64,000 bases of DNA. Source: Roseibium algicola. Its GTDB lineage: Bacteria > Pseudomonadota > Alphaproteobacteria > Rhizobiales > Stappiaceae. Position numbers and translations under genes: made by a program. Numbering within the stretch: the stretch's first letter is position 1; each line of letters opens with the position of its first letter. This document shows positions 1-64,000 of this stretch, piece after piece. The stretch is from assembly GCF_001999245.1 (NCBI RefSeq), contig NZ_CP019630.1, positions 3,935,001 to 3,999,000 of the forward strand, read 5' to 3'. The notes below the pieces were generated by a model, which saw nothing but the letters and a program-made list of their open reading frames with translations, had not been told where the DNA came from and did no database searches.

Positions 1-1
1 A

Positions 2-196
2 AAGGGGTTGGTGACCCGCCAGGCGGACGAGAAGGACAGGCGCAAGCAAACGGTGGCGATTACGCCGGCCGGACAGGCAATCATCGAGGAGAAGCTCGAT
101 GACGCCAAGGCAATCGCGGCGCGCATAGAAGAGGTCATCGGCAAGGAGAAACTGACACAGCTGCTCGACATTCTGGAGGATTTCCAGAAGCTGTAA
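2..196 (+). CDS. MarR-family transcriptional regulator, C-terminal fragment (cut by left edge)
   Basis: The reading frame enters from the left edge and ends in TAA at 194-196, so only the last ~65 residues are present. They read GLVTRQADEKDRRKQ followed by an LT-like stretch and a helical tail, which matches the wing of a MarR winged helix (the conserved DRR) and its C-terminal dimerisation helix. The in-frame TTG/GTG codons at 8-13 are internal, not the true start. Ligand and targets cannot be inferred. It converges on the cellulose operon, with two hairpins between them. Family assignment is good; anything finer is unsupported. Confidence 0.75.
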   Translation, partial: KGLVTRQADEKDRRKQTVAITPAGQAIIEEKLDDAKAIAARIEEVIGKEKLTQLLDILEDFQKL

Positions 197-295
197 GAGG
201 CCTGGGGCTAAGTCTGGGGCTGAGCCGGATTTCGGATTGAGGTCGGTTTTCGCGCTGAAGGCTCGGCACCGGATGCCGGCTATGGGCCGGAAACG

Positions 296-366
296 GCCCG
301 GGCTCCCTTCAGCCTGTGTAGCTGGAAAGGAGCCCGGGCTTCTGGTCTCGTGCGGGAAGAGACCAG
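296..366. terminator. Two consecutive perfect inverted repeats between convergent genes
   Basis: GCCCGGGCTCC (296-306) pairs perfectly with GGAGCCCGGGC (329-339), and CTGGTCTC (342-349) pairs with GAGACCAG (359-366). They lie between the stop of marR (196) and the stop of the cellulose operon (372). There is no clear T-run on either side. A bidirectional transcription stop or mRNA 3' end stabiliser is inferred from position. Confidence 0.6.
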
Positions 367-371
367 TTGTT

Positions 372-2165
372 CTAGTTGTAGCGGTACATCTTCTTTTCGG
401 AGAACCACTTGCCCTGGCGGGTTTCTGTCGTGGACCCCGCCTTGTCGGCTTCCGCGAAGAGCTTGTGCGCCTCTTTCGACCGGCCCGTGTGATACAGCGC
501 CCAAGCCCGAAGCAGTTTTGCCTTGCGGCTTTCGCGCCCGCTCATTGCGTTTCTTTCAAGGTACGGCAGAGCGCCTGCATAGTCTCCGGTGCTGATCTCC
601 TGTTCGGCAGAGCGCAGGTAGGAAGACCCGGAGGAGCGCGATCCGCCAGAGGAGCGGCTGCGTTCTTCGGAAGCGGACGCAAGCTGTGCGCCGCCGAGGG
701 TCTTGATCGCGGGGAACTTGGTTGACCATTGCGCGATCAACTGTCGTTCGCGGGCTTTCTGCTTCTTGCGCTGAGCAACCACGATCTGGCCGACGGCCGC
801 GGATTCGTTCGGCTGGAACTCCATCGACTTGGCAAACCAGATTTCAGCTTCATCGAGTTCAAGCATGTTGTAGAAGTGCCAGCCGAACACCTGGGCGGCA
901 ATCGGCGATTGCGCATCCTGGACGACGTTCGCAAATCTCGACAGGCGCTTGAAATCCATCTCGGTGCCGTAGCCTTCCAGAAGCTGGATCGAAACGACTT
1001 CCAGATATGCCTTGAGGATGAGCGGATCCTTGCGCCGGTTCTTGTAGGCAAGTTCCTCGGCTTCCTCGTATTCGCCATCTTCCTTCATGGAGACGACCAT
1101 GCCTTCGATGGCCTTTGGCGAGGGGCGAAGCTTGTAGGCTGTCTGGAACCATTTGGTGGCGGTCTTGAACTCTTCGCGGGAATAGTAATACCAGCCAAGA
1201 AGTTCGGCATCGTTCGGGTTCTGGAGTTTTGCAGCCGAATTGGCGAGTGCGTCCAGATCCGATTTGTCGACCAGCATGGCGGGATCGGTGGCGCCTTCGC
1301 CAACTTCACCACGCAACAGGTCCAGGTAGATTTCGTTGAATTCCGAGCGACCGTCCAATCCGGTTCTGCCGTAGGCGACAAGCTGCTCCACCGCGTTGCG
1401 CGGCAGCACTTCGGCAGCCTTTTGCACGGTGGCCTTGCGCTCGTCCTCATTGGCGCAGTTGGCAAGGATGTACTTGTAGGCTTCGAGCGCCTTGACGTCC
1501 TGACCGGTCTCGTTGAGGGCCCTGGCTGTCCGCCAGATAATATCGATTTCCTGGCAGGTCAGAAGATCGGAGTTCTTCACCGCGATCTTGATGACCTCCT
1601 GGGCGTTGCCCAGTTCGGACGCTTGGATGAGGGTCTTTCGCGCTTCGGCATTGATGATCTGTCGGCGCAATTCGGCTGAAGGCTCATAGCCCGGGTAGAG
1701 ATTTATGTATTCCCGGATCTTGGCGTAGAGCTCCTGGGTCCGGCCGGTGGCGAAGAGATCCCAGAGCGGTTGTTCGTTCACCTCGATCCGGTTGCGGTCG
1801 TAGATGTTTTCCGGCGGTTGCCAGTCCGGATGAAGAGATTTCAGCCGCTTGATTTCCGCAGACACACGGCCGATCTCGCCATTTTGTGCGTAGTAGCGCA
1901 GGGCCGTTTCATCGACCTTGGCAGCCGCGGGGGCTGCGGGGGCGGCGGACTGTGCCGCCCCTGGCTGGGTGACCGAAAGCGCGAAAGGCGAAACATTGGC
2001 CTGCTGCACCGGTAAAACACCGGTTTCAGGTGCCTGCAGGACAAACGGAGAGCCGCCGGGCAGTTGTTGTTGCGGCGCGGCTTCCCACGGAGCGGACTGC
2101 GCCAGGGAACCGTTGGTCGCAAACGCCAGCGCGAAGGAGGCAATTACCATTCTGGTGAAAGACAT
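372..2165 (-). CDS. Exported tetratricopeptide-repeat protein of the cellulose operon (BcsK-like candidate)
   Basis: A 597-residue protein and last gene of the cellulose operon. I chose the ATG at 2165 because AGAGAGGT lies just upstream and residues 1-22 (MSFTRMVIASFALAFATNG then SLAQ) form a signal peptide; the longer frame to 2282 lies inside bcsZ. After a Pro/Ala-rich linker the rest is helical-repeat sequence with TPR-like phrases such as AELLGWYYYSREEFKTA and AAQVFGWHFYNMLELDEA, ending in a Ser/Arg-rich stretch and a last TPR block. No C-terminal beta-barrel like that of BcsC is seen. TPR proteins of this sort (BcsK) accompany rhizobial-type cellulose operons; a periplasmic scaffold for export or peptidoglycan passage is the likely role. 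The start overlaps the bcsZ stop by 22 bp, implying co-translation. Confidence 0.7.
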   Translation of the reverse strand: MSFTRMVIASFALAFATNGSLAQSAPWEAAPQQQLPGGSPFVLQAPETGVLPVQQANVSPFALSVTQPGAAQSAAPAAPAAAKVDETALRYYAQNGEIGRVSAEIKRLKSLHPDWQPPENIYDRNRIEVNEQPLWDLFATGRTQELYAKIREYINLYPGYEPSAELRRQIINAEARKTLIQASELGNAQEVIKIAVKNSDLLTCQEIDIIWRTARALNETGQDVKALEAYKYILANCANEDERKATVQKAAEVLPRNAVEQLVAYGRTGLDGRSEFNEIYLDLLRGEVGEGATDPAMLVDKSDLDALANSAAKLQNPNDAELLGWYYYSREEFKTATKWFQTAYKLRPSPKAIEGMVVSMKEDGEYEEAEELAYKNRRKDPLILKAYLEVVSIQLLEGYGTEMDFKRLSRFANVVQDAQSPIAAQVFGWHFYNMLELDEAEIWFAKSMEFQPNESAAVGQIVVAQRKKQKARERQLIAQWSTKFPAIKTLGGAQLASASEERSRSSGGSRSSGSSYLRSAEQEISTGDYAGALPYLERNAMSGRESRKAKLLRAWALYHTGRSKEAHKLFAEADKAGSTTETRQGKWFSEKKMYRYN

Positions 2166-3241
2166 TGCGGATACCTCTCTGCAATTGCGAGAATCGTGAA
2201 GATCTGAAGTGTTGTGGAGTAATAGTCGTCTGTGCCGATCTGCAGCAGTTCGGACGGGAATGGCTCGGCCTTGTCCATACATCTGGTCAGGGCAGCAATT
2301 GCGCGAAAACCGATACCGCCCATGACACTCTTCGGCTCGCCCGTGACGATCTGCGTAACCGATGGGCCGCGGGGATCGGCAAAGCCGCGTAGCGTTGAAA
2401 AGTCCGCCGCCTTTTTCACGCGCAGGGCATTTCTGGACAGCGCGAGATAGAGCGGAACCCGGATGGCATTGTAGCCGAATTCAGGTGTGAACTTATCGGA
2501 AGGAACCAGCTTGAGGCCGCCGATATCGACCCAATCCGGTGGCAGGTAGCTTGGAGCCCTCTGGGAAAGGTCCAGGACGTCCTCTCCGACAACCGCAACC
2601 TCGCCCCAGTTCGCAGACGTATCGAACTCGGCGATGGTTTCCAGGGCCGGATAGACCCAGTAGGACGGGTTGACCGTGACGGTCTGATGATCGCCGGAGA
2701 CGAACCCTTCGCTGCCGGGAACAAGAACCGGTCCGAGGGCGGTTTGCTGAAGAAGCGTTGCGGCGATATCCGCCAGAACGACCTTTGCCGAGGCAAGGTC
2801 TTCAGGGTCTCCCCAGCTCTTGTAGGCCTCGATCAGCGCCCAGGCGATCAGCAGGTCCCCGTCCGTCGCGTTGTTGGTGTCGGCGACATTGGGACCTTCC
2901 GGCGTGTGCAGCACCTTCCAGGCAAACAGGTGATCCTTGCGCACCTGCAGGTTCTCGTAGGTGTAGTCGCGGATCAGCTTGAAGGTCTCGCGGTCATCCA
3001 CCGCGACGGCCAGAACCATGCCGTAACCCTGGCCTTCGCTGTGACTGATGCCTTCATTGGCATCGTCGATGACGGCTCCTTCCGGGGTCATGTGGCGGCT
3101 CGTATAGTCCCGCCACGCCGACCCCAGCCAGAGCGACACGGCTTCCTTGCTGCGCGCGCTGGCGCCGAACACCGGTTCGGCGTGAGCGGGAGCAAGCGAC
3201 AGGAAAAGTGCCATGCCGGTTGTCATGCAAAGCCTCAGCAT
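2144..3241 (-). CDS. bcsZ: Endo-1,4-beta-glucanase, glycoside hydrolase family 8 (cellulose operon)
   Basis: 365 residues with an N-terminal signal peptide (MLRLCMTTGMALFLSLAPAHA). The GH8 signature is visible: general-acid Glu69 in SHSEGQGYGM and the NNATDGDLLIAWAL segment with Asp127 and Asp129. BcsZ enzymes act in the periplasm and hydrolyse beta-1,4-glucan, trimming or untangling nascent cellulose; they are needed for normal cellulose output. The gene starts one base after the bcsB stop and overlaps the TPR gene at its 3' end, so it lies in a tight operon. Length and motifs match family norms. Confidence 0.9.
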   Translation of the reverse strand: MLRLCMTTGMALFLSLAPAHAEPVFGASARSKEAVSLWLGSAWRDYTSRHMTPEGAVIDDANEGISHSEGQGYGMVLAVAVDDRETFKLIRDYTYENLQVRKDHLFAWKVLHTPEGPNVADTNNATDGDLLIAWALIEAYKSWGDPEDLASAKVVLADIAATLLQQTALGPVLVPGSEGFVSGDHQTVTVNPSYWVYPALETIAEFDTSANWGEVAVVGEDVLDLSQRAPSYLPPDWVDIGGLKLVPSDKFTPEFGYNAIRVPLYLALSRNALRVKKAADFSTLRGFADPRGPSVTQIVTGEPKSVMGGIGFRAIAALTRCMDKAEPFPSELLQIGTDDYYSTTLQIFTILAIAERYPQCLSPEW

Positions 3242-3242
3242 G

Positions 3243-5525
3243 TCAGCGTCCGGACCGTTTGAGGGAGACGTAGTAGCTGAAGCCGAGGATCAGGCAGAAC
3301 GCCAGCATGAACACGACGAAGTCGAGCATGTTGTGGGAGACCAATCCTGCCACGACGAGCCGGCTGTTCCTGAACTCGGACGGGTTTGCCAGCGAGGCAA
3401 AGTAGTTCGGATCGGACAGGCGTTCGGACGCAAACCTGTTGGTGGTCGCGTTATAGAGCGATGTGTCGCCGGTGAGCCAGGCAAGCCTGCCTTCGCGCAG
3501 CATCGTTTCCGTGCTGGCCTTGATGTCGTCACTCGTCAGGCCGGTCACGACGGTCCAGGTGTCCTGCTTGACCGGGGCTCCCATGAAGGCAACCCAGCTT
3601 TCCTTGGATGTCAGCGTCTTGGTGCGCTGTGCGATCAGGATGCTGTTGCCCTGCAGCGCGAAGCTGCGGTCGGACGGAACTTCGGAATTGAGCTTGAAGC
3701 CGACGCTGCGCCAGGCGGATCCGGCGTATCGCTGGATGCTTGCCATCAGGCTGGTGTCGTTTTCGTCAACAGACTTCAGCCCGAAAAAGCGGCCCACCTG
3801 ACTGCGCGAGCCTTGCGTTCTTTCCGGGTCGAGCGTGTCCAGATAGGCTTCCTTGGCCATGCCCGAAAGGCGATTGACCGGGGCAACAATCAGCCCCGGC
3901 TGATTGCCGACCGAGGCGGAGGCCGTCGTGATGACGATCGGCCGGACCTGCTGTGTGATTGCTGCCGTTGCCACGGCAAGCTGAGCAGCGGCTTCCAGGC
4001 TTTTCGGGTCGTCGGCAAGCACCTGAATAGTAGTTGGCCGGTTTTCTGCAGGGTTTTTCGGCAGAAGGTCGGAAGGAGACAGGCTCGGTGTCACGCGCAT
4101 TCTGGCTAGTGCATCGAACTCGATCGTCGATGTGTCCGCATCAAGCGACAACCGGTCGCCGTTGAGGCCGGTCGCGACATCGCAGGTGGCATCATCTTCT
4201 GTCAGGGAAGACACTTCGATGCGCAGGTCGTTGAAGCCGGGCGAGAAGCCGCCAAGCGGGATATCGAGTGGATTGCGGGAAGAAATGCCGTCACGCGTCA
4301 GTTCCGCAGACGCAAGTGCGGCACCATTGGCGAAGACCTGCAGCCGGTTGGCATTGGACAGGTTTGCCAGCGCATCGATGTTCAGGCTGAGTTTGGCCTT
4401 GCCATAGTCTCCGACGAAATAGTCGTCCGGCAGGCGGATCGAGAAGTCCTGCCGGAGAAGCCGGCCGTCAAAGCGTTTGCTGCTGACGCCGATCTTTGCC
4501 AGGGAAACCGTTTCGCCGGGTTCGATCTCGTAGCCGAACTTGTTTTCGAATGCGGCAATACCCCGGCGGCTTCCCAGCATCGGCTTGGCCTGCAGGGCCT
4601 GTTTGAAGGCTTCGATGGACTTGTCCAGAGCCGGGCGGTTCTCTGCCGCGAGAAACAGGGAAACCCTGCCCGTATCCGGCCGGTGGACGATAGCAAGGCC
4701 AGGGATTTCCGAGCCGGTGTCGCCAACGGCAAAGCCTGCGTGCGAAAGCTCGGCCCGAGTGCCGACAATGATATCCAGGCCGGCATCGTTGCCCGGCTCG
4801 TTCCTGATCTGGATGTCCGGGTTATGATATTTTCCGAAAGCGGCGACAGTCTGTGCAACTGCCAGGGCCCGGTCCAGATTTCCGGCGCTCGCCGTACCCA
4901 GTTGCAGCAGGCGCATGTTGGTGGCGCCGCTCTTGTCGTTCGGGACCGCGCGCAGCAGTTCAAGGCTGGCCGACACCTTCGGTGAGTTGTCCGGGCCCGG
5001 ATCGAACACGATACCCGTGTTTGCCGGGTTCAGCACCGTCCACAGTTCATAGGTGGCGGGGATCGCGCAGTCCACGCGGTGCTTGTGTTTCGCGATGAAC
5101 CGGATTTCGTTGAACCCCTCGACCATCAGTCCGGGAGGGAGATCGAAGCTGCGCATGGAGCTTTGAGCGCCTGCGTTGAGTTCAATGTCGCCAACGGGCT
5201 GACCGTTGACCATGATGCTCATGCTGGAATGTTCCGGGGCGGTCGAGACCGCGGTCAGGTAGTCCACCTGAAGCTTGCGATAGAGAAGGACCTCGTCCCG
5301 GGGAGCGTAGACGGCCAGCCGGATTTCTGCCTGTTCGCCTTCCATCCGGAGCTGGTCGGCGGTTGCCGTCAGTCGGCGGATTGTGCTGCGTTCTTCGGTC
5401 TTGGTGTCGAGCACCGATACGTCGAGCTGCTGGGCAACTGCCGAAACGGGCAGAGCAATCAAGGTTGAGGCGACAAGCGCTGCCTTGAGGCAGGTTGCGG
5501 CTTTGAGGTGATACAGAGTTTTCAT
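3243..5525 (-). CDS. bcsB: Cellulose synthase periplasmic regulatory subunit BcsB
   Basis: About 760 residues. The chosen ATG (5525) has GAGGA 8 nt upstream and opens a signal peptide ending near LPVSAVAQ; an alternative ATG at 5540 overlaps the bcsA stop as ATGA, so coupling to bcsA is certain either way. The body is a long beta-rich periplasmic region, and the C terminus is a single transmembrane anchor (MLDFVVFMLAFCLILGFSYY) with a short basic tail, the BcsB arrangement by which the protein docks on BcsA. It binds the emerging glucan and guides it across the periplasm. Assignment rests on topology, length and the position between bcsA and bcsZ. Confidence 0.88.
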   Translation of the reverse strand: MKTLYHLKAATCLKAALVASTLIALPVSAVAQQLDVSVLDTKTEERSTIRRLTATADQLRMEGEQAEIRLAVYAPRDEVLLYRKLQVDYLTAVSTAPEHSSMSIMVNGQPVGDIELNAGAQSSMRSFDLPPGLMVEGFNEIRFIAKHKHRVDCAIPATYELWTVLNPANTGIVFDPGPDNSPKVSASLELLRAVPNDKSGATNMRLLQLGTASAGNLDRALAVAQTVAAFGKYHNPDIQIRNEPGNDAGLDIIVGTRAELSHAGFAVGDTGSEIPGLAIVHRPDTGRVSLFLAAENRPALDKSIEAFKQALQAKPMLGSRRGIAAFENKFGYEIEPGETVSLAKIGVSSKRFDGRLLRQDFSIRLPDDYFVGDYGKAKLSLNIDALANLSNANRLQVFANGAALASAELTRDGISSRNPLDIPLGGFSPGFNDLRIEVSSLTEDDATCDVATGLNGDRLSLDADTSTIEFDALARMRVTPSLSPSDLLPKNPAENRPTTIQVLADDPKSLEAAAQLAVATAAITQQVRPIVITTASASVGNQPGLIVAPVNRLSGMAKEAYLDTLDPERTQGSRSQVGRFFGLKSVDENDTSLMASIQRYAGSAWRSVGFKLNSEVPSDRSFALQGNSILIAQRTKTLTSKESWVAFMGAPVKQDTWTVVTGLTSDDIKASTETMLREGRLAWLTGDTSLYNATTNRFASERLSDPNYFASLANPSEFRNSRLVVAGLVSHNMLDFVVFMLAFCLILGFSYYVSLKRSGR

Positions 5526-5536
5526 TGCTTCAATCC

Positions 5537-7792
5537 TCATTCTGCAGGTGCGAGGACGGATTCAGGCAGGTCCTGCTCGACAGGTGCCGGCTTGCGTTTC
5601 AGGCCGGACCGCAGGGCTGTCATGAGGCCGAGGACCGGGACGCGAATGCCGTAGTAAAGTGCCCATCTGGTCAGGCGCATCATGCCCGCGACAACCGAGG
5701 ATCCCGTCAGCTTCCTGTTGTGCAGGGCTCTCGGTATTGTCAGGTCGGCAAACATCACGTCGCTGGAAACGATCGCTCGCGTTGCGACGGTGTCGAGATA
5801 GGCGGCGCCGATCAGAATTCCCTTCGAGCCGGCCCGCTGGGAGGCGACACGAATGTTGATGCCTGTGTCGGCAAGCGCGGCGTCAGGTTCCGGCGTCGCA
5901 TCGGCGGACCGGTCCAGAGATTGACGGGGATGGAATGTCAGGTGGCCGTTGTCGCCGAGCACGTTCCCCCAAGCTGGTGCTCTTTCAAGCTGAAGGAGCA
6001 GGCCGTTGGTGTTGGATTCCACCAGATTGACGGGGATGGTCTCGTCACGAAGGCGGAGCGTCGCCTTGCGATGGACCCGGATACGCGGTGCGGTTCTGAC
6101 TTCCTTCCGTTCCAGGATGGCGCCGAGGGCTGCACCGGCAATGATCAGGTTGAAGACATGCCAGATGCCGACAACACCAAGCAGGGCAGTCTGGCCGGTG
6201 TCGTTCTGCAGGCGCCAGGCCAGCACGCCGGTCGTGAGGAGCATGACCGCGAAGACGATGATGTAGGGCCATGCGATGACCGACAGCTGTTCTTCTTCGA
6301 GTGTTTCACCCTTGGTCGTGACGTTGAACTTCGGCGCACGCGGGTTCATCAGCACGGAGAAGATCGCCGGGAACAGGTAGATTGACTGGATGTACTCGTA
6401 GAGTTCGGAGATCCAGGGCCACCTGAGCTTGCCATAGAGGCCGGACTGGATCGTTACCACCGCAAGGATGTAGGTCATCGTGTAGGCCAGGAATTCCTGC
6501 GGCGAGGCGATGTAGATCTTCATGTTGAAGAGGATGAACATCAACGGCGCCAGCAGGAACACCAGCCGCGGGAATGGGAACAGCCAGAACATGGCACTGG
6601 ACATGTAGGCGACGCGCTGCATGAAGCTCAGGCCCGGCTTGAACATCGGGTTCTTGAGCATCAGGATCTGCAGCATGCCCCGGCACCAGCGGGACCGCTG
6701 GCCGATGAACGAGGCGAGAGTGTCAGGCTGCAGGCCGGCGATCATCGGACGATCGACATAGGCGCTCTTCCAGCCGCGCGAATGCAGCTCGAGAGCGGTT
6801 TCGCAGTCTTCCGTGATCGAGACGCCCGAGAAACCGCCGACTTCATTGAGGGCTGCACGCCGCAGGACGGCGCCGGAGCCGCAGAAGAAGGTGGCGTCCC
6901 ATTTGTCGAGGCCCTTCTGGATCATGCCGTAGAACATGTCGTTCTCCGAGGGCATGATGTTGTAGGTGCGCAGATTGCGCTCGATCGGATCCGGATTGAG
7001 GAAGAAGTGCGGTGTCTGAACCAGGAACAGTTCGGGGTCCTTGAAGTAGGCGACGGTTTCGCGCAGGAACTCCCGTGACGGTGCGTGATCGGCGTCGAAG
7101 ACCACCACGAGATCGCCTTCCGACCGCGACAGGCCGTAGTTGAGGTTTCCGGCCTTGGCATGTTCGTTGCGTTCACGAGCAAGATATGTCGCACCGAGAT
7201 CTTCGCAGATCCGCTTGAATTCCTGGCTGCGCTCATAGGCGGCAAGGGCGGCCTTCTGGTCCGTGGAATTCAGCTTCTGAAGCGTTGCGCCATCGTCCAG
7301 AAGGAACACACGGAACTTGTCCTGCGGATAGTCCATGTTCTTGGCGGCGGCGATGGTGCAGGCGACGAGGCCCGGTTCCTCGTTGTAGCTGGGAATGAAC
7401 ACGTCGACGGTCGGAGCATCGGCGTCTGAGTTCTGCACCTTGCGGGGACGCTCATAACGGTCGGAGACGATGAGCGCCGACAGGAAGAACATCAAGATGC
7501 AGAAGAGCTCTGCAACAAGCAGCAGGACGCCGGGAACGAAATCGTAAAAGTTCTCGATCGGCGGAACCGTCTGTGTCACGCGCCAGTAAACGTAACGGCC
7601 GACGAGCAACCCTCCGAGCGTCAGAAACGTGACGCGTCCCAGAGTGCCCGGCAAGACCTTCGTGAATTGCATGGCAACCAGAACGAAGAGGCCGAGAAAG
7701 AGTTGAACTTCAACCGAAAGCGGCAGCGTGACGATGAAAAATGTAGCGATGGTCGCTATCGTCGCGAATACGTATAAAAGTAAGTTCAGCAT
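5537..7792 (-). CDS. bcsA: Cellulose synthase catalytic subunit (UDP-forming) with PilZ domain
   Basis: 751 residues. Four N-terminal TM segments (about 1-110) precede the cytosolic GT2 domain with DDG (166-168), DAD (233-235), the FFCGS finger (302-306), TED (327-329) and QRSRW (365-369), all hallmarks of processive beta-glucan synthases. Further TM segments (about 397-450 and 506-560) form the channel. A C-terminal PilZ domain follows: RKEVR (562-566) fits the c-di-GMP-binding RxxxR motif, but the expected [D/N]xSxxG reads ESNTNG (592-597). The enzyme polymerises UDP-glucose to cellulose and extrudes it. It begins 25 bp after the LuxR-type gene with AGGA upstream of the ATG. Confidence 0.93.
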   Translation of the reverse strand: MLNLLLYVFATIATIATFFIVTLPLSVEVQLFLGLFVLVAMQFTKVLPGTLGRVTFLTLGGLLVGRYVYWRVTQTVPPIENFYDFVPGVLLLVAELFCILMFFLSALIVSDRYERPRKVQNSDADAPTVDVFIPSYNEEPGLVACTIAAAKNMDYPQDKFRVFLLDDGATLQKLNSTDQKAALAAYERSQEFKRICEDLGATYLARERNEHAKAGNLNYGLSRSEGDLVVVFDADHAPSREFLRETVAYFKDPELFLVQTPHFFLNPDPIERNLRTYNIMPSENDMFYGMIQKGLDKWDATFFCGSGAVLRRAALNEVGGFSGVSITEDCETALELHSRGWKSAYVDRPMIAGLQPDTLASFIGQRSRWCRGMLQILMLKNPMFKPGLSFMQRVAYMSSAMFWLFPFPRLVFLLAPLMFILFNMKIYIASPQEFLAYTMTYILAVVTIQSGLYGKLRWPWISELYEYIQSIYLFPAIFSVLMNPRAPKFNVTTKGETLEEEQLSVIAWPYIIVFAVMLLTTGVLAWRLQNDTGQTALLGVVGIWHVFNLIIAGAALGAILERKEVRTAPRIRVHRKATLRLRDETIPVNLVESNTNGLLLQLERAPAWGNVLGDNGHLTFHPRQSLDRSADATPEPDAALADTGINIRVASQRAGSKGILIGAAYLDTVATRAIVSSDVMFADLTIPRALHNRKLTGSSVVAGMMRLTRWALYYGIRVPVLGLMTALRSGLKRKPAPVEQDLPESVLAPAE

Positions 7793-7817
7793 AGCCTAAG
7801 TTCCTGTACTTTGTACG

Positions 7818-8960
7818 TTATTGGTCTGGTGCTATTTGAATTGCTTTTGTCACCGAGTTGACGAGCTCTATTTGTGAGCTTGTTGCGGTTCTTTGCTGTG
7901 CCATCGCAAGGTGATTTCTTGCGGTGTTGTAGCTGATCCCGATTTCCTCGGCGGCTTGTCTTACGGTTTTGCCGTCTATTATTTTCTTGATGATGCGCGC
8001 CTGCTGATGCGTGACCCCGGTCGCGGATTTGATCGTCTCGGCGCTTACCTCGTTGGAGGTGGTGTCCGCGGTGATCAGGACCTTCTTGCGGAAATAGGAT
8101 CTGACGGGATCCCGGGTTTCCTCGTCGGACACCTGGGACGGGATGGCCTCCACGAAGTAGCGGGGGCCACCGGCAATGCTCATGACCCGTGCCTGGTCCT
8201 GCCGAGTTGATCCGGTGTTTGCCGGGGCATCGACGGGCAAGTCGCGAGAGTGGCGGGCAAAGAACGGTGTCAGGCTCAACGGTGCCTGGATCCTGCCGTC
8301 GATGAGGCGAAGCTCGCCGCCTTTCTGCAGGACCTTTTCCATCGCCGGGTTTTTGACAAGGACTGAGCCATTGCCGAAGAACACAAGCGCTGGCGACTTG
8401 ATGTGTTTGATCCAGTATTGCGCGCTTGTCAGTTCGGTGCGGTTTCGCCCGTAAACGAGATCCTCGGCATAGGCCTCGAAGCCGCCGAAGATGTCATCCG
8501 CATAAGCAACAACACCTTGGAAAAGACTGTCTGAAAAGCCGACTGGAACGTGGGCGGCAAGATAGAGCTGCAAACCCATTCCCAATTCGACCATGAGAAC
8601 AGCCGCACGGTTGGTTTCAAGGGTTGTATCGCGCGACAAACCATCGGGTGTTGTTGCGGTGCAATGCAGGATCTCGGTGTCGTGTGTAACGGGGGTGCAG
8701 GAGTTGGCTTTTACTTGGGAGAACGTGTCTATTTCGTTCCCAAGAAGATGTTCAGCTTCCCAGGCTTGACGATTGTCATCAATTGTATAGCAAATCTCGA
8801 TCTTCTTCCTTCTTGCATCCAGAACAAAGATGCTGAAGAGAAGAAATTCAAAGCGTTTTGCCAGTGCATAAGGAAAGTCTAAATTGCTTCGGTTGCGGCG
8901 TTCTTTTGTCTGGCCACCGTATAAAACACTTTCGTTAAAGTCCCTTCCTGCAAAATACAT
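7818..8960 (-). CDS. LuxR-type (GerE HTH) transcriptional regulator heading the cellulose operon
   Basis: 380 residues, ATG preceded by GGGAG. The C-terminal ~66 residues (from 315) carry a LuxR/GerE helix-turn-helix: GVTHQQARIIKKIIDGKT, then QAAEEIGISYNTARNHL, then a typical SSQIELVNSV end. Residues about 200-235 (LVFFGNGSVLVKNPAME, then GELRLIDGRI) resemble the PAS-like segment common in orphan LuxR regulators. No acyl-homoserine-lactone-binding domain or receiver is recognisable. The gene reads in the same direction as bcsA, only 25 bp upstream, so it is probably co-transcribed with it and may control cellulose production and itself. The N-terminal signal is unknown. Confidence 0.82.
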   Translation of the reverse strand: MYFAGRDFNESVLYGGQTKERRNRSNLDFPYALAKRFEFLLFSIFVLDARRKKIEICYTIDDNRQAWEAEHLLGNEIDTFSQVKANSCTPVTHDTEILHCTATTPDGLSRDTTLETNRAAVLMVELGMGLQLYLAAHVPVGFSDSLFQGVVAYADDIFGGFEAYAEDLVYGRNRTELTSAQYWIKHIKSPALVFFGNGSVLVKNPAMEKVLQKGGELRLIDGRIQAPLSLTPFFARHSRDLPVDAPANTGSTRQDQARVMSIAGGPRYFVEAIPSQVSDEETRDPVRSYFRKKVLITADTTSNEVSAETIKSATGVTHQQARIIKKIIDGKTVRQAAEEIGISYNTARNHLAMAQQRTATSSQIELVNSVTKAIQIAPDQ

Positions 8961-9449
8961 TTTTTGCTCCCAGGTAGAAATGGATTTTATTCGTGGCGAT
9001 GATCTAAGTTCTGGCTCGGTTCATTTTCAAAAATTGGATTTATCTAAATCGATCGATTGGTTTCTTAGGGGGTTAATAAATTATTAAACCTTTTATACCG
9101 GAAACTTCATGCCGTTGCTCTAGTGCAATTGCATCAATTTTAAAGCAACTGTAGTCTTGGTTAATTTATAACTCTAAGAAAATTGTAGAATATGCTTCAG
9201 TATTAAATGAGATATATCGATGAATACATTAAGATCATCGAGTTGTAATCACGAGATGGTTTTCGTTGAATTTGATAAATGCAAGTGGAGGTGGTGTGCA
9301 TGCGTGTATTGCTGCGCTGCAGCATTTGTCGTGTTTTTCGATTTCTACTGTTTGCGACGAAATGTCCCGAGGCGATTTCGCGAAATGCCCGGTGAAATCT
9401 GTTTGAGATAAAATTTTGTCTTGTTTGATTTAACTATTCAGATTGCCGA

Positions 9450-9475
9450 CAAATTAGGCGGACTTGGCTAATTTG
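9450..9475. promoter_or_regulatory. Perfect 8-bp inverted repeat, possible operator
   Basis: CAAATTAG (9450-9457) and CTAATTTG (9468-9475) form a perfect dyad with a 10-bp spacer, so half-site centres are 18 bp apart, about two helical turns. It lies about 490 bp upstream of the LuxR-type gene. The dyad is seen directly; any binding protein is speculation. Confidence 0.35.
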
Positions 9476-9640
9476 AGTTCAGGCTCAGGAATTGGGCGTT
9501 TTGCCTTTCCGGATTTGTGATCGAATTTTTCGAAACTTGATACGCGGCGGCCAGAAATGTCGCGCAACGGTTGAAAACGTTAGGGAAATTCGACCTGAAA
9601 TTGGCGGGTAGCTTGCTGTTGCGGCAAACAGAAGAGCCTG

Positions 9641-9672
9641 GGCGCGCAAATCCCGTTGGCTGTTTGCGCGCC
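9641..9672. repeat. Perfect 10-bp inverted repeat (hairpin)
   Basis: GGCGCGCAAA (9641-9650) pairs with TTTGCGCGCC (9663-9672) across a 12-nt loop. On the plus strand TTTT follows after a few bases (9682-9685). It could be an intrinsic terminator or an operator; no gene on the plus strand ends here. Confidence 0.5.
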
Positions 9673-9713
9673 GAGAGCTGGTTTTCTGATAGCAAGTGGC
9701 CTGTAGAGGATCC

Positions 9714-9741
9714 GAAGCCCTCGAGGTCTTGTGAGGGCTTC
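9714..9741 (-). terminator. Hairpin downstream of the aminotransferase gene
   Basis: GAAGCCCTC (9714-9722) and GAGGGCTTC (9733-9741) pair perfectly with a 10-nt loop, about 60 nt past the aminotransferase stop on the minus strand. No T-run follows, so termination strength is uncertain. Confidence 0.5.
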
Positions 9742-9801
9742 AGAGCAAGTTGACGGGGTCGGCCGTTGAGGCTTGCGCGTTACGGAGATGCTTCCGGGGG
9801 A

Positions 9802-11157
9802 TTAGCCGGAAACGGCTTTCAGTCCGGTCTCGACTGCCGACAGGATTTTCGTGACGTTGTCCGACGTCACGATCAGCGGCGGCGAGAAGATGGCATTGTT
9901 TCCGGAGACCCGGATCATGACGCCGTCCTCATAGGCGGCCTGCTGCAGCTTCAGCGGGACATCCTTTGCCGAAGGTTTCTTGCTGGCGCGGTCGGAGACC
10001 AGTTCGATGGCGCACATCAGTCCTTCACCGCGCACGTCGCCGATCACCTCGAAACGTTCCTGGAGCCCTTTCAGGCCACCAAGAAGTTCCTTGCCGCGTG
10101 CGGCGGCATTTTCATGGACCTTCAAACGTCGGATCTCGGCCAGGGCAGCCAGAGCGGCTGCGGCGCCGACAGGGTGACCGGAATAGGTGTAGCCGGTATC
10201 GATGGACGCGATGCCGCTGGTGTCCTTTTCAAAGACTTCGGCCACATGCCCGGCGATCATCACCGCGCCGAACGGGAAATAGCCGTTTGTGATGGCTTTT
10301 GCCGTGCACATGAAGTCCGGCTGTACGCTCCAGTGGCGCGCACCGCTCTCGCTGCCGGTGCGACCGAAGGCGGTGATGACTTCGTCGGAGATCAGCAGGA
10401 TGCCGTTGCGGTCACAGATCTCGCGCACCATCGGCATGAAGCTCGGATGGGGAGGCATGACACCACCGGCGCCGAGGACGGGCTCCATGATGAAGGCGGC
10501 AATGGTGCCGGCTCCCTGGAAGGCGATCTCGTCTTCGAGGGCGGCTGCGCAGAGCTGGGCAAGTTTCGCCGGATCGCTCTCGTTGAACGGATTGCGGTAG
10601 GTGTAGGGAGCCGGAATGTGGAAGCAGCCCGGCAGCAGGGGCTCGTAAGCGTTGCGGAACTTGCCGTTGCCGTTGACGCTGGCGCCGCCGAAATGGGTGC
10701 CATGATAGCCTTTCTTCAGGCTGAGAAACTTGGTGCGGCCGGCTTCGCCGCGAATGCGGTGATACTGGCGGGCGAGCTTGAGGGCGACTTCGACCGAATC
10801 CGAGCCGCCGGAGGTGAAGAAGGCGCGCGTCAGCCCGTCCGGGGCGAAGAAATCGGCCAGTTCGTAGGAAAGCTCGATGACCTTGTCGTTCGATGTGCCG
10901 CGAAAGATCGAGTAGTAGGGCAGGGCGTTCAGCTGGTCGGAGATTGCCTGTTTCACCGGCTCGCAGGAGTAGCCGAGGTTGACGTTCCACAGCCCGCCGA
11001 CGGCATCAAGAACTTCGTGCCCGTCGACGTCGGTGATGAAAACATCGCGGCCACCTGTCAGGATCGTCGGCAGATTGGTCTGGCTGTCGGCCGGATGAGC
11101 CATCGGATGCCAGACATGGCGGGCGTTGTTTTCCTTCAGGAAGTTGGAATCCTTCAT
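9802..11157 (-). CDS. Class III (omega-) aminotransferase, PLP-dependent
   Basis: 451 residues, full length for the family. Visible features: phosphate-binding FFTSGGSDSVE (114-124), the YHG motif at 151-153, the cofactor-ring Asp258 in LLISDEVITAFGRTG and the Schiff-base Lys287 in CTAKAITNGYFPFGAV. Class III enzymes move an amino group from an amine or omega-amino acid to pyruvate or 2-oxoglutarate, leaving an aldehyde or keto acid. An aldehyde dehydrogenase encoded by the divergent arm (15957-17444) suggests the product is an aldehyde that is then oxidised. It overlaps the HAD hydrolase gene by 4 bp. Substrate cannot be read from sequence; beta-alanine, taurine, GABA or a polyamine derivative are all possible. 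Confidence 0.85.
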   Translation of the reverse strand: MKDSNFLKENNARHVWHPMAHPADSQTNLPTILTGGRDVFITDVDGHEVLDAVGGLWNVNLGYSCEPVKQAISDQLNALPYYSIFRGTSNDKVIELSYELADFFAPDGLTRAFFTSGGSDSVEVALKLARQYHRIRGEAGRTKFLSLKKGYHGTHFGGASVNGNGKFRNAYEPLLPGCFHIPAPYTYRNPFNESDPAKLAQLCAAALEDEIAFQGAGTIAAFIMEPVLGAGGVMPPHPSFMPMVREICDRNGILLISDEVITAFGRTGSESGARHWSVQPDFMCTAKAITNGYFPFGAVMIAGHVAEVFEKDTSGIASIDTGYTYSGHPVGAAAALAALAEIRRLKVHENAAARGKELLGGLKGLQERFEVIGDVRGEGLMCAIELVSDRASKKPSAKDVPLKLQQAAYEDGVMIRVSGNNAIFSPPLIVTSDNVTKILSAVETGLKAVSG

Positions 11158-11834
11158 GTCATGTCTCCTTGGAATAAACTTGGCAGGCCGAGCAACGAAA
11201 GTGCCTGGTCATAGGAAGATCGGGGGGAAAGAACGTCGAAGTGAACCGTCTGCAGACCGGCCGTCTCCGCGCCGCGAATGTTGCGCAGCTGATCGTCGAC
11301 AAAGACGCAGGCGGATGCGGGCAGGCCGAGTTCGTCCAGGCACAGCTGATATGCACGCGGATCCGGCTTCAGGATCCTGGTGTAGGTGGCATCGACGATA
11401 ACGTCGAAATCATCCAGAAAAGCGAGCTTTTTCCTGAAGTCCGCACCGTAGAAAAGGTCCAGCTCATTGGACAGGATCGCAAGCTTGCAGCCTGCCTGCC
11501 GGGCAATTTCGATTGCGGCCAGGGCTTCCGGGCGCATGACGGCATCGGGATCAGCGCCGCGCGCAGCCTTCACGAAGTCCGCCATTTTCGTCCAGCTGTT
11601 GCCTGTCAGCTCGGCAACTTCCTGCGTGCGCCGCTGCCAGTAGTCGCGTTCGGAAATCTCGTCCCGCTGCATTGCCTGCCAAAGACTGTCGGTTGCCGGA
11701 TCAAACGGGCCACGCCAGGTCAGGCTGCCGGGGGCGAGCCCGAGGGCCTGTTCGGTCAGATCGTGGGTCTCGAACATCGTGCGAGTGACAACCCCGCCGA
11801 AATCGAGCACCAGAGCCTTCGTGTCATGCGGCAT
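11154..11834 (-). CDS. HAD-superfamily hydrolase (subfamily IA-like)
   Basis: 226 residues with the four HAD motifs: nucleophile Asp11 in LVLDFGGVV, Ser122 in AILSNELD, Lys156 in LKPDPRAY and Asp180-Asp181 in CVFVDDQLRN. The second acid of the DxD pair is Gly13 (DFG), as in haloacid-dehalogenase-like and YihX-like members, so either phosphatase or dehalogenase chemistry is open. The gene overlaps iclR by 11 bp and the aminotransferase by 4 bp, so it belongs to the same minus-strand unit. A role in cleaning up a phosphorylated or halogenated intermediate of the linked pathway would be a guess. Confidence 0.8.
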   Translation of the reverse strand: MPHDTKALVLDFGGVVTRTMFETHDLTEQALGLAPGSLTWRGPFDPATDSLWQAMQRDEISERDYWQRRTQEVAELTGNSWTKMADFVKAARGADPDAVMRPEALAAIEIARQAGCKLAILSNELDLFYGADFRKKLAFLDDFDVIVDATYTRILKPDPRAYQLCLDELGLPASACVFVDDQLRNIRGAETAGLQTVHFDVLSPRSSYDQALSLLGLPSLFQGDMT

Positions 11835-12609
11835 CGCGCCAGATCCTTCTCAAATCGACCGGGACAACGCCGCCGAGTTTTTCAGTGACTTCCGTCGCCG
11901 CGATCGGCAGGGAAATTCGGATTTTTGCTTTCAACTCATCGGTCATGCGAACGGTGGGGGCGGCAACGGCTATGGTGCCGACTGCCTCTGGCAAGTCGCC
12001 GAAGATCGGCGAGGCAAAGGAAGAGACGTGCTCTTCAAAACCCTGGTCGATAAAGGCAATACCGTCGTTTCGAACCTGTTCGACTGTCTGTTTCAAAAGC
12101 TCGGTATCGGTGATCGTGTAGCCGGTGGAGGGTTTGAGCTTCGTCTTCAGAAGCTTCGGCAGCAGATCGATCGGACCGAAGGCCAGCATTGCGAGACCGG
12201 AGGCAGTTGCGTGCAGCGGCAGCAATTCAGCTTCGTCGAAATAGACCCGCGTGCCGTGAATGAGTGCGTCATGATGATAGAGCGGTGACAGATGATTGCC
12301 TTCCCGCAAGGAGACATGAACCAGCTCCCCGAGTTCTCCAGCCAACTGTTCCACCAGTGGAGCGACAAGCCTTCTTGCCGGGAACAGTCGTTCGCGGACT
12401 GCCGCAAGACGCAGGATGGCGGGACCCAGGCGATAGCCTTTGGTGCCCGGGTTCTGCTCCAGAAAACCGTTGGCTGTGAGTTCGGTCAGATGCCGGTGAA
12501 CCGTTGCCTTGTCCTGGCCCGAAAGGTTGCGGAACTCGGTCAGGCCGATTTCCGAACGGCTGGCGGAAAAGTGGTTCAGCAGGCTCAGCGCTTTTGTGAT
12601 CGTGCCCAT
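11824..12609 (-). CDS. IclR-family transcriptional regulator
   Basis: 261 residues: an N-terminal winged helix (about 1-65, with SEIGLTEFRNLSGQDKATVH recognisable as the HTH) and a C-terminal IclR effector domain (about 80-255) containing HVSLREGNHLSPLYHH and LTDTELLKQT-like helices. IclR proteins bind small carbon compounds and repress or activate adjacent catabolic operons. It heads the minus-strand unit (iclR, HAD, aminotransferase) and faces tctC across 269 bp that hold IclR-like dyads. It is the natural candidate regulator for both arms. Confidence 0.88.
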   Translation of the reverse strand: MGTITKALSLLNHFSASRSEIGLTEFRNLSGQDKATVHRHLTELTANGFLEQNPGTKGYRLGPAILRLAAVRERLFPARRLVAPLVEQLAGELGELVHVSLREGNHLSPLYHHDALIHGTRVYFDEAELLPLHATASGLAMLAFGPIDLLPKLLKTKLKPSTGYTITDTELLKQTVEQVRNDGIAFIDQGFEEHVSSFASPIFGDLPEAVGTIAVAAPTVRMTDELKAKIRISLPIAATEVTEKLGGVVPVDLRRIWRDAA

Positions 12610-12680
12610 GCTTCAGCAGTTCCTTTCCCGCAGGTGCCGGATTGAAGCTCCGGCATTCGACGGGACGATGTTGACATGTA

Positions 12681-12718
12681 GTTTCATTTGAAACAATATA
12701 TTTTTAAACCGATGGTTT
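12681..12718. promoter_or_regulatory. Two adjacent dyads in the iclR-tctC divergent promoter region
   Basis: GTTTCATTTGAAAC (12681-12694) is a perfect dyad with 6-bp arms and a 2-bp centre; AAACCGATGGTTT (12706-12718) is a second with 5-bp arms and a 3-bp centre. Their centres are about 25 bp apart. Short TTTCA/TGAAA dyads are characteristic of IclR-family operators such as that of KdgR. The sites are 72-109 bp upstream of iclR. A TTGACA at 12773-12778 is a weak -35 candidate for tctC with no convincing -10. Confidence 0.5.
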
Positions 12719-12878
12719 GTTATTTGAACCGTTTTGCGAGGTAAACAAAAGCGTCAGCGCTTCGATTGAAGGTTGACATCTTGTTATTTAAGATCACAAT
12801 AATTAACAAAGCAAATAAAAAATGACCAAGACCGGCGCAAAGTCCGGCTGTCACCTGACCAGAAAAGGGACTGTTGAA

Positions 12879-13814
12879 ATGAAGAAGCAAGTGATCGCCC
12901 TGACGGCCGCGACATTGATGTCGGCAACGGCCGCTCTGGCTGAATATCCGGAAAAGCCTGTATCGTTCATCGTTCCGTGGCCTCCGGGGGACCTGGAAGA
13001 CGTGCTGACCCGTCTGATCGCGGACAAGTTCCAGGAAATGTACGGCGTGCCGGCAGCGGTCGTGAACAAGCCGGGTGGCGGCGGTGGTCCGTTCCCTGGT
13101 GCAGTGGAAGTCGCAACGGCGCCTGCCGACGGTTATACGGTCGGCTCTTTCGTGACCGACGTGCCGATTGGTGGTCCGCAGATCGGAATTCCCGAACTTT
13201 CGCCGAACCCGTTCGAGCCGATCGGCATTTTCATGACCTATCCGTTCGTGATTGCCGCTGGCGCAGACGCGCCCTACGCCACGTGGGCGGAGTTGGCTGA
13301 TTACGCCAAGGAAAACGAGATCGCTCTCGGCCATTTCGGTTCGTTCCTGCCGCCCACCCAGATCACCTTCGCTGCCGCCAAGACCTCCGGCTTCGATTTT
13401 GCCAGCGAAGCGGCTTTTGACGAGCTGAACTGCAACACGCTGGCCTCCGGCGATGTCGACGTCATCAACACGACACTGCAGCAGATCCAGCCGTGCCTCG
13501 GCGAGGTCAAGATCCTGGCCAGCATCGGCAAGGAACGGACGTCCCTGACGCCGAACGTGCAGACCATGCAGGAAATCAACCCGGATCTGTCGGTTGCGCT
13601 GTGGAACGGGCTGTTCGTTCACAAGGACGTTCCCGAAGATGCGCGGATCAAGATTTCCGAAGCTGCGCAAGCTGCGCTCAAGTCGCCGCAGGCGCTCGAG
13701 CTGATCGGCCAGACCGGCGTCCTGATCTACTGGCAGGACCCGGTTCAGTCCGAACAGCAGATCGAGGCTGATGCGGCGGCGCTTCAGAAAATCTCCGAGC
13801 TGATCGAACAGTAA
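12879..13814 (+). CDS. tctC: Tripartite tricarboxylate transporter substrate-binding protein (TctC family)
   Basis: 311 residues from the ATG at 12879, chosen because GGGA lies upstream and it opens a signal peptide (MKKQVIALTAATLMSATAALA); the frame extended to 12822 adds non-signal sequence. The mature start YPEKPVSFIVPWPPGDLEDV matches the TctC/Bug family, whose periplasmic proteins bind carboxylates and deliver them to TctBA. The stop is followed by a strong GC hairpin before tctB, consistent with extra expression of the binding protein. Ligand unknown; the adjacent aminotransferase and aldehyde dehydrogenase suggest an amino- or aldehyde-linked carboxylate. Confidence 0.9.
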   Translation: MKKQVIALTAATLMSATAALAEYPEKPVSFIVPWPPGDLEDVLTRLIADKFQEMYGVPAAVVNKPGGGGGPFPGAVEVATAPADGYTVGSFVTDVPIGGPQIGIPELSPNPFEPIGIFMTYPFVIAAGADAPYATWAELADYAKENEIALGHFGSFLPPTQITFAAAKTSGFDFASEAAFDELNCNTLASGDVDVINTTLQQIQPCLGEVKILASIGKERTSLTPNVQTMQEINPDLSVALWNGLFVHKDVPEDARIKISEAAQAALKSPQALELIGQTGVLIYWQDPVQSEQQIEADAAALQKISELIEQ

Positions 13815-13825
13815 GGCGACTATTT

Positions 13826-13850
13826 CGGCCGGCGCATCTCGCGCCGGCCG
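13826..13850 (+). terminator. Intra-operon hairpin between tctC and tctB (attenuator or mRNA stabiliser)
   Basis: CGGCCGGCGC (13826-13835) pairs perfectly with GCGCCGGCCG (13841-13850) around a 5-nt loop, in the 66-bp gap after tctC. A GC-rich 10-bp stem here would protect the upstream tctC message or partly stop transcription. Confidence 0.65.
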
Positions 13851-13880
13851 GTTGCTTTCGGGTTCCAAGGAGGGTTCGGC

Positions 13881-14420
13881 TTGGCGCGCATCAAGACGCT
13901 GCAGGAACTGTTCAAACGCTATCGCCGGCCCGGCGACATCGTGTTTGCAATCCTGTTCCTGGCATTTTCCCTATTTCTTCTGTCGCAGATCCCGGGTGAG
14001 ACGGTCTGGGCCAAGCGGACCAAGTGGTTCGCACAGCCAAGGTTCTGGCCCACAGTCGCTATCGGCGGCATGGTGCTGTTCGCCAGCCTGCATTTCATTG
14101 GTTCGCTTTGCTCCAAGCGCATTCCGGGCCGATGGCGCGAGGTCGGCTTCTGGATGAAGTCGTTCGAGTTCGTGGCCTATTTCCTGATCTACGTGCTCCT
14201 GGTACCGCAACTCGGCTACCTGCCGGCAACACTCGCCTTCACCTTGTTTCTGTGTGTCCGGATTGGCGAGGCAACGCCTCTCAACCTGGGTGCCGCGGTT
14301 GCCTTCAGCATTTCTGTGGTGGTGATCTTCCGCGCGTTTTTGCAGGTCAAGGTTCCCGCCGGCCATATCTACGAGGCGCTGCCTGACGGCATCCGCGCCT
14401 TTGCCCTGACCTATCTGTGA
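13881..14420 (+). CDS. tctB: Tripartite tricarboxylate transporter small membrane subunit (TctB family)
   Basis: 179 residues, TTG start chosen because AAGGAGGG sits 6 nt upstream. Four hydrophobic segments are visible: FAILFLAFSLFLLSQI, FWPTVAIGGMVLFASLHFIG, FVAYFLIYVLLVPQL, and LAFTLFLCVR with a following helix. TctB proteins are small four-helix membrane partners of TctA. Sequence conservation is low in the family, so assignment relies on size, topology and position between tctC and tctA (7-bp gap). Confidence 0.85.
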   Translation: MARIKTLQELFKRYRRPGDIVFAILFLAFSLFLLSQIPGETVWAKRTKWFAQPRFWPTVAIGGMVLFASLHFIGSLCSKRIPGRWREVGFWMKSFEFVAYFLIYVLLVPQLGYLPATLAFTLFLCVRIGEATPLNLGAAVAFSISVVVIFRAFLQVKVPAGHIYEALPDGIRAFALTYL

Positions 14421-14427
14421 GGCGAGA

Positions 14428-15948
14428 ATGGAACTGATCCTCTCCAGCCTGTCCATGCTTGCCCAATGGGACGTTCTTGCGGCCCTGGTGATCGGCTCCA
14501 TCGGTGGTGTCATCATCGGCGCAATTCCTGGTGTCGGAGCTGCCGTTGCCATCGCGATCCTGCTGCCGGCAACCTTTTCCTTCGAACCTATCGTCGGCTT
14601 GACCCTGCTACTCGGAGTCTATGGCTCATCCATGTATGGCGGTGCCATTCCGGCGGTGCTGATTAACACACCGGGTACGGCGGTCAATGCGCTGACCACC
14701 TATGACGGCTATCCCATGACCAAGAAGGGGCAAGGGCATCGGGCGCTGTCGCTCGCCTATTCGGCTTCTTTCTTCGGCGGCATGTTCTCGATCCTGTGCC
14801 TGATCGTCCTCTCGCCGGTGCTGGCGATGATCGCACCGCATTTCGGCAGCCGCGAGATCTTCCTGGCGGCTTTGATGGGCATCATCCTGGTTGTGGTTGC
14901 GCACCGCGGACAGGTTTTTGCCGCCGGCATGCTGGCCTGTTTCGGCATCTTCCTGAGCACCATCGGCCTGGAGCCTGCCAAATACACCAAGCGCTTCACC
15001 TTCGACCAGAGCTGGCTCACCTCCGGTGTCGATCTCATCGTGGTGGTGCTCGGTCTCTTTGCGATCTCGCAAGCGTTGCTGCTGCTGGTCGACAAGGAAC
15101 ATCAACCCGGATCGGCCAAGGTCGAGGGCAATCTCTTTGCCGGGCTCAAGGAGCTGTTCGCGTTCAAACGGGTGGCGACCGTTTCTTCCGGCTTCGGTGT
15201 TCTCATGGGCATGATCCCCGGCGTGGGCGAATTCACTGCCCAGTTCCTGTCCTACACCTATGCGCAGAAATCCTCGAAGGACCCGGACCTTTTCGGCAAG
15301 GGATCACCGGAAGGGCTGATCGCTTCGGAAGCTGCCAACAATGCGGTTCCCGGTGCTGCGATGATCCCTTTGCTTGCTCTCGGCATTCCGGGAGAAGCAC
15401 TGACGGCAATGATGCTGTCGGTGTTCTATGTTCATAACGTCATCCCGGGGCCTCAGCTGTTCCAGGGGCAACTCGACTTTGTGGTCGCGCTCTATCTGGC
15501 GCTGATCCTCCTGAATATCATCGTCCTGATCTTCCTCCTGTCCTCCACGGGGCTGCTGCTCAAGATCATTCAGATCCCGACGCGTTTCCTGGGTGTGATG
15601 ATCATGACGCTCTCCTTTGTCGGTGTGTTCTCGCTGCGCAACTCGGTGACCGACTGCGCGATTGCCGCCGGCTTCGGCGTCTTCGGCCTGGTGCTGAAGC
15701 GTCTCAACCTGCCCATTGTGCCGATCATCCTCGGCATGGTGCTTGGCGGGATCATGGAAGTGAAACTTCGCAGCGCCATGGCGCGGGTGAATTCCCCGCT
15801 CGATTTCATCGACAGGCCGATCGCCGCAATCCTCTTCACAGCGATCATTCTCATTCTCGTCCTGCACGTACGTACGGTCATTCGCGAGCAAAAGGCGCGG
15901 CGGGATCGGGAAGAGGACACTTCCGAAACCTCAACCCAGCAAGGGTAG
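14428..15948 (+). CDS. tctA: Tripartite tricarboxylate transporter large permease (TctA family)
   Basis: 506 residues, strongly hydrophobic with about 12 membrane segments. The family's glycine-rich signatures are present in both halves: AIPGVGAAVAIAILLPATF and MYGGAIPAVLINTPGTAVNA near the N terminus, and MGMIPGVGEFTAQFLSYTYA plus LALGIPGEALTAMMLSVF in the second repeat. TctA forms the ion-driven channel that takes substrate from TctC. The C-terminal cytosolic tail is charged. It is followed after 8 bp by the aldehyde dehydrogenase gene. Confidence 0.93.
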   Translation: MELILSSLSMLAQWDVLAALVIGSIGGVIIGAIPGVGAAVAIAILLPATFSFEPIVGLTLLLGVYGSSMYGGAIPAVLINTPGTAVNALTTYDGYPMTKKGQGHRALSLAYSASFFGGMFSILCLIVLSPVLAMIAPHFGSREIFLAALMGIILVVVAHRGQVFAAGMLACFGIFLSTIGLEPAKYTKRFTFDQSWLTSGVDLIVVVLGLFAISQALLLLVDKEHQPGSAKVEGNLFAGLKELFAFKRVATVSSGFGVLMGMIPGVGEFTAQFLSYTYAQKSSKDPDLFGKGSPEGLIASEAANNAVPGAAMIPLLALGIPGEALTAMMLSVFYVHNVIPGPQLFQGQLDFVVALYLALILLNIIVLIFLLSSTGLLLKIIQIPTRFLGVMIMTLSFVGVFSLRNSVTDCAIAAGFGVFGLVLKRLNLPIVPIILGMVLGGIMEVKLRSAMARVNSPLDFIDRPIAAILFTAIILILVLHVRTVIREQKARRDREEDTSETSTQQG

Positions 15949-15956
15949 GAACCAAG

Positions 15957-17444
15957 ATGCTTGACCAGGCCGCAATCGACGTTTTGCGCAACCAGCCCGT
16001 TGCCGAGCAGGGGCATTTTGTGAACGGGGCCTTTGCCGCGTCACGGGAGGGGGCGACGCTGGAGGTGCTTTCCCCCATCGACGGAAAACCGCTGACAAGG
16101 ATCGCAAGCGGAACGGCCGCCGATGTGACGCTTGCCGTCAAGGGCGCACGCAAGGCGTTCGAGGATGGCCGCTGGTCGAAGGCCGCTCCGGCGCATCGCA
16201 AGAAGGTGCTGCTGAAGCTCGCTGACCTGATCGAGGCGAAAGCGCTTGAGCTTGCTGTTCTCGGCGTGCGCGACAACGGCACCGAGATCAACATGGCCTT
16301 CAAGGCCGAGGCTTTGTCGGCCGCCGGGACCTTCCGGTATTACGCCGAAGCGCTCGACAAGATCTATGGCGAGATCGCGCCGACGGCAGACAATGTGCTG
16401 GGGCTTGTCCACCGGGCACCTGTCGGTGTCGTGGGGGCCATCGTTCCCTGGAACTTCCCGCTGATGATCGGCGCCTGGAAGATTGCTCCCGCGCTCGCCA
16501 TGGGGAACTCCATCGTGCTGAAACCGGCGGAATCAGCCTCGCTCAGCCTGCTCAGGATTGCCGAACTGGCGTCGGAGGCAGGAGTTCCGGACGGTGTCTT
16601 CAACGTCGTGACCGGCCCCGGCGCCGTTGTCGGCGAAGCCCTGGCCCTATCCATGGATGTCGACATCCTGGTCTTCACCGGTTCTGGTGCGACAGGGCGG
16701 AGGCTTCTTGAATATTCCGCCAGATCCAACCTGAAGCGCTGCTATCTGGAACTTGGCGGCAAGTCCCCCAACATTGTCTTCAATGATGCGGCTGATCTGG
16801 CAAAAGCAGCCAAGGTGTCGGCGGCGGGGATCTTCCGCAATTCCGGGCAGGTCTGCGTCGCCGGATCGCGCCTGCTGGTGCAGGAGGACATTCACGACGA
16901 TTTTGTTGCCGCGATCTGCAAGGAAGCGGAAGCGCTCAAGGTGGGCGATCCGCTGGATCTTTCCAGCCAGATCGGCGCGGTGCATTCGCTGCCTCAACTG
17001 GAAGCCGACCTGAGGTTCGTGGAGACAGCAGAAACCGAGGGCGCGGAGCGCTGCACCGGGGGCGAGCGGATCCTGACGGAGACCGGCGGCTACTACATGG
17101 CGCCCACCGTCATGACCGGGGTCAAGCCGAGCGATACGATTGCCCGGAAGGAAGTGTTCGGGCCCGTACTGGCCGTAACCGCATTCAAGGACGAGGACGA
17201 GGCCATCCGGATCGCCAACGGCACCGAATATGGTCTCGCCGCCGGTATCTGGACGTCTGAACTCGGCCGGGCGCACCGGATGATTTCCGGCATCCGCTCC
17301 GGTGTCATCCATGTGAACACCTATGGCGGCTCGGACATGACCGTCCCGCTCGGGGGGATGAAGCAGTCCGGCAACGGCCACGACAAGTCGCTGCACGCGC
17401 TCGACAAGTATGTCGACCTGAAGACAGCCTGGATCCAGCTCTGA
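15957..17444 (+). CDS. NAD(P)-dependent aldehyde dehydrogenase
   Basis: 495 residues, typical ALDH length. Catalytic residues are in place: Asn166 in VPWNFPLM, Lys189 in VLKPAESA, general-base Glu265 in LELGGKSP and nucleophile Cys300 in NSGQVCVAGSR. The nucleotide-binding loop reads FTGSGATGRR. It resembles gamma-glutamylaminobutyraldehyde/betaine-aldehyde type enzymes, but substrate cannot be fixed from sequence. It probably oxidises the aldehyde made by the aminotransferase encoded on the opposite arm. Eight bases separate it from both tctA and the next gene. Confidence 0.88.
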   Translation: MLDQAAIDVLRNQPVAEQGHFVNGAFAASREGATLEVLSPIDGKPLTRIASGTAADVTLAVKGARKAFEDGRWSKAAPAHRKKVLLKLADLIEAKALELAVLGVRDNGTEINMAFKAEALSAAGTFRYYAEALDKIYGEIAPTADNVLGLVHRAPVGVVGAIVPWNFPLMIGAWKIAPALAMGNSIVLKPAESASLSLLRIAELASEAGVPDGVFNVVTGPGAVVGEALALSMDVDILVFTGSGATGRRLLEYSARSNLKRCYLELGGKSPNIVFNDAADLAKAAKVSAAGIFRNSGQVCVAGSRLLVQEDIHDDFVAAICKEAEALKVGDPLDLSSQIGAVHSLPQLEADLRFVETAETEGAERCTGGERILTETGGYYMAPTVMTGVKPSDTIARKEVFGPVLAVTAFKDEDEAIRIANGTEYGLAAGIWTSELGRAHRMISGIRSGVIHVNTYGGSDMTVPLGGMKQSGNGHDKSLHALDKYVDLKTAWIQL

Positions 17445-17452
17445 GGATATCC

Positions 17453-18688
17453 ATGACCAAGACAATCCTGTCCATCGGGACCTACGACACCAAGAATGCC
17501 GAACTGGAATTCATAGAGCAGACTATACGCGCCCAGGGCGGCGAGGTGCTGACGATGGATGTCAGCGTGCTGGGTGATCCTGCGATGCCGACCGGCATTT
17601 CCAAGCATGAGGTCGCCAGGGCGGGCGGCATGTCCATTGAGGACGTGATTGCGCAAGGCGACGAGAACAAGGCTTTTCAGGTGATGGCGCAGGGTGCGGC
17701 CAAGCTTGTTGCCGACCTTTATGCGCAAGGCCGTATCGATGGCATGATCGCGCTTGGCGGAACCATGGGGACGGACCTGGCACTTGATTGTGCCCAGGCG
17801 CTGCCGATGGGCGTACCGAAATTCATCGTGTCCACGGTCAGCTTCTCGTCTCTGATCCCGCCGGAACGGCTGGCGCCCGATATCCAGATGATCCTGTGGG
17901 CCGGTGGCCTTTATGGCCTCAACGAAATCTGCAAGTCGTCGCTGGCGCAGGCCGCGGGCGCCGTGCTGGGTGCCGCCAGGGCCGCGCAGATGCCGGATCG
18001 CTCAAAGCCGCTGGTCGGAATGACATCGCTTGGCTCAAGTTGCCTGTCCTATATGAAGCTTCTGAAACCGGCACTCGAAGACCGGGGGTACGAAGTTGCT
18101 GTCTTCCATTCCACCGGCATGGGCGGCATGGCTTTTGAAAGCCTGGCGCGGGAGGGAGCCTTCTGCTGCGTCATGGATTTCTGTCTGCAGGAATTCGGCA
18201 ATCTCCTGGCAGGGTCGCTGGTCAGCAGCGGGCCGGACCGGCTGCAGAATGCAGGCAGGCTGGGCACGCCGCAGATCGTGGCGCCGGGCGCGCTTGATCT
18301 GGTGGATTTTGCCGGCTGGCAGGAAATCCCGGCGCAATATGCCGACAGGCCGTTTCACGAGCACAATCGTCTGATCAAGAGCTCCGTCTTCAACCCGCAG
18401 GAGCGCCGTCAGTGGGCGAATGCACTCGCCGACCGGCTGGAGGCGGCCAAAGGGCCGACCCATTTCCTGTTGCCGCTTGGCGGTATCGAGGCCTGGGACA
18501 AGGAGGGCGAGGAAGCCCACGATCCGGAGGGGCTGGCGGCCTTCATCGACGAAGTCAGGACAGTCTTCCCAGGCCGCATCGAGACGACCGAGGTTTCGGC
18601 GCATATCAACGACAAGGCGTTTGCGGATGCTGCGCTTGGCGTTTTCGACAGATGGGTCGACGAAGGGATTGTCATGCGGGGCGGCTAA
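17453..18688 (+). CDS. Tm-1-like / UPF0261 family protein
   Basis: 411 residues beginning TKTILSIGTYDTKNAELEFI, the characteristic start of the UPF0261/Tm-1-like ATP-binding family; further family features are LGGTMGTDLALDCAQALPMG and GMTSLGSSC. The plant member Tm-1 binds viral replicase, and bacterial members have no firmly established reaction. The gene is the last of the tctCBA-aldehyde dehydrogenase operon and is followed by an intrinsic terminator, so it likely serves that pathway, but its chemistry is unknown. Confidence 0.85.
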   Translation: MTKTILSIGTYDTKNAELEFIEQTIRAQGGEVLTMDVSVLGDPAMPTGISKHEVARAGGMSIEDVIAQGDENKAFQVMAQGAAKLVADLYAQGRIDGMIALGGTMGTDLALDCAQALPMGVPKFIVSTVSFSSLIPPERLAPDIQMILWAGGLYGLNEICKSSLAQAAGAVLGAARAAQMPDRSKPLVGMTSLGSSCLSYMKLLKPALEDRGYEVAVFHSTGMGGMAFESLAREGAFCCVMDFCLQEFGNLLAGSLVSSGPDRLQNAGRLGTPQIVAPGALDLVDFAGWQEIPAQYADRPFHEHNRLIKSSVFNPQERRQWANALADRLEAAKGPTHFLLPLGGIEAWDKEGEEAHDPEGLAAFIDEVRTVFPGRIETTEVSAHINDKAFADAALGVFDRWVDEGIVMRGG

Positions 18689-18712
18689 GGCCGCCGCGCG
18701 TGCCACGAAAGG

Positions 18713-18740
18713 AAAAAGCGCCGACGAGCGGCGCTTTTTT
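18713..18740 (+). terminator. Rho-independent terminator of the tctCBA operon
   Basis: AGCGCCG (18717-18723) pairs with CGGCGCT (18729-18735) around a 5-nt loop, extended by A-tract (18713-18716) against the T-run (18736-18740). It is 25 bp past the stop of the UPF0261 gene and is a textbook intrinsic terminator; the A-tract also makes it workable on the opposite strand. Confidence 0.9.
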
Positions 18741-18823
18741 GGGTCGTGAGATGGGGCTTTAGCTTGTTCTTGTGATCTGAAGTCAGCCCGTGGCAAGTCG
18801 TTGCCTGTCACGGGCCTTGGTCA

Positions 18824-21385
18824 TCAGGAGCGTGGTTTCTGGTTTTCCGGATCGTAGAGCGGCTGATAGCCGACACCGGCGACCTCGACCGGGTAGGTTT
18901 CCGAGAAATACTCGACATTCAGCTTGCGGCCGACCTGGCAGTACTCCTGCGGCAGGTAGGCAAGAGCGATGTTCTTGCCGATGGTCGGGCCATAGGCGAC
19001 CGAGGTCGTGTAGGAAATACGGCCCAGGCTGTCGACCAGCGTCTTGCCCGTGTCCGGATCCTGCACCGGCATCGCGCCGACCGGGTAACGTTTGACACCG
19101 CTTGCATCTGTGTTCTCAAGCATCACCAGCGTGCAGAGCATGGCCGGTTGCTTGTCCCGCTCCCGGTACTCGACGTGTTTTGCCTTGCCGCGGAAATCCG
19201 CTTCCTTGACCTTCGGGCGGGCCAGATCAGCCTCCAGGAGGTTGTACTGGGTCAGAAGATCGGCGTTCTGCAGGCGCAGGGATTTTTCCATGCGGCGCGA
19301 GTTGGCGTAGGTTTCGACGCCGACCGCGATGACACCCGTGGACCGCAGAGCGTCCCAGACGGCCAGGCCGTCTTCGTACTTCATGTGCAGTTCCCAGCCC
19401 TGTTCACCGACATAGGACAGGCGCAGGGCCATGACGGACTTGCCGGCGATCTCGATCTGGCGGATGCCCGCAAACGGGAAGTTTTCCGGATCGAGTGCTG
19501 CCGGATCGGCAACCACTTTCTTCAGGTTCTCACGGGCGTTCGGGCCCCAGATGCCGATGGTGGTGTACTGCTCGCTGACGTCGGTCACCGTGACGTCGAA
19601 GCCTTTGTCCTCGGCGATGCGCTTCACATAGTGATAGTCGCGCGGACCGGCGTCCGCCCCGTCGACGATGCGGCAGCGGTCTGCCATGCGGAAGACCGTG
19701 AGGTCGGCACGCACGTTGCCTTCGTCATCTAGGAAGTGGGTGTAGATACCCTTGCCGATGTTGGCATCGCCGCCGATCTTCGCGGCACACAGCCACTCCA
19801 GCAGTTCCACGTGGTCCGGGCCTTCGACGTCGAACATGTAGAAGTGCGACAGATTGATGATGCCGCAGTTCTCGCTGAGTTCGAGCTGCTCGGCGTTGGA
19901 GACGCGCCAGAAATGGCGGTTGTCCCATTCGTTTTCACGAACCGGAACCCGGTCGCCGTATTTTTCCAGCAGATGCTCGTTGGCGGCATACCCATGCGCA
20001 CGTTCCCAGCCGCCCAGTTCCATGAAGTGGCCGCCGAGTTCAACCTCGCGGTCGTAGAACGGGGACCGCTTGACGCTGCGGCTCGTCAGGTAAGGCTCAC
20101 GCGGGTGGATCGCCGGGAAATAGATCTTCTGCGCAGCTTCGTAGCAGCGGTCCTCGATGTATTTCTCGGACAGCTGGTGGGAATAGAAGCGCGAATAGTC
20201 GATGGACGCATGGTCGATTTCGGTCCGGCCATCGGTGATCCAGTCAGCCAGCAGCTTGCCGTAGCCAGGTCCGTCCTTGACCCAGATCGCAACACAGTAC
20301 CACAGGCCGCGGACTTTCTGGCTTTCACCGCAGGAGGGGCCACCGGCCGCGGAAACCTGCAGGAGGCCGTTGAAGGAATGGCCTTCGTTGTAGCCGATCT
20401 CACCCAGGATCGGGGTCAGCTCCATGGCGCGCTCGAGCGGCTCCATGACCTGTTCCATTTCCAGATCGCGCTGGGAGGGGGACAGGCGGGCCTGATCCTT
20501 CTCAAGGAGATCGCGCGGGTGGCACATGCGCGGATGGTTCGGTTCGTAGTACCCCCACTCGATCTGGCCGCCTTCGGCCGTCTTGGGATCGCCCGTGTCG
20601 CGCATGTAGGCGGAGTTGCCCTGGTCGCGCAGCAGCGGATAGCCGATGTCCTTGCCGGTGCCTTCGAATTCGTTGTACGGGCCGAAGAAAGTCAGCGGGT
20701 GGTCGACCGGCATTACCGGCAGGTCTTCGCCAACCATTTCGGCAATCAGGCGGCCCCACAGACCGGCGCAGACGATGACATGGTCAGCCATGATCGTGCC
20801 GCGGTGGGTCTTGACACCTTTGATGTGGCCGTCCTCGACGATAAGGGACTGGGCCGGGGTATTGGCAAAGGCTTTCAGCTTGCCGGTCTTCTCGCCTTCA
20901 TCAACGAGCTTGCCTGCAACCGTCTGCGAGCGCGGGATGACGAGACCTGCATCCGGATCCCACATGCCGCCCTGGACCATGTCCTCTTCGATCAGCGGAA
21001 ACTTTTCCTTGATCTCGGCCGGAGTCACGAGGCGCACATTGGTGCCGAAGGCCTTGCCCGAGGTCACCTTGCGCTTGATTTCCTCCATCCAGGTGTCGTC
21101 GCCGGTGCGCGCGACTTCCAGACCGCCGACGCGGGCGTAGTGACCCATCTTGTCGAAGAAGTCGATGGAGTACTGGGTGGTCCAGACGGACAGGTAGTCG
21201 TGGCTGGTGGTGTAGCAGAAGTCGGACGCATGGGCCGTCGAACCGATGTCGGTCGGAATGCCGGACTTGTCGATGCCGACAATGTCGGTCCAGCCGCGTT
21301 CGATGAGGTGATGTGCGATCGACGCGCCGACGATACCGCCGAGACCGACGATGACGATCTGTGCCTTGTCAGGAAATGCTGACAT
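18824..21385 (-). CDS. FAD-dependent oxidoreductase / GcvT fusion (dimethylglycine or sarcosine dehydrogenase-like)
   Basis: 853 residues. The N-terminal half is a DAO-type FAD domain: IVIVGLGGIVGASIAHHL holds the dinucleotide fold (G14, G16, G17, G20) and His52 in STAHASDF sits where related dimethylglycine dehydrogenases attach FAD covalently. A middle FAO_M-like segment is followed by a GcvT aminomethyltransferase domain and C-terminal cap (about 470-850; GWERAHGYAANEHLLEKYG is typical). Such fusions demethylate N-methylated glycines and pass the one-carbon unit to tetrahydrofolate. AAGGAATGAG precedes the ATG. It stands alone on the minus strand; exact N-methyl substrate not determinable. 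Confidence 0.85.
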   Translation of the reverse strand: MSAFPDKAQIVIVGLGGIVGASIAHHLIERGWTDIVGIDKSGIPTDIGSTAHASDFCYTTSHDYLSVWTTQYSIDFFDKMGHYARVGGLEVARTGDDTWMEEIKRKVTSGKAFGTNVRLVTPAEIKEKFPLIEEDMVQGGMWDPDAGLVIPRSQTVAGKLVDEGEKTGKLKAFANTPAQSLIVEDGHIKGVKTHRGTIMADHVIVCAGLWGRLIAEMVGEDLPVMPVDHPLTFFGPYNEFEGTGKDIGYPLLRDQGNSAYMRDTGDPKTAEGGQIEWGYYEPNHPRMCHPRDLLEKDQARLSPSQRDLEMEQVMEPLERAMELTPILGEIGYNEGHSFNGLLQVSAAGGPSCGESQKVRGLWYCVAIWVKDGPGYGKLLADWITDGRTEIDHASIDYSRFYSHQLSEKYIEDRCYEAAQKIYFPAIHPREPYLTSRSVKRSPFYDREVELGGHFMELGGWERAHGYAANEHLLEKYGDRVPVRENEWDNRHFWRVSNAEQLELSENCGIINLSHFYMFDVEGPDHVELLEWLCAAKIGGDANIGKGIYTHFLDDEGNVRADLTVFRMADRCRIVDGADAGPRDYHYVKRIAEDKGFDVTVTDVSEQYTTIGIWGPNARENLKKVVADPAALDPENFPFAGIRQIEIAGKSVMALRLSYVGEQGWELHMKYEDGLAVWDALRSTGVIAVGVETYANSRRMEKSLRLQNADLLTQYNLLEADLARPKVKEADFRGKAKHVEYRERDKQPAMLCTLVMLENTDASGVKRYPVGAMPVQDPDTGKTLVDSLGRISYTTSVAYGPTIGKNIALAYLPQEYCQVGRKLNVEYFSETYPVEVAGVGYQPLYDPENQKPRS

Positions 21386-21406
21386 GTCTCATTCCTTTTT
21401 CATCGA

Positions 21407-21434
21407 CCGGAGCGCAGTCCGCCTGCGTCCGGTC
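21407..21434 (-). promoter_or_regulatory. Hairpin in the 5' leader of the FAD/GcvT oxidoreductase gene
   Basis: ACCGGA (21407-21412) pairs with TCCGGT (21429-21434) and, after one bulged G, CGCA (21414-21417) with TGCG (21425-21428), giving ten pairs with a 7-nt loop. It lies 22-49 nt upstream of the start codon on the minus strand. A leader control element or chance structure; no known riboswitch core is recognised. Confidence 0.35.
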
Positions 21435-21762
21435 CGTGCGACTGCACCGGATTTCCGTTTCGTGGCGGCAGTATCGCGACTGATCGACAGGCAAAATAGC
21501 GTAATTGCGTCATGGCGGCATAAGCGCCACGACACGGTGGTTCAAATCGTCAGGAAAAGCTGGCTTGTGATTGCGACAGGCTGGTCGTGTTTCGATAACG
21601 CGGCACGGCACGATAACTGTCGCGAAATATCAGGGAAATGTCAGGGTTTCGGGTGCGTGGTGAAGTATCCGGCAAGCGCGCCACGCCGGAAGGGAGTGGC
21701 GGCAAATGATAGGCATTGGCTGCGTTGCGCTCCGGCCATAATATCCGTCAGGTGAGGATGAG

Positions 21763-21803
21763 TGCCCCGGGAAACGCAAGCCGGAAAGCGGCGGCCCGGG
21801 GCA
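21763..21803 (-). terminator. Hairpin 16 nt downstream of the lipoprotein gene
   Basis: TGCCCCGGG (21763-21771) and CCCGGGGCA (21795-21803) are perfectly complementary with a 23-nt loop. It lies just past the stop on the minus strand, without a T-run. Confidence 0.6.
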
Positions 21804-21818
21804 ACGCGTCAGGTCCAA

Positions 21819-22484
21819 TCAGCGAATGCTGCAGTTGCCTGAAGTCGATGTGCTGTTGAGCGTGTAGCGCCACTTGGTCTTGCCGCCGTAGTAGCCAAGG
21901 CAGGGTCCGTCACAATAGCCGTTCTTGGCGTTCGAGAACTCCGAGAAACTGATGAAGCGGCAGCTGTTGCCGTCATAGGCGAACTTGTAGGTCCGCTTTG
22001 TGGTGCGGTCCTCGGCTGGGTCCTTTTCCTCTTCGGAAATCTCGACGATGCCGTTGCTGTAGGTGTAGCGCGAACAGATATTCCGCTTGTAGCCTTCCTC
22101 GATTTCCAGCTTGACGCAGTTGGTCCTGCCCTTGCCGGAGATGCTGCCGGAGGTCTTGACGCTTTTACCGTTCACAAACACGGTTCCCGCCTGGTTGTCC
22201 GGATCGGCGACCAGCAGATTGTCGCCGTTCTGGCGGATCAGAACGGCCGTGGTGCCTGTGCGGTTGTTGGTTTCGGTGAACGAACCCTTGTTGGTGTTGG
22301 AATAATAGTCCTTCTGCTCGATCTTGATATTCGAGGTCAGGAAAATCTTCTTGCTGCCGAGATCGAAGGTCGCGGGAGCTGATTTGGAGCTCTGGGCCGG
22401 GGGCGCGCCTTCCGGTGCCGTCGACTGGCAACCGGCCATGCCCAGCATTGAGGTCGTCAATGCCAGGAACAAAATCTTCTTCAC
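21819..22484 (-). CDS. Predicted lipoprotein of unknown function
   Basis: 221 residues with a bacterial lipoprotein signal ending in LGMAGC (lipid-modified Cys19), then a Gln/Ser/Pro-rich linker. The rest is polar and beta-like, with Cys pairs near NCVKLEIEEGYKRNICSRY, NSCRFISF and YCDGPCLGYYGG that could form disulfides in the periplasm. No known domain recognised. It is the third gene of a minus-strand cassette led by a caspase-fold protein; 111 bp separate it from the preceding gene, and AAGGAGA precedes its ATG. Function unknown. Confidence 0.7.
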   Translation of the reverse strand: MKKILFLALTTSMLGMAGCQSTAPEGAPPAQSSKSAPATFDLGSKKIFLTSNIKIEQKDYYSNTNKGSFTETNNRTGTTAVLIRQNGDNLLVADPDNQAGTVFVNGKSVKTSGSISGKGRTNCVKLEIEEGYKRNICSRYTYSNGIVEISEEEKDPAEDRTTKRTYKFAYDGNSCRFISFSEFSNAKNGYCDGPCLGYYGGKTKWRYTLNSTSTSGNCSIR

Positions 22485-22595
22485 AATAAGTCTCCTTCCG
22501 GGAAAATGTCCTCCATCTGGAGGATCTTGAAATTCGATGTAGATGGATGTGTTTCGAGCTGTGGTGGCGGGTCTGCCGGTGCGCTGTCCATGCCG

Positions 22596-23162
22596 TCACT
22601 TTCCATAGACATCGGTTTGCGGACCGTCCTGAACCTTGCAAATCAGCGAGGTCGGCTTTCCATAGGCGTACTTGAGCTGGGTGTTGGAGAAGTGCTCCTG
22701 CCTGAACTCCAGGATCCGGCACTCCTTGCCGTTCATTTCCAGCGTGAATGCGTTTTTCCGGATGTATCCGTCTTCAACCATTTCCATGGTGTGGACTGCA
22801 TGAAGACGGTCTGCCGAGAGCCGCTCAACATCCACGAAATGGACGATGGGGTCGCCGGATTTGGTTTTATTGACCCTCTCACCTGATCCCGTGCCGGTTG
22901 GTATCCGGACGCCTTCCGTTTCGAAGTTCGAGTGAAACGAAAAGGAATAGAACAGGTCATCGTTCCCGGCGAAGAAGATGGCGGCGAGATAGAACCACGC
23001 ACTGTGTTCCCAGACGCAGGACTGTGTGCCGTCGGCAAAACCGCAGATCGGCATGGTGATGTCGATCGTTATCGTCTTGCCGGACATGTCGTCCGCGCTT
23101 GCGTTTCCTGCAAAGCCGGCCGCAAGAAGCAGGCTGGCTGCCAGAGTTTTTATCGACCCCAT
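22596..23162 (-). CDS. Small secreted protein of unknown function
   Basis: 188 residues from the ATG at 23162, chosen because it opens a clean signal peptide (MGSIKTLAASLLLAAGFAGN then ASA) after GGGGCAAG; the frame extended to 23393 runs into the upstream gene's region. The mature protein contains an FHSNFETEGVRI stretch and four Cys residues (one in MPICGF, one in QSCVW, one in KECRI, one in SLICKV), suggesting periplasmic disulfides. No domain recognised. It lies 47 bp after the caspase-fold gene and before a lipoprotein gene, and probably shares their transcript. Confidence 0.65.
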   Translation of the reverse strand: MGSIKTLAASLLLAAGFAGNASADDMSGKTITIDITMPICGFADGTQSCVWEHSAWFYLAAIFFAGNDDLFYSFSFHSNFETEGVRIPTGTGSGERVNKTKSGDPIVHFVDVERLSADRLHAVHTMEMVEDGYIRKNAFTLEMNGKECRILEFRQEHFSNTQLKYAYGKPTSLICKVQDGPQTDVYGK

Positions 23163-23209
23163 CTTGCCCCGATCATCTGAAACTCGAGCACGTGTGCCGC
23201 ATTGCCAGG

Positions 23210-24622
23210 TCAGTCGCAATATTGCTGGCCGTTGAACGTGAAGCAGTTGCCTCCGGATGAGGAGGACTGGGGACTGGGTTTCGACTTCGTGTAACACTGC
23301 CCTGCTGAAGAGAGCAGTTGTCCGGCCGGGCAGGTTTTCAGAACACACTCGTTGTTCTTCAATACGTAGCGGGCGGAACAGGTCAGCGGACATAACCTGC
23401 CGTCGAGCTGCCGGAGTTTCTTCAGGACAGCCGCGTTGGGAGACAAGGACGCAAGCTGAAGCTTGGCTTCGTTCCTCAACGTGTCGAGAGCGCGGCCACT
23501 TTTCGGGCCCCAGACACCGTCTGGCGAACCTGCGTCGCAGCCAAGCCTGTTGAGTTCCACCTGGACGGCCCTCGTCAGTTCCTTCGGGTCGGACGGAACC
23601 GGAGCTTCGTTTATCGGTTGCTCGGCTTCGCTCGGTGCAAGACTTGCCTGGACCTGCGGCTTGTCTTCGAGGTCCTTCAGACGGTTGGCGGCTACACCTG
23701 CGAAAAGGCCGTTTGGAAACTGGGCGAGATAGGCGCGCAGTTCCGAGACGGAAGGATTGTCGCGAATGGCGGTCCAGTAGGCGACGTCGAGGCTGCCCTG
23801 GCTGCCGGCTTCTCCGGCGGTATCGTCTGGCAGCGGACCGTCTTCATAAAAGTAGAAATCACCGGTGATCGAGCTGACTTCCCAAGGCACCTGCCGGTCG
23901 GCGGTTTCGGCCAGAACATCGCGCCTGGCCTGCTTGAAGACGGATTCAATCGGCTCGCCGGGGCTGGTCTCAATGGCGCGGCTGAGGGCGGCCGTGTAGG
24001 GGGAATTTCCGGCGGAACCGTCCATCGCGACCTGCCCGGGTGACGTCGCATAGGCGATCAGGGTGCCCATGGGTGCATCGATGGGGGCAAGGCCACGGGT
24101 GGCCGAGCGGAAAGAGCCTTTGAAGGGATTGTTGCGGCAGGCATCCAGTACGACGATGTTCACCGGACTGCTGGACGAGTTCATCACCTTGAGGAAGTCG
24201 TTGACGTTGATGCCCTCAAGATCGACCTCGTCCTCATCCGCCAGAAGGGCGTTCACCGGGATAAGATAATTCTCCCCGCGTACCTGCACACCGTGCCCGG
24301 CGTAGTAGATCAGGCCTGCTTCGATCGACGAATCCCGCAAGGTGCGACCAAACTCGAGAAGTTCCCGCTTCATATCCCTGTAGTTGCCGTCGATGAGCTG
24401 CCTCACTTCGAAACCGGCATCGCCCAAGGTTTTTGCCATGAGAAGGGCGTCGTTTTCAGGGTTTTTCAGCGACTGGATATGCTCGTAATTCGAGTTGCCG
24501 ATGATGAGCGCGACACGCTTACCCGCAAAGGCGGATCCTGTACTAAAAATTATTTGAAGAAATACGATGGCCGTCAAAATGACGCTTAATCGAATAATAT
24601 GTGCTGGCAGCAAATAGTTCAC
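23210..24622 (-). CDS. Exported caspase-fold (peptidase C14/metacaspase-like) protein
   Basis: 470 residues; GTG start with GGGGG upstream. An N-terminal hydrophobic signal (about 12-33) ends at SAFAG, so the enzyme is exported. The caspase domain (about 35-250) begins RVALIIGNSNYEHI and has the catalytic dyad His110 in IYYAGHGVQ and Cys162 in VLDACRNNP. A short alpha-helical segment follows, then a peptidoglycan-binding-like repeat (AVQVELNRLGCDAG then PDGVWGPKSGRAL, about 352-385) and a Cys-rich, Ser-rich tail. Bacterial orthocaspases cleave after basic residues. It heads a cassette with two exported proteins of unknown function, possible substrates or partners. Confidence 0.85.
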   Translation of the reverse strand: MNYLLPAHIIRLSVILTAIVFLQIIFSTGSAFAGKRVALIIGNSNYEHIQSLKNPENDALLMAKTLGDAGFEVRQLIDGNYRDMKRELLEFGRTLRDSSIEAGLIYYAGHGVQVRGENYLIPVNALLADEDEVDLEGINVNDFLKVMNSSSSPVNIVVLDACRNNPFKGSFRSATRGLAPIDAPMGTLIAYATSPGQVAMDGSAGNSPYTAALSRAIETSPGEPIESVFKQARRDVLAETADRQVPWEVSSITGDFYFYEDGPLPDDTAGEAGSQGSLDVAYWTAIRDNPSVSELRAYLAQFPNGLFAGVAANRLKDLEDKPQVQASLAPSEAEQPINEAPVPSDPKELTRAVQVELNRLGCDAGSPDGVWGPKSGRALDTLRNEAKLQLASLSPNAAVLKKLRQLDGRLCPLTCSARYVLKNNECVLKTCPAGQLLSSAGQCYTKSKPSPQSSSSGGNCFTFNGQQYCD

Positions 24623-24796
24623 TTGTAGCCCCCGCTAAGTGAATGAAATAAAGGAGTTCTTGCTGATTACTCTCCTTTGTATAGCTGCAGCATCGGTTTC
24701 CTGTCCACAGCGTCAATGGAGGAAGACCATTGCCAAAGTGACGGGTTCGTCCTGTCTTCCGGTTTTGGTCTTGTATTTTTCGCGGGGGAAGGTGCT

Positions 24797-24821
24797 GGGC
24801 GTGCAGAACGGGGGCACGCCC
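24797..24821 (-). terminator. Hairpin downstream of the histidine phosphatase gene
   Basis: GGGCGTGC (24797-24804) pairs perfectly with GCACGCCC (24814-24821), loop 9 nt, 8 nt beyond the phosphatase stop on the minus strand. No T-run is present. Confidence 0.6.
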
Positions 24822-24828
24822 GCAGTCT

Positions 24829-25407
24829 TTAGCTCCAGACCGTTTCCTGTCCGTTTTCAAGCACATGAACCACGCCCTGCGGTTCCTTGAGGCTGAGGAT
24901 CCCGGTGTCATCGAGACCGAGAACGATACCCCGAATAACCTTGCCGATCTGGCCATGGGCCACTGCGATTGTCGGTCCCGTCAGGCCTGCAAGCCAGGCT
25001 CCGGCACGCTCACGCATCTGCTGCAGTGTCTCACCACCCGGCGCATCAAAATACCAGGTGTTGCCGGGCTTGCCGTTCATGTGTTCGGGATACTTCTCGA
25101 ACATCTCGGGCCTTGTCAGGCCGCTCAGACCGCCGACATCGATTTCGACGAGCAGGTCGGTTTCAACCGGCGAAAAGTCGAAGTTCTGCTGCAGGTACTG
25201 CGAGGTTTCCAGGGTTCGGCCCAAGGGGCTGACCATCTGGTCGTAACCTTCGGCTGATACCAGTTCGCGGGCGAGGATCTTTCCCAAGAGGGTCGCCTGC
25301 TCGCGTCCCTTTGCGGTCAGGGGAGAATCCAGCCGGCCTTGCGCACGGCCGATCAGGTTCCATTCTGTTTCGCCGTGGCGCATGAAGATGATTTTCGGAT
25401 GGGTCAT
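24829..25407 (-). CDS. Histidine phosphatase family protein (phosphoglycerate mutase-like)
   Basis: 192 residues starting MTHPKIIFMRHGETEWN; Arg10-His11-Gly12 is the phosphohistidine motif, and the second catalytic His lies in TIAVAHGQIGK. The length fits small cofactor-independent-of-metal acid phosphatases of this superfamily (GpmB/CobC/PhoE type) rather than the 2,3-bisphosphoglycerate mutase of glycolysis. Substrate unknown. No strong ribosome site is visible upstream, and it is transcribed away from the chemoreceptor gene's terminator, so it is probably a single-gene unit. Confidence 0.82.
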   Translation of the reverse strand: MTHPKIIFMRHGETEWNLIGRAQGRLDSPLTAKGREQATLLGKILARELVSAEGYDQMVSPLGRTLETSQYLQQNFDFSPVETDLLVEIDVGGLSGLTRPEMFEKYPEHMNGKPGNTWYFDAPGGETLQQMRERAGAWLAGLTGPTIAVAHGQIGKVIRGIVLGLDDTGILSLKEPQGVVHVLENGQETVWS

Positions 25408-25475
25408 CGGATTGTCTTTTTAAGTGTCATGTTGGCGGTCCGTTCGGGTCGAACCGGTTTTACAGGGGGGAAACT

Positions 25476-25503
25476 GGGCGGGCAGCAGTAGGTGCTCCCG
25501 CCC
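25476..25503 (-). terminator. Terminator hairpin of the chemoreceptor gene
   Basis: GGGCGGG (25476-25482) pairs with CCCGCCC (25497-25503), extended by AGCA/TGCT past one bulged C, with a 5-nt loop. It starts about 15 nt after the chemoreceptor stop on the minus strand. Confidence 0.65.
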
Positions 25504-25518
25504 GGCAGGCGTTTGATC

Positions 25519-27903
25519 TCAGGCTGCCGCCACTTCGTTGAGGAATGTCGTCACGGTCGACCGAATGCGTGCTGTCTGCTGGTTCAGGTCGTCGGAGGCA
25601 TTCAGAACATCGCTTGCGGATTTCCGGGTGTCCCCGATCGCGTCCGAAACGCTGGACATGTCTTCGACGACCGCCATGGTTCGATTGGAGGCGAGGGCGG
25701 CATTTCGCGCGATTTCGTTTGTTGCGTAGCCCTGCTGCTCAACGGGAGCGGCAATCGCGCTGGTGCACTCCGAGACGTCCTGCATTATCGCGACGATCTC
25801 GCCGATGGCCGTAACCGTTTCCGATGCGGACGCCTGCATGGCCGCAATCTGCGAGGCGATTTCGTTTGTCGCTCTTGCGGTCTGGGTTGCCAGCGACTTG
25901 ACCTCGGCCGCCACAACGGCAAAGCCCTTGCCGGCTTCCCCGGCACGAGCCGCCTCGATGGTGGCGTTGAGCGCCAGCAGGTTGGTTTGTTCGGCAATCT
26001 CGGAAATCAGGGAAACAACGCCTTCGATGCTTTGTGCGGTTTCCGCCAGGCCGGTGATCTTGCTGCTTGTCCGGTTGGCGTTGTCCGCGGCGTTGCTGAC
26101 GATCTGGCTTGACGTTTCCACCTGCCGGGCGATCTCGGCAATCGAGGCAGCCATCTCGTCGGTGGCAGCCGCGACTGCCTGAACGTTGCCGGAGGCTTCG
26201 TTCGAGGAACCGGTGGCGTTGCCGGTGAGGGAAGATGCCGTTTCGGCAATCACCGTCATCGACTGGGCTGTGTCCTGCATCTGTCCGGCATTTTCGGACA
26301 GGCTCTTCAGGACGTCCTGAATGTCATTGCGGAACCCGGCCACCAGCCTGTCTATATGCTGTTGGCGCTCCTCACTGGCCAACTGGCTTTGCATCCGTTC
26401 TTCGCCAAGGCGGCGGTTTTCCAGCAGGCTGTCACGGAAAATCAGGAGTGCCTGACGGAGCTGCCCAACCTCGTCGCGCGTGACCGCACCGTCGATCGTG
26501 ACATCGACTTCGCCGTCAGCCAGACGACGGGTGGCAGCTGTCAGAACGGACACGGGGCGGGCAACGGTGAACCAGAGTGCAACTGCCGCCGCAATGCCGA
26601 ACACCAGCCCGATCGCGGACACCGCCAACAGGATGAGTGTCGACCTTGCTTCCGTACTGGCGGCACCGGTTTCCAGCCTTTCGTTGAGCGCGGAAATGCC
26701 TTCGGCAAACTTTGTCTCGGCAGTGTCGGCAGCAGCAAGCGCAACCCGGAAATCTGCCATCGCTGAAGACAGTTTCGCAAAGGCACTGCCCAGGGTTTCG
26801 ATTGCGGTGCGCGCTGCAACCGCATCGGCTCCCGTCAGCATGGTGGACAACACCTGTTCCTGTTGCATCTGCAGGGCCGCGATACTGTCGAGCACTGCCT
26901 TGCGGGTAAGATCCGACCGGTTGACCTGGAACTGCCAGAACGCATCTGACAACACCCGGGCTTCGGCAGCAAAGTCGTCGCCGGCCTTGGCTTCGGCAAC
27001 AGCGGAGCGGGCAAGTCCCTCGATCGCCAGCATGTCGCCGTGGGCCGTCTTGAAGGCGCGGCCAAGGTCATTGCGCACGGCATCGGTCAGTCCGGCAAGG
27101 CTGTCAAAGCCCTTGGTCAGGGCGTCTCTCCTGGACAGCGCCTGGGACGGATCCTTCTGTACAGCGGAGAGCAGGGCGCGCATGGCGTTGGCGCCTTCGG
27201 CAAGGTCACGTGCGGGCTGCAGGTTTTCCGACACGGTTGCGGAGGACGTCAGCTTGCGGATCAGGAGATAATACTTGCCGAAGGATTTGCTGACCGCCTT
27301 CATGTGAGCCGCGTCCGGGTGTCGAAACAGTGTCTCCAGATCCAGCTTGAGTTGCATGGAGTGGGCGCTGGCAAGTGTTGCTGCCTGCGCGAGTTCACTG
27401 GCTGCTTCCCCGCTTGTTCTCAAGGATTGCAGCTCGTCGACCAGTTTCTGTTCGCGTTTCGCTGCCGTCTGGGCAACGCTGTGGCCGATCGCCATCAGGT
27501 TTTCCAGGGATGTCGTCATCTGCAGGCGTTTGCGTTCGATTTCTTCCTCGGAGGCAACCAGGGTGTCGAAAGCAGTCGAGAATGCCGCAATGTTGCCGGT
27601 CGCCGAGGCAACGTCTTCTCCGCCGGCTTGCAGAACGGACAGCGTCGCGGAGATGTCGGTCATGCTGTCCTTCACAACGGAGACGTCATCCGGATCGCCG
27701 GATTCGACGTAACGCGCTTTCAGGCGGTTCAGCTGGGCCATGGACATCAGGGCAGAGCCTGTTGTCTGGGAGGTTTGAATTGCCCCGCCCATCTGGCGCG
27801 TCGCAACATAGCCGACAACCGCAACGGACATTGTAAGCAGAACGGAAACAGCCATGCAGATGGCGAGTTTCATCGATATCGGAAGATTGCCGGCGGCTCT
27901 CAT
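25519..27903 (-). CDS. Methyl-accepting chemotaxis protein with large periplasmic domain
   Basis: 794 residues. TM1 is at about 11-33 ([20 protein letters not shown]), then a helical periplasmic domain of nearly 390 residues, TM2 at about 421-446 ([20 protein letters not shown]), HAMP at about 447-500 and the cytosolic signalling domain, whose hairpin tip is around [19 protein letters not shown] (about 640-660). The long helical sensor resembles double-bundle (HBM-type) ligand domains but its ligand is unknown. No cheA/cheW genes are nearby, so it feeds a chemotaxis array encoded elsewhere. GGGGG lies just before the ATG. Single gene with its own terminator. Confidence 0.92.
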
Positions 27904-28196
27904 GTTTCCCCCATGAATCGAGTTTCAGTGGTTCACTGAACTCCATGCCGCCACAGGAGTAATCCGGGAAAGCTAGGTGGTAGTTGTTACCAAACTATTT
28001 ATGACCAGGTCAGTTTTATCGGTGAGGCAAGTGCCTAGCCAAAGTTGACTAATATCACCGAGCATCGGAACCTTCTTTGATCCGCCGAATTGCTTGAAAG
28101 GCGTTGCGATTTTCTTCGCAGTGCGAGACCTGTATCGCGATTCCGATATCAAAAACTTGACCTTGCGTCATATTGGCAAGTGTTTCTGCGAAAGAT

Positions 28197-28222
28197 GGCC
28201 CGTGAACTGACGCTCACGGGCC
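28197..28222. repeat. Perfect 9-bp inverted repeat
   Basis: GGCCCGTGA (28197-28205) and TCACGGGCC (28214-28222) pair perfectly across 8 nt. It lies 170 nt beyond the ABC operon stop. It may be a second terminator or part of a short RNA; no promoter is evident. Confidence 0.45.
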
Positions 28223-28352
28223 CCGGCGCCCGAACCTTGGGCTTTCAGCTCCTCCCAGCCGGCAGTGGCGGCCGCCCGCAGGGAGAAGGGTGAGAGGAGG
28301 TTGGACCGGGCACCGGATCTGAATGGCGTGAAGACACCTGCACCGGGCAGGA

Positions 28353-28376
28353 GGCCGGCACGATCCCGTGCAGGCC
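28353..28376 (-). terminator. Terminator hairpin of the ABC importer operon
   Basis: GGCCGGCACG (28353-28362) and CGTGCAGGCC (28367-28376) form a 10-position stem with one mismatch and a 4-nt loop, 16 nt after the ATPase stop on the minus strand. Confidence 0.6.
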
Positions 28377-28391
28377 AGATGCCGAAAAACG

Positions 28392-29450
28392 TCAGAGCAA
28401 CACGGCGTTCCGGGTGTTGACGCTCATCTTCACTTCCATGCCGGGTTCGTACCAGTCGACACCGCCCACATGCTTCTGATCGATGATCAGCTCACTGCCT
28501 GCTGCTTCCACCAGGTAGCGCGTCTGGCTACCGAGAAATTCCCGGTGCTTGACCTTGCCCGTAATCAGGTCCGGGTGGTTCTGGTCGGTGACGATTTCGA
28601 TGTTCTGCGGCCGCAGCACGAGCGAAGATCCGTCGGGGCTGCCTGCACCGAGATGAAGCACTTCGCCGGAGGCAATCTTGAAGGTATTTCCACCGTTACC
28701 ACGCTGAAGTGTGCCGTCGATGATGTTTGCGGTTCCCAGGAATTTTGCCACGAACAGATTTGCCGGCGTGTCGTAGAGTTCCTGCGGCGTGCCCATCTGC
28801 TGGATGACACCGCCGTCGAGCACGGCCATTCGGTCGGCGGTGGTGTTGGCCTCTTCCTGGTCGTGGGTGACGAAGATGGTCGTCAGGCCCAGCTTCCTTT
28901 GAAGGGACAAAAGTTCCCGGCGCATCTGGATGCGCAGGCTGGCGTCAAGGTTCGACAGCGGCTCGTCGAGCAACAGGACATCCGGCTCGACGACGACGGT
29001 GCGGGCGAGAGCCACGCGCTGCTGCTGGCCGCCGGAAAGCTGGGAAGGCATGCGGTCGGCGAGATGCAGGAGGCCGACGAGTTCCAGCGCCGATTCAACA
29101 CGGGTACCGATGTCCTTGCGCGCGACTTTCCGCTCCTCAAGGCCGAAGGCGACGTTGGCACGAACCGACATGTGAGGCCAAAGGGCATAGGACTGGAACA
29201 CCATGCCGACATTGCGTTTCCAGGGCGGAAGCTTGGCAATGTCGCGGCCTCCGATGAGAATGCGTCCTCTGGGTGTCGGGCCGAAGCCTGCAATGGCACG
29301 CAGGAGGGTGGACTTGCCGGAGCCCGACGGGCCAAGGAAGGCGTAGAATTCACCCGGTTCGATGGTCATGTTGACGCCGCGCAGCACTTCGGTGGTGCCG
29401 AAGGAGAGATGCAGGTCCTCAATCCGTATTTCGACTGCTTTTCTGGTCAT
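28392..29450 (-). CDS. ABC transporter ATP-binding protein (AfuC/FbpC/PotA type)
   Basis: 352 residues. Walker A GPSGSGKST (40-48), Q-loop in MVFQSYALWPHMS, signature LSGGQQQRVALART and Walker B VLLLDEPLSNLD are all intact. The C-terminal ~110 residues form the TOBE-like regulatory domain of the iron/polyamine/phosphate-ester importer group (ASGEVLHLGAGS, then LVLRPQNIEI). It energises the permease encoded immediately upstream (27-bp gap). Ligand class is best judged from the neighbouring PgtABC-like sensor: an organophosphate such as a sugar phosphate or phosphoglycerate is more likely than free iron, but this is inference. Confidence 0.9.
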   Translation of the reverse strand: MTRKAVEIRIEDLHLSFGTTEVLRGVNMTIEPGEFYAFLGPSGSGKSTLLRAIAGFGPTPRGRILIGGRDIAKLPPWKRNVGMVFQSYALWPHMSVRANVAFGLEERKVARKDIGTRVESALELVGLLHLADRMPSQLSGGQQQRVALARTVVVEPDVLLLDEPLSNLDASLRIQMRRELLSLQRKLGLTTIFVTHDQEEANTTADRMAVLDGGVIQQMGTPQELYDTPANLFVAKFLGTANIIDGTLQRGNGGNTFKIASGEVLHLGAGSPDGSSLVLRPQNIEIVTDQNHPDLITGKVKHREFLGSQTRYLVEAAGSELIIDQKHVGGVDWYEPGMEVKMSVNTRNAVLL

Positions 29451-29477
29451 TGGAAGTGTTTCCTCGAAATTGAACGC

Positions 29478-31214
29478 TCAGTGGGATGCGCGGACTTCGG
29501 CCTTGCGGGCCCGGTCCTTCTCGATGATGCGGTTCGACAGGTACGTCCCCAGGCCGACGATCACGACGGCGAGGATGCCGAGTGCCGCCCCGGCACCCCG
29601 GCCGGACGGACTTTGCATGTAGAGGTAGATCCCGTAGGAGAGCGGAGCGTCGTTGCTGGTGGAGACCAGCATGATGGTTGCCGACAGTTCGACTGCGGCA
29701 GTCGCAAAGCTGGTGACGAAACCGGCGAGGATCCCCCCGGCCATCAGCGGAACGACGATCCTGCGGATGGAGCGGCCCTTGGAGGCGCCGAGGTTTTCCG
29801 CTGCTTCCTCAAGCGACAGGCTGACCTGCTGAAGCGCGGCCATGCAGGCCCTGAGCGCATAGGGCAGGCGGCGCACGGTCAGGGCGATCACGATGATGAC
29901 CCACCAGGACGCCAGCGGCTTGCCGATGACCGGCACCTCGAAGCTGTGGAACAGGCGCAGGTAGCCGATGCCGAGCACGACGCCGGGTACGGCAAGCGCG
30001 GCGGTCGCCATGTAGTCGAGCATCTTGCGGCCCTTGATGCCGGTTCGCAGCACGATGTAGGCGATTGCCGTTCCCAGGATGATGTCGAAGCCGGCTGCAA
30101 GGCCTGCATAGATCAGTGTGTTGACCACATATTGCAGGGACTGTTCGAACACGGTGGCGAAGTTGGCCAGCGTGTAGCCGTCCGGCAGCGGGCTGAACGA
30201 CCAGATCGTGCCGAACGCAAGCAGCGTCAGACCGAAATGCGGCGACAGGACCAGAAGCAGGATGAAGACGACGACGCCATAGGCAACGATCTTCTCGCCG
30301 CGCGACAGGTCGCGCCGGGCAAGGCCGCCACCACCCTTTTGAACCGTGGCGTAATCCTTGCCCCGCATGAACAGGAAGGACGCCCACAGCGAAAAGACCG
30401 AGAAGGCCACCAGGATGAAGGAAATGACGTAGCCCATCGGATCGCTGATGCCGACGGAGGAAATGCGCAGATAGGCCTGGGGGGCCAGCATGTTGTTGAC
30501 GTTGAGCAGCAACGGGGTGCCGAGATCGTCAAAGACCTTGATGAACACCAGCGCGGCGCCGGCAATGTAACCGGGCATGGCGAGCGGGAACACGATTCGG
30601 CGGAACAGGCGCAAGCCCGTGCAGCCGAGGTTCTGCGCCGATTCTTCCATTGCCTTGTCGATGTTGCGGAGCGACGCTGACAGGTTGATCAGGATGAACG
30701 GGAAATAGTGCAGAGACTGGACGAAGATGACGCCGTTCAGACCTTCCATGAACGGGATCTTGAAGCCAAGGTATTGCGACAGCAGAAGGTTGACCGTGCC
30801 GTTGCGGCCGAACAGAAGCTGCATCGCGATGGCGCCGACGAAGGGCGGCATGATCAGTGGGATGACGCCGATGCTCTGGATCAGCGCGCTTCCACCGAAG
30901 TTGAAACGGGTGGTGATATAGGCCAGCGGCAGGGCGATAACCGTTGCCACGACCACGGACATCGCCGAGACGTAGAAGGAGTTCACGAAGGAACTGCGGA
31001 ACAGCGACGAGCGGAAGAAATCGCCGAAATTCTGGAGCGTCAGGGCTCCTGTGTGGGGATCCTGAAAGGCGACATAGGTCACCTTCAAGACGGGAAGGAT
31101 GAGAAACGCCAGCAGGAAGATGGCGATCGCGACGCCCGCAATTGCGGTGCCGGACAGCTCGGGAAATATGCGCCACTGCCTTGCAGGCGCAGTCGCTGCA
31201 TTGCTCGTAGTCAT
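29478..31214 (-). CDS. ABC transporter permease, fused two-domain (AfuB/FbpB type)
   Basis: 578 residues with about 12 membrane helices in two homologous halves. Each half carries the cytoplasmic EAA loop that touches the ATPase: EESAQNLGCTGLRLF in the first and LEEAAENLGASKGRSI in the second. This duplicated form is usual for iron(III)/hexose-phosphate importers, where one gene replaces two permease subunits. The N-terminal tail before TM1 is short and polar. It lies between the binding-protein gene (after an 86-bp gap holding a hairpin) and the ATPase gene. Confidence 0.9.
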   Translation of the reverse strand: MTTSNAATAPARQWRIFPELSGTAIAGVAIAIFLLAFLILPVLKVTYVAFQDPHTGALTLQNFGDFFRSSLFRSSFVNSFYVSAMSVVVATVIALPLAYITTRFNFGGSALIQSIGVIPLIMPPFVGAIAMQLLFGRNGTVNLLLSQYLGFKIPFMEGLNGVIFVQSLHYFPFILINLSASLRNIDKAMEESAQNLGCTGLRLFRRIVFPLAMPGYIAGAALVFIKVFDDLGTPLLLNVNNMLAPQAYLRISSVGISDPMGYVISFILVAFSVFSLWASFLFMRGKDYATVQKGGGGLARRDLSRGEKIVAYGVVVFILLLVLSPHFGLTLLAFGTIWSFSPLPDGYTLANFATVFEQSLQYVVNTLIYAGLAAGFDIILGTAIAYIVLRTGIKGRKMLDYMATAALAVPGVVLGIGYLRLFHSFEVPVIGKPLASWWVIIVIALTVRRLPYALRACMAALQQVSLSLEEAAENLGASKGRSIRRIVVPLMAGGILAGFVTSFATAAVELSATIMLVSTSNDAPLSYGIYLYMQSPSGRGAGAALGILAVVIVGLGTYLSNRIIEKDRARKAEVRASH

Positions 31215-31237
31215 CGGCTATGGACTCCGGGGAAGAG

Positions 31238-31268
31238 GCCGCACCTTCCCTGTTCCGGGCGGTGCGGC
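31238..31268 (-). terminator. Intra-operon hairpin between binding-protein and permease genes
   Basis: GCCGCACC (31238-31245) pairs perfectly with GGTGCGGC (31261-31268) with a 15-nt loop, in the gap after the binding-protein stop on the minus strand. Similar in place and likely role to the hairpin after tctC. Confidence 0.55.
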
Positions 31269-31300
31269 AAGTTCGACGTGATGTTGTTTTTGGTTTTCCG

Positions 31301-32623
31301 TCAGAGGCTGGCGGCTTTTTCCGCCAGAGCCTTGGCCTTTGCGTAGTTCTCGACCACGAAGGCATCCCACTGCTGCTCGACTTCTGCCTGGCGACCCTCG
31401 ATGACGTCGCTTTCCTTCTTGCGTTTCTGCTGGAAGACGGCGGCGAAGGAGGGGTCGAGACTTTCTTCCTCGGTGATGGGGGTAGCGTCGATGAGTGCGC
31501 GTGCTTCGGCGATCAGTGCCTTGGCTTCCGCATTGTCCTTGTCGGCAAGCGCAATCTCGGCAAGCTGCACGGCCCTGACGGCTTCACGCAGCTCGGTCAG
31601 ACGATAGGTGACCATGACGTCGAACAGGGAATTGACGACGTTGTAGCGCTTTTCCGAGCGGTCGGCGTCGAAGTTGACCGATGCCTTCACATCGTCGCCT
31701 TCGAACGGGTTCGGAATGCCGTCCGGTGCGGTCGCGTACGCAGCCGGGTTGACCGGCAGACGCATGATGGCCGGATCGAACAGGACCTGCTGGCCTTCCG
31801 GCGACAGCACGAACTCGATGAACGCCTTTGCACCTTCCGGGTTTGGAGCGTTTTTCACGACGCCGATGTTGGCAGGTACAACGGCAGTGACCGACGGATA
31901 GGCGAAGTCGACCGGGAAGCCGGACGCGCGGGACGAAAAGCCAAAGAAGTCGATAACGACGCCGAGGCCGAAGTTGCCCGAGTTGACGCCATCCGGCACA
32001 CCGAAGCTGCGCTCGGTGACCGTGTTCATGTTACCGGAAATCCACTTCCAGTCGGCCCAGCCCTTTTCCCAGCCAGCGCCCTGCAGAAGCGTTTCGACCG
32101 TCAGGTGCGTGGTGCCGGAGCGGGACGGTGCGGACATGCCGACATGACCGAAATATTCCGGCTTGGCCAGGTCTTCCCATTCCTTTGCCGGTTCCAGCTC
32201 GTTGGCCTGCAGGTAGCGGGTGTTCCACATGATGCCGTAACCGGATGCGGCAAAACCGTAATAGAAGCCGTCGGGATCATTGATCGGGTACGTGCCGATC
32301 TTTTCCGGAATGCCTTCGGCGTTGATTTCGACCTTGGCAAGCAGGTCGTTGCCCTTGAGCACTTCGAACGCATCGGGGGCGGATGCCCACATCAGGTCGG
32401 ACGTGTTGTTTCCGGCGGTTTCCTGAATGTATTTGACAGCCGCGGACGTTCCCTTGCTCAGGATCTCCAGCTCGTAGTCAAGGTTGGATGCAGCAAAGGC
32501 GGCTTCGAATGCATCGGTCAGTTCCTTCGGAAAGGATGTCACGACGACCACCTTGTCGGCAGCATTCGCCACGCCGGCAGACACCAGCAGTCCCAGTGCC
32601 GTCAGGCCCAGTAATTTCCTCAT
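31301..32623 (-). CDS. ABC transporter extracellular solute-binding protein (AfuA/FbpA type)
   Basis: 440 residues; the ATG follows GGAGGAG. Signal peptide MRKLLGLTALGLLVSAGVAN then A. The mature protein has the family-1-like binding fold: VVVTSFPKELTDAFEAAF at the start, LMWASAPDAFEVLKG and SRSGTTHLTVETLLQGAGW in the body. It is clearly paralogous to the sensory binding protein at 36132-37445 (WSSSPEAFSLLEK, SGSTHMLLEVILQDRGWDRG). First gene of the importer operon. Relatives were named iron-binding but the A. pleuropneumoniae Afu system takes up hexose phosphates; the ligand here is therefore uncertain. Confidence 0.9.
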   Translation of the reverse strand: MRKLLGLTALGLLVSAGVANAADKVVVVTSFPKELTDAFEAAFAASNLDYELEILSKGTSAAVKYIQETAGNNTSDLMWASAPDAFEVLKGNDLLAKVEINAEGIPEKIGTYPINDPDGFYYGFAASGYGIMWNTRYLQANELEPAKEWEDLAKPEYFGHVGMSAPSRSGTTHLTVETLLQGAGWEKGWADWKWISGNMNTVTERSFGVPDGVNSGNFGLGVVIDFFGFSSRASGFPVDFAYPSVTAVVPANIGVVKNAPNPEGAKAFIEFVLSPEGQQVLFDPAIMRLPVNPAAYATAPDGIPNPFEGDDVKASVNFDADRSEKRYNVVNSLFDVMVTYRLTELREAVRAVQLAEIALADKDNAEAKALIAEARALIDATPITEEESLDPSFAAVFQQKRKKESDVIEGRQAEVEQQWDAFVVENYAKAKALAEKAASL

Positions 32624-32649
32624 TGGATTATGTCTCCTCCATTCTGACG

Positions 32650-32672
32650 CAAGGGGGTGATCCAGCCCCTTG
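32650..32672 (-). promoter_or_regulatory. Hairpin in the 5' leader of the binding-protein gene
   Basis: CAAGGGG (32650-32656) and CCCCTTG (32666-32672) pair perfectly with a 9-nt loop, 27-49 nt upstream of the start codon. It may affect mRNA stability or translation of the importer. Confidence 0.4.
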
Positions 32673-32742
32673 TTCGTTCAGCGAAGAAACGCTATCACTG
32701 GCGAAATTTTCGAGTCAAATTATTGAATTTATTGGTATTTTT

Positions 32743-32770
32743 GTGTCAAAATTGACACGTTCAACGTGTC
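32743..32770. promoter_or_regulatory. Two overlapping perfect dyads: triple GTGTC/GACAC operator
   Basis: GTGTCAAAATTGACAC (32743-32758) and GACACGTTCAACGTGTC (32754-32770) are both perfect dyads and share the central GACAC, giving three alternating half-sites. They end 3 bp before the regulator's stop codon and lie 120-147 bp upstream of the importer's first gene, the usual distance for an upstream activator site. Binding by the adjacent NtrC-family protein is inferred. Confidence 0.6.
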
Positions 32771-32772
32771 GA

Positions 32773-34110
32773 TCATGACCCGTCTTCCTCCGCAAGGCCG
32801 CAGCTTTTCAGGCGCAGGTAAAGTCTCTTGCGCGGGATACCGAGCAGTTCGGCGGCTTCTGCCTTGCGGCCACCGGTCTGTAGCAGAGCGTTCTGCAAGA
32901 GCTCGGTTTCGAAGGCGGTCATGGCTGCCTCATAGCCTGTGGAGACCTCAATTGGTTGGCCGCTGCCTATCTGCAGGTCAGCCTCCAGGCCGATGACAAG
33001 CCGTGCAGCGATGTTGCGAATTTCGCGAACATTGCCGGGCCAGTCATAGGTGAGGAACTGCTTTTTCTGGCGCTGCGACAGTTTCGGAAGCGGCAGGCCG
33101 TGGTTTTCCGAGGCCTGATCCAGAAGGTGTTCCATCAGTTCGATGACATCCCCGCCGCGTTCACGCACCGGCGGGAGGGACAGGGTCGCCACATTCATCC
33201 GGTGATAGAGATCGCCCCGCAGGCGGCCATCGTGAACGAGGGCGGCAGGATTGGTCTTCACGCCGGCGATGACGCGGATGTCGACCGGGACGGCATCGCT
33301 GCCGCCCAGCCTGGTGATCTTGCGCTCTTCCAGTACACGCAGAAACCGCGTCTGCAGCGCATTGGGCATGGAATCAAGTTCATCCAGATAAAGTGTTCCG
33401 CCCTGCGCCCGTTCGATCCGCCCCGGGAAGGATCCGTTTTCGGTTTCGAAGCCGAACAGTTCGCGGTCGATGTCCATCTCCGTGACGGCACCGCAGTTGA
33501 TCGTCACAAGCGGCCCCGGCGCGCGCGGGGACAGTTGGTGCAGACAGCGTGCGGTCAGGTCCTTGCCGGTGCCGGTTTCGCCGTGCAGAAGCACATCGAC
33601 ATTCAGCGGGCCGATGCGCGAAATCGTCGACCGCAGGTCAGCCATGACCTGCGAACTGCCGATTAACTCACCCTGAGGATCGCGGATGCGCTGAACCTTG
33701 CGCCGCAGCGCCAGGTTTTCGAGTTGCAGCCTGCGCTTTTCAAGTGCCCGGCGGGCCGTGTCGATCAGGTGTTGCGGTTCGGTGGATTTCTCGATGAAGT
33801 CATAGGCGTTGTGCTTCATCGCCTGGATCGCGGTCTTTACGTCGCCGTGTGCCGTAATGACGATGAAGGGGACCTGTGGGGCAGTTTCCTGGATCAGGCG
33901 CAGAAACTCCATGCCGGTTCTGCCGGGCATGCGAATATCGCTGATGACGATGCCGTTCCAGTTTGGCTGGATCTGTTCGGCAATCACATTGGCGTTGGCG
34001 TAGCAACGTACGCTGAACCCGGCGAGCTCGAGCGTTTCCTGCATTGCTTCCAGCAGATCCGCATCATCGTCGACCAGAACGATTTCGCCCGTTTCAAACC
34101 GAGTGCTCAA
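32773..34110 (-). CDS. NtrC-family response regulator, PgtA/DctD-like, lacking the GAFTGA loop
   Basis: 445 residues; TTG start (34110) with GGGG upstream, overlapping the kinase gene by 17 bp. Receiver domain 1-125 with phospho-acceptor Asp58 in VISDIRMPGRTG; AAA+ domain about 145-370 with Walker A GETGTGKD (177-184), Walker B TLYLDELDSM and the arginine-finger region RGDLYHRMNV; Fis-type HTH at about 395-440 (GGRKAEAAELLGIPRKRLY). At the place of the sigma-54-contacting GAFTGA loop the sequence is GSFPGR (226-231) and the segment is about five residues short. It probably activates with another sigma factor, and its likely target is the adjacent importer operon. Confidence 0.88.
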   Translation of the reverse strand: MSTRFETGEIVLVDDDADLLEAMQETLELAGFSVRCYANANVIAEQIQPNWNGIVISDIRMPGRTGMEFLRLIQETAPQVPFIVITAHGDVKTAIQAMKHNAYDFIEKSTEPQHLIDTARRALEKRRLQLENLALRRKVQRIRDPQGELIGSSQVMADLRSTISRIGPLNVDVLLHGETGTGKDLTARCLHQLSPRAPGPLVTINCGAVTEMDIDRELFGFETENGSFPGRIERAQGGTLYLDELDSMPNALQTRFLRVLEERKITRLGGSDAVPVDIRVIAGVKTNPAALVHDGRLRGDLYHRMNVATLSLPPVRERGGDVIELMEHLLDQASENHGLPLPKLSQRQKKQFLTYDWPGNVREIRNIAARLVIGLEADLQIGSGQPIEVSTGYEAAMTAFETELLQNALLQTGGRKAEAAELLGIPRKRLYLRLKSCGLAEEDGS

Positions 34111-36139
34111 GCTGCCCCACCTTGTTCTGTGCCGCGCATGGCAGCCTCAGCTGAACGGTTACGCCACCCCGGTCGTTTTCCGCAAGTTCCAGATGCCCGT
34201 CCATGTCCTGCATGATGTTGAAGGAGATGGTCAATCCAAGACCGAGACCCTTGCCGACTTCCTTGGTGGTCACGAACGGGTCGGTCAGCTGCGTTGCCGA
34301 TTGCCCCTGAAGGCCGATGCCGTTGTCGGCGATCAGGATGGTCGCGTCACCGCCGGTTTGCTCTGCCTCGATGCGGATTTCACCGCCGCCTGCCGCTTTC
34401 ATGTCGATGGCGTCGACCGAGTTGCCGATGACGTTGATCAGGACCTGTTCCAGCAACACGGGATCCGCGCGGAGGGTTAGCTTGCCGGCAGCATCGGAGA
34501 CCTTGAGCGCGACGCTGCTTTCCTCCAGGCGCCGCTCGAACAGCGATACGACAGGTTCCAGGGCCTGATCCAGCGTCAGGTCCTTGACCGCGTAGTCCGA
34601 ACGGCGGGCAATGCCGTTCAGGTGCTTGATGACGCGCGACATCCGCTCGGCAAGGTTTTCAACGACGTCGACCTTGGCTTCGACCGCTTCGCTCTTGCCC
34701 TTGGCAAGCAGCAGTCGAAGATTGTGCAGGTGATGCTTCATGGCCGCGAGCGGCTGGTTCAGTTCGTGACTGATGCCCGCAGACATCTGGCCGAGAGCCG
34801 CCAGCTTGCCGGCCTGAACAAGTTCGCGCTGGGTTTGCTTCAACTGGTCGAAGGCGCGTTTGCGCTCCACGATTTCCTTTTGCAGGTTTTCGTGGGTTCT
34901 GTTCAGTTCGACTACGGAGGATCTGAAGATCTCCGTCGCTGCCCCCATGCGGGCAATTTCGTCGTTGCCGCGTGTGGGGATCGGCGTGGAGAGATTGCCC
35001 TGAGCGATCTCGATCAGGGCTTCTGCCAGCCGGTGCAGTCGGGCAACGATCTGGTTGCGGACATAAAACAGCAGAATGCCGGCGCAGATGACGCCGCAGA
35101 TGACAGTTGCGACGGCCAGCAGCAGAGAGGCAATGCGCAGCCGTTCGGCTGCCTGATTGGTAAAGGTGAGGGCGGCAAGACGGCGTTCCCTGCCCAACTC
35201 GACCAGGGCTGCCTGAAGATCTGCGACGGCGGCCTGTGCGGTACTGAGGTCGCCAAGTGCCTGTTGCTGCAGCTCGATCCGGTCACGCGATCCTGCAAAG
35301 ACCCCCGTTTCGTCATAGGCGAAGGCCTGCAGACGCTCCAGCGAGGACACCAGCGTTTCGGTGTCGGCCTTTTGCGGGACTTCCGCCAGCATGCCCTGGA
35401 GGTTTTCAAGCGCGTCGAAATTCAGATCTTCAAGCTGCGCGAGTTTTTCCGCCGTGTCGACGTAAAGCGCCTGCAGCAGGAAGGTAATCGCCGTCGCCGT
35501 GCTTGACCCGATTGTCTGCATCTGTTCGCGAAGCAGTGTTTCCTGCCGGATGATCGCGGCAGCCGCGACCCGGTCGGTGCGCGACTGCGAGCGGACCATT
35601 TCGGACGACAGGCTGTCGATGTTGAAGGACAGGTCCTGAATGCGGGCAGCGACTTCGGTCTGGATATCGATCTGCAGCCAGCGCAGTTCCACCTGGTAGT
35701 GTTCCAGCGACCTGTTGATTGCCTGAAGATCCCGGGAGACCTGCAGGAAGGAGCCGAGCTTGTCGCTCAAGGTTTCCTTCGCCTCGATTATCTTCGCGGT
35801 GTTTTTCGTGTCGCTCAGGATGTTTGTTTCCAGAAGGCCCGAGATGCCCTGGCTTGCGGCTTCCACATCCTCGCGCATGGCTTCCGGTTCGCGTTCCCGG
35901 GTCTGCGCGGCAATCTCGGTCGCGATGACGGCCAGCCGCGTCGCATATTCGGAAAGCTCGGATGCCAGGGCGATTTCCGGAATGCTCTTTTCGGTGATCT
36001 CACCAAAATCGCTGCGTGCCTGAGTGAAGAAGACCACGCCGATGGCCAGGATGATCCAGGTGATCGCGGCAATCGTGAGGATGGACAGCAGCAATCGAAA
36101 CCATATCGTGCCGCGCCCGCGGTTTGCCGTCTCAGTCAT
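34094..36139 (-). CDS. Membrane sensor histidine kinase (PgtB-like)
   Basis: 681 residues. TM1 about 12-35 (LLLSILTIAAITWIILAIGV), a ~300-residue helical periplasmic domain, TM2 about 335-360 (LLLAVATVICGVICAGILLF), HAMP, a coiled coil, then HisKA with phospho-acceptor His in ISHELNQPLAAMKHHLHN and a HATPase domain (NVIGNSVDAI; ADNGIGL; GKGLGLGLTI). It lies between the binding-protein-like gene and the regulator gene, overlapping both (8 and 17 bp), so the three are made together. By analogy with Salmonella PgtB it would read the state of the periplasmic binding protein and phosphorylate the regulator. Confidence 0.9.
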   Translation of the reverse strand: MTETANRGRGTIWFRLLLSILTIAAITWIILAIGVVFFTQARSDFGEITEKSIPEIALASELSEYATRLAVIATEIAAQTREREPEAMREDVEAASQGISGLLETNILSDTKNTAKIIEAKETLSDKLGSFLQVSRDLQAINRSLEHYQVELRWLQIDIQTEVAARIQDLSFNIDSLSSEMVRSQSRTDRVAAAAIIRQETLLREQMQTIGSSTATAITFLLQALYVDTAEKLAQLEDLNFDALENLQGMLAEVPQKADTETLVSSLERLQAFAYDETGVFAGSRDRIELQQQALGDLSTAQAAVADLQAALVELGRERRLAALTFTNQAAERLRIASLLLAVATVICGVICAGILLFYVRNQIVARLHRLAEALIEIAQGNLSTPIPTRGNDEIARMGAATEIFRSSVVELNRTHENLQKEIVERKRAFDQLKQTQRELVQAGKLAALGQMSAGISHELNQPLAAMKHHLHNLRLLLAKGKSEAVEAKVDVVENLAERMSRVIKHLNGIARRSDYAVKDLTLDQALEPVVSLFERRLEESSVALKVSDAAGKLTLRADPVLLEQVLINVIGNSVDAIDMKAAGGGEIRIEAEQTGGDATILIADNGIGLQGQSATQLTDPFVTTKEVGKGLGLGLTISFNIMQDMDGHLELAENDRGGVTVQLRLPCAAQNKVGQLEHSV

Positions 36140-37445
36140 TGACAGTCAGACCATTCCGGATGCTTGCCTCGAGCCCGGTCAGCATGGCATCGACTTCCGC
36201 CAGTTGCTCCCTGGCGGCAACGCGCCAAGTGGCAAGGCTCCATTCTTCGCCGGTTCCGACAAGCGAGTTCGCGCCTTCCTCCTGTGCGTCCCGGTAGCGT
36301 TCCGAGCGTACGGCATCGATCTCGGACACGGGAAGCTGGTTGAGCTTCTTCTTAATCTTGATCAGCGAAGGGACGAGATCGGGAGGCGCCTGACGGCTCA
36401 AAGTTTCCAGGCGCCGCAACAGGTTTCTGCGCTGAACCAGATTTCTGGTGATGAAGATGTCGAACAGGTCGTTGACGGCCTGATACCGGGTTTCGGCAAG
36501 ATTGGGGTCATAGGTGGACCAGCTGAATTTCAGCGCAGCCTGCACTTCCCTGGGGAACTGGTTCAGGGATTGTTCGCGAACAGTGGTGTCCACCGGAATC
36601 CTGCGGATGTCGGGCTGTGTCAGCAGTTCCTGCGCCGGTTTGCTCAACATGAAATCGATGAACAGGCCCGCCTCCTCATGGGCGGAACCGTGGTTGAGAA
36701 CGGAAATCCGGGCAGGGGCCATCATGACCGGTTGACCATATTGAAAGCGGACGCCGTCGTCGGCTTCCGTCAGCGCGAGAAAATCAATCGACAGGCCGAC
36801 ATCGAAGCGGCCGCGCTTGAGCCCCTCTATGACACTGAAACTGCGGGCGGTGATGGTCTTGAGGTTCTGGGACAGGCCGAAGATATACTGCCAGCCCCGA
36901 TCCCAGCCGCGGTCCTGAAGGATGACTTCCAGCAGCATGTGCGTGGACCCTGACCGGGCAGGGTGGGACATGGCCAGCCTGTCCTGAAAGCGTGCGTCCA
37001 GCAGATCGTTCCAGCTTGTGGGCGGCCTGCCTTCAAAGTCTTCCATCCAGCACCAGCCGACACCGGAATAGGCGAAATCGACAAAGGTCTCGCTGCTGTC
37101 CTGTGAGCGTTCCCGCAGGCGGCCAAATTTCTCGAGAAGGGAAAAGGCCTCCGGTGACGATGACCAGAACAGGTCGAAGCCGCGCGGGTTGTCCAGCAGG
37201 ATTTCCTCGACCGAGGCGACCGTGTTCTTGTTCAGGACGGTAACGTTGATCGCCGGATACTTCTTCGAAAACGCATCGACGAAGGGCTTCGTGAAATAGT
37301 CCGGAAAGGACGTCAGGACACGAAGATCCCGCGCGTTTGCGGCAGTCAACAGCAGGAGTGTCGCCAGGCAGGACATCGCAATGACGGCCAGCATGACGGA
37401 TATTTTCTGAAAACTGATTGCGCCTGACATCCCGGATTGCCTCAT
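36132..37445 (-). CDS. Periplasmic solute-binding protein of a sensory operon (PgtC-like)
   Basis: 437 residues from the ATG at 37445 (AAGGTG upstream; 37430 is an alternative). A signal anchor (ISVMLAVIAMSCLATLLLL then TAANA) precedes RDLRVLTSFPDYFTKPF. It is a paralogue of the importer's binding protein: WSSSPEAFSLLEK and SGSTHMLLEVILQDRGWDRG align with matching segments there. It is encoded with the kinase and regulator, not with the permease, as PgtC is with PgtA/PgtB, so it probably presents the ligand state to the kinase. The C-terminal region has extra charged helices (KIKKKLNQLPVSEIDAVRSE) that could contact the kinase. Confidence 0.85.
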   Translation of the reverse strand: MRQSGMSGAISFQKISVMLAVIAMSCLATLLLLTAANARDLRVLTSFPDYFTKPFVDAFSKKYPAINVTVLNKNTVASVEEILLDNPRGFDLFWSSSPEAFSLLEKFGRLRERSQDSSETFVDFAYSGVGWCWMEDFEGRPPTSWNDLLDARFQDRLAMSHPARSGSTHMLLEVILQDRGWDRGWQYIFGLSQNLKTITARSFSVIEGLKRGRFDVGLSIDFLALTEADDGVRFQYGQPVMMAPARISVLNHGSAHEEAGLFIDFMLSKPAQELLTQPDIRRIPVDTTVREQSLNQFPREVQAALKFSWSTYDPNLAETRYQAVNDLFDIFITRNLVQRRNLLRRLETLSRQAPPDLVPSLIKIKKKLNQLPVSEIDAVRSERYRDAQEEGANSLVGTGEEWSLATWRVAAREQLAEVDAMLTGLEASIRNGLTVND

Positions 37446-37519
37446 TTGGAGGCACCTTATATCAGAATTCCGAACGTCGACGGAAATATGCACGGCGAGG
37501 GTGCCAGACCCTTCGGGTT

Positions 37520-37537
37520 CCGCCGCGTGTCCGGCGG
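37520..37537 (-). terminator. Short hairpin downstream of the OmpR-type regulator gene
   Basis: CCGCCG (37520-37525) pairs with CGGCGG (37532-37537) around 6 nt, 20 nt after the regulator stop on the minus strand and upstream of the sensory binding-protein gene. Only a six-base stem, no T-run; weak evidence. Confidence 0.35.
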
Positions 37538-37557
37538 CCTGAGCGGGACAAACCGGG

Positions 37558-38256
37558 CTAGCTGTCCATCTTGCAGGCGGCGCTGAAGGAATACCCGACG
37601 CCATAGACAGACTTGATGGGCGATTCCACCCCGGTCTGATCCTGGATCTTGCGCCTGAGGCGGCTGACGACGGCATCCAGATGCCGGTTGTCGAACTGGG
37701 TCTGGCGATTGGAAAGAAGCCGGGAAAGATCGTCCCGGGCGCAAGGAGCGCCGGAATTGGAGACCAGGGCTTCCAGAAAGATCCTTTCGGTTGCGGTCAA
37801 CTTTATGGCGTCGCCGTCCGGTGGCAGAAGCTTCCAGGAGACATTGTCCAGCACCCATTCTGCCGTGCTGTTGCCTTCTGACGAAGAAGCACCGGACAGT
37901 CTGCGTATGAGGCTCTGCACCGCAGCCAGTATTTCCCTGAGGCTGGTGTGCTTGACGAGATAGATGTCCGCGCCGCTGTCGAACCCGCGGACACGGCTTT
38001 CGCTGTCTCCGTGTGCGGTCAGCATGATGATGCCGCAATTGATTTTCGCCCTCAGGTCACCTGCAAGGTCGAAGCCGTTTCCATCCGGCAGCGAGACATC
38101 CAGGATCACGACATCCGGTCGGTCCGCGTCATCCAGCGCGGTCCACATTTCGGCCGCGCCGCCCGCACCGCTGACCTGAAAGCCGTTGAGACGCATATAA
38201 TCCAACAGGTCGGCGCGAAGAGCACTTTCGTCCTCCACGATCAAAATCCTGTTCAT
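37558..38256 (-). CDS. OmpR/PhoB-family response regulator
   Basis: 232 residues. Receiver domain with acidic pocket (LIVEDE) and phospho-acceptor Asp53 in VVILDVSLPDGNGFDL, Thr in MLTAHGDSE and Lys in YLVKHTSL; C-terminal winged helix (about 135-228) with KLTATERIFLEALVSNSG and VVSRLRRKIQ. Its start overlaps the kinase stop as ATGA, so the pair is translationally coupled. Such regulators bind direct repeats about 10-11 bp apart; one lies in the 228-bp region upstream of the kinase and of the divergent adhesin gene. Confidence 0.9.
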   Translation of the reverse strand: MNRILIVEDESALRADLLDYMRLNGFQVSGAGGAAEMWTALDDADRPDVVILDVSLPDGNGFDLAGDLRAKINCGIIMLTAHGDSESRVRGFDSGADIYLVKHTSLREILAAVQSLIRRLSGASSSEGNSTAEWVLDNVSWKLLPPDGDAIKLTATERIFLEALVSNSGAPCARDDLSRLLSNRQTQFDNRHLDAVVSRLRRKIQDQTGVESPIKSVYGVGYSFSAACKMDS

Positions 38257-39710
38257 GCCGGTTCCTCCTCCTGCATGGTCTCAGAGTCCGCTCGCGCAAA
38301 TCCGGGAAGCGGCAGGAAAACTCTGGCAATCGTGCCGCCGCCTTGTCTTGCACTCAAATCCAGATGTCCCTGGTGATAGCCGACGAGCTGCCGGCAGGAA
38401 TGCAGGCCGAGCCCGCTGCCTCCGGTTCCGCCTGTATTCGAGGCCCTGTAGAAGCGGTTGCCGATCTGCGCCTGGTCCCGATCCGGAATGCCGATCCCGC
38501 GGTCCTTCACTTCCAGAACGATATCACCGTTCTGGGCCCCTATCGTGATCTCGACCTCGGCGTCCCTTGGTGAGTATTTGAGCGCGTTGTCGACCAGATT
38601 AACGATCACCGTGCGGAGCATCTCGGTATCTCCCCGGTATGCCGGCATCGGCGCAACGGGATGAAGTCTGAGGCGTTCGCCAAGGCCGGCATGGTCGAAG
38701 TGCCGCTGAACGTCCTCATAAAGGGCCGGGAAATCTACCTGCTCGATCTTCAGCACACCTTCATCCTGCCGCTCGCTTGCAAGAAAACGATCGATCAGCA
38801 TCGTCATGCGGGAAACGGCCTCGTCGATGCTTTTCAAACGTTGGGCGACAGCCTGTTGCGGTCGTTCCAGCATCAGGGTGAGCATGTCGCTAGCGTAGCG
38901 GATTGCGGCCAGGGGGGTGCGAAACTCATGGCTGACCATGCGCATCAACTGGCGCTGGTCCTGGCGGGCGGCCTTTTCCCCTTCCAGACTGGCGGACAGT
39001 TCTCCCTCCAGGCGCCGTCTCAATGTTACTTCGCGCGCAAGCGCGGCGTTGCGGTCGCGCAAATCCATGGACAGGCGCATGCCCACCATGAAGATCAGAC
39101 AGAAGAAAAAGCCGACAATGAAGATGTGTCCCTGGAAGAAGTACCATGTGTTGATGTTGGTCATCACCGGATTGGCAACCGTCGATGGCTGAATATAGAC
39201 GAGTGCGCTCTGCAGCAGACTTGCGGCGGAATATTCCCCAAGCAGGAAGATCATGATCCAGCGCAGGAAAGGGGGTTGGGAGCGGTCGCGGTAAAGCGTC
39301 CGGATCATCAGTGCCATCATCACCACCGTGAAGGCAGTGGAGGCATGAATGCGCAGGCCGAGGTCTGTCGGGTCATAGACAACGGCGAAGATCCAGAACA
39401 GGAGCTGTGCCGCGAGACAGAACGCGCTGATACCGACAAAACGTGGTTGTCCGAGGAAGCGCGCCAGGCCGTCGGCCCACAGGACCAGGCCAAACTTGAG
39501 CACCATGTTGTCCGTCACGACGCGAATGAGCGATGGGTCCGGACCGCGCTGCAAATAGAGAAACAAACCAATCGCAATGGCGAAGAAGCCGGCCGCAATG
39601 ACCTTCAGCTCATAGATCTGACGCCAGACGAACCAGACGAGAAGCCAGGCAACGGACATGAAAGCGGTTGTCGCGAATTCCAGCAGCAACATGGTCTTGA
39701 GATCGAGCAT
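38253..39710 (-). CDS. Sensor histidine kinase with multi-helix membrane domain
   Basis: 485 residues. About seven hydrophobic helices fill the first ~220 residues with almost no periplasmic domain (a 7TM-like input unit). A short coiled coil leads to HisKA with phospho-acceptor His in RMVSHEFRTPLAAIRYASDM and a HATPase domain (NLVDNALKYSPRD; KDRGIGI; GSGLGLHSCRQL). Input is probably something in or at the membrane. No clear ribosome site precedes the ATG at 39710; none of the in-frame alternatives is better. It faces the adhesin gene across 228 bp. Confidence 0.88.
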   Translation of the reverse strand: MLDLKTMLLLEFATTAFMSVAWLLVWFVWRQIYELKVIAAGFFAIAIGLFLYLQRGPDPSLIRVVTDNMVLKFGLVLWADGLARFLGQPRFVGISAFCLAAQLLFWIFAVVYDPTDLGLRIHASTAFTVVMMALMIRTLYRDRSQPPFLRWIMIFLLGEYSAASLLQSALVYIQPSTVANPVMTNINTWYFFQGHIFIVGFFFCLIFMVGMRLSMDLRDRNAALAREVTLRRRLEGELSASLEGEKAARQDQRQLMRMVSHEFRTPLAAIRYASDMLTLMLERPQQAVAQRLKSIDEAVSRMTMLIDRFLASERQDEGVLKIEQVDFPALYEDVQRHFDHAGLGERLRLHPVAPMPAYRGDTEMLRTVIVNLVDNALKYSPRDAEVEITIGAQNGDIVLEVKDRGIGIPDRDQAQIGNRFYRASNTGGTGGSGLGLHSCRQLVGYHQGHLDLSARQGGGTIARVFLPLPGFARADSETMQEEEPA

Positions 39711-39816
39711 GCGCTTGTGATGACGGAAGCGGCCTGCCTGTTCAAGTAACAGTTTCGAGGCCTTGATTGCGGCAGCTTCGATTTCAGGCAGGTGTCACCC
39801 AAAGGAAGCAAGTCTC

Positions 39817-39834
39817 GTCAGAATCTGTCAGAAT
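39817..39834. promoter_or_regulatory. Direct repeat GTCAGAAT with 10-bp period (candidate OmpR-type site)
   Basis: GTCAGAAT occurs at 39817-39824 and again at 39827-39834 in the divergent region between the sensor kinase and the adhesin gene, about 105 bp from each start. An exact 8-bp direct repeat with one-turn spacing is the layout bound by OmpR/PhoB-family regulators. Binding is inferred. Confidence 0.5.
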
Positions 39835-39938
39835 TGATTAGTATTGGTAGGTGGAATTCGATATCTCGCCATCTGTATTTACACCAATGTTGACCGTCGT
39901 GGGCACAAGACGACGCAACAGCGGGAGTATTGATACAA

Positions 39939-42900
39939 ATGGCGTTCAGGACCCGAAGCACCGGCGTTTCAAGCGCACCGGTTGAGCCTGCCATTCCATC
40001 CGGCTCTAACCGGACAGCCTCCCTTGCCGCATTTCTGCTGCTGACGACAGCTCTTGTCCCCACCGCAGCATTTTCCGGCGATGCCCTGCCGCAAGGGGGC
40101 AGTTTCACGCATGGCAACGGAACCATTACGCAAGGTGGTTCACGGGTTGATGTGAAGCAATCAAGCGATGCCGGTATCGTGAACTGGGGCAGCTTTTCCA
40201 TCGGCTCCGGCAATCAGGTTCATTTCGACAACGGCGCCGGTGCCACGCTCAATCGGGTCACGGGCAATGTGCCGAGCCGTATCGATGGCAGCCTCAGCGC
40301 GACGGGCAGCGTGTTTCTCGTCAATCCCGCCGGAGTTGCGGTTGGCAGCGGCGGCCTTGTGTCGACAGGTGGTTCGTTTGTCGCTTCGACGCAGGACGTT
40401 ACCGACAGCGATTTTCTGAATGGCGGCGGCCTGACCTTTTCCGGCACGAGCGGTGCCGAAGTCGTAAATGCGGGCACTATCCGGTCAGCGCAGGGTGACA
40501 TTGCACTGATTGCGCGCCGCGTTGAAAATAGTGGCACGCTTGAAGCGCCCAACGGCACCGCAGCCCTTGCCGCTGGCTACGAAGTCCTGATGAAAGACAT
40601 CGCCGATGCAGACGGCCTGTTGTCGGTCAAGCTTGGGGGAGCCGATACCGAAGCACTCAATTCCGGAACCATCGCGGCGGCCAACGCTGAAATCCGCGCG
40701 AATGGCGGCAATGTCTTTGCGCTGGCTGGAAACACGGATGGTGTCGTCAAGGCAACCGGTGTCAGCACTTCCGGTGGCCGGATATTCCTGACGGCGGGCA
40801 ATACGGGCAAGGTCCAGGTCAGTGGCAAGCTCAAGTCGCGCAGACTGGCGGAGAACGTTCCGGTGCCGGGTGCAAAGCCGGCGACCGAGGGTGGCGCTAT
40901 CACGGTGACGGGCGGAGAAATCACGATCACCGGTACGCTCGACGCCTCGGCGGAAGAAAGCGGCGTCAAGGGTGGTGAAATCGTGGTGTATGCCGAGGAC
41001 ACGGCAAGTGTTTCCGGAACGTTGAGCGCTAGGGGCGGCGTGGGCGGTGAAGGTGGCTTTGTCGAAACGTCTGCCCGAAACACGATCGATTTTACCGGCA
41101 TCACGGTCGATACCTCGTCTGAAGGCGGTCAGACCGGACTCTGGCTGATCGACCCGGTTGACCTGACGGTCGATGCGGCGGCGGCTGCAACGATCTCTTC
41201 CAACCTCGCCAGCAACAACGTGAGCCTGCAGACCACCAACTCGTCTGCAAGCGGTCCAGGCAACCAGAGTGCCGGCGACGGCAACATCACCATCAATTCC
41301 GGCATCACCTGGACGAGCACAAACAGGCTCACGCTCAATGCCTATAACGACATCGCGATCAATGCGGCCATTGACGGCCAGAACGGTGGGCTGACCCTGC
41401 TGGCCTACGGCAACAGCGGCACGGCTGCTGTCGGCACGATCTCGACGGGAGCGGCCGGCGCGGTCGATGTCGACAATTTCGCTCTCACAAGGGGTGTCTG
41501 GGATCAGGTCGGCACGGGCCTGCCAGACTTTGCCACGAACGCACTGAGTGTTGGATTCGGCACTTTCATCCGGGCGCAGGGTGGCGATGGCACTTTTTCC
41601 AACCCTTATGCGCTATTTGACGTTTATGGCCTGCAAGGGATCACGACCAGTGACAGGCGTGGTGGCGGGTCCGGCGATATCAGCCTTTACTATGAGCTTG
41701 CGAACGATATCGACGCGTCGATGACATCATCGTGGAATAACGGTGCTGGCTTTGACCCTGTTTCCTTTTCCGGAAGCCTGGATGGCAAGGGACATACGAT
41801 AGACGGCCTCTATATCAACCGGCCTTCCGAAGGTAATGTCGCACTCATAAGTTATTGGCAAGACAACTATTTCACTTCTGGACGTGACCTGGAGATAAAG
41901 GACCTCACACTCACGAACGCGTCTGTTACCGGCGACAACCAGACGGCAATTCTGGTAGGCGACACAGGCGGTGGGAACTATCACGGTCACAACATGTCGA
42001 ATGTGACTGTCAGTGGAACTGTTCAGGCGAATTCCTGGGGCGCAGGCGTCGTGGCCAGGTATTTCGGCAACATCGACCAGTCGACCATGACCAATGTTCA
42101 TGCCGATGTTTCCGTCACGACGACGGATGGGGGCAGTGCTACCGGCGGCCTCGTCGCAATTATGGGTGAAGGGCTGATAATATCGAATTCCAGCTCGACT
42201 GGATCGATAACCGGAGGGCAGGTCGGTGGTCTTGTCGGCACCACAGACGACAACGACAACAGGATCGAAAATTCCTATTCGACGGCGACAGTCACCTCGT
42301 CAGGGAGCTTTCGGGAGGCTGGTGGACTGGTTGGGTACGCGGAAGACCTTACGATCTCGAATTCGTATTTTGCCGGTCAGGTGCTCGGTACAAACGGCGC
42401 CGCGGCTGGAGGGCTCATCGGTACGGCCGACAGGAACACGGTTATTCAGAACTCCTTTGTTACGGGTCTCGTAGAGGCTGAAGGGTATGCAGCCGCATTG
42501 GTCGCTGAAGTCTCCGACTCAAGCGTTTCAATAACCGACTCGGCCTGGGATACTGAAACGACCGGACAAACCGAGGTGATTGGTTACACGAATTCCTATA
42601 CCCCCACCGTGACCAACACGAGCGGCCTGACCACTTCCCAGATGCAGGGATCCCTGACCCTGGGCAGCTTTACCCTGGACAGCAGCATCTGGGGCACTGG
42701 CAGCGGACTTTTCCCTTATTTCAAGTGGGAGTATGCCGCCACACCCGAGGCGGTCTCAGGCATGGCCTACAGTGACGCGGGCACGACAGCCCAATCCGGA
42801 GCAAATGTCAGCGCGCTTTCCGGCGGCAATCTTGTCGGCAGTGCTGTGACCGGGGCAAACGGGTATTATTACATCCTGACCACGGCCGGGTCGCTCAATT

Positions 42901-45326
42901 CCGCCGGGGCACTGGCCTATCTGGACGGTGAAAGCACCAAAGCGGCGACTTTCGCCGACACAGTAACGTCGACCGGCGTCTCCGGAGCCGATATCTGGGG
43001 CAATGCCTTCAACGTCAATACCGTTGCAGCGGCCACGACGGACGTGGTCACCGGTCTGGACACGACCATCGGCGCGTTCAGCGACACCGATCTCGACTTC
43101 CTGCGCATCACGTCGGCGGTTGTGCGAACCGACCAGAATGGCAACAGTCTCGACTTCAATTTGAATGCGACGTCCAACTTCAATCTCGACAACAATCTTT
43201 ACGCCGGTGGCAACCTGACTGTTGCAACGAATGGCACATTTTCGGTCGGCGACAGCAACGCCATCCTGTGGGCCCATGACGGTGACCTGACAGTGAACGG
43301 CGATGTCGCGTGGTCTAACAGCAACCAGCTTTCTCTCTACGTCGACGCCAGCAACGCCTCCATCAAGATCAACGGCTCCGTCACCGCGGCGAACGGCAAG
43401 CTGCGTGTGGACCAGACGAGCAGCGCCACTAATGTCACTTCAACGGCGACGGGTGATATCCATGTCGACGATTTCCAATCCGATACCGCCTGGCTGCAGG
43501 TCGGCAGCAGTTTGCCGGACTTTTATGCCCGGGATTTCGATATTCAGGGCGGTCATTTTGTGCGTGCGCTTGGTGGTGATGGATCGCAGGCCAACCCGTA
43601 CCAGATCTTCGATGTCTACAGTCTTCAGGGCATACAGTCGGGTTCCGGAACCACGCCGGTAAACTATGTGCTGACCCGGGATATCGACGCTTCGGGAACA
43701 GCGGCATGGAACGGTGGTTCCGGCTTTGCGTCGACAAGCCTTCGCGGCAATTTCGACGGTGGCGGCCATACGATCGACGGCCTGACCTCGACAGGTAACT
43801 TCAACACGATCGGGTTGTTTGGCGTCGTTAGAGCCGATGGTCAGGATATCTCCATTCATGATCTCAAACTGAGGAACGTCAACATCGCGGGAGGGATCGG
43901 TGTTGGCGGGCTGATCGGCAATGCCGTTGGTGGCAAGGTCTCGGTATCGGATGTTTCGGTTGGCGGCACGGTGACAGGTGCAGGTAATGTCGGCGGCGTT
44001 GCCGGACGAATGGCGTCGGAGTATTCCGTTACCGACACACATTCCTCGGCGGATGTCACCACCACGGCCTATGCTGCCGGTGGCCTTATCGGTGACGGCC
44101 AGACTTCTGATGCATCGCAGGTTACCCGTTCGTCCGCTTCCGGCAACGTCAGTGGCCGTTATGACATCGGTGGACTGATGGGCCGGGCGTCGAATGTTGA
44201 CGTTTCCAGATCTCATGCCAGCGGAACTGTCACGCTCCTTGCCGATAACACGGGTGGTACCACCACACCATATGGCGCAGGCGGTCTCATCGGCTACATT
44301 GGTTCGGGTTCGGTCGATCTCTCCTATGCGACCGGAACGGTGCAAAGTTCCGACAGCATCGCGACGCGTCTCGGTGGGCTGGTTGCCCACTCCCTCGGAG
44401 CGCCAATCACAAGGTCCTTTGCGACTGGCGACGTGATCCACACCGGCAGCACGGCCGGCGGGCTCGCTGGCCTGACGGTCAGCAGCATTTCCGACAGCTA
44501 CGCCACCGGGGACGTTTCTGGTGCCAATGAGATCGGCGGCCTTGTCGGGCGGATGCTTGACGGGGCGTCCGTTACCCGTTCCTACGCAACCGGTGCCGTC
44601 TCCGCAAGCGTGAACGGCGGCGGCCTGGTCGGCACAATGGACGCAGGGACGATCACGCTCACCAACAGTGTCTGGGATACACAGACTACCGGGCTGAACA
44701 ATGCAGTTGGCAATCAGCTTGGCGGTTCGGTCACCAATGTTTCCGGTGTGACCAGCAGTGCCATGCAGCAGATCGACACGTTCGTTTCAGCCGGTTTTGG
44801 AATTGACGACCAGGGCGGCACGGCGAACACCTGGCGCATCTACGAGGGGCAGACAACTCCGCTCCTGCGAGGTTTCCTGACCGCAATTACGGTAACGGGT
44901 GACGACAAGTCGAAAGTATATGACGGAACGGTCTATTCCGGCGGGTTCACCTATGCCTTGTCGTCTGCCGGAGCGAGCCTCCTCGGAAGTTTCGATGGCG
45001 GTGCCGCCGTCACGGCAACCGCGGCCGGAAGTTATGCCATTGGGAACAGCTTCTATTCGCATCAGTTCGGCTACGACATTGTCAGCGTCGATGGCACGTT
45101 GACGATCACAAGTCCTTCCGAAACGTCTGGTTCTTCCGGCAGCGGACAGTCCTCCACCGATCCCCGCCAGCAGGTGCTGGAGCGCAACCGGTTGCAGAAC
45201 CCGGATGCCGACGAGGCACTTGAAGACAACCCCTCTGCCTGCGAGCCGGGCGTCGTCGGCGGCGAAGGTGCCGTTCACCCCTGCAACCGCTCGTTCGGTC
45301 GCTGGCTCAGTGCGGCAGCAGAGTAG
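39939..45326 (+). CDS. Two-partner secretion adhesin (TpsA, filamentous haemagglutinin type)
   Basis: 1795 residues from the ATG at 39939 (GGGAG 11 nt upstream; a TTG at 39930 is too close to it). A long signal region ends near VPTAAFSGDA. The TPS secretion domain follows: GGSFTHGNGTITQGGSRVDV, the NPAGVAVGSGG motif and QGDIALIARRVENSGTLEAP. The central part holds two copies of a module (GGDG..NPY..FDVY..LQGI..DIDAS..GHTIDGL at about 41575-41815 and 43565-43790), each followed by GLUG-type repeats (GGLVG / SYATG). An MBG/YDG-like domain lies at about residues 1650-1720, and two Cys lie near the end (ACEPG, HPCNR). It would form a secreted beta-helix fibre for adhesion, exported by the next gene's product. 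Confidence 0.9.
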   Translation: MAFRTRSTGVSSAPVEPAIPSGSNRTASLAAFLLLTTALVPTAAFSGDALPQGGSFTHGNGTITQGGSRVDVKQSSDAGIVNWGSFSIGSGNQVHFDNGAGATLNRVTGNVPSRIDGSLSATGSVFLVNPAGVAVGSGGLVSTGGSFVASTQDVTDSDFLNGGGLTFSGTSGAEVVNAGTIRSAQGDIALIARRVENSGTLEAPNGTAALAAGYEVLMKDIADADGLLSVKLGGADTEALNSGTIAAANAEIRANGGNVFALAGNTDGVVKATGVSTSGGRIFLTAGNTGKVQVSGKLKSRRLAENVPVPGAKPATEGGAITVTGGEITITGTLDASAEESGVKGGEIVVYAEDTASVSGTLSARGGVGGEGGFVETSARNTIDFTGITVDTSSEGGQTGLWLIDPVDLTVDAAAAATISSNLASNNVSLQTTNSSASGPGNQSAGDGNITINSGITWTSTNRLTLNAYNDIAINAAIDGQNGGLTLLAYGNSGTAAVGTISTGAAGAVDVDNFALTRGVWDQVGTGLPDFATNALSVGFGTFIRAQGGDGTFSNPYALFDVYGLQGITTSDRRGGGSGDISLYYELANDIDASMTSSWNNGAGFDPVSFSGSLDGKGHTIDGLYINRPSEGNVALISYWQDNYFTSGRDLEIKDLTLTNASVTGDNQTAILVGDTGGGNYHGHNMSNVTVSGTVQANSWGAGVVARYFGNIDQSTMTNVHADVSVTTTDGGSATGGLVAIMGEGLIISNSSSTGSITGGQVGGLVGTTDDNDNRIENSYSTATVTSSGSFREAGGLVGYAEDLTISNSYFAGQVLGTNGAAAGGLIGTADRNTVIQNSFVTGLVEAEGYAAALVAEVSDSSVSITDSAWDTETTGQTEVIGYTNSYTPTVTNTSGLTTSQMQGSLTLGSFTLDSSIWGTGSGLFPYFKWEYAATPEAVSGMAYSDAGTTAQSGANVSALSGGNLVGSAVTGANGYYYILTTAGSLNSAGALAYLDGESTKAATFADTVTSTGVSGADIWGNAFNVNTVAAATTDVVTGLDTTIGAFSDTDLDFLRITSAVVRTDQNGNSLDFNLNATSNFNLDNNLYAGGNLTVATNGTFSVGDSNAILWAHDGDLTVNGDVAWSNSNQLSLYVDASNASIKINGSVTAANGKLRVDQTSSATNVTSTATGDIHVDDFQSDTAWLQVGSSLPDFYARDFDIQGGHFVRALGGDGSQANPYQIFDVYSLQGIQSGSGTTPVNYVLTRDIDASGTAAWNGGSGFASTSLRGNFDGGGHTIDGLTSTGNFNTIGLFGVVRADGQDISIHDLKLRNVNIAGGIGVGGLIGNAVGGKVSVSDVSVGGTVTGAGNVGGVAGRMASEYSVTDTHSSADVTTTAYAAGGLIGDGQTSDASQVTRSSASGNVSGRYDIGGLMGRASNVDVSRSHASGTVTLLADNTGGTTTPYGAGGLIGYIGSGSVDLSYATGTVQSSDSIATRLGGLVAHSLGAPITRSFATGDVIHTGSTAGGLAGLTVSSISDSYATGDVSGANEIGGLVGRMLDGASVTRSYATGAVSASVNGGGLVGTMDAGTITLTNSVWDTQTTGLNNAVGNQLGGSVTNVSGVTSSAMQQIDTFVSAGFGIDDQGGTANTWRIYEGQTTPLLRGFLTAITVTGDDKSKVYDGTVYSGGFTYALSSAGASLLGSFDGGAAVTATAAGSYAIGNSFYSHQFGYDIVSVDGTLTITSPSETSGSSGSGQSSTDPRQQVLERNRLQNPDADEALEDNPSACEPGVVGGEGAVHPCNRSFGRWLSAAAE

Positions 45327-45332
45327 TCCGGC

Positions 45333-47102
45333 ATGACAAGACATACGATAACTGCGGCCCTGGTGGCCGGTCTTGCGCTCGTTTCCGAAGGTTCATTCGC
45401 CCAGCAGGCTCTTGAGAGAAACCTGCCTGCTGCCGAACCCGGAGAGCCGGTCTCGCTGGACGTCGCCCCCCAGGACTTCGGTGCCACCGACAGGTCACCA
45501 CTCGGCGTTGACCTGGCCGGCGTTTATCTGATCGGTCAGTCCGACGATGTGGCAGGCCGAGCTCCAAAGGGCATCGGCGGTCCGGCGGCTGCTTTCGATC
45601 AGGCCGCACTGGATGCCGTGCTGTCGGAGTATCTCGGCAAGCCGCTTTCCCTCGCCCTTGCGGGGGAAATCCAGGCTGCCATAGCCCGCGTTTACAAGGA
45701 TGCCGGCTATCCGTTCGTATCCGTTACCCTGCCACCGCAGGAAATAACCGGCGGGGTGCTGCAGGTCAGGGTGATCGAGTTCAAGTCGGGCAACGTGACG
45801 GTTCAGGGGCTCGACGAGCGCGACGCCGAGGAGATCCGCGCGCGGCTACGGATCAACCCCGGTGGGCGTATCGATGCGCGCGCACTGGAAGAGGATCTCG
45901 GCTGGTTGAACCGCTCCCCCTACAGGCGGGCGGGTGGGGTCTTTCGCCCGGGCGAGGATGCTGCGCTCAGCGACCTCGAAGTCACGATCGATGAAGGCAG
46001 GCCGTGGCAGGTGTTTGCGGGGTGGTCCAATTCCGGATCGCAGGACACAGGACGCGACCGGTATTTTCTGGGTGGCAATGCGCGTCTTCCCTTTCCGGGC
46101 GGCCCCTGGCTTTCCTACCAGATGACGGCCAGCGACGACATCTGGAGCGATCCGGGAATTGTCATTCCGCGTGAAGGCGACTACCCCTCCTATGTGTCCC
46201 ACGCAGGCAGGCTCACCATTCCGACGTGGGCCCGGCAAAGTCTTGAAATCGCACCGGCAATGGTTGCGTCACGCGAGACGCCGAATCGCTTTTTCGACTT
46301 TGAAAACACCACCTACGAATTGCCGATCATCTACAGGTCTGCCGTCTCTAATCTCCTGCCGGGGCGCTATTGGGGGGATATCTACACGGGCGTCGAGCTG
46401 AAACGTCTGGAGCGGACAACCTTCTTCAATGGCGTCGCGGTTGCCGACGGTGCCGCGGATCTGTTCCAGATGGTGCTTGGCTGGAGCAATTCGTTCGATG
46501 ACCGCCTTGGCCGCACGGCAGTGGATGTCAGGGTGAAGGCCAATCCGGGAGGTGTTCTCCAGGGAAATGCGGCAACCACCTGGCAGACCTTTACCAACGG
46601 GCGTGTCCAGTCGGTCGACTATGCGTATCTTGCGGCAGACATCAGCCGGACAACGTCTCTTCCGAACAGGTTCTTCTGGGTAAGTGCCCTCTCGGGTACG
46701 CTCGCCGGGCAGGTGCTGCCGGATACGGAGCGGATCTCGCTTGGTGGGCGATATGCTGTGCGTGGCTATAACTACGATGATGCCAGCGTGGACAGCGGTG
46801 TCATCTGGCGGAACGAATTGCGTCTGCCGTCCTTCTCGCCGCTTGCCGGCAACCTGCCTGAAAGCTGGCCGCAATCACTGACAAACGACAGTCTGTCTGC
46901 CTATCTGTTTGCCGATATCGGCTTCGGGATCGATCACGCCACAGACGACAATGCGACACTGTCCGGTGTCGGCGCCGGCTTCGACTATGCTCTTGGAGAC
47001 AATCTGACAGCAAACCTGATCGCGGGCGTTGCCCTGCAGGACGCAGGAGAAACGGAAGCCGGGGACCTCAATCTGCAGGCCTCGATCACGGCGCGCTTCT
47101 GA
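45333..47102 (+). CDS. Two-partner secretion outer-membrane transporter (TpsB, FhaC/ShlB type)
   Basis: 589 residues with a signal peptide (MTRHTITAALVAGLALVSEG). A POTRA region (about 75-220) includes GGVLQVRVIEFKSGNVTVQG and INPGGRIDARALEEDLGWLN; the rest is a 16-strand-type beta barrel with the conserved GGRYAVRGY motif (the FhaC VRGY tetrad). The last residue is Phe (SITARF), as needed for BAM insertion. It starts 6 bp after the adhesin stop, so the two are co-expressed, and it should move the adhesin across the outer membrane. Confidence 0.92.
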   Translation: MTRHTITAALVAGLALVSEGSFAQQALERNLPAAEPGEPVSLDVAPQDFGATDRSPLGVDLAGVYLIGQSDDVAGRAPKGIGGPAAAFDQAALDAVLSEYLGKPLSLALAGEIQAAIARVYKDAGYPFVSVTLPPQEITGGVLQVRVIEFKSGNVTVQGLDERDAEEIRARLRINPGGRIDARALEEDLGWLNRSPYRRAGGVFRPGEDAALSDLEVTIDEGRPWQVFAGWSNSGSQDTGRDRYFLGGNARLPFPGGPWLSYQMTASDDIWSDPGIVIPREGDYPSYVSHAGRLTIPTWARQSLEIAPAMVASRETPNRFFDFENTTYELPIIYRSAVSNLLPGRYWGDIYTGVELKRLERTTFFNGVAVADGAADLFQMVLGWSNSFDDRLGRTAVDVRVKANPGGVLQGNAATTWQTFTNGRVQSVDYAYLAADISRTTSLPNRFFWVSALSGTLAGQVLPDTERISLGGRYAVRGYNYDDASVDSGVIWRNELRLPSFSPLAGNLPESWPQSLTNDSLSAYLFADIGFGIDHATDDNATLSGVGAGFDYALGDNLTANLIAGVALQDAGETEAGDLNLQASITARF

Positions 47103-47108
47103 CGCTTC

Positions 47109-48017
47109 TCACGAGGCCAGGGCGCTTGCAGGTTCATATTGCGCTTTTGCCGCTTCCCTGGCGATCCAGTTCAGGTAACGGCCGTAGGTCGTGCCTGAAA
47201 TCTCGCTCGCCAGGGCTTCGAGATCACCTCTTGAGATCCAGCCCTGGTAGAATGCGACCTCTTCAGGACAGGCAATCTTCAGGCGTTGGCGGGATTCCAG
47301 TGTCTGGATGAAGCAGGCTGCTTCCAGGAGCGATTCCGGTGTTCCTGCATCCAGCCAGGCATAGCCCCGGCCCAGCATCTGGACGCTGAGGTCACCGCTT
47401 TCCAGATAGGCCCTGTTGATGTCGGTGATTTCAAGTTCGCCGCGTGCGGATGGGGTGAGGGTCCGGGCGATGTCGACAACCCTGGCATCGTAGAAATAGA
47501 GCCCGGTCACCGCCCAGTCCGATTGCGGGGCAACCGGTTTTTCAACGATTGAGGCAGCCTTGCCTGCACTGTCGAAGCCGACAACGCCGTATCGTTCGGG
47601 ATCATGAACCTGATAGGCGAATATGGTTGCGCCGGTCTCGTTTCTCCGGGCCGCCAGCATTTTTTCCGACAGGCCGGTGCCGTGGAAAATGTTGTCACCC
47701 AGAATGAGGGCCGACGGTTCCCCGCCCAGAAAGTCTTCCGCGATCAGGAATGCCTGGGCGATGCCTGCAGGGTGCTTCTGGACAGCGTAGGACAGGTTCA
47801 GACCCCAGCGGTTTCCCTTGCCGAGGACGCGCTGGAACGCGCTCAGGTCCCGCGGTGTGCAGATGATCAGAATGTCTCGAATGCCGGCAAGCATCAGCGT
47901 GGTCAGCGGGTAGTAGATCATCGGTTTGTCGTAGACGGGCAGAAGCTGCTTCGAGCTTGCCAGCGTCATGGGAAACAGGCGGGACCCGGCGCCGCCGGCA
48001 AGAACAATTCCCTTCAT
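47109..48017 (-). CDS. rmlA: Glucose-1-phosphate thymidylyltransferase
   Basis: 302 residues from the ATG at 48017, which overlaps the glycosyltransferase stop as ATGA; the frame extended to 48221 lies inside that gene. The nucleotide-binding start [59 protein letters not shown] and [13 protein letters not shown] are the RmlA signature. The enzyme makes dTDP-glucose from dTTP and glucose-1-phosphate, the first step to dTDP-rhamnose and other dTDP-deoxysugars. rmlB, rmlC and rmlD are not in this window. The RmlA phosphate loop reads GAGSRL rather than the commoner GSGTRL. Confidence 0.93.
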
Positions 48018-49288
48018 ACCCGGTTCCACTCCGTCACCACGTTGCGCCTTCCGGCGACTGGTCCAAGGCGGGACTGCCGTTGCGCCGAACGGTTCGGCAG
48101 CTTGCTCAAGAGCGCCTGCAGGCGCAGGACGCAGGCTGACAATTCGTATCTGGCTACAACGGTCCGGCGTGCCGCCCGGCGCATGGCCTGCCGGTCTGCC
48201 GGAGACAGCAACGCCGAACAAACTTCGGCAGCGATTGCCTTCGTGTCCCAGAAATCGACGAGCCTGCCGTTGACCCCGTCTCGAACGACTTCCTGAACCG
48301 GAGCGGTTTTGGACGCGATGACAGGTGCCTCGCAGGCCATGGCTTCGAGAAATGACCAGGACAGCACGAACGGGTAGGTCAGGTAGACATGGGCTGCAGA
48401 GACCTGAAATAGGCTCAGGAGATCCTTGTGCGGGATCTGGCCCAGAAAGTGGATCCGATCAGGTGGAAGGCCGGTTTCCTGAAGAAGCCGGTTGCGCCAT
48501 GTGTCGCCACGAGACGGTGCGCGTCCGTAGCTGACGCCGTCGCCACCGGCAACAACGAACCTGGCTTCCGGATTTTCGCGGGCGACCAGTGCTGCTGCCT
48601 GCATGAATTGCGGAAAGCCGCGGTAGGGTTCCAGGTCACGTGCCGCGAAGGTGACCACCGGATCGCCCGCGGTCAGGTGCCTGCCGTCCGGCAGGCGAAA
48701 TCCGGCCATCGCGTCGGGGCGAGCCCGGGTCGTGTCGATACCTTCATGCTGCACGAGGATCTTTGACCGGTATTCTGCGGGATAGCGGCTCTTCTGCCAG
48801 GCCGTCGGGCTGATGCCGGCATCGAGCTGGTCCAGAGTGGACAGCTGGATGGCGTTGCGGAGCCTCATGGTCTGGCGCTGCTGCAGTGACATCTCGTCGG
48901 AAGGTGCAAACCCGACGTCTCCGCCCTGCGGCTGGAAGTAATATTCGCAGAAACCGATGGCAGGTACATCCGGCAGGGCATCCTTGACGAACATCATGCC
49001 GCCCCAACCGATATGTCCCATAACAATGTCGGGCTTGTGGCCGTTCAGGTCCAGCTTGTGCAGGATATCGGCAACCTTGCGGCCTGCCTCGATGTAGGGC
49101 ACGGAAGGCCGTCCATCTGCGTTGCCCGCCTGCCGGGTGCCACCGGCATAGCGCAGCACACGCAGGCCCGGCACCGGCCGGTCCAGAGATTCGCATATGA
49201 GCGTGGCAGTCCAGCCATCGGCGATCAGACGTCGGGCAAGATGAACGAACTGCCCGGGCCCATGCCGGTGCACGAACACGATATGCAT
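48014..49288 (-). CDS. Family 4 glycosyltransferase
   Basis: 424 residues starting [24 protein letters not shown] fold: N-terminal acceptor half, then the C-terminal donor half with [32 protein letters not shown] and the EX7E region around [20 protein letters not shown] and [20 protein letters not shown]. Donor and acceptor sugars unknown. The C terminus is a basic, variable tail ([19 protein letters not shown]). It precedes rmlA in a coupled pair, so a dTDP-sugar-related glycan step is a reasonable guess. The MarR-type gene lies 15 bp upstream in the same direction. Confidence 0.88.
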
Positions 49289-49303
49289 GTGCCAAACCTT
49301 CGA

Positions 49304-49906
49304 TCAGAAACGGGTGCCGTCCAGACGCAAGGGGGATTGTTGAAGGTCCGTTGCCCAAAGGACTTCAAGCTTGCGCAGCAGTGCGAATGTTTCCTCGAGA
49401 GCCTTCAGGTCCTGTTCGGATCGCACGATCTGGTCCTGATTGACCTCGTCGGCTGCCTTCACGGCTCTGCAAAGCATTTTTCCCTTGTCGGTCAGACGGA
49501 TACGGGCTGAGCGCCGGTCCCGTGCCGAAGCCGTTCGGTCGACGTAGCCGGACTGGACAAGTTGCTTGAGGCTGTAGGACGCATTCGATCCGAGATAGTG
49601 ACCGCGGTCCATCAGATCCCGCACGGACAGGTCGTCGTCACCGATGGTGAAAAGCAACATGGCATGGGCGGGAGAGATGTCGTCCGCGCCTATTCGGATC
49701 AGATCGACGCGGAGGCGGTCAAGGTAGCGCCGATACATTCGTTCGATGACTCTTACGAGTTCGAAATGGTTCGCTTGCGACGCCGGAGCCGCGATCCTTT
49801 CCCTTTCCCCGTATGCTGAATGATTGATGGATTCTTCAACCATAGGTTCAGTCCGCGAAACGTGCCCATTCATGTCCCTTGTTGCGTCTTCTAAGACTTT
49901 GTGCAT
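49304..49906 (-). CDS. MarR-family regulator, alphaproteobacterial PetP/LdtR-like
   Basis: 200 residues from the ATG at 49906 (GGGG close upstream; a TTG at 49915 and an ATG inside are alternatives). The winged helix includes ISPAHAMLLFTIGDDDLSVR, DLMDRGHYLGSNASYSLKQL and the wing DRRSARIRLTDKG. The RGxYLGSNxSYxLKxLV phrase is what I know from PetP/LdtR-type MarR proteins of alphaproteobacteria. It stands directly opposite the type I secretion genes and shortly downstream of TTCGAA boxes that recur at the RTX gene's promoter, so it is a good candidate regulator of that export system. Ligand unknown. Confidence 0.82.
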   Translation of the reverse strand: MHKVLEDATRDMNGHVSRTEPMVEESINHSAYGERERIAAPASQANHFELVRVIERMYRRYLDRLRVDLIRIGADDISPAHAMLLFTIGDDDLSVRDLMDRGHYLGSNASYSLKQLVQSGYVDRTASARDRRSARIRLTDKGKMLCRAVKAADEVNQDQIVRSEQDLKALEETFALLRKLEVLWATDLQQSPLRLDGTRF

Positions 49907-50178
49907 TTGCCCCAAACTCCCACCTACATTCGAACTAAATTCGAAATAATTTCATCGCTATTCTGCTCCCTGTCTATGCACATTGATGCATTTATTAGTT
50001 TTGTTTTTGCATTTCTTCTCTTTGCCAATCGATTGCCATAATTAAAGGCACTAGATACCCCAAGTTAGTCTATATGCTTTCGTCATTCCTATGGAAAAGA
50101 TGTGTCGTTTTCTGGGCAATCGCTCTTTTTTTCGCACGTGCGAACACACCTATCGGTTGAGGCTTCGGAGAATCTTGA
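49907..50178. promoter_or_regulatory. Divergent promoter region of the MarR gene and type I secretion operon
   Basis: AT-rich. It holds TTCGAACTA (49929-49937) and TTCGAAATAA (49940-49949), 11 bp apart, 23 bp upstream of the MarR start. The same two words recur upstream of the RTX gene. No confident -35/-10 pair was identified. Confidence 0.5.
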
Positions 50179-51927
50179 ATGGTTGAAAAGACAACACCGG
50201 ACGCAATCGATCCGTTCCGTCTCATAAGAGAGGCTCGAGTCACCTTTGCAACCGGTCTCGCCGCAGCGGCGCTTCTGAGTGGGTTCATCACGCTGCTGCA
50301 GATGATCGTTCCGCTGTTCATGCTGCAGGTTCATGACCGGGTTCTGAACAGTCAGAGCCTCGATACCCTGACAATGTTGCTGATCATCGCCTGTGGCGGA
50401 CTGATGCTTTTTGCGATTCTGGAATTTATCCGCAGCCAGATTTTCCAGGTGATGGGGAGCGAACTGGTTCGGCGTCTCAACCTGACCGCAATCGAGGCAG
50501 GCGTGAAATCCTCGCTGGAGAAGGGGGGCGGTATGGCCTCCGAAGTGCTGCGAGACCTGAACGATCTTCGCACCTTCATAACCAGCAACGCCATCAGCGC
50601 ACCGCTGGAAGCCATGTGGGTGCCGCTGTTCCTGATTGTGCTGTTTGCCCTGCATCCGCTTTACGGGCTGCTGGCTGTTGTTTCAGCAATTACGCTGATC
50701 GGGCTCAACCTTCTCTCCGACATGACGACACGCTCGCTGTTGAAGGAAGCGAACACCGCCAACTTGCAGAATGTCGCGACGATCGCCTCCACGCTTCGTC
50801 ACGCAGAGACGATCGAGGCAATGGGGTTGATGCCTGCCCTGACGCGCCGTTGGCGCAAGGGGCAGCTCCATGCCACTGAACTGATGGCAATGGGAAGCCG
50901 GCGCGGCAAGGCAATCCACGCGCTGACGCGAAGCCTCCGGTTTGGCATGCAGATCGCGGTTCTGGCGCTTGGCGCGGATCTTGTCATCAAGGGAGAGGTG
51001 ACTGCCGGCACGATGATCGCCGCAAGCATCCTGATGGGGCGCTTGCTGACCCCTTTCGACAATCTCACGGAAAACTGGCGCCAGTGGGTGTTCGCATCAA
51101 CCGCCTGGGGCCGGGTGCGCGAGGTTCTGGAGAACCACTCCTCGCTTCGCCAGACCGTGCCGACCCCGCCCAGCCAGGGATCGCTCAAGATCGACAAGCT
51201 GGTCTATGCGCCGCCCAACGCACCGGTGCCTGTTATCAAGGGCATTTCGTTCACGCTCGAACCCGGTGACGTTCTTGGCATTGTCGGCCCGTCGGCAGCC
51301 GGAAAGTCGACTCTGGCCCGTCTGCTTGTAGGTGTTCTTCAGCCCACGACGGGCGGCGTCTTTCTTGATGGGCACAACGCCTATCTGTGGGAGCGGGCAT
51401 CCTTTGGTGCGATGGTCGGGTATCTGCCGCAGTCGGTGTCTCTTCTGGATGGAACGGTTCGGGACAACATCTCGCGCATGTATGATGCCGATCCTCAGAT
51501 GGTGATCGATGCGGCACGTGCTGCAGGCGTTCACGAGATGATCGGCCGGATGCCACTCGGCTACGATACGCCCGTGGGTGACAACCGTTACACCTTGTCA
51601 GGCGGACAAAAGCAGCGTGTCGCCCTTGCGCGTGCGCTGTTCGGACGGCCGCGCCTGCTCGTGCTCGACGAACCCAATGCCAATCTGGATACGGAAGGGG
51701 AAGTTGCCCTGTTGCGTGCTATTTCGCAGGCAAAGGAGGACAACGCTATCGTCATCGTCATCGCGCACAGACCGGCGATCATGGAGGCGGCCGACAAGAT
51801 ACTGGTGCTGGAAGATGGCCGGATCGGCCAGTTCGGTGACCGGACGGATGTCGTCAGCAGTATTTCCAGGCGCCTGCCGGCACCTGCCGCACCCCGTGCC
51901 CTGCCGACGAGTGGAGAAGTGGCATGA
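50179..51927 (+). CDS. Type I secretion ABC transporter (permease fused to ATPase, PrtD/PrsD-like)
   Basis: 582 residues. Six membrane helices fill about residues 20-300 (first: FATGLAAAALLSGFITLLQM), without the N-terminal C39 peptidase-like domain of HlyB, as in PrtD-type exporters of RTX proteins. The ATPase half has Walker A GPSAAGKST, signature LSGGQKQRVALARA, Walker B LLVLDEPNANLD and the H-loop His in VIVIAHRPA. It works with the HlyD-type adaptor encoded next (4-bp overlap) and an outer-membrane TolC not seen here. Probable cargo is the small RTX protein at 53853-54455. Confidence 0.92.
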   Translation: MVEKTTPDAIDPFRLIREARVTFATGLAAAALLSGFITLLQMIVPLFMLQVHDRVLNSQSLDTLTMLLIIACGGLMLFAILEFIRSQIFQVMGSELVRRLNLTAIEAGVKSSLEKGGGMASEVLRDLNDLRTFITSNAISAPLEAMWVPLFLIVLFALHPLYGLLAVVSAITLIGLNLLSDMTTRSLLKEANTANLQNVATIASTLRHAETIEAMGLMPALTRRWRKGQLHATELMAMGSRRGKAIHALTRSLRFGMQIAVLALGADLVIKGEVTAGTMIAASILMGRLLTPFDNLTENWRQWVFASTAWGRVREVLENHSSLRQTVPTPPSQGSLKIDKLVYAPPNAPVPVIKGISFTLEPGDVLGIVGPSAAGKSTLARLLVGVLQPTTGGVFLDGHNAYLWERASFGAMVGYLPQSVSLLDGTVRDNISRMYDADPQMVIDAARAAGVHEMIGRMPLGYDTPVGDNRYTLSGGQKQRVALARALFGRPRLLVLDEPNANLDTEGEVALLRAISQAKEDNAIVIVIAHRPAIMEAADKILVLEDGRIGQFGDRTDVVSSISRRLPAPAAPRALPTSGEVA

Positions 51928-53318
51928 GCGAGCGTTCCGAGCAGGCAAAGCCGCCGGTTGCCACACCTTCGTCCGAGGCGGCGACCGGAACAGGCCAGGC
52001 TTATTGGATGGCCGCCCTCAAGGCGGACGATGCGCGCCCGCCAAGCTTGCGCAAACCACTTCTGGCGGCAGCTCTGGCCGTTTCGATCGGCTTTGGTGGA
52101 TTTCTGCTTTGGGGATTTACCGCCGATCTCGATAGTGCGGCGGTTGCCACCGGCAAGGTGATTGTCGACAGCAAGCGCAAGACCATCAGTCATCTGGAAG
52201 GTGGAATCCTGCGCCGGTTGCTCGTGCAGGAAGGGGATTTCGTGGATGCCGGCCAGCCGTTGGTGGAGCTGGACGACACACGCGCACGTGCCGAGCTGGC
52301 GCAGCTCCATGGCAAACGGACCAGTTTGCTGGCGAGACTGGCCCGCCTCAGGGCCGAGCGGGACCTGTCGGAAGAAATCGTATTTCCGGAAGAGCTCAAG
52401 AACAGCAGCGAGCCCCTGATCGCTGAAGTGGTGGCGGCCGAACAGGGGGTGTTCGAAAAACGCCGTCAGGTCTACGAGGGCAAGATCGCCTTTCAGCAGA
52501 AGGAGATGGAGCAATATGTGGCGCAGATCGAGGCCAATCAGGCCCAGATCGAAGCCACCGGGCACCGGCGAAAGTTGCTTGAGGAGCGTGTCGACGCCCT
52601 CAGTGGTCTGGAGAAGAAAGGGTTCACGTCAAAAGCCATGCTTAGCGAAGTTCAGCTGGAACTGAGCGAGATGATTGGCGACGGCGGTGAGCTGGAGGCC
52701 CAGAAGGCGCGTGCGGAAAAGGCGCGCCAGGGTGCGGAAGTTGCCCTGTTGCAGGCCGAACAGGAATGGCAAAGCGACATTGCCGGAAAGATCCTCGAGG
52801 CTCAGCTTGAACTGAACCTCACCAACGAACAGATCATCTCGTCGCAGGATGTCCTCGACCGACTGGTGGTCCATTCCCCTCAGGCCGGTATTGTCTCCAG
52901 CATCGAGATGCGGACACCGGGAGGGGTGGTCGAGCCTGGCAAGGCGATCATGGATATCGTTCCGCGAGACGAGAAGATGCTTGTCGAGGTTCGGATGAAC
53001 CTGAACGACATCGATACCGTTCGTGTCGGCTCGGAGGCGCGTATCCGACTGACTGCCTATGACCGGCAGAACACCAGCCCGCTGGGAGGGGAGGTGACCT
53101 ATGTCGCTGCCGACCAGACCGTCGATCCCCAGACACAAGCGGCCTTCTACATCGTGCGCGCGCAGGTTCGTTCCGAAGAGCTGGATGGCAAGCCCGCCTT
53201 GACGCTTTACCCGGGCATGCCGGCTGAAGTCCTGATTATCCGGCGTGCTCGCAAGGCAATGGACTACCTGCTCGAGCCGATCACGCAAAGCCTTGATCGA
53301 GCTTTCCGGGAAGACTGA
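51924..53318 (+). CDS. Type I secretion membrane-fusion protein (HlyD/PrtE/PrsE-like)
   Basis: 464 residues. One TM helix near the N terminus (about 47-65, LLAAALAVSIGFGGFLLWGF), then the usual periplasmic layout: a lipoyl half (KVIVDSKRKTISHLEGGILR), a long alpha-helical coiled coil (about 120-290; QKEMEQYVAQIEANQAQIEA), the second lipoyl half (VVHSPQAGIVSSIEMRTPGG) and a beta-barrel domain. ATG overlaps the ABC gene stop as ATGA. It bridges the inner-membrane ABC protein to TolC. A terminator hairpin with T-run follows. Confidence 0.92.
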   Translation: MSERSEQAKPPVATPSSEAATGTGQAYWMAALKADDARPPSLRKPLLAAALAVSIGFGGFLLWGFTADLDSAAVATGKVIVDSKRKTISHLEGGILRRLLVQEGDFVDAGQPLVELDDTRARAELAQLHGKRTSLLARLARLRAERDLSEEIVFPEELKNSSEPLIAEVVAAEQGVFEKRRQVYEGKIAFQQKEMEQYVAQIEANQAQIEATGHRRKLLEERVDALSGLEKKGFTSKAMLSEVQLELSEMIGDGGELEAQKARAEKARQGAEVALLQAEQEWQSDIAGKILEAQLELNLTNEQIISSQDVLDRLVVHSPQAGIVSSIEMRTPGGVVEPGKAIMDIVPRDEKMLVEVRMNLNDIDTVRVGSEARIRLTAYDRQNTSPLGGEVTYVAADQTVDPQTQAAFYIVRAQVRSEELDGKPALTLYPGMPAEVLIIRRARKAMDYLLEPITQSLDRAFRED

Positions 53319-53353
53319 CGCGCTTTTTTTTGTGCTCCAACAAATTTTTTTAA

Positions 53354-53385
53354 CGACGGGTGGCATTGACCGCCCGTTGCTTTTT
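53354..53385 (+). terminator. Intrinsic terminator of the type I secretion operon
   Basis: CGACGGGTGG (53354-53363) pairs with CCGCCCGTTG (53370-53379) with two G-U pairs and a 6-nt loop, followed by CTTTTT. It is 36 bp past the HlyD-type stop. Confidence 0.8.
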
Positions 53386-53601
53386 CGAAGCCCCGGTCCA
53401 TTCCGAGCGTGGGGGTATTTTCCTGGTGCAGTGCGAAAATTGCACCTTTAACGCGATTAGTGCGTTGCAAAACTACCATGTCGTTCAATTTCCCGGCGAG
53501 GCGGTTGAGTGCTGTTTCGGCATGAAGTGCGGGCGGTTTCAAGCATCTGAAAAATCGCAGAAATTGGATTTCAATCTATGGGGGATCATGTGGTTTCATT
53601 G

Positions 53602-53657
53602 ATTTTATTTTGAATTTCGAAATAAAATAAACGTAAAGGAATTGTATTTTCGAACTA
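53602..53657. promoter_or_regulatory. AT-rich dyad and TTCGAA boxes upstream of the RTX gene
   Basis: ATTTTATTT (53602-53610) and AAATAAAAT (53620-53628) are perfect arms of a 27-bp dyad with one internal mismatch, centred on GAATTTC. It contains TTCGAAATAA (53616-53625); TTCGAACTA lies at 53649-53657. Both words also occur upstream of the MarR gene. The start codon of the RTX gene is about 200 bp downstream. Confidence 0.5.
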
Positions 53658-53852
53658 CTATTAAATGAAAAGTAGAATTAGTTTATCTCCTTCAAAATAT
53701 TGCCTTATTTTTTTCACTATTCGTCCCTTTGAAGAGATTAGTAATTGTGTATTGTACTTCTCGCGCTGCAAAAATACGGGGTTTGTGCAGTGCGGTGTGC
53801 CGCGGTTCGCGGGGCGTCAAATGTAACGAGGCGAACTTCAGGAGTTAGCTAC

Positions 53853-54455
53853 ATGGCCACGATTGAAGGCAGTGCTTTTCAGGATTTCCTGCAAGGTACA
53901 AATGCTCAGGATTTCATATTCGGATTGGGCTCATCGGATGTTCTGCTCGGCAATGAAGGGGACGACTTCCTCTTCGGCGGCCGAGGTGGAGATCTGATCG
54001 TCGGCGGAGAGGGTGCCGACAAGATTTTCGGGCAAGGTGGCGAAGACGTCATTCTTGGTGGTGAAGGCAGCGATACCATCTTCGGCGGAGCGGGCTCCGA
54101 CTACATCGAAGGTGGTGCCGGCGGCGACATCATTTTCGGTGGCGAAGGAACCGACATCATTGACGGCGGCGCCGGCAACGATCTGATGTTCGGTGGTGGC
54201 GACCACGATGTCTTCGTGTTCTCCGGCGGTGGCGGCAACGACATCGTCATGGATTTCCAGGTCGGCGATCTGGTGCAGATCTCGAGCAACATCAACGATA
54301 CCGGCGTTTCCTCTGCTGCCGATGTCGCCGCACGGGCGACCCAGGTCGGCAACAACACGGTCATCGATCTCGGCAACGGCGATACCGTCACGCTCAACAA
54401 CGTCGATGCCGACGATCTTCAGGACAATCCTGACGGCTACATCGTCGTTTCCTGA
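53853..54455 (+). CDS. Small secreted RTX (calcium-binding nonapeptide) repeat protein
   Basis: 200 residues from the ATG at 53853, with AGGAG 8 nt upstream; a longer frame from 53745 adds Cys-rich non-repeat sequence and is rejected. After ~34 residues come ten tandem nonapeptides of the GGxGxDxU type (for example LGGEGSDTI, FGGAGSDYI, DGGAGNDLM, FGGGDHDVF), which bind Ca2+ and fold as a parallel beta-roll outside the cell. The C terminus (DLGNGDTVTLNNVDADDL, ending in VVS) resembles the uncleaved secretion signal of type I substrates. No enzymatic or adhesin domain is present. It lies just after a matching ABC/HlyD exporter. Confidence 0.88.
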   Translation: MATIEGSAFQDFLQGTNAQDFIFGLGSSDVLLGNEGDDFLFGGRGGDLIVGGEGADKIFGQGGEDVILGGEGSDTIFGGAGSDYIEGGAGGDIIFGGEGTDIIDGGAGNDLMFGGGDHDVFVFSGGGGNDIVMDFQVGDLVQISSNINDTGVSSAADVAARATQVGNNTVIDLGNGDTVTLNNVDADDLQDNPDGYIVVS

Positions 54456-54464
54456 TGATCCCGC

Positions 54465-54496
54465 ACCCGGGCACGCGGTCGTCCGTGTGCCCGGGT
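54465..54496 (+). terminator. Hairpin downstream of the RTX gene
   Basis: ACCCGGGCAC (54465-54474) and GTGCCCGGGT (54487-54496) pair perfectly with a 12-nt loop, 10 bp past the RTX stop. No T-run, but it separates the RTX gene from the glycan operon. Confidence 0.65.
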
Positions 54497-54554
54497 ACCG
54501 GCCTTTGGCCTGTGGCCGTCCGCAACTCAGGCCTTAGAACAGTGATGGACAAAG

Positions 54555-56765
54555 ATGCTCGAGACCCTGGGCAAATACGCCGAGGCGGACTTTGAGTCCC
54601 CGCATTATTTCCAACTTACGCCGGAGGTTCTTCTTCTTGTCTGGGATCCGGCGCATCAGGTAAATGCTGCGCCCCGGCTTGTGGAGCAGGGGGGGCAGTC
54701 CTTCGGCTCCATTGCGAGTGTCCGGCTGAACCGGCTTGATGGCCGGTCGCGAGTCGTATGGGCTGTTTCGCTGAAGGAAAAAACCAGGCTCAGTCTGAAG
54801 TTGAGCGCCGGCGCGGTCGGGTCCGAGGCGACGCTTTCTGTCGACGCCGCAAAGCCTGGTCCTGCCGCCGATGCCTTTGCCATTACCAACGGGCTCAGTC
54901 AGGCCGCCTGCGCCGTTTTCGTCACGACTTTCCTGAGCGCCTGGTCCGGCATGTTCCGGCTGGGGCGCTCCCGCAGTTTCGTCAATTTTGCAAAAGAGCT
55001 GCTGCGCTCCGTCAACGATGCACCGCCGGTTGTGGATGCTGTCGCGAGCATCGGTTCCGTCCGGTTGCTGGAAACTCTCATCAACAGCGACAGCACCGAC
55101 ATCAAAACAGCGGTCGTGATCGGTGATACGGGTGTTCTGCGGCTGGATAGCGGAACGTGCAACACGCCGTACAATGGCGGCAAGAGCAGATTGTTCCTCG
55201 GTGCGGTCGACATGCCGCAGCCGCCTGCCAACGGCTTTCTGGTGCTGTCCGGAAGCTGGGGTCTGGCGATCCGGAAACTGGCTACCGACAACGTGAAGCG
55301 CACTGTCGGTGCATGGTGGGCTACCAATTCGCGCAAGCTGCCGGAAGTGCGGGACTACCTGGTGTCGGACATCGGCGCCAAATCCGATGAGGCGCGTGCG
55401 GCCATACGGGACCTGCAGGTGAGCGATCCCTTGCCGGCGCGCCGTCATGGCTCGCTGTCAGAGACCGGCTCCTTCTGTGCAGTGGAAACCGCTGTCGCCT
55501 GCGAAGCCGGTGTCCTGGTCGGGGGCTGGCTGCGCGATCCCGCCCGTGTCTATCAGGGGCTCGATATTCTTGCCGGTGACGCCGGTCCGGTTGCGCTTGA
55601 ACTACACACGTTCGATGGTGTTCTGCCGGAAACCCAGGGCGGTTACGCGATAAAGCGCTTTGTCGCGTTTGCGCCGGTCGGCAGGGCGCTTCAACACAAT
55701 CTGCAGCCCCGGTTCGAAGTCCGGTTGGCATCGGGGGAGCGGGAACTGCTGGTGCCGCCACCGCAGCCGGGTGACATTCCCGACACGAGGGCGAAGGCGC
55801 TTTCCGTCGTGACACCGCGCCATGCGAGCGATGAGGTTCTGGCGACCTGCCTGTCGAATGTCTTGTCCGATATCCAGTCGCGTTTCCGGCAATCAGTCGG
55901 TGAACCGTCCGAAGTTCTGTTCGGCAAACCGCTTGCCGATCCGACCGTGTCGATCGTGATCCCGCTTTACAAGGTGTTCGAGTTCATCAAGGCGCAGCTT
56001 GCAGCGTTTTCCGCCGACAGCTGGCTGGCGGAGAACGCCGAGGTTATTTTCGTGCTCGATTCTCCGGAGCAGGTAACCCATGTGGAGGACCTGCTCGCCG
56101 GGTTCCATCTTCTTTATGGCCTTCCCGTTCGGCTCGTCGTGATGGAACGTAACGGCGGCTATGCGCTTGCCTGCAATGCAGGTGCGGAAGCGGCGCGCGG
56201 GCGCTATCTGGCGATGATCAATTCCGATGTCGTGCCGGTCGAGGCCGGCTGGCTCGAACAGCTGTGTGCCAGCCTGATGATGGACGAGCAGGTAGCGGCA
56301 GTAGGCGGCAAGCTGCTCTATGCAGACAACGCCATTCAGCATGCCGGGTTGAAGTTCATCCAGGACGACAAGGGCCGCTGGTTCAACCATCACTACTACA
56401 AGGGTTTCCCGCGTCAGTTTCCGGAAGCCAGCACCTCCCGCGAGGTGCCGGGGGTAACCGGTGCTTGCCTCGTTCTGTCGAAAGCCGATTTCGAGACGGT
56501 GGGAGGGTTCACGACGGACTTCATCGTCGGTGACTACGAAGATAGCGACCTGTGCCTGAAACTCCGCAAGTTGAATCGCAAGATCTACTATCTGGGCGAC
56601 GTCGAACTCTACCACTTCGAGCGTGTTTCCATTCGCAAGAACGAAGATTACACGCGCGGTGTCGCCTCTCAATACAATCGCTGGCTCCACCAGTCCCGCT
56701 GGCAGGACGACATCGTTGCCCTGATGGAAGCTGCGGAGCGGCGTGAAAAAGGGCTGAGTGCATGA
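54555..56765 (+). CDS. Family 2 glycosyltransferase with long N-terminal region and accessory W-module
   Basis: 736 residues. The C-terminal ~270 residues are a GT-A GT2 domain: TVSIVIPLYKVFEFIKAQLA (from about 464), RNGGYALACNAGAEAARG, the metal-site Asp558 in MINSDVVP, GVTGACLVLSKADFETVGGF and DYEDSDLCLKLRKLNRKIYY. The N-terminal ~300 residues match nothing I recognise. A segment at about 311-400 (AGVLVGGWLRDP then DILAGDAGPVALELHTFD) resembles a module found in two neighbouring proteins. First gene of the glycan operon; no strong ribosome site. Overlaps the methyltransferase gene as ATGA. Sugar donor unknown. Confidence 0.85.
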   Translation: MLETLGKYAEADFESPHYFQLTPEVLLLVWDPAHQVNAAPRLVEQGGQSFGSIASVRLNRLDGRSRVVWAVSLKEKTRLSLKLSAGAVGSEATLSVDAAKPGPAADAFAITNGLSQAACAVFVTTFLSAWSGMFRLGRSRSFVNFAKELLRSVNDAPPVVDAVASIGSVRLLETLINSDSTDIKTAVVIGDTGVLRLDSGTCNTPYNGGKSRLFLGAVDMPQPPANGFLVLSGSWGLAIRKLATDNVKRTVGAWWATNSRKLPEVRDYLVSDIGAKSDEARAAIRDLQVSDPLPARRHGSLSETGSFCAVETAVACEAGVLVGGWLRDPARVYQGLDILAGDAGPVALELHTFDGVLPETQGGYAIKRFVAFAPVGRALQHNLQPRFEVRLASGERELLVPPPQPGDIPDTRAKALSVVTPRHASDEVLATCLSNVLSDIQSRFRQSVGEPSEVLFGKPLADPTVSIVIPLYKVFEFIKAQLAAFSADSWLAENAEVIFVLDSPEQVTHVEDLLAGFHLLYGLPVRLVVMERNGGYALACNAGAEAARGRYLAMINSDVVPVEAGWLEQLCASLMMDEQVAAVGGKLLYADNAIQHAGLKFIQDDKGRWFNHHYYKGFPRQFPEASTSREVPGVTGACLVLSKADFETVGGFTTDFIVGDYEDSDLCLKLRKLNRKIYYLGDVELYHFERVSIRKNEDYTRGVASQYNRWLHQSRWQDDIVALMEAAERREKGLSA

Positions 56766-57601
56766 ATTCGCCGGTTCTCATCAAGGATGCCACCAGTCTG
56801 GTCACATCCCCACTCGGCAGTGAGCGGATTGCAGACCTGCAAGGTTACATCGGCCGTAACAGGTTCCTGCCGGTTCCCCCGAGCGAGGACAACTTCGTCG
56901 GAGATGGTGACTATCTTGCCATCGGCACGGAGTTTCTGGGTCACTTTATCGACCTTGGGGGCTTGCGCGCGCATGAGCGGGTGCTTGATGTCGGTTGCGG
57001 CATTGGCCGGATGGCAGTGCCCCTGACCCAGTATCTGGATCCGGACACCGCCCGGTATGTGGGTATCGATCCGGCATCGGCGGGCATTCAATGGTGCACG
57101 CGCAACATCGGGTCGGTCTATCCCAATTTCCGGTTCATGCATCTCGATATCGCCAACGCTCTCTACAATCCCGACGGCTATATCCGCGGCACGGAGATTG
57201 CCCTGCCGTTCGCCAACGGTTCGTTCGATTTCGCCATCATGACATCGGTGGTCACCCATCTGCCGTCGGAAGAGATCCTGCCCTATTTTCGCGAAATCTC
57301 GCGCCTCATGGAGCTGGGAGGCAGGTTGTTTCTGTCGGCTTTCGTGATTGCGCCGGACCGCGGGGAAGGCTTGATCCCGCGTGTCGTGTTCCGACGCGAC
57401 GGCGAAGGGCCTGCCTGGTACGGCAACCCGCAAGCGCCGCTCGCAGCGGTTGCCTTCGATGATGGTTTCCTCGACAGGGCGTTGGAGACGGCAGGATTCG
57501 AAATCGCCCTGAAGCGGTTCGGGCACTGGCGCGGCGGCAACGGGGCTCCGCATTACCAGGACTTTTTCGTTGCCGTGAAAACGTCGCGGGGGGTGTCCTG
57601 A
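56762..57601 (+). CDS. Class I SAM-dependent methyltransferase
   Basis: 279 residues with motif I VLDVGCGIGRMAVPL at about 74-88, then the acidic motif II YVGIDPASAGIQW and LPFANGSFDFAIMTSVVTHL as motif IV region. Probably modifies a sugar of the glycan made by this operon (O-methylation) or its carrier; the sequence does not say which. ATG overlaps the upstream glycosyltransferase stop, and its own stop shares one base with the next ATG, so translation is coupled on both sides. Confidence 0.85.
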   Translation: MNSPVLIKDATSLVTSPLGSERIADLQGYIGRNRFLPVPPSEDNFVGDGDYLAIGTEFLGHFIDLGGLRAHERVLDVGCGIGRMAVPLTQYLDPDTARYVGIDPASAGIQWCTRNIGSVYPNFRFMHLDIANALYNPDGYIRGTEIALPFANGSFDFAIMTSVVTHLPSEEILPYFREISRLMELGGRLFLSAFVIAPDRGEGLIPRVVFRRDGEGPAWYGNPQAPLAAVAFDDGFLDRALETAGFEIALKRFGHWRGGNGAPHYQDFFVAVKTSRGVS

Positions 57602-58857
57602 TGCGGATCCTTGTCTTCGCGCATAATCATCCGGATCTTCACCCCGGCGGGACGGAGACGGTCGCGCTTGACCTGGCAAGGGCCTATCGCAAGGCCGGGC
57701 ACCAGTCGCTGTTTGTGGGGGCGACCAACCACCTGCACCGCGAGCCGCATCCCGGTACCAGCTTTCAGGCGATCAGCGACAGCGGTGACGAGTTGCTGAT
57801 GTGGGCTGGTCATTTCGACCGGTTCAACATGAGCCAGATCGATCTGCAAGCCTTTGTACCGGACATGCGGACACTGCTGGAAAGCTTCCGGCCGGATGTG
57901 GTCCATATCCACCATCTGCTGCTGTTCGGTGTCGAACTGCCGGTTCTTATCCGCCGGGTGCTGCCCGACGTGCGCATCGTTATGACGCTGCACGACTATT
58001 ACGCGATCTGCGCCAACGACGGCGTCCTGATGAAAAGCCCGGACGAAGCCTGTGCCGCGCTTGGGTCGGGAGGACTGTGCAAGTGCCTGCCCGAAGCAAA
58101 GCCGAACGACATGCGTCTGCGCGAGCGGTTCATCAAGACGCATCTGGAGGCCGTCGACGAGTTCGTATCTCCAAGCGCGTTTCTGCGTGACGTTTATGTG
58201 CGCTGGGGCCTGCCGCCGGAGAAAATCAGGATCATTCGAAATGGGAGGCCGGACGCGGCACCGGCCAAGAGCCGGTCGGCTGACGACACGCCCAAAACCG
58301 TGTTCGGCTATTTCGGAAACCTGACCCCCTGGAAGGGCGTCGAGGTTCTGCTGCAGGCGGCAAAGCTGTTGGTGGAAAAGGACATGGAATTCGAGCTGCG
58401 GGTCCATGGTGGTGCTCCCTTCCAGAACCAGGAATTCGTCAAACGCATCGAAAAGTTGTTTGAGGAAACCGCACCCAGAGTGCAGCGCCTGGGGGCTTAC
58501 AAACCTGATGACGTCGCCGGTCTCATGGAACCCGTCGACTGGGTCGTCGTGCCTTCGCTGTGGTGGGAAAATGCTCCGCTGGTCATTGCAGAAGCACAGC
58601 AGCACGGACGGCCGGTGATCACCAGCGGTGTCGGCGGCATGGCCGAGGCCGTCAGGGACGGCGTCGATGGCCTGCATGTGCGCAAGAACGATCCGGTCGG
58701 CCTTGCAATCGCGATGGCGACAGCTGCCGGAGATGCCGCGCAGTACCGGAAACTTGCAGCCAACATCCGCAAGCCGCCGTCCGTCAGCGCTGTTGCCGAA
58801 CAATATCTGCGCCTGTTTGCCGACCCGCAAACCGCGGCGCGTGAACCTGCTGCCTGA
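57601..58857 (+). CDS. Family 4 glycosyltransferase
   Basis: 418 residues, GT-B fold. N-terminal RILVFAHNHPDLHPGGTETV gives the glycine-rich acceptor loop; HIHHLLLFGVELPVLIRRVL and TLHDYYAICANDG are typical GT4; the donor half holds FGYFGNLTPWKGVEVLLQAA, the EX7E acid in LWWENAPLVIAEAQQHGRPV, and GGMAEAVRDGVDGLHV. It is a clear paralogue of the GT4 at 61927-63264. Adds one sugar to a lipid- or protein-linked glycan; donor unknown. Confidence 0.9.
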   Translation: MRILVFAHNHPDLHPGGTETVALDLARAYRKAGHQSLFVGATNHLHREPHPGTSFQAISDSGDELLMWAGHFDRFNMSQIDLQAFVPDMRTLLESFRPDVVHIHHLLLFGVELPVLIRRVLPDVRIVMTLHDYYAICANDGVLMKSPDEACAALGSGGLCKCLPEAKPNDMRLRERFIKTHLEAVDEFVSPSAFLRDVYVRWGLPPEKIRIIRNGRPDAAPAKSRSADDTPKTVFGYFGNLTPWKGVEVLLQAAKLLVEKDMEFELRVHGGAPFQNQEFVKRIEKLFEETAPRVQRLGAYKPDDVAGLMEPVDWVVVPSLWWENAPLVIAEAQQHGRPVITSGVGGMAEAVRDGVDGLHVRKNDPVGLAIAMATAAGDAAQYRKLAANIRKPPSVSAVAEQYLRLFADPQTAAREPAA

Positions 58858-58867
58858 GGAAAACGGA

Positions 58868-59662
58868 ATGAGTGTAACCCCTCTTGAACAGGTAAAGCCC
58901 GGATCGGACGCCAAGCCGCCGCAAGCTGTTGCGGAGGCCAAGGAACAAGCCGTTTCCGCGCGGCTTCAGGGGCGTGTCGATGCATTCGAAAACGGTCGGC
59001 TGCTCGGCTGGGCCTGGGATGCGTCGAGCCCGAGCGACCGCATGACCATCCACGTCTTCCACGACGGTGAGCGAGTTCTCAGCAAGGTTGCCGAAACCCA
59101 GCGCATCGACTTGAAGCGCAACGGCATCGGCGACGGCCATTATGCGTTCGACATCGAGTTGCCCCAGGCCGTTGCCGCAGCACCTGGCGGTCTGACTGTT
59201 GTGGCGGAAACCCCCAAAGGGGAAGCGCAACTGAAGCTGCCGCGCCCGAGCGCAGAAGAACGCGCCGCGGAAGCTGCCGTCGCCATGCCTCTGGCAGTGG
59301 TGATGGAGAAAGTCGACCGGCTGATCGTGGCGCAGCGCCAAAGCGCTGTTGGCCAGCGTGATGCAACGGCGGTCTTGCGCGAGACGGTACAGCGGATCGA
59401 TGCGCTGGCATCGAACGAGGGCGAACTTGGCGAAGCCATGTCCCTTCTGAAAAACGGCCAGGGCGACCTCTCTCAGAAGGTCAAGGAACTGGAAGTCTTT
59501 CTGCTGCGTTTTGATACGACGCTGAAGGGTTTCGATGACCGGTTGAAGGTCCTTGGAGAAAAGAGCCGCAACAACCTCAAGGTTCATATCCTGCTGCTGG
59601 CGATCCTTCTCGGGTTTGTCGGGGGCATGCTGTTTGCCGCCGCAGGCGGTCTCTGGAGGTAA
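58868..59662 (+). CDS. Membrane-anchored coiled-coil protein with the W-module; function unknown
   Basis: 264 residues from the ATG at 58868 (GAGG upstream, 10 bp after the GT4 stop); the longer frame from 58628 lies inside that gene. Order: a polar lead, a beta-type module at about 34-100 (RVDAFENGRLLGWAWDA then RMTIHVFHDGERVL) similar to modules in the two large neighbouring proteins, a helical coiled coil (about 140-235), and one C-terminal TM helix (ILLLAILLGFVGGMLFAAAG) with only a few residues beyond. It looks like a tail-anchored cytosolic scaffold that could hold the glycosyltransferases at the inner membrane. No known family recognised. Confidence 0.75.
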   Translation: MSVTPLEQVKPGSDAKPPQAVAEAKEQAVSARLQGRVDAFENGRLLGWAWDASSPSDRMTIHVFHDGERVLSKVAETQRIDLKRNGIGDGHYAFDIELPQAVAAAPGGLTVVAETPKGEAQLKLPRPSAEERAAEAAVAMPLAVVMEKVDRLIVAQRQSAVGQRDATAVLRETVQRIDALASNEGELGEAMSLLKNGQGDLSQKVKELEVFLLRFDTTLKGFDDRLKVLGEKSRNNLKVHILLLAILLGFVGGMLFAAAGGLWR

Positions 59663-59668
59663 GGAACG

Positions 59669-61930
59669 ATGGAGCCTGTCGTCACCCTGGAAGGCGTGAA
59701 GAAGCTGCCCGCGAGAGCGGAGCGGCAGGCACCCGCAATGAAGGCGCAGGGGAGCGCAGGGGCGCAGGTTCCACTCGACGGTCATTCGGTTCTTTACGTC
59801 AACCTCGACCGCGAAACTCTGTTGATCGCCGGGGTGGGGGAAGCCTTTGCCGGCGGGGTGCCGGCTATCCTCAACGAAGACCCGAAGATGGTCGTACCCT
59901 GCACGGTGACGGTGCTGCCTGCCGGAAACGGCCTTTCGGGAAAAAAGCGTCCGTTCATCGCTATCCTGTCTCCGGTGCCAGGTTCTGCCTCCCGGCCTGA
60001 CCGGGTGACGATCCGCAGCCAGGGGCATGCCTACCCCTATGGCGTCAGGCACCAGGCAGAAGATCTCAAGAGCTTCCTCAACAGTGTCGGTGAGCTGTCG
60101 CCTCAATCGGTGCCCGATATCGTTGACGGCCTGGTCCAGGCATTGCTTGGCGCGGGAACCACACCTCAGGCAATGCAAACGGCCGCCAGACTTGTCGATG
60201 CTGTCGCAGGACGCGACGGTTTCATCGAGGTGCTGGGTGTTTTCGACGCCGGAGATATCTACCTCCAGGGGTGGGCCAAGGGCATGCCGGTGGGAACCAG
60301 CCGGGTGTTTGTTTTCGACGGCGCATTAAAACTCGGTCAGCTGGCCGGAAGTCTTTTCGAGCGCAAGGACACCGGTGGCAAGGCACATGGTTTTGCCGGT
60401 TTGCTCGAGGTTGAGGGCGGTCTTGATACCCCGCAACTTCGCAAGGTTTTCTTTCGTGGCCGCGCCGGATGGAGCGTGGTCGAGGTTCATGAACACAGGA
60501 CGATGCCGCCGGCCCGGGCTCTTCCCTCCCACATACGGGCCCTTCTGCCGAAGCTCTCCCCCGCGGGTGACGGCAGGGCCCGGCTGGAGCTGGCGGGCCG
60601 GCGGTTCGATGGCCGGGAAACGGTTAGCGAGCTCGACGTCCCGGTTCGTGTCGGTATCGATTTCAGCGCTTCACTGGATCGGGCCGGCGTCCTGTTGTCG
60701 GGCTGGCTGCTTAATCCGGAAGACCGTGTCGAGACGGTCTTCCTGCGTTCGGGCTGCATGAGTTGTCGCCTCGATACGCGCTGGACGACGCAGCTGCGAC
60801 CCGACGTGACAAGCGCTTTCGAAACATTGTCACCCTTTCTGAACGGGCCGGATGCACTGCAACGGCACGGGTTCCTTGTTCATGTACCTGCCGAGGAAAT
60901 GTCCGGCACCGAGGGTACGTATCTGGAGATCGTGCTGAAAGATGGCAGGTCCGCCTTTGCGCCGCTGGCGCTTGGCAGGGCTTCGCCGCGTTCCGCGCTA
61001 AGGCGACTTCTTTCCGGGCTGGATCCGGCAACGGCATTCCGTCCTGATTTTCTGGAGCGCCATCTTCTGCCGGTGTTGCAGGCCAATGAGGCGCCCGAAC
61101 CAGTCATCGTCGAGACGATCGACTTCGGGGCAGTGGATGAAACCGCCGCTTTCGCCCTTGTGATCGGTCTCGACGGAAATTTCGAGAAATCACGTGTCCT
61201 GCTGTCACTGTGTGCGCTTGATCCGCTGCTGCGGAGCGCGCCGGTGGTCCTGGTTGCCTCGCAGGATGATGCGCTGGAGCAGGTTGAAGACTTCAGGCAA
61301 CTTGCCGGTTTCTACGGTCTCGCCGTCCGCCTGGTGCTGGCGGACCACGTCGAGGACGCGCTCGATGCGCTTCAGGCGGGCGTCGAGGCCTCACCGGCGG
61401 AGACGGTTGTTTGTCTGTCTTCCGGCGTGTTGCCGCGCGGTCCGGGCTGGCTGGAGCCGCTGCTTGCGGCGTTTCAGGCACAGGATGCTACCTGTATCGC
61501 AGCCCCCACGCTGCTCTATGAAGACGAAACCATCAGATGGGGTGGCGCCTGGATCGAGCCGGAAGACGGCCGCTATCTGTTGAAGCAACATTATCTCGGT
61601 TACCCGCGCCGGACACTTCATGGCGCGGATGTCAGCCCTGTTGCCGCGGCACCGTTCGATTGCTGTGTGCTGCCGAGATCGGCCCTGGCGGAAGCGGGGG
61701 GCTTTTCAAGGAAATATCTTGGCACGGACGAGAAAGGGCTCGATGCCGCCCTGCGGCTGAAACTGTCGGGCATCGGTTCGCTCTGGGTGCCTCAGGTGGA
61801 GATGATCCACGCCGAGGACGGTCGCCCGGGAGAGCGGTCCTGGAAAAAACTGGTTTCAGAACTCGATCGCCGCAGTTTCGAGCGAACCTGGTCTCCGTTT
61901 CTTGCTGACCTGGCAGAGGATATCCGATGA
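59669..61930 (+). CDS. Large protein with two W-modules and a degenerate family 2 glycosyltransferase domain
   Basis: 753 residues. Two accessory modules are visible, around 190-280 (GDIYLQGWAKG) and 330-440 (DRAGVLLSGWLLNPEDRV). The last ~260 residues follow the fold of the operon's first GT2: SSGVLPRGPGWLEPLLAAFQ aligns with NSDVVPVEAGWLEQLCASLM and RWGGAWIEPEDGRYLLKQHY with its later part. The metal-binding Asp is replaced by Gly586, and the DYEDSD acidic motif reads TDEKGLD. It is therefore probably not a working glycosyltransferase but a partner or regulator of one. It starts 6 bp after the membrane protein stop and overlaps the next gene as ATGA. Confidence 0.75.
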   Translation: MEPVVTLEGVKKLPARAERQAPAMKAQGSAGAQVPLDGHSVLYVNLDRETLLIAGVGEAFAGGVPAILNEDPKMVVPCTVTVLPAGNGLSGKKRPFIAILSPVPGSASRPDRVTIRSQGHAYPYGVRHQAEDLKSFLNSVGELSPQSVPDIVDGLVQALLGAGTTPQAMQTAARLVDAVAGRDGFIEVLGVFDAGDIYLQGWAKGMPVGTSRVFVFDGALKLGQLAGSLFERKDTGGKAHGFAGLLEVEGGLDTPQLRKVFFRGRAGWSVVEVHEHRTMPPARALPSHIRALLPKLSPAGDGRARLELAGRRFDGRETVSELDVPVRVGIDFSASLDRAGVLLSGWLLNPEDRVETVFLRSGCMSCRLDTRWTTQLRPDVTSAFETLSPFLNGPDALQRHGFLVHVPAEEMSGTEGTYLEIVLKDGRSAFAPLALGRASPRSALRRLLSGLDPATAFRPDFLERHLLPVLQANEAPEPVIVETIDFGAVDETAAFALVIGLDGNFEKSRVLLSLCALDPLLRSAPVVLVASQDDALEQVEDFRQLAGFYGLAVRLVLADHVEDALDALQAGVEASPAETVVCLSSGVLPRGPGWLEPLLAAFQAQDATCIAAPTLLYEDETIRWGGAWIEPEDGRYLLKQHYLGYPRRTLHGADVSPVAAAPFDCCVLPRSALAEAGGFSRKYLGTDEKGLDAALRLKLSGIGSLWVPQVEMIHAEDGRPGERSWKKLVSELDRRSFERTWSPFLADLAEDIR

Positions 61931-63264
61931 CGGCTGCTCACGAGGAAAGAACACCTTCCAAGGCCGCGGCTCTGCGCGTGCTCGTCATTTCTCACGGCCA
62001 TCCGACACTGTCACTCGGCGGAGCGGAAGTGGCTTCCTACAATCTGCACCAGGGCCTGAAGGCCCTGCCGGGAACACAATCGTTCTTCCTGGCGCGGGTT
62101 GGTGACGGCTATCCGCGGCACGGCCAGTCCGCGCTGATGGGGGTCGATGACGCCGATGACGAGCTGCTTTTCCACGCTGACGACTACGACCCGTTCCTGG
62201 TGTCCAACCGCAACACCGGAGACCTGCACAGGGACCTGCGGCGGTTTGTGCGCACCCTGCGTCCGGACGTGGTGCATTTCCATCATTTCATCGGCTTCGG
62301 GCTAGAGACACTCTACACGGTGCGCGACGCCTTGCCGGACGCCACCATTCTGGTGACTTTCCACGAGTTCCTGTCCATCTGCCATCATCATGGGCAAATG
62401 GTCAAAGCAGGTGGCCACAAACTCTGCGAGGCGGCCACGCCGATTGCCTGCAACGGTTGCTTTCCGGAGATTTCGCCGGCCAGTTTCCTGCGTAGGCGGC
62501 AGTTCATCAAGTCCATGCTCGGGCTTGCCGATGGCTACATCTCGCCCAGCCGTTTCCTGGCGGACCGCTATGTCGCCTGGGGGCTGCCGGCGGACAAGAT
62601 GACCGTTATCGAAAACGGCCTGAACGTGAGCGAACAGGCGGCGCAGCGTTCCGTGACAGCCGGTGGCCGGCGGAACCGTTTTGCGTTCTTCGGCCAGATG
62701 ACGCCCTACAAGGGGGTGGATGTACTTCTGGATGCAGTCCAGCGAGTTCCCGAAAGCATCTGGGGGGAAGATGCCACGCTGACCATTCATGGCGGCAATC
62801 TTGAACGTCAGCCCGAAGCGTTTCGCAGTCGAATTTCAGAGCTTCTGGAAGCGGCCGGATCGCGCGTGCGTTTCGCCGGCAGCTACCAGAACAAGGATAT
62901 GCCGTCGCTGATCCGGCAAACGGACTGGGTGATGATGCCGTCCGTATGGTGGGAGAACTCACCTGTGATCATCCAGGAAGCGTTCTTCCATGGGCGTCCG
63001 GTTATCTGCAGCGGCATCGGTGGCATGGCCGAAAAGGTTCGCGACAAGGTCGACGGTCTGCATGCCCGGCCGGCAAGCCCGGAAGACCTGGCAGACCGCA
63101 TGGCGGAGGCCTTGCGCGATCCGGGTCTGTGGCAGCGTCTGCGGACGGGCATCAGGCCACCCAAAACGCATCTCGAAAGTGCCGGCGAGCACGTGACCCT
63201 TTATCGCGAGGTTCTAGATGGCGGCCTCGCGTCTCGTCCCGGTGCCCTCAAGCAAAGCGCCTGA
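61927..63264 (+). CDS. Family 4 glycosyltransferase
   Basis: 445 residues, GT-B fold. RVLVISHGHPTLSLGGAEVA, HFHHFIGFGLETLYTVRDAL, TFHEFLSICHHHGQM, FAFFGQMTPYKGVDVLLDAV and the EX7E region VWWENSPVIIQEAFFHGRPV all align with the GT4 at 57601-58857, so the two arose by duplication. It has an extra Cys-containing segment (ATPIACNGCFPEISP), as the paralogue has KCLPEAKP there. Donor and acceptor unknown. Last complete gene before the pyruvyl transferase. Confidence 0.9.
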   Translation: MTAAHEERTPSKAAALRVLVISHGHPTLSLGGAEVASYNLHQGLKALPGTQSFFLARVGDGYPRHGQSALMGVDDADDELLFHADDYDPFLVSNRNTGDLHRDLRRFVRTLRPDVVHFHHFIGFGLETLYTVRDALPDATILVTFHEFLSICHHHGQMVKAGGHKLCEAATPIACNGCFPEISPASFLRRRQFIKSMLGLADGYISPSRFLADRYVAWGLPADKMTVIENGLNVSEQAAQRSVTAGGRRNRFAFFGQMTPYKGVDVLLDAVQRVPESIWGEDATLTIHGGNLERQPEAFRSRISELLEAAGSRVRFAGSYQNKDMPSLIRQTDWVMMPSVWWENSPVIIQEAFFHGRPVICSGIGGMAEKVRDKVDGLHARPASPEDLADRMAEALRDPGLWQRLRTGIRPPKTHLESAGEHVTLYREVLDGGLASRPGALKQSA

Positions 63265-63283
63265 GAAGACAAAGGAATATGGA

Positions 63284-64000
63284 ATGACACGCGTTCTGGT
63301 GATGATACCGTCCGGCGAAGTCTACGATCACAACAATGTCCGCTGGTACAGCCATCAGGACATTCAGCGCAACCTGAACCACTATCACAATATCGGCGAT
63401 GCCTTCGTTTTCGATTCCTCGCTGAAACTGCTGAAGTACGACAGGCTCGAAACCCTGACGATCCGCGAATTCAACCCGGCGGAAGTCGACCGGTTGCGGG
63501 ATGAATTCGACTATGTCGTGTTGCGCGGGTCCAACTACATTCACGGCGAGATGGACTGGGAAATGGCGGAGCAGGTGCTGCGCCGGCTCGGGCTTCCGGT
63601 TCTGGCTTTCGGAATTGGTGCCCAGGCGCCGGTGGACGGCAAGCTTGTGCTGTCGGATGCCACGAAGAATGTCCTTCGCCTGATTGCAGGTTCGACGACA
63701 TCTGTCGGTGTTCGCGGTGCCTATACCGCCGAGGTGCTGGAAGACATCGGAATTTCCAACACGCGGATCATCGGTTGCCCGACGGCATTTCGCCACAACG
63801 ACCCCGGTCTGAGGATCACGCTGCCCGAGATCGACCGTATCCGGAAAGTCGGACTGACCGTGCGGCGTGAAGTGTCGCCGGCATACGCCAGGGATATCCG
63901 GCAGTATCTCACGTTCCATCGCGACCTGATCAAGTCGGTTGCGGCCCGCTTCGATACCGTTCTGATGGCTCAGGGCGAGCTGGAGGAGAAGAAGCTGGTA
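63284..64000 (+). CDS. Polysaccharide pyruvyl transferase family protein (cut by right edge)
   Basis: 239 residues are present with no stop before the window ends. ATG at 63284 follows AAGGA; a nearer ATG at 63279 is out of frame. Family features: VVLRGSNYIHGEMDWE, AFGIGAQAPVDGKLVLSDAT, SVGVRGAYTAEVLEDIGISN and IIGCPTAFRHNDPG, matching the polysaccharide pyruvyl transferase fold. Members add a pyruvate ketal to a sugar, or in some cases act as a glycan-modifying relative. It is the operon's seventh gene and gives the best hint that the product is an acidic surface polysaccharide. The C-terminal part is missing, so activity cannot be judged. Confidence 0.85.
   Translation, partial: MTRVLVMIPSGEVYDHNNVRWYSHQDIQRNLNHYHNIGDAFVFDSSLKLLKYDRLETLTIREFNPAEVDRLRDEFDYVVLRGSNYIHGEMDWEMAEQVLRRLGLPVLAFGIGAQAPVDGKLVLSDATKNVLRLIAGSTTSVGVRGAYTAEVLEDIGISNTRIIGCPTAFRHNDPGLRITLPEIDRIRKVGLTVRREVSPAYARDIRQYLTFHRDLIKSVAARFDTVLMAQGELEEKKLV

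Follow-up and report, generated by a model that had tools for sequence, protein, structure and literature searches.

TyrR of Escherichia coli is an NtrC-family protein that works at sigma-70 promoters. At mtr, it is described as activating transcription via the alpha subunit of RNA polymerase from two close boxes upstream of the -35 element, and each box obeys a G-N14-C rule with an N6 core, the two lying 8 bp apart (PMC4374768). Four other relatives of the enhancer-binding proteins without an intact GAFTGA loop, namely Rhodobacter capsulatus NtrC, Caulobacter NtrC, HupR and VpsR, have been reported or proposed to act at sigma-70 promoters, and alterations or deletions in this loop (L1) are reported to weaken or eliminate function with sigma-54 (PMC10274813, PMC3162934). 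In Salmonella, the PgtABC trio of binding protein, kinase and response regulator controls the transporter PgtP, and PgtC is reported to sense 3-phosphoglycerate (PMC11077982). A term search of the main text of the Salmonella sigma-54 regulon paper (PMC3844500) returned neither pgtA nor pgtP. Among importers, AfuABC is described as importing sugar phosphates (PMC4546632) and P5PAB as importing pyridoxal phosphate (PMC8427247).

The 64-kb stretch of DNA analyzed here (the window) encodes a PgtABC-like trio beside an ABC importer in place of PgtP (Table 1). The regulator and kinase hit the models for PgtA and PgtB, respectively, with scores under the cut-offs (270.7 bits against 650 for the regulator with the PgtA model NF047793), and the regulator also falls below the cut-off of the NtrC model. 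The true start of the sensor binding protein is probably downstream of the listed ORF start. In Paracoccus denitrificans, of which strain PD1222 carries this cluster, the annotated order is sensor protein, kinase, regulator, gap, binding protein, permease and ATPase. For the importer genes, the hits are to aminoethylphosphonate-type and other importer models, none of them reaching the cut-off. The solved binding protein closest in sequence to that of the importer is P5PA, a pyridoxal phosphate binder; the importer protein also matches an AfuA-type chain and the PhnS2 model, with scores far below the model cut-offs. The chain in question, 4r72, is named as an iron-type component in the database, and we take it to be AfuA. 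A histidine phosphatase gene stands right after the ATPase gene or one gene further on in 9 of the 11 annotated cluster relatives, and a phosphoglycolate phosphatase gene is found in 5 of the 11; the two annotated relatives of the GAFTGA-less kind include one with the former and none with the latter. A phosphorylated carbon compound is a likely class of ligand.

Several neighboring genes were also observed. Between the importer and an ORF read by eye as histidine phosphatase-like (24829-25407), a kind of gene that accompanies the cluster in relatives, stands a putative chemoreceptor ORF (25519-27903), likewise named by eye. A second two-component pair, an OmpR-type regulator with a kinase (37558-39710), lies upstream of the sensor operon and was not seen next to the cluster in the annotated relatives. 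By eye, the ORF at 23210-24622 resembles a caspase-type peptidase, and the very long ORF at 39930-45326 a secreted repeat protein of the filamentous-haemagglutinin kind.

Table 1. Features of the regulator-importer locus in window coordinates
Feature	Position	Strand	Basis or remark
ABC ATPase of importer	28392..29450	-	profile match
Fused ABC permease of importer	29478..31214	-	profile match
Importer substrate-binding protein (P5PA/AfuA/PhnS2-like), first gene after operator	31301..32623	-	profile and structure-sequence matches
Candidate weak -10 TAGCGT, 18 bp from -35 (alternative ATAGCG, 17 bp)	32689..32694	-	predicted from sequence only
-35-like hexamer TTGACT (sigma-70 type)	32713..32718	-	fixed operator distance across loci; missed by standard consensus scan
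Spacer from operator to -35-like element, 24 bp	32719..32742	-	24 or 34 bp in 14/15 loci, 33 in one
Promoter-proximal dyad GTGTC-AATTTT-GACAC (first dyad of the preliminary description)	32743..32758	-	window patterns and locus comparison
Linker GTTGAAC, 7 bp	32759..32765	-	length fixed (7 in 12 loci, 8 in 3), 39% pairwise identity
Promoter-distal dyad GGGTC-ATGATC-GACAC	32766..32781	-	covers stop and last two regulator codons; matching pair in 15/15 GAFTGA-less loci
Response regulator: receiver, AAA+ (shortened loop L1, GSFPG replacing GAFTGA), Fis-type HTH	32773..34110	-	domain and alignment matches
Histidine kinase, PgtB-like (below model cut-off), presumed partner	34094..36139	-	profile match
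Periplasmic binding protein in PgtC place, presumed ligand sensor	36132..37676	-	profile match; same gene order in relatives

A preliminary description of this site had reported two perfect dyads, GTGTCAAAATTGACAC at 32743-32758 and GACACGTTCAACGTGTC at 32754-32770, placed 120-147 bp upstream of the importer's first gene and beside the regulator's stop codon. Both were verified at these positions, and the distances agree with the first ATG of the importer at 32623 and the stop codon at 32773-32775, which leaves a gap of two bases. Each pattern occurs once in the window, where shuffles expect 0.06 occurrences of GTGTC-N6-GACAC and 0.07 of GACAC-N7-GTGTC. In the 6.65-Mb genome, a search allowing up to three mismatches found one exact copy of GACACGTTNAACGTGTC and none with one mismatch. 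The description as a triple half-site had overlooked a fourth, conserved half-site, GGGTC on the minus strand (GACCC on the plus strand) at 32777-32781. This half-site lies within the last two codons of the regulator gene, and the distal dyad therefore spans the stop codon. Read on the importer strand (minus), the operator at 32743-32781 is GGGTC-ATGATC-GACAC, GTTGAAC, GTGTC-AATTTT-GACAC. The operator unit comprises a pair of 16-bp dyads, GGGTC-N6-GACAC and GTGTC-N6-GACAC, with 7 bp between them, and the N7 dyad consists of the inner halves of this pair, facing each other.

Conservation of the dyads in orthologous loci had been proposed as a check of the site, and a twin dyad was found at the regulator-importer junction in all 15 distinct GAFTGA-less loci that were readable. 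The twin-dyad and promoter counts rest on these 15 loci; the closest regulators, P0002-P0004 (82-86% identical), lie outside them. Since the operator consensus was derived from the window and two Paracoccus loci, the other 12 loci serve as tests. A 7-bp linker is present in 12 loci, of which eight are exact to the consensus, one has one mismatch and three have two; an 8-bp linker is present in three loci, all from one genus, each with one mismatch. Departures from the consensus are thus seen in 7 of the 15 loci, four by one or two bases and three by the longer linker plus one base. Among the 12 non-redundant loci (omitting the near-copies L137, L138 and L092), the half-sites were 89% identical in pairwise comparison, against 50% for the N6 spacers, 40% for the 23 downstream bases and 39% for the linker; as judged from this comparison, the half-sites are maintained while the neighboring sequence drifts. 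As four half-sites are conserved, the three-half-site reading was rejected. The N7 dyad was also rejected as the unit, since its inner halves are perfect in L148 and L149 and imperfect (not 5+5) in the 12 remaining loci besides the window. In the window, GACACGTT-G-AACGTGTC can fold by pairing of the inner arms, and the 5-base inner arms pair also in L148 and L149, as might be expected of a transcription terminator or RNA hairpin ending the regulator operon. However, the scan found no terminator-like site, and in 12 of the 14 other loci the 5-base inner arms are imperfectly complementary although the DNA half-sites are conserved. We rejected the terminator on the negative scan and give a hairpin of this kind next to no credence.

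Beyond the junction, the 39-bp pattern was searched with up to three mismatches in 11 genomes or replicons, 10 of which carry the regulator. With 0-2 mismatches, it matched the regulator-importer junction in 8 of these 10, and the other two belong to the genus with the 8-bp linker. A second twin site with 0 or 1 mismatch was found in none of the 11, and sites with up to three mismatches outside the junctions numbered 21 per strand compared with 22 for a reversed-pattern control; therefore, a wider regulon for the twin site was rejected. Two sites with two mismatches elsewhere, one in G777 and one in G867 (Pandoraea), are unexplained, and a regulator of the GAFTGA-less kind was not found in G867 (query P0073, threshold 1e-125). 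The chance of an exact 39-bp match is approximately 1 in 10,000 per genome of 6.65-Mb size if equal base frequencies are assumed. Near the sensor operon in the window, a search for dyads with at most one mismatch came up empty, and hence nothing indicates that the regulator acts on its own operon via such a site.

The regulator has the domains of a sigma-54 bEBP, an AAA+ activator domain (Pfam Sigma54_activat, 157 bits) and a Fis-type HTH (HTH_8, 42 bits), but GAFTGA is absent and no -24/-12 promoter was found upstream of the importer. A total of 2304 proteins met the homologue threshold, and among the 120 matches listed, GAFTGA or close forms are absent in 108 and present in 12. Across 61 aligned sequences, the segment between the loop start and the GGT motif measures 25 residues in all 28 GAFTGA rows and 7-20 residues in the 33 GAFTGA-less rows; the window regulator has 20 residues, five fewer, with GSFPG at the GAFTGA position. 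D58, K108 and the helix residues R427, K428, R429, Y431 and R433 are kept in 33/33 GAFTGA-less rows. Walker B E244 is kept in 22 of these rows compared with 28/28 GAFTGA rows, counts that may be blurred by the alignment in the shortest-loop rows L146 and L149, and arginine-finger R304 is retained in 28/33 compared with 28/28. In the maximum-likelihood tree, the GAFTGA-less rows form one side of a single branch (support 100/98), and the small clade of the window regulator groups beside the GAFTGA-bearing rows (94/78). The trees took in 26 of the 120 listed homologues and left out L041, L055 and L089. On this tree, GAFTGA loss is placed as one change. Because the GAFTGA loop is gone, the regulator would not remodel sigma-54; it belongs to the NtrC family by domains and most likely works like a GAFTGA-less sigma-70 regulator. 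These data suggest that the label "sigma-54 dependent transcriptional regulator," carried by two of these proteins in public records, is wrong. L055 (GAFPGA) and L089 (GAFAGA) are DctD-like regulators with altered loops and may represent other steps away from sigma-54.

The promoters of homologous importers differ with the regulator. All 14 importers adjoining a GAFTGA-bearing regulator have a sigma-54 -24/-12 match with at most two mismatches, each equalled in 0-12 of 300 shuffles. At this threshold, none of the 15 GAFTGA-less loci has a match; their best matches have 3-5 mismatches, with three in L148 (equalled by 32/300 shuffles) and four upstream of the window importer (equalled in 185/300). 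Four importers without an adjacent regulator (L128, L131, L150 and L152), counted apart, all have an exact sigma-54 match, and L128 and L150 have a GAFTGA regulator at a distance of at least two genes. These data bear on the mechanism implied by the preliminary description, in which the dyads would form a classical NtrC-type upstream activating sequence acting from a distance on a -24/-12 promoter. Although the family membership of the regulator and the sigma-54 matches of homologous importers with GAFTGA-bearing regulators speak for such an enhancer, the loop is absent, no sigma-54 promoter was found at the window importer and the site lies 24 bp upstream of a -35-like element. We consider this model highly improbable and rejected it on the loss of GAFTGA and the lack of a -24/-12 match.

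The arrangement of the dyads also differs between the two forms. Eight sigma-54 loci (two each from Chelatococcus, Aminobacter and Ensifer, and one each from Pseudochrobactrum and Shinella) carry two GTTACC-N4-TGACCC dyads spaced 32-34 bp apart, compared with 23-24 bp in the GAFTGA-less loci, and their dyad centers precede the -24 element by 50-96 bp. For three loci from Azospirillum, the dyad matches overlap and permit a spacing of 32 or 23 bp, so that the contrast in spacing is clear only in the other eight. The type of site is associated with the recognition helix: PRKRLYLR in the 15 GAFTGA-less loci and PRKKLYLR in seven GAFTGA-bearing loci (the window's family and Maritalea) occur with GNGTC/GACNC-type sites, and [ST]RKTLYLK in nine loci occurs with GTTACC-N4-TGACCC-type sites. 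GNGTC/GACNC dyads with at least 4/5 arm pairs were found in 21 of the 22 PRKRLYLR/PRKKLYLR loci and in 0/9 [ST]RKTLYLK loci; the exception is L105, whose dyads have one mismatch each, and in L146 the left halves begin with A. One GAFTGA-bearing locus, L143, has one perfect GGGTC-N6-GACCC dyad, and therefore single dyads of the GGGTC kind are not confined to the GAFTGA-less form.

It is conceivable that another DNA-binding protein owns the site and that the regulator is a mere neighbor, since single perfect dyads are generic and binding by the regulator is a prediction from comparison. However, the kind of operator varies with the recognition helix of the neighboring regulator, and each of the 18 homologous importers examined that lack a GAFTGA-less regulator beside them has at least five mismatches to the twin site at either spacing, which makes another owner very unlikely. 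Because the site type follows the recognition helix, the site appears tied to the adjacent regulator. The tie of the twin site to the regulator is well supported by these comparisons, and the link of the site with both regulator and importer, as put forward earlier, is borne out by the 15/15 conservation and by the change of half-site type with the recognition helix. In one genus of the window's family, both forms are represented: three species have the GAFTGA-less regulator and six a GAFTGA-bearing one, and in every case the promoter is of the type that goes with it. As reconstructed on the tree, regulator and promoter type differ together by one change; the regulator-promoter link thus rests on a single evolutionary event retained across many lineages rather than on several independent ones.

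Downstream of the proximal dyad, a -35-like TTG is found at 24 bp in six loci, at 34 bp in eight and at 33 bp in L105. A TTG at 24 or 34 bp is present in 11 of the 12 non-redundant loci, and 0/2000 base shuffles reached 11 (maximum 5); the test scanned all position pairs 10 bp apart, and the 10-bp difference had been noticed before it. The two spacings are one helical turn apart, as an activator touching the polymerase from one face would need. As to activity at a sigma-70 promoter, a conserved TTG stands at a fixed distance, yet the -10 matches are weak across loci and a standard scan found no consensus sigma-70 promoter in the window. Weak -10 elements and an absent consensus promoter suit an activator-dependent promoter, with sigma-70 as the presumed sigma factor. 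We considered whether the regulator might instead occupy the twin site as a repressor, shutting the importer off until a signal releases it. TyrR is described as both activating and repressing (PMC4374768), and the string TTGACA lies inside the proximal dyad of the window. As a -35 element, this string was rejected because NTGACC or NTGACG stands at the corresponding bases in the other 14 loci, which leaves no conserved -35 there. Moreover, the conserved -35-like element 24 or 34 bp downstream has an activator layout, and the weak -10 elements also argue against repression. Thus, we regard a repressor as unlikely.

Overall, the repeat is very probably a conserved docking site for a two-component regulator that no longer has the element required for work with the sigma-54 polymerase, as far as can be judged from comparative evidence. 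With a probability of roughly three in four, we propose that the twin operator is bound by two dimers of the adjacent regulator and that these recruit sigma-70-type, not sigma-54, RNA polymerase from upstream. Two dimers of the regulator would bind the 16-bp dyads GKGTC-N6-GACMC, 23 bp from center to center, and in a TyrR-like manner would bring the polymerase to the importer promoter. The dyad centers would lie near -68 and -91 if the start site is approximately 7 bp past the -10 element. Binding, activation rather than repression, the sigma factor and the ligand class are what we infer in this proposal. The outer G and C of the G-N14-C rule are present in both window dyads, the N6 core is that of GKGTC-N6-GACMC, and an adjacent pair upstream of a -35 element is the TyrR-type arrangement. 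TyrR differs in responding to aromatic amino acids, in its half-site TGTAAA and in box spacing (8 bp compared with the 7-bp linker in the window); it also regulates several operons, whereas the twin site occurs once per genome in the genomes searched. The four other regulators without an intact loop have other targets and lie outside the tree built here.

We tentatively suggest that the clade may be a conversion series from a sigma-54 ATPase to a plain sigma-70 activator, with the window regulator as an early intermediate. The window loop would have been cut by only five residues, with GSFPG as a remnant, and other members would have shortened the loop further, to as few as 7 residues, before losing Walker B and arginine-finger residues. 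Throughout, the receiver and helix residues would have stayed fixed, and the promoter and dyad spacing would have changed alongside.

The regulator is rare in the genomes searched. Relatives above threshold were found in 1 of 45 genomes of the genus (its own), in 4 of 87 of the family (its own included), in 5 of 394 of a Rhodobacteraceae set and in five Paracoccus plasmid records. Two class-level searches returned its own genome only (1/385 and 1/376), and a search of Burkholderiaceae gave 0/398, a result that shows little because the search had no positive control. In the contig scan, the loci with a readable loop among the matches listed show GAFTGA or close variants, and importer-based searches added further loci. 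At the thresholds used, the importer binding protein and the regulator both went undetected in the other 44 genomes of the genus. Therefore, the cassette (28392-37676) was probably acquired horizontally, as its distribution suggests.

Regulators that lack GAFTGA and act at sigma-70 promoters are already known, but the present clade, with its matched promoter, looks like a new form of them. We found no report on the GAFTGA-less clade in the open-licence literature, which is not proof of absence. To our knowledge, the transition from a sigma-54 opener to a sigma-70 recruiter is known from scattered single cases only. In the loci compared here, importer cassettes of one kind occur in both versions, even among species of a single genus, each with a defined operator and promoter, and the switch is therefore testable by swapping parts.
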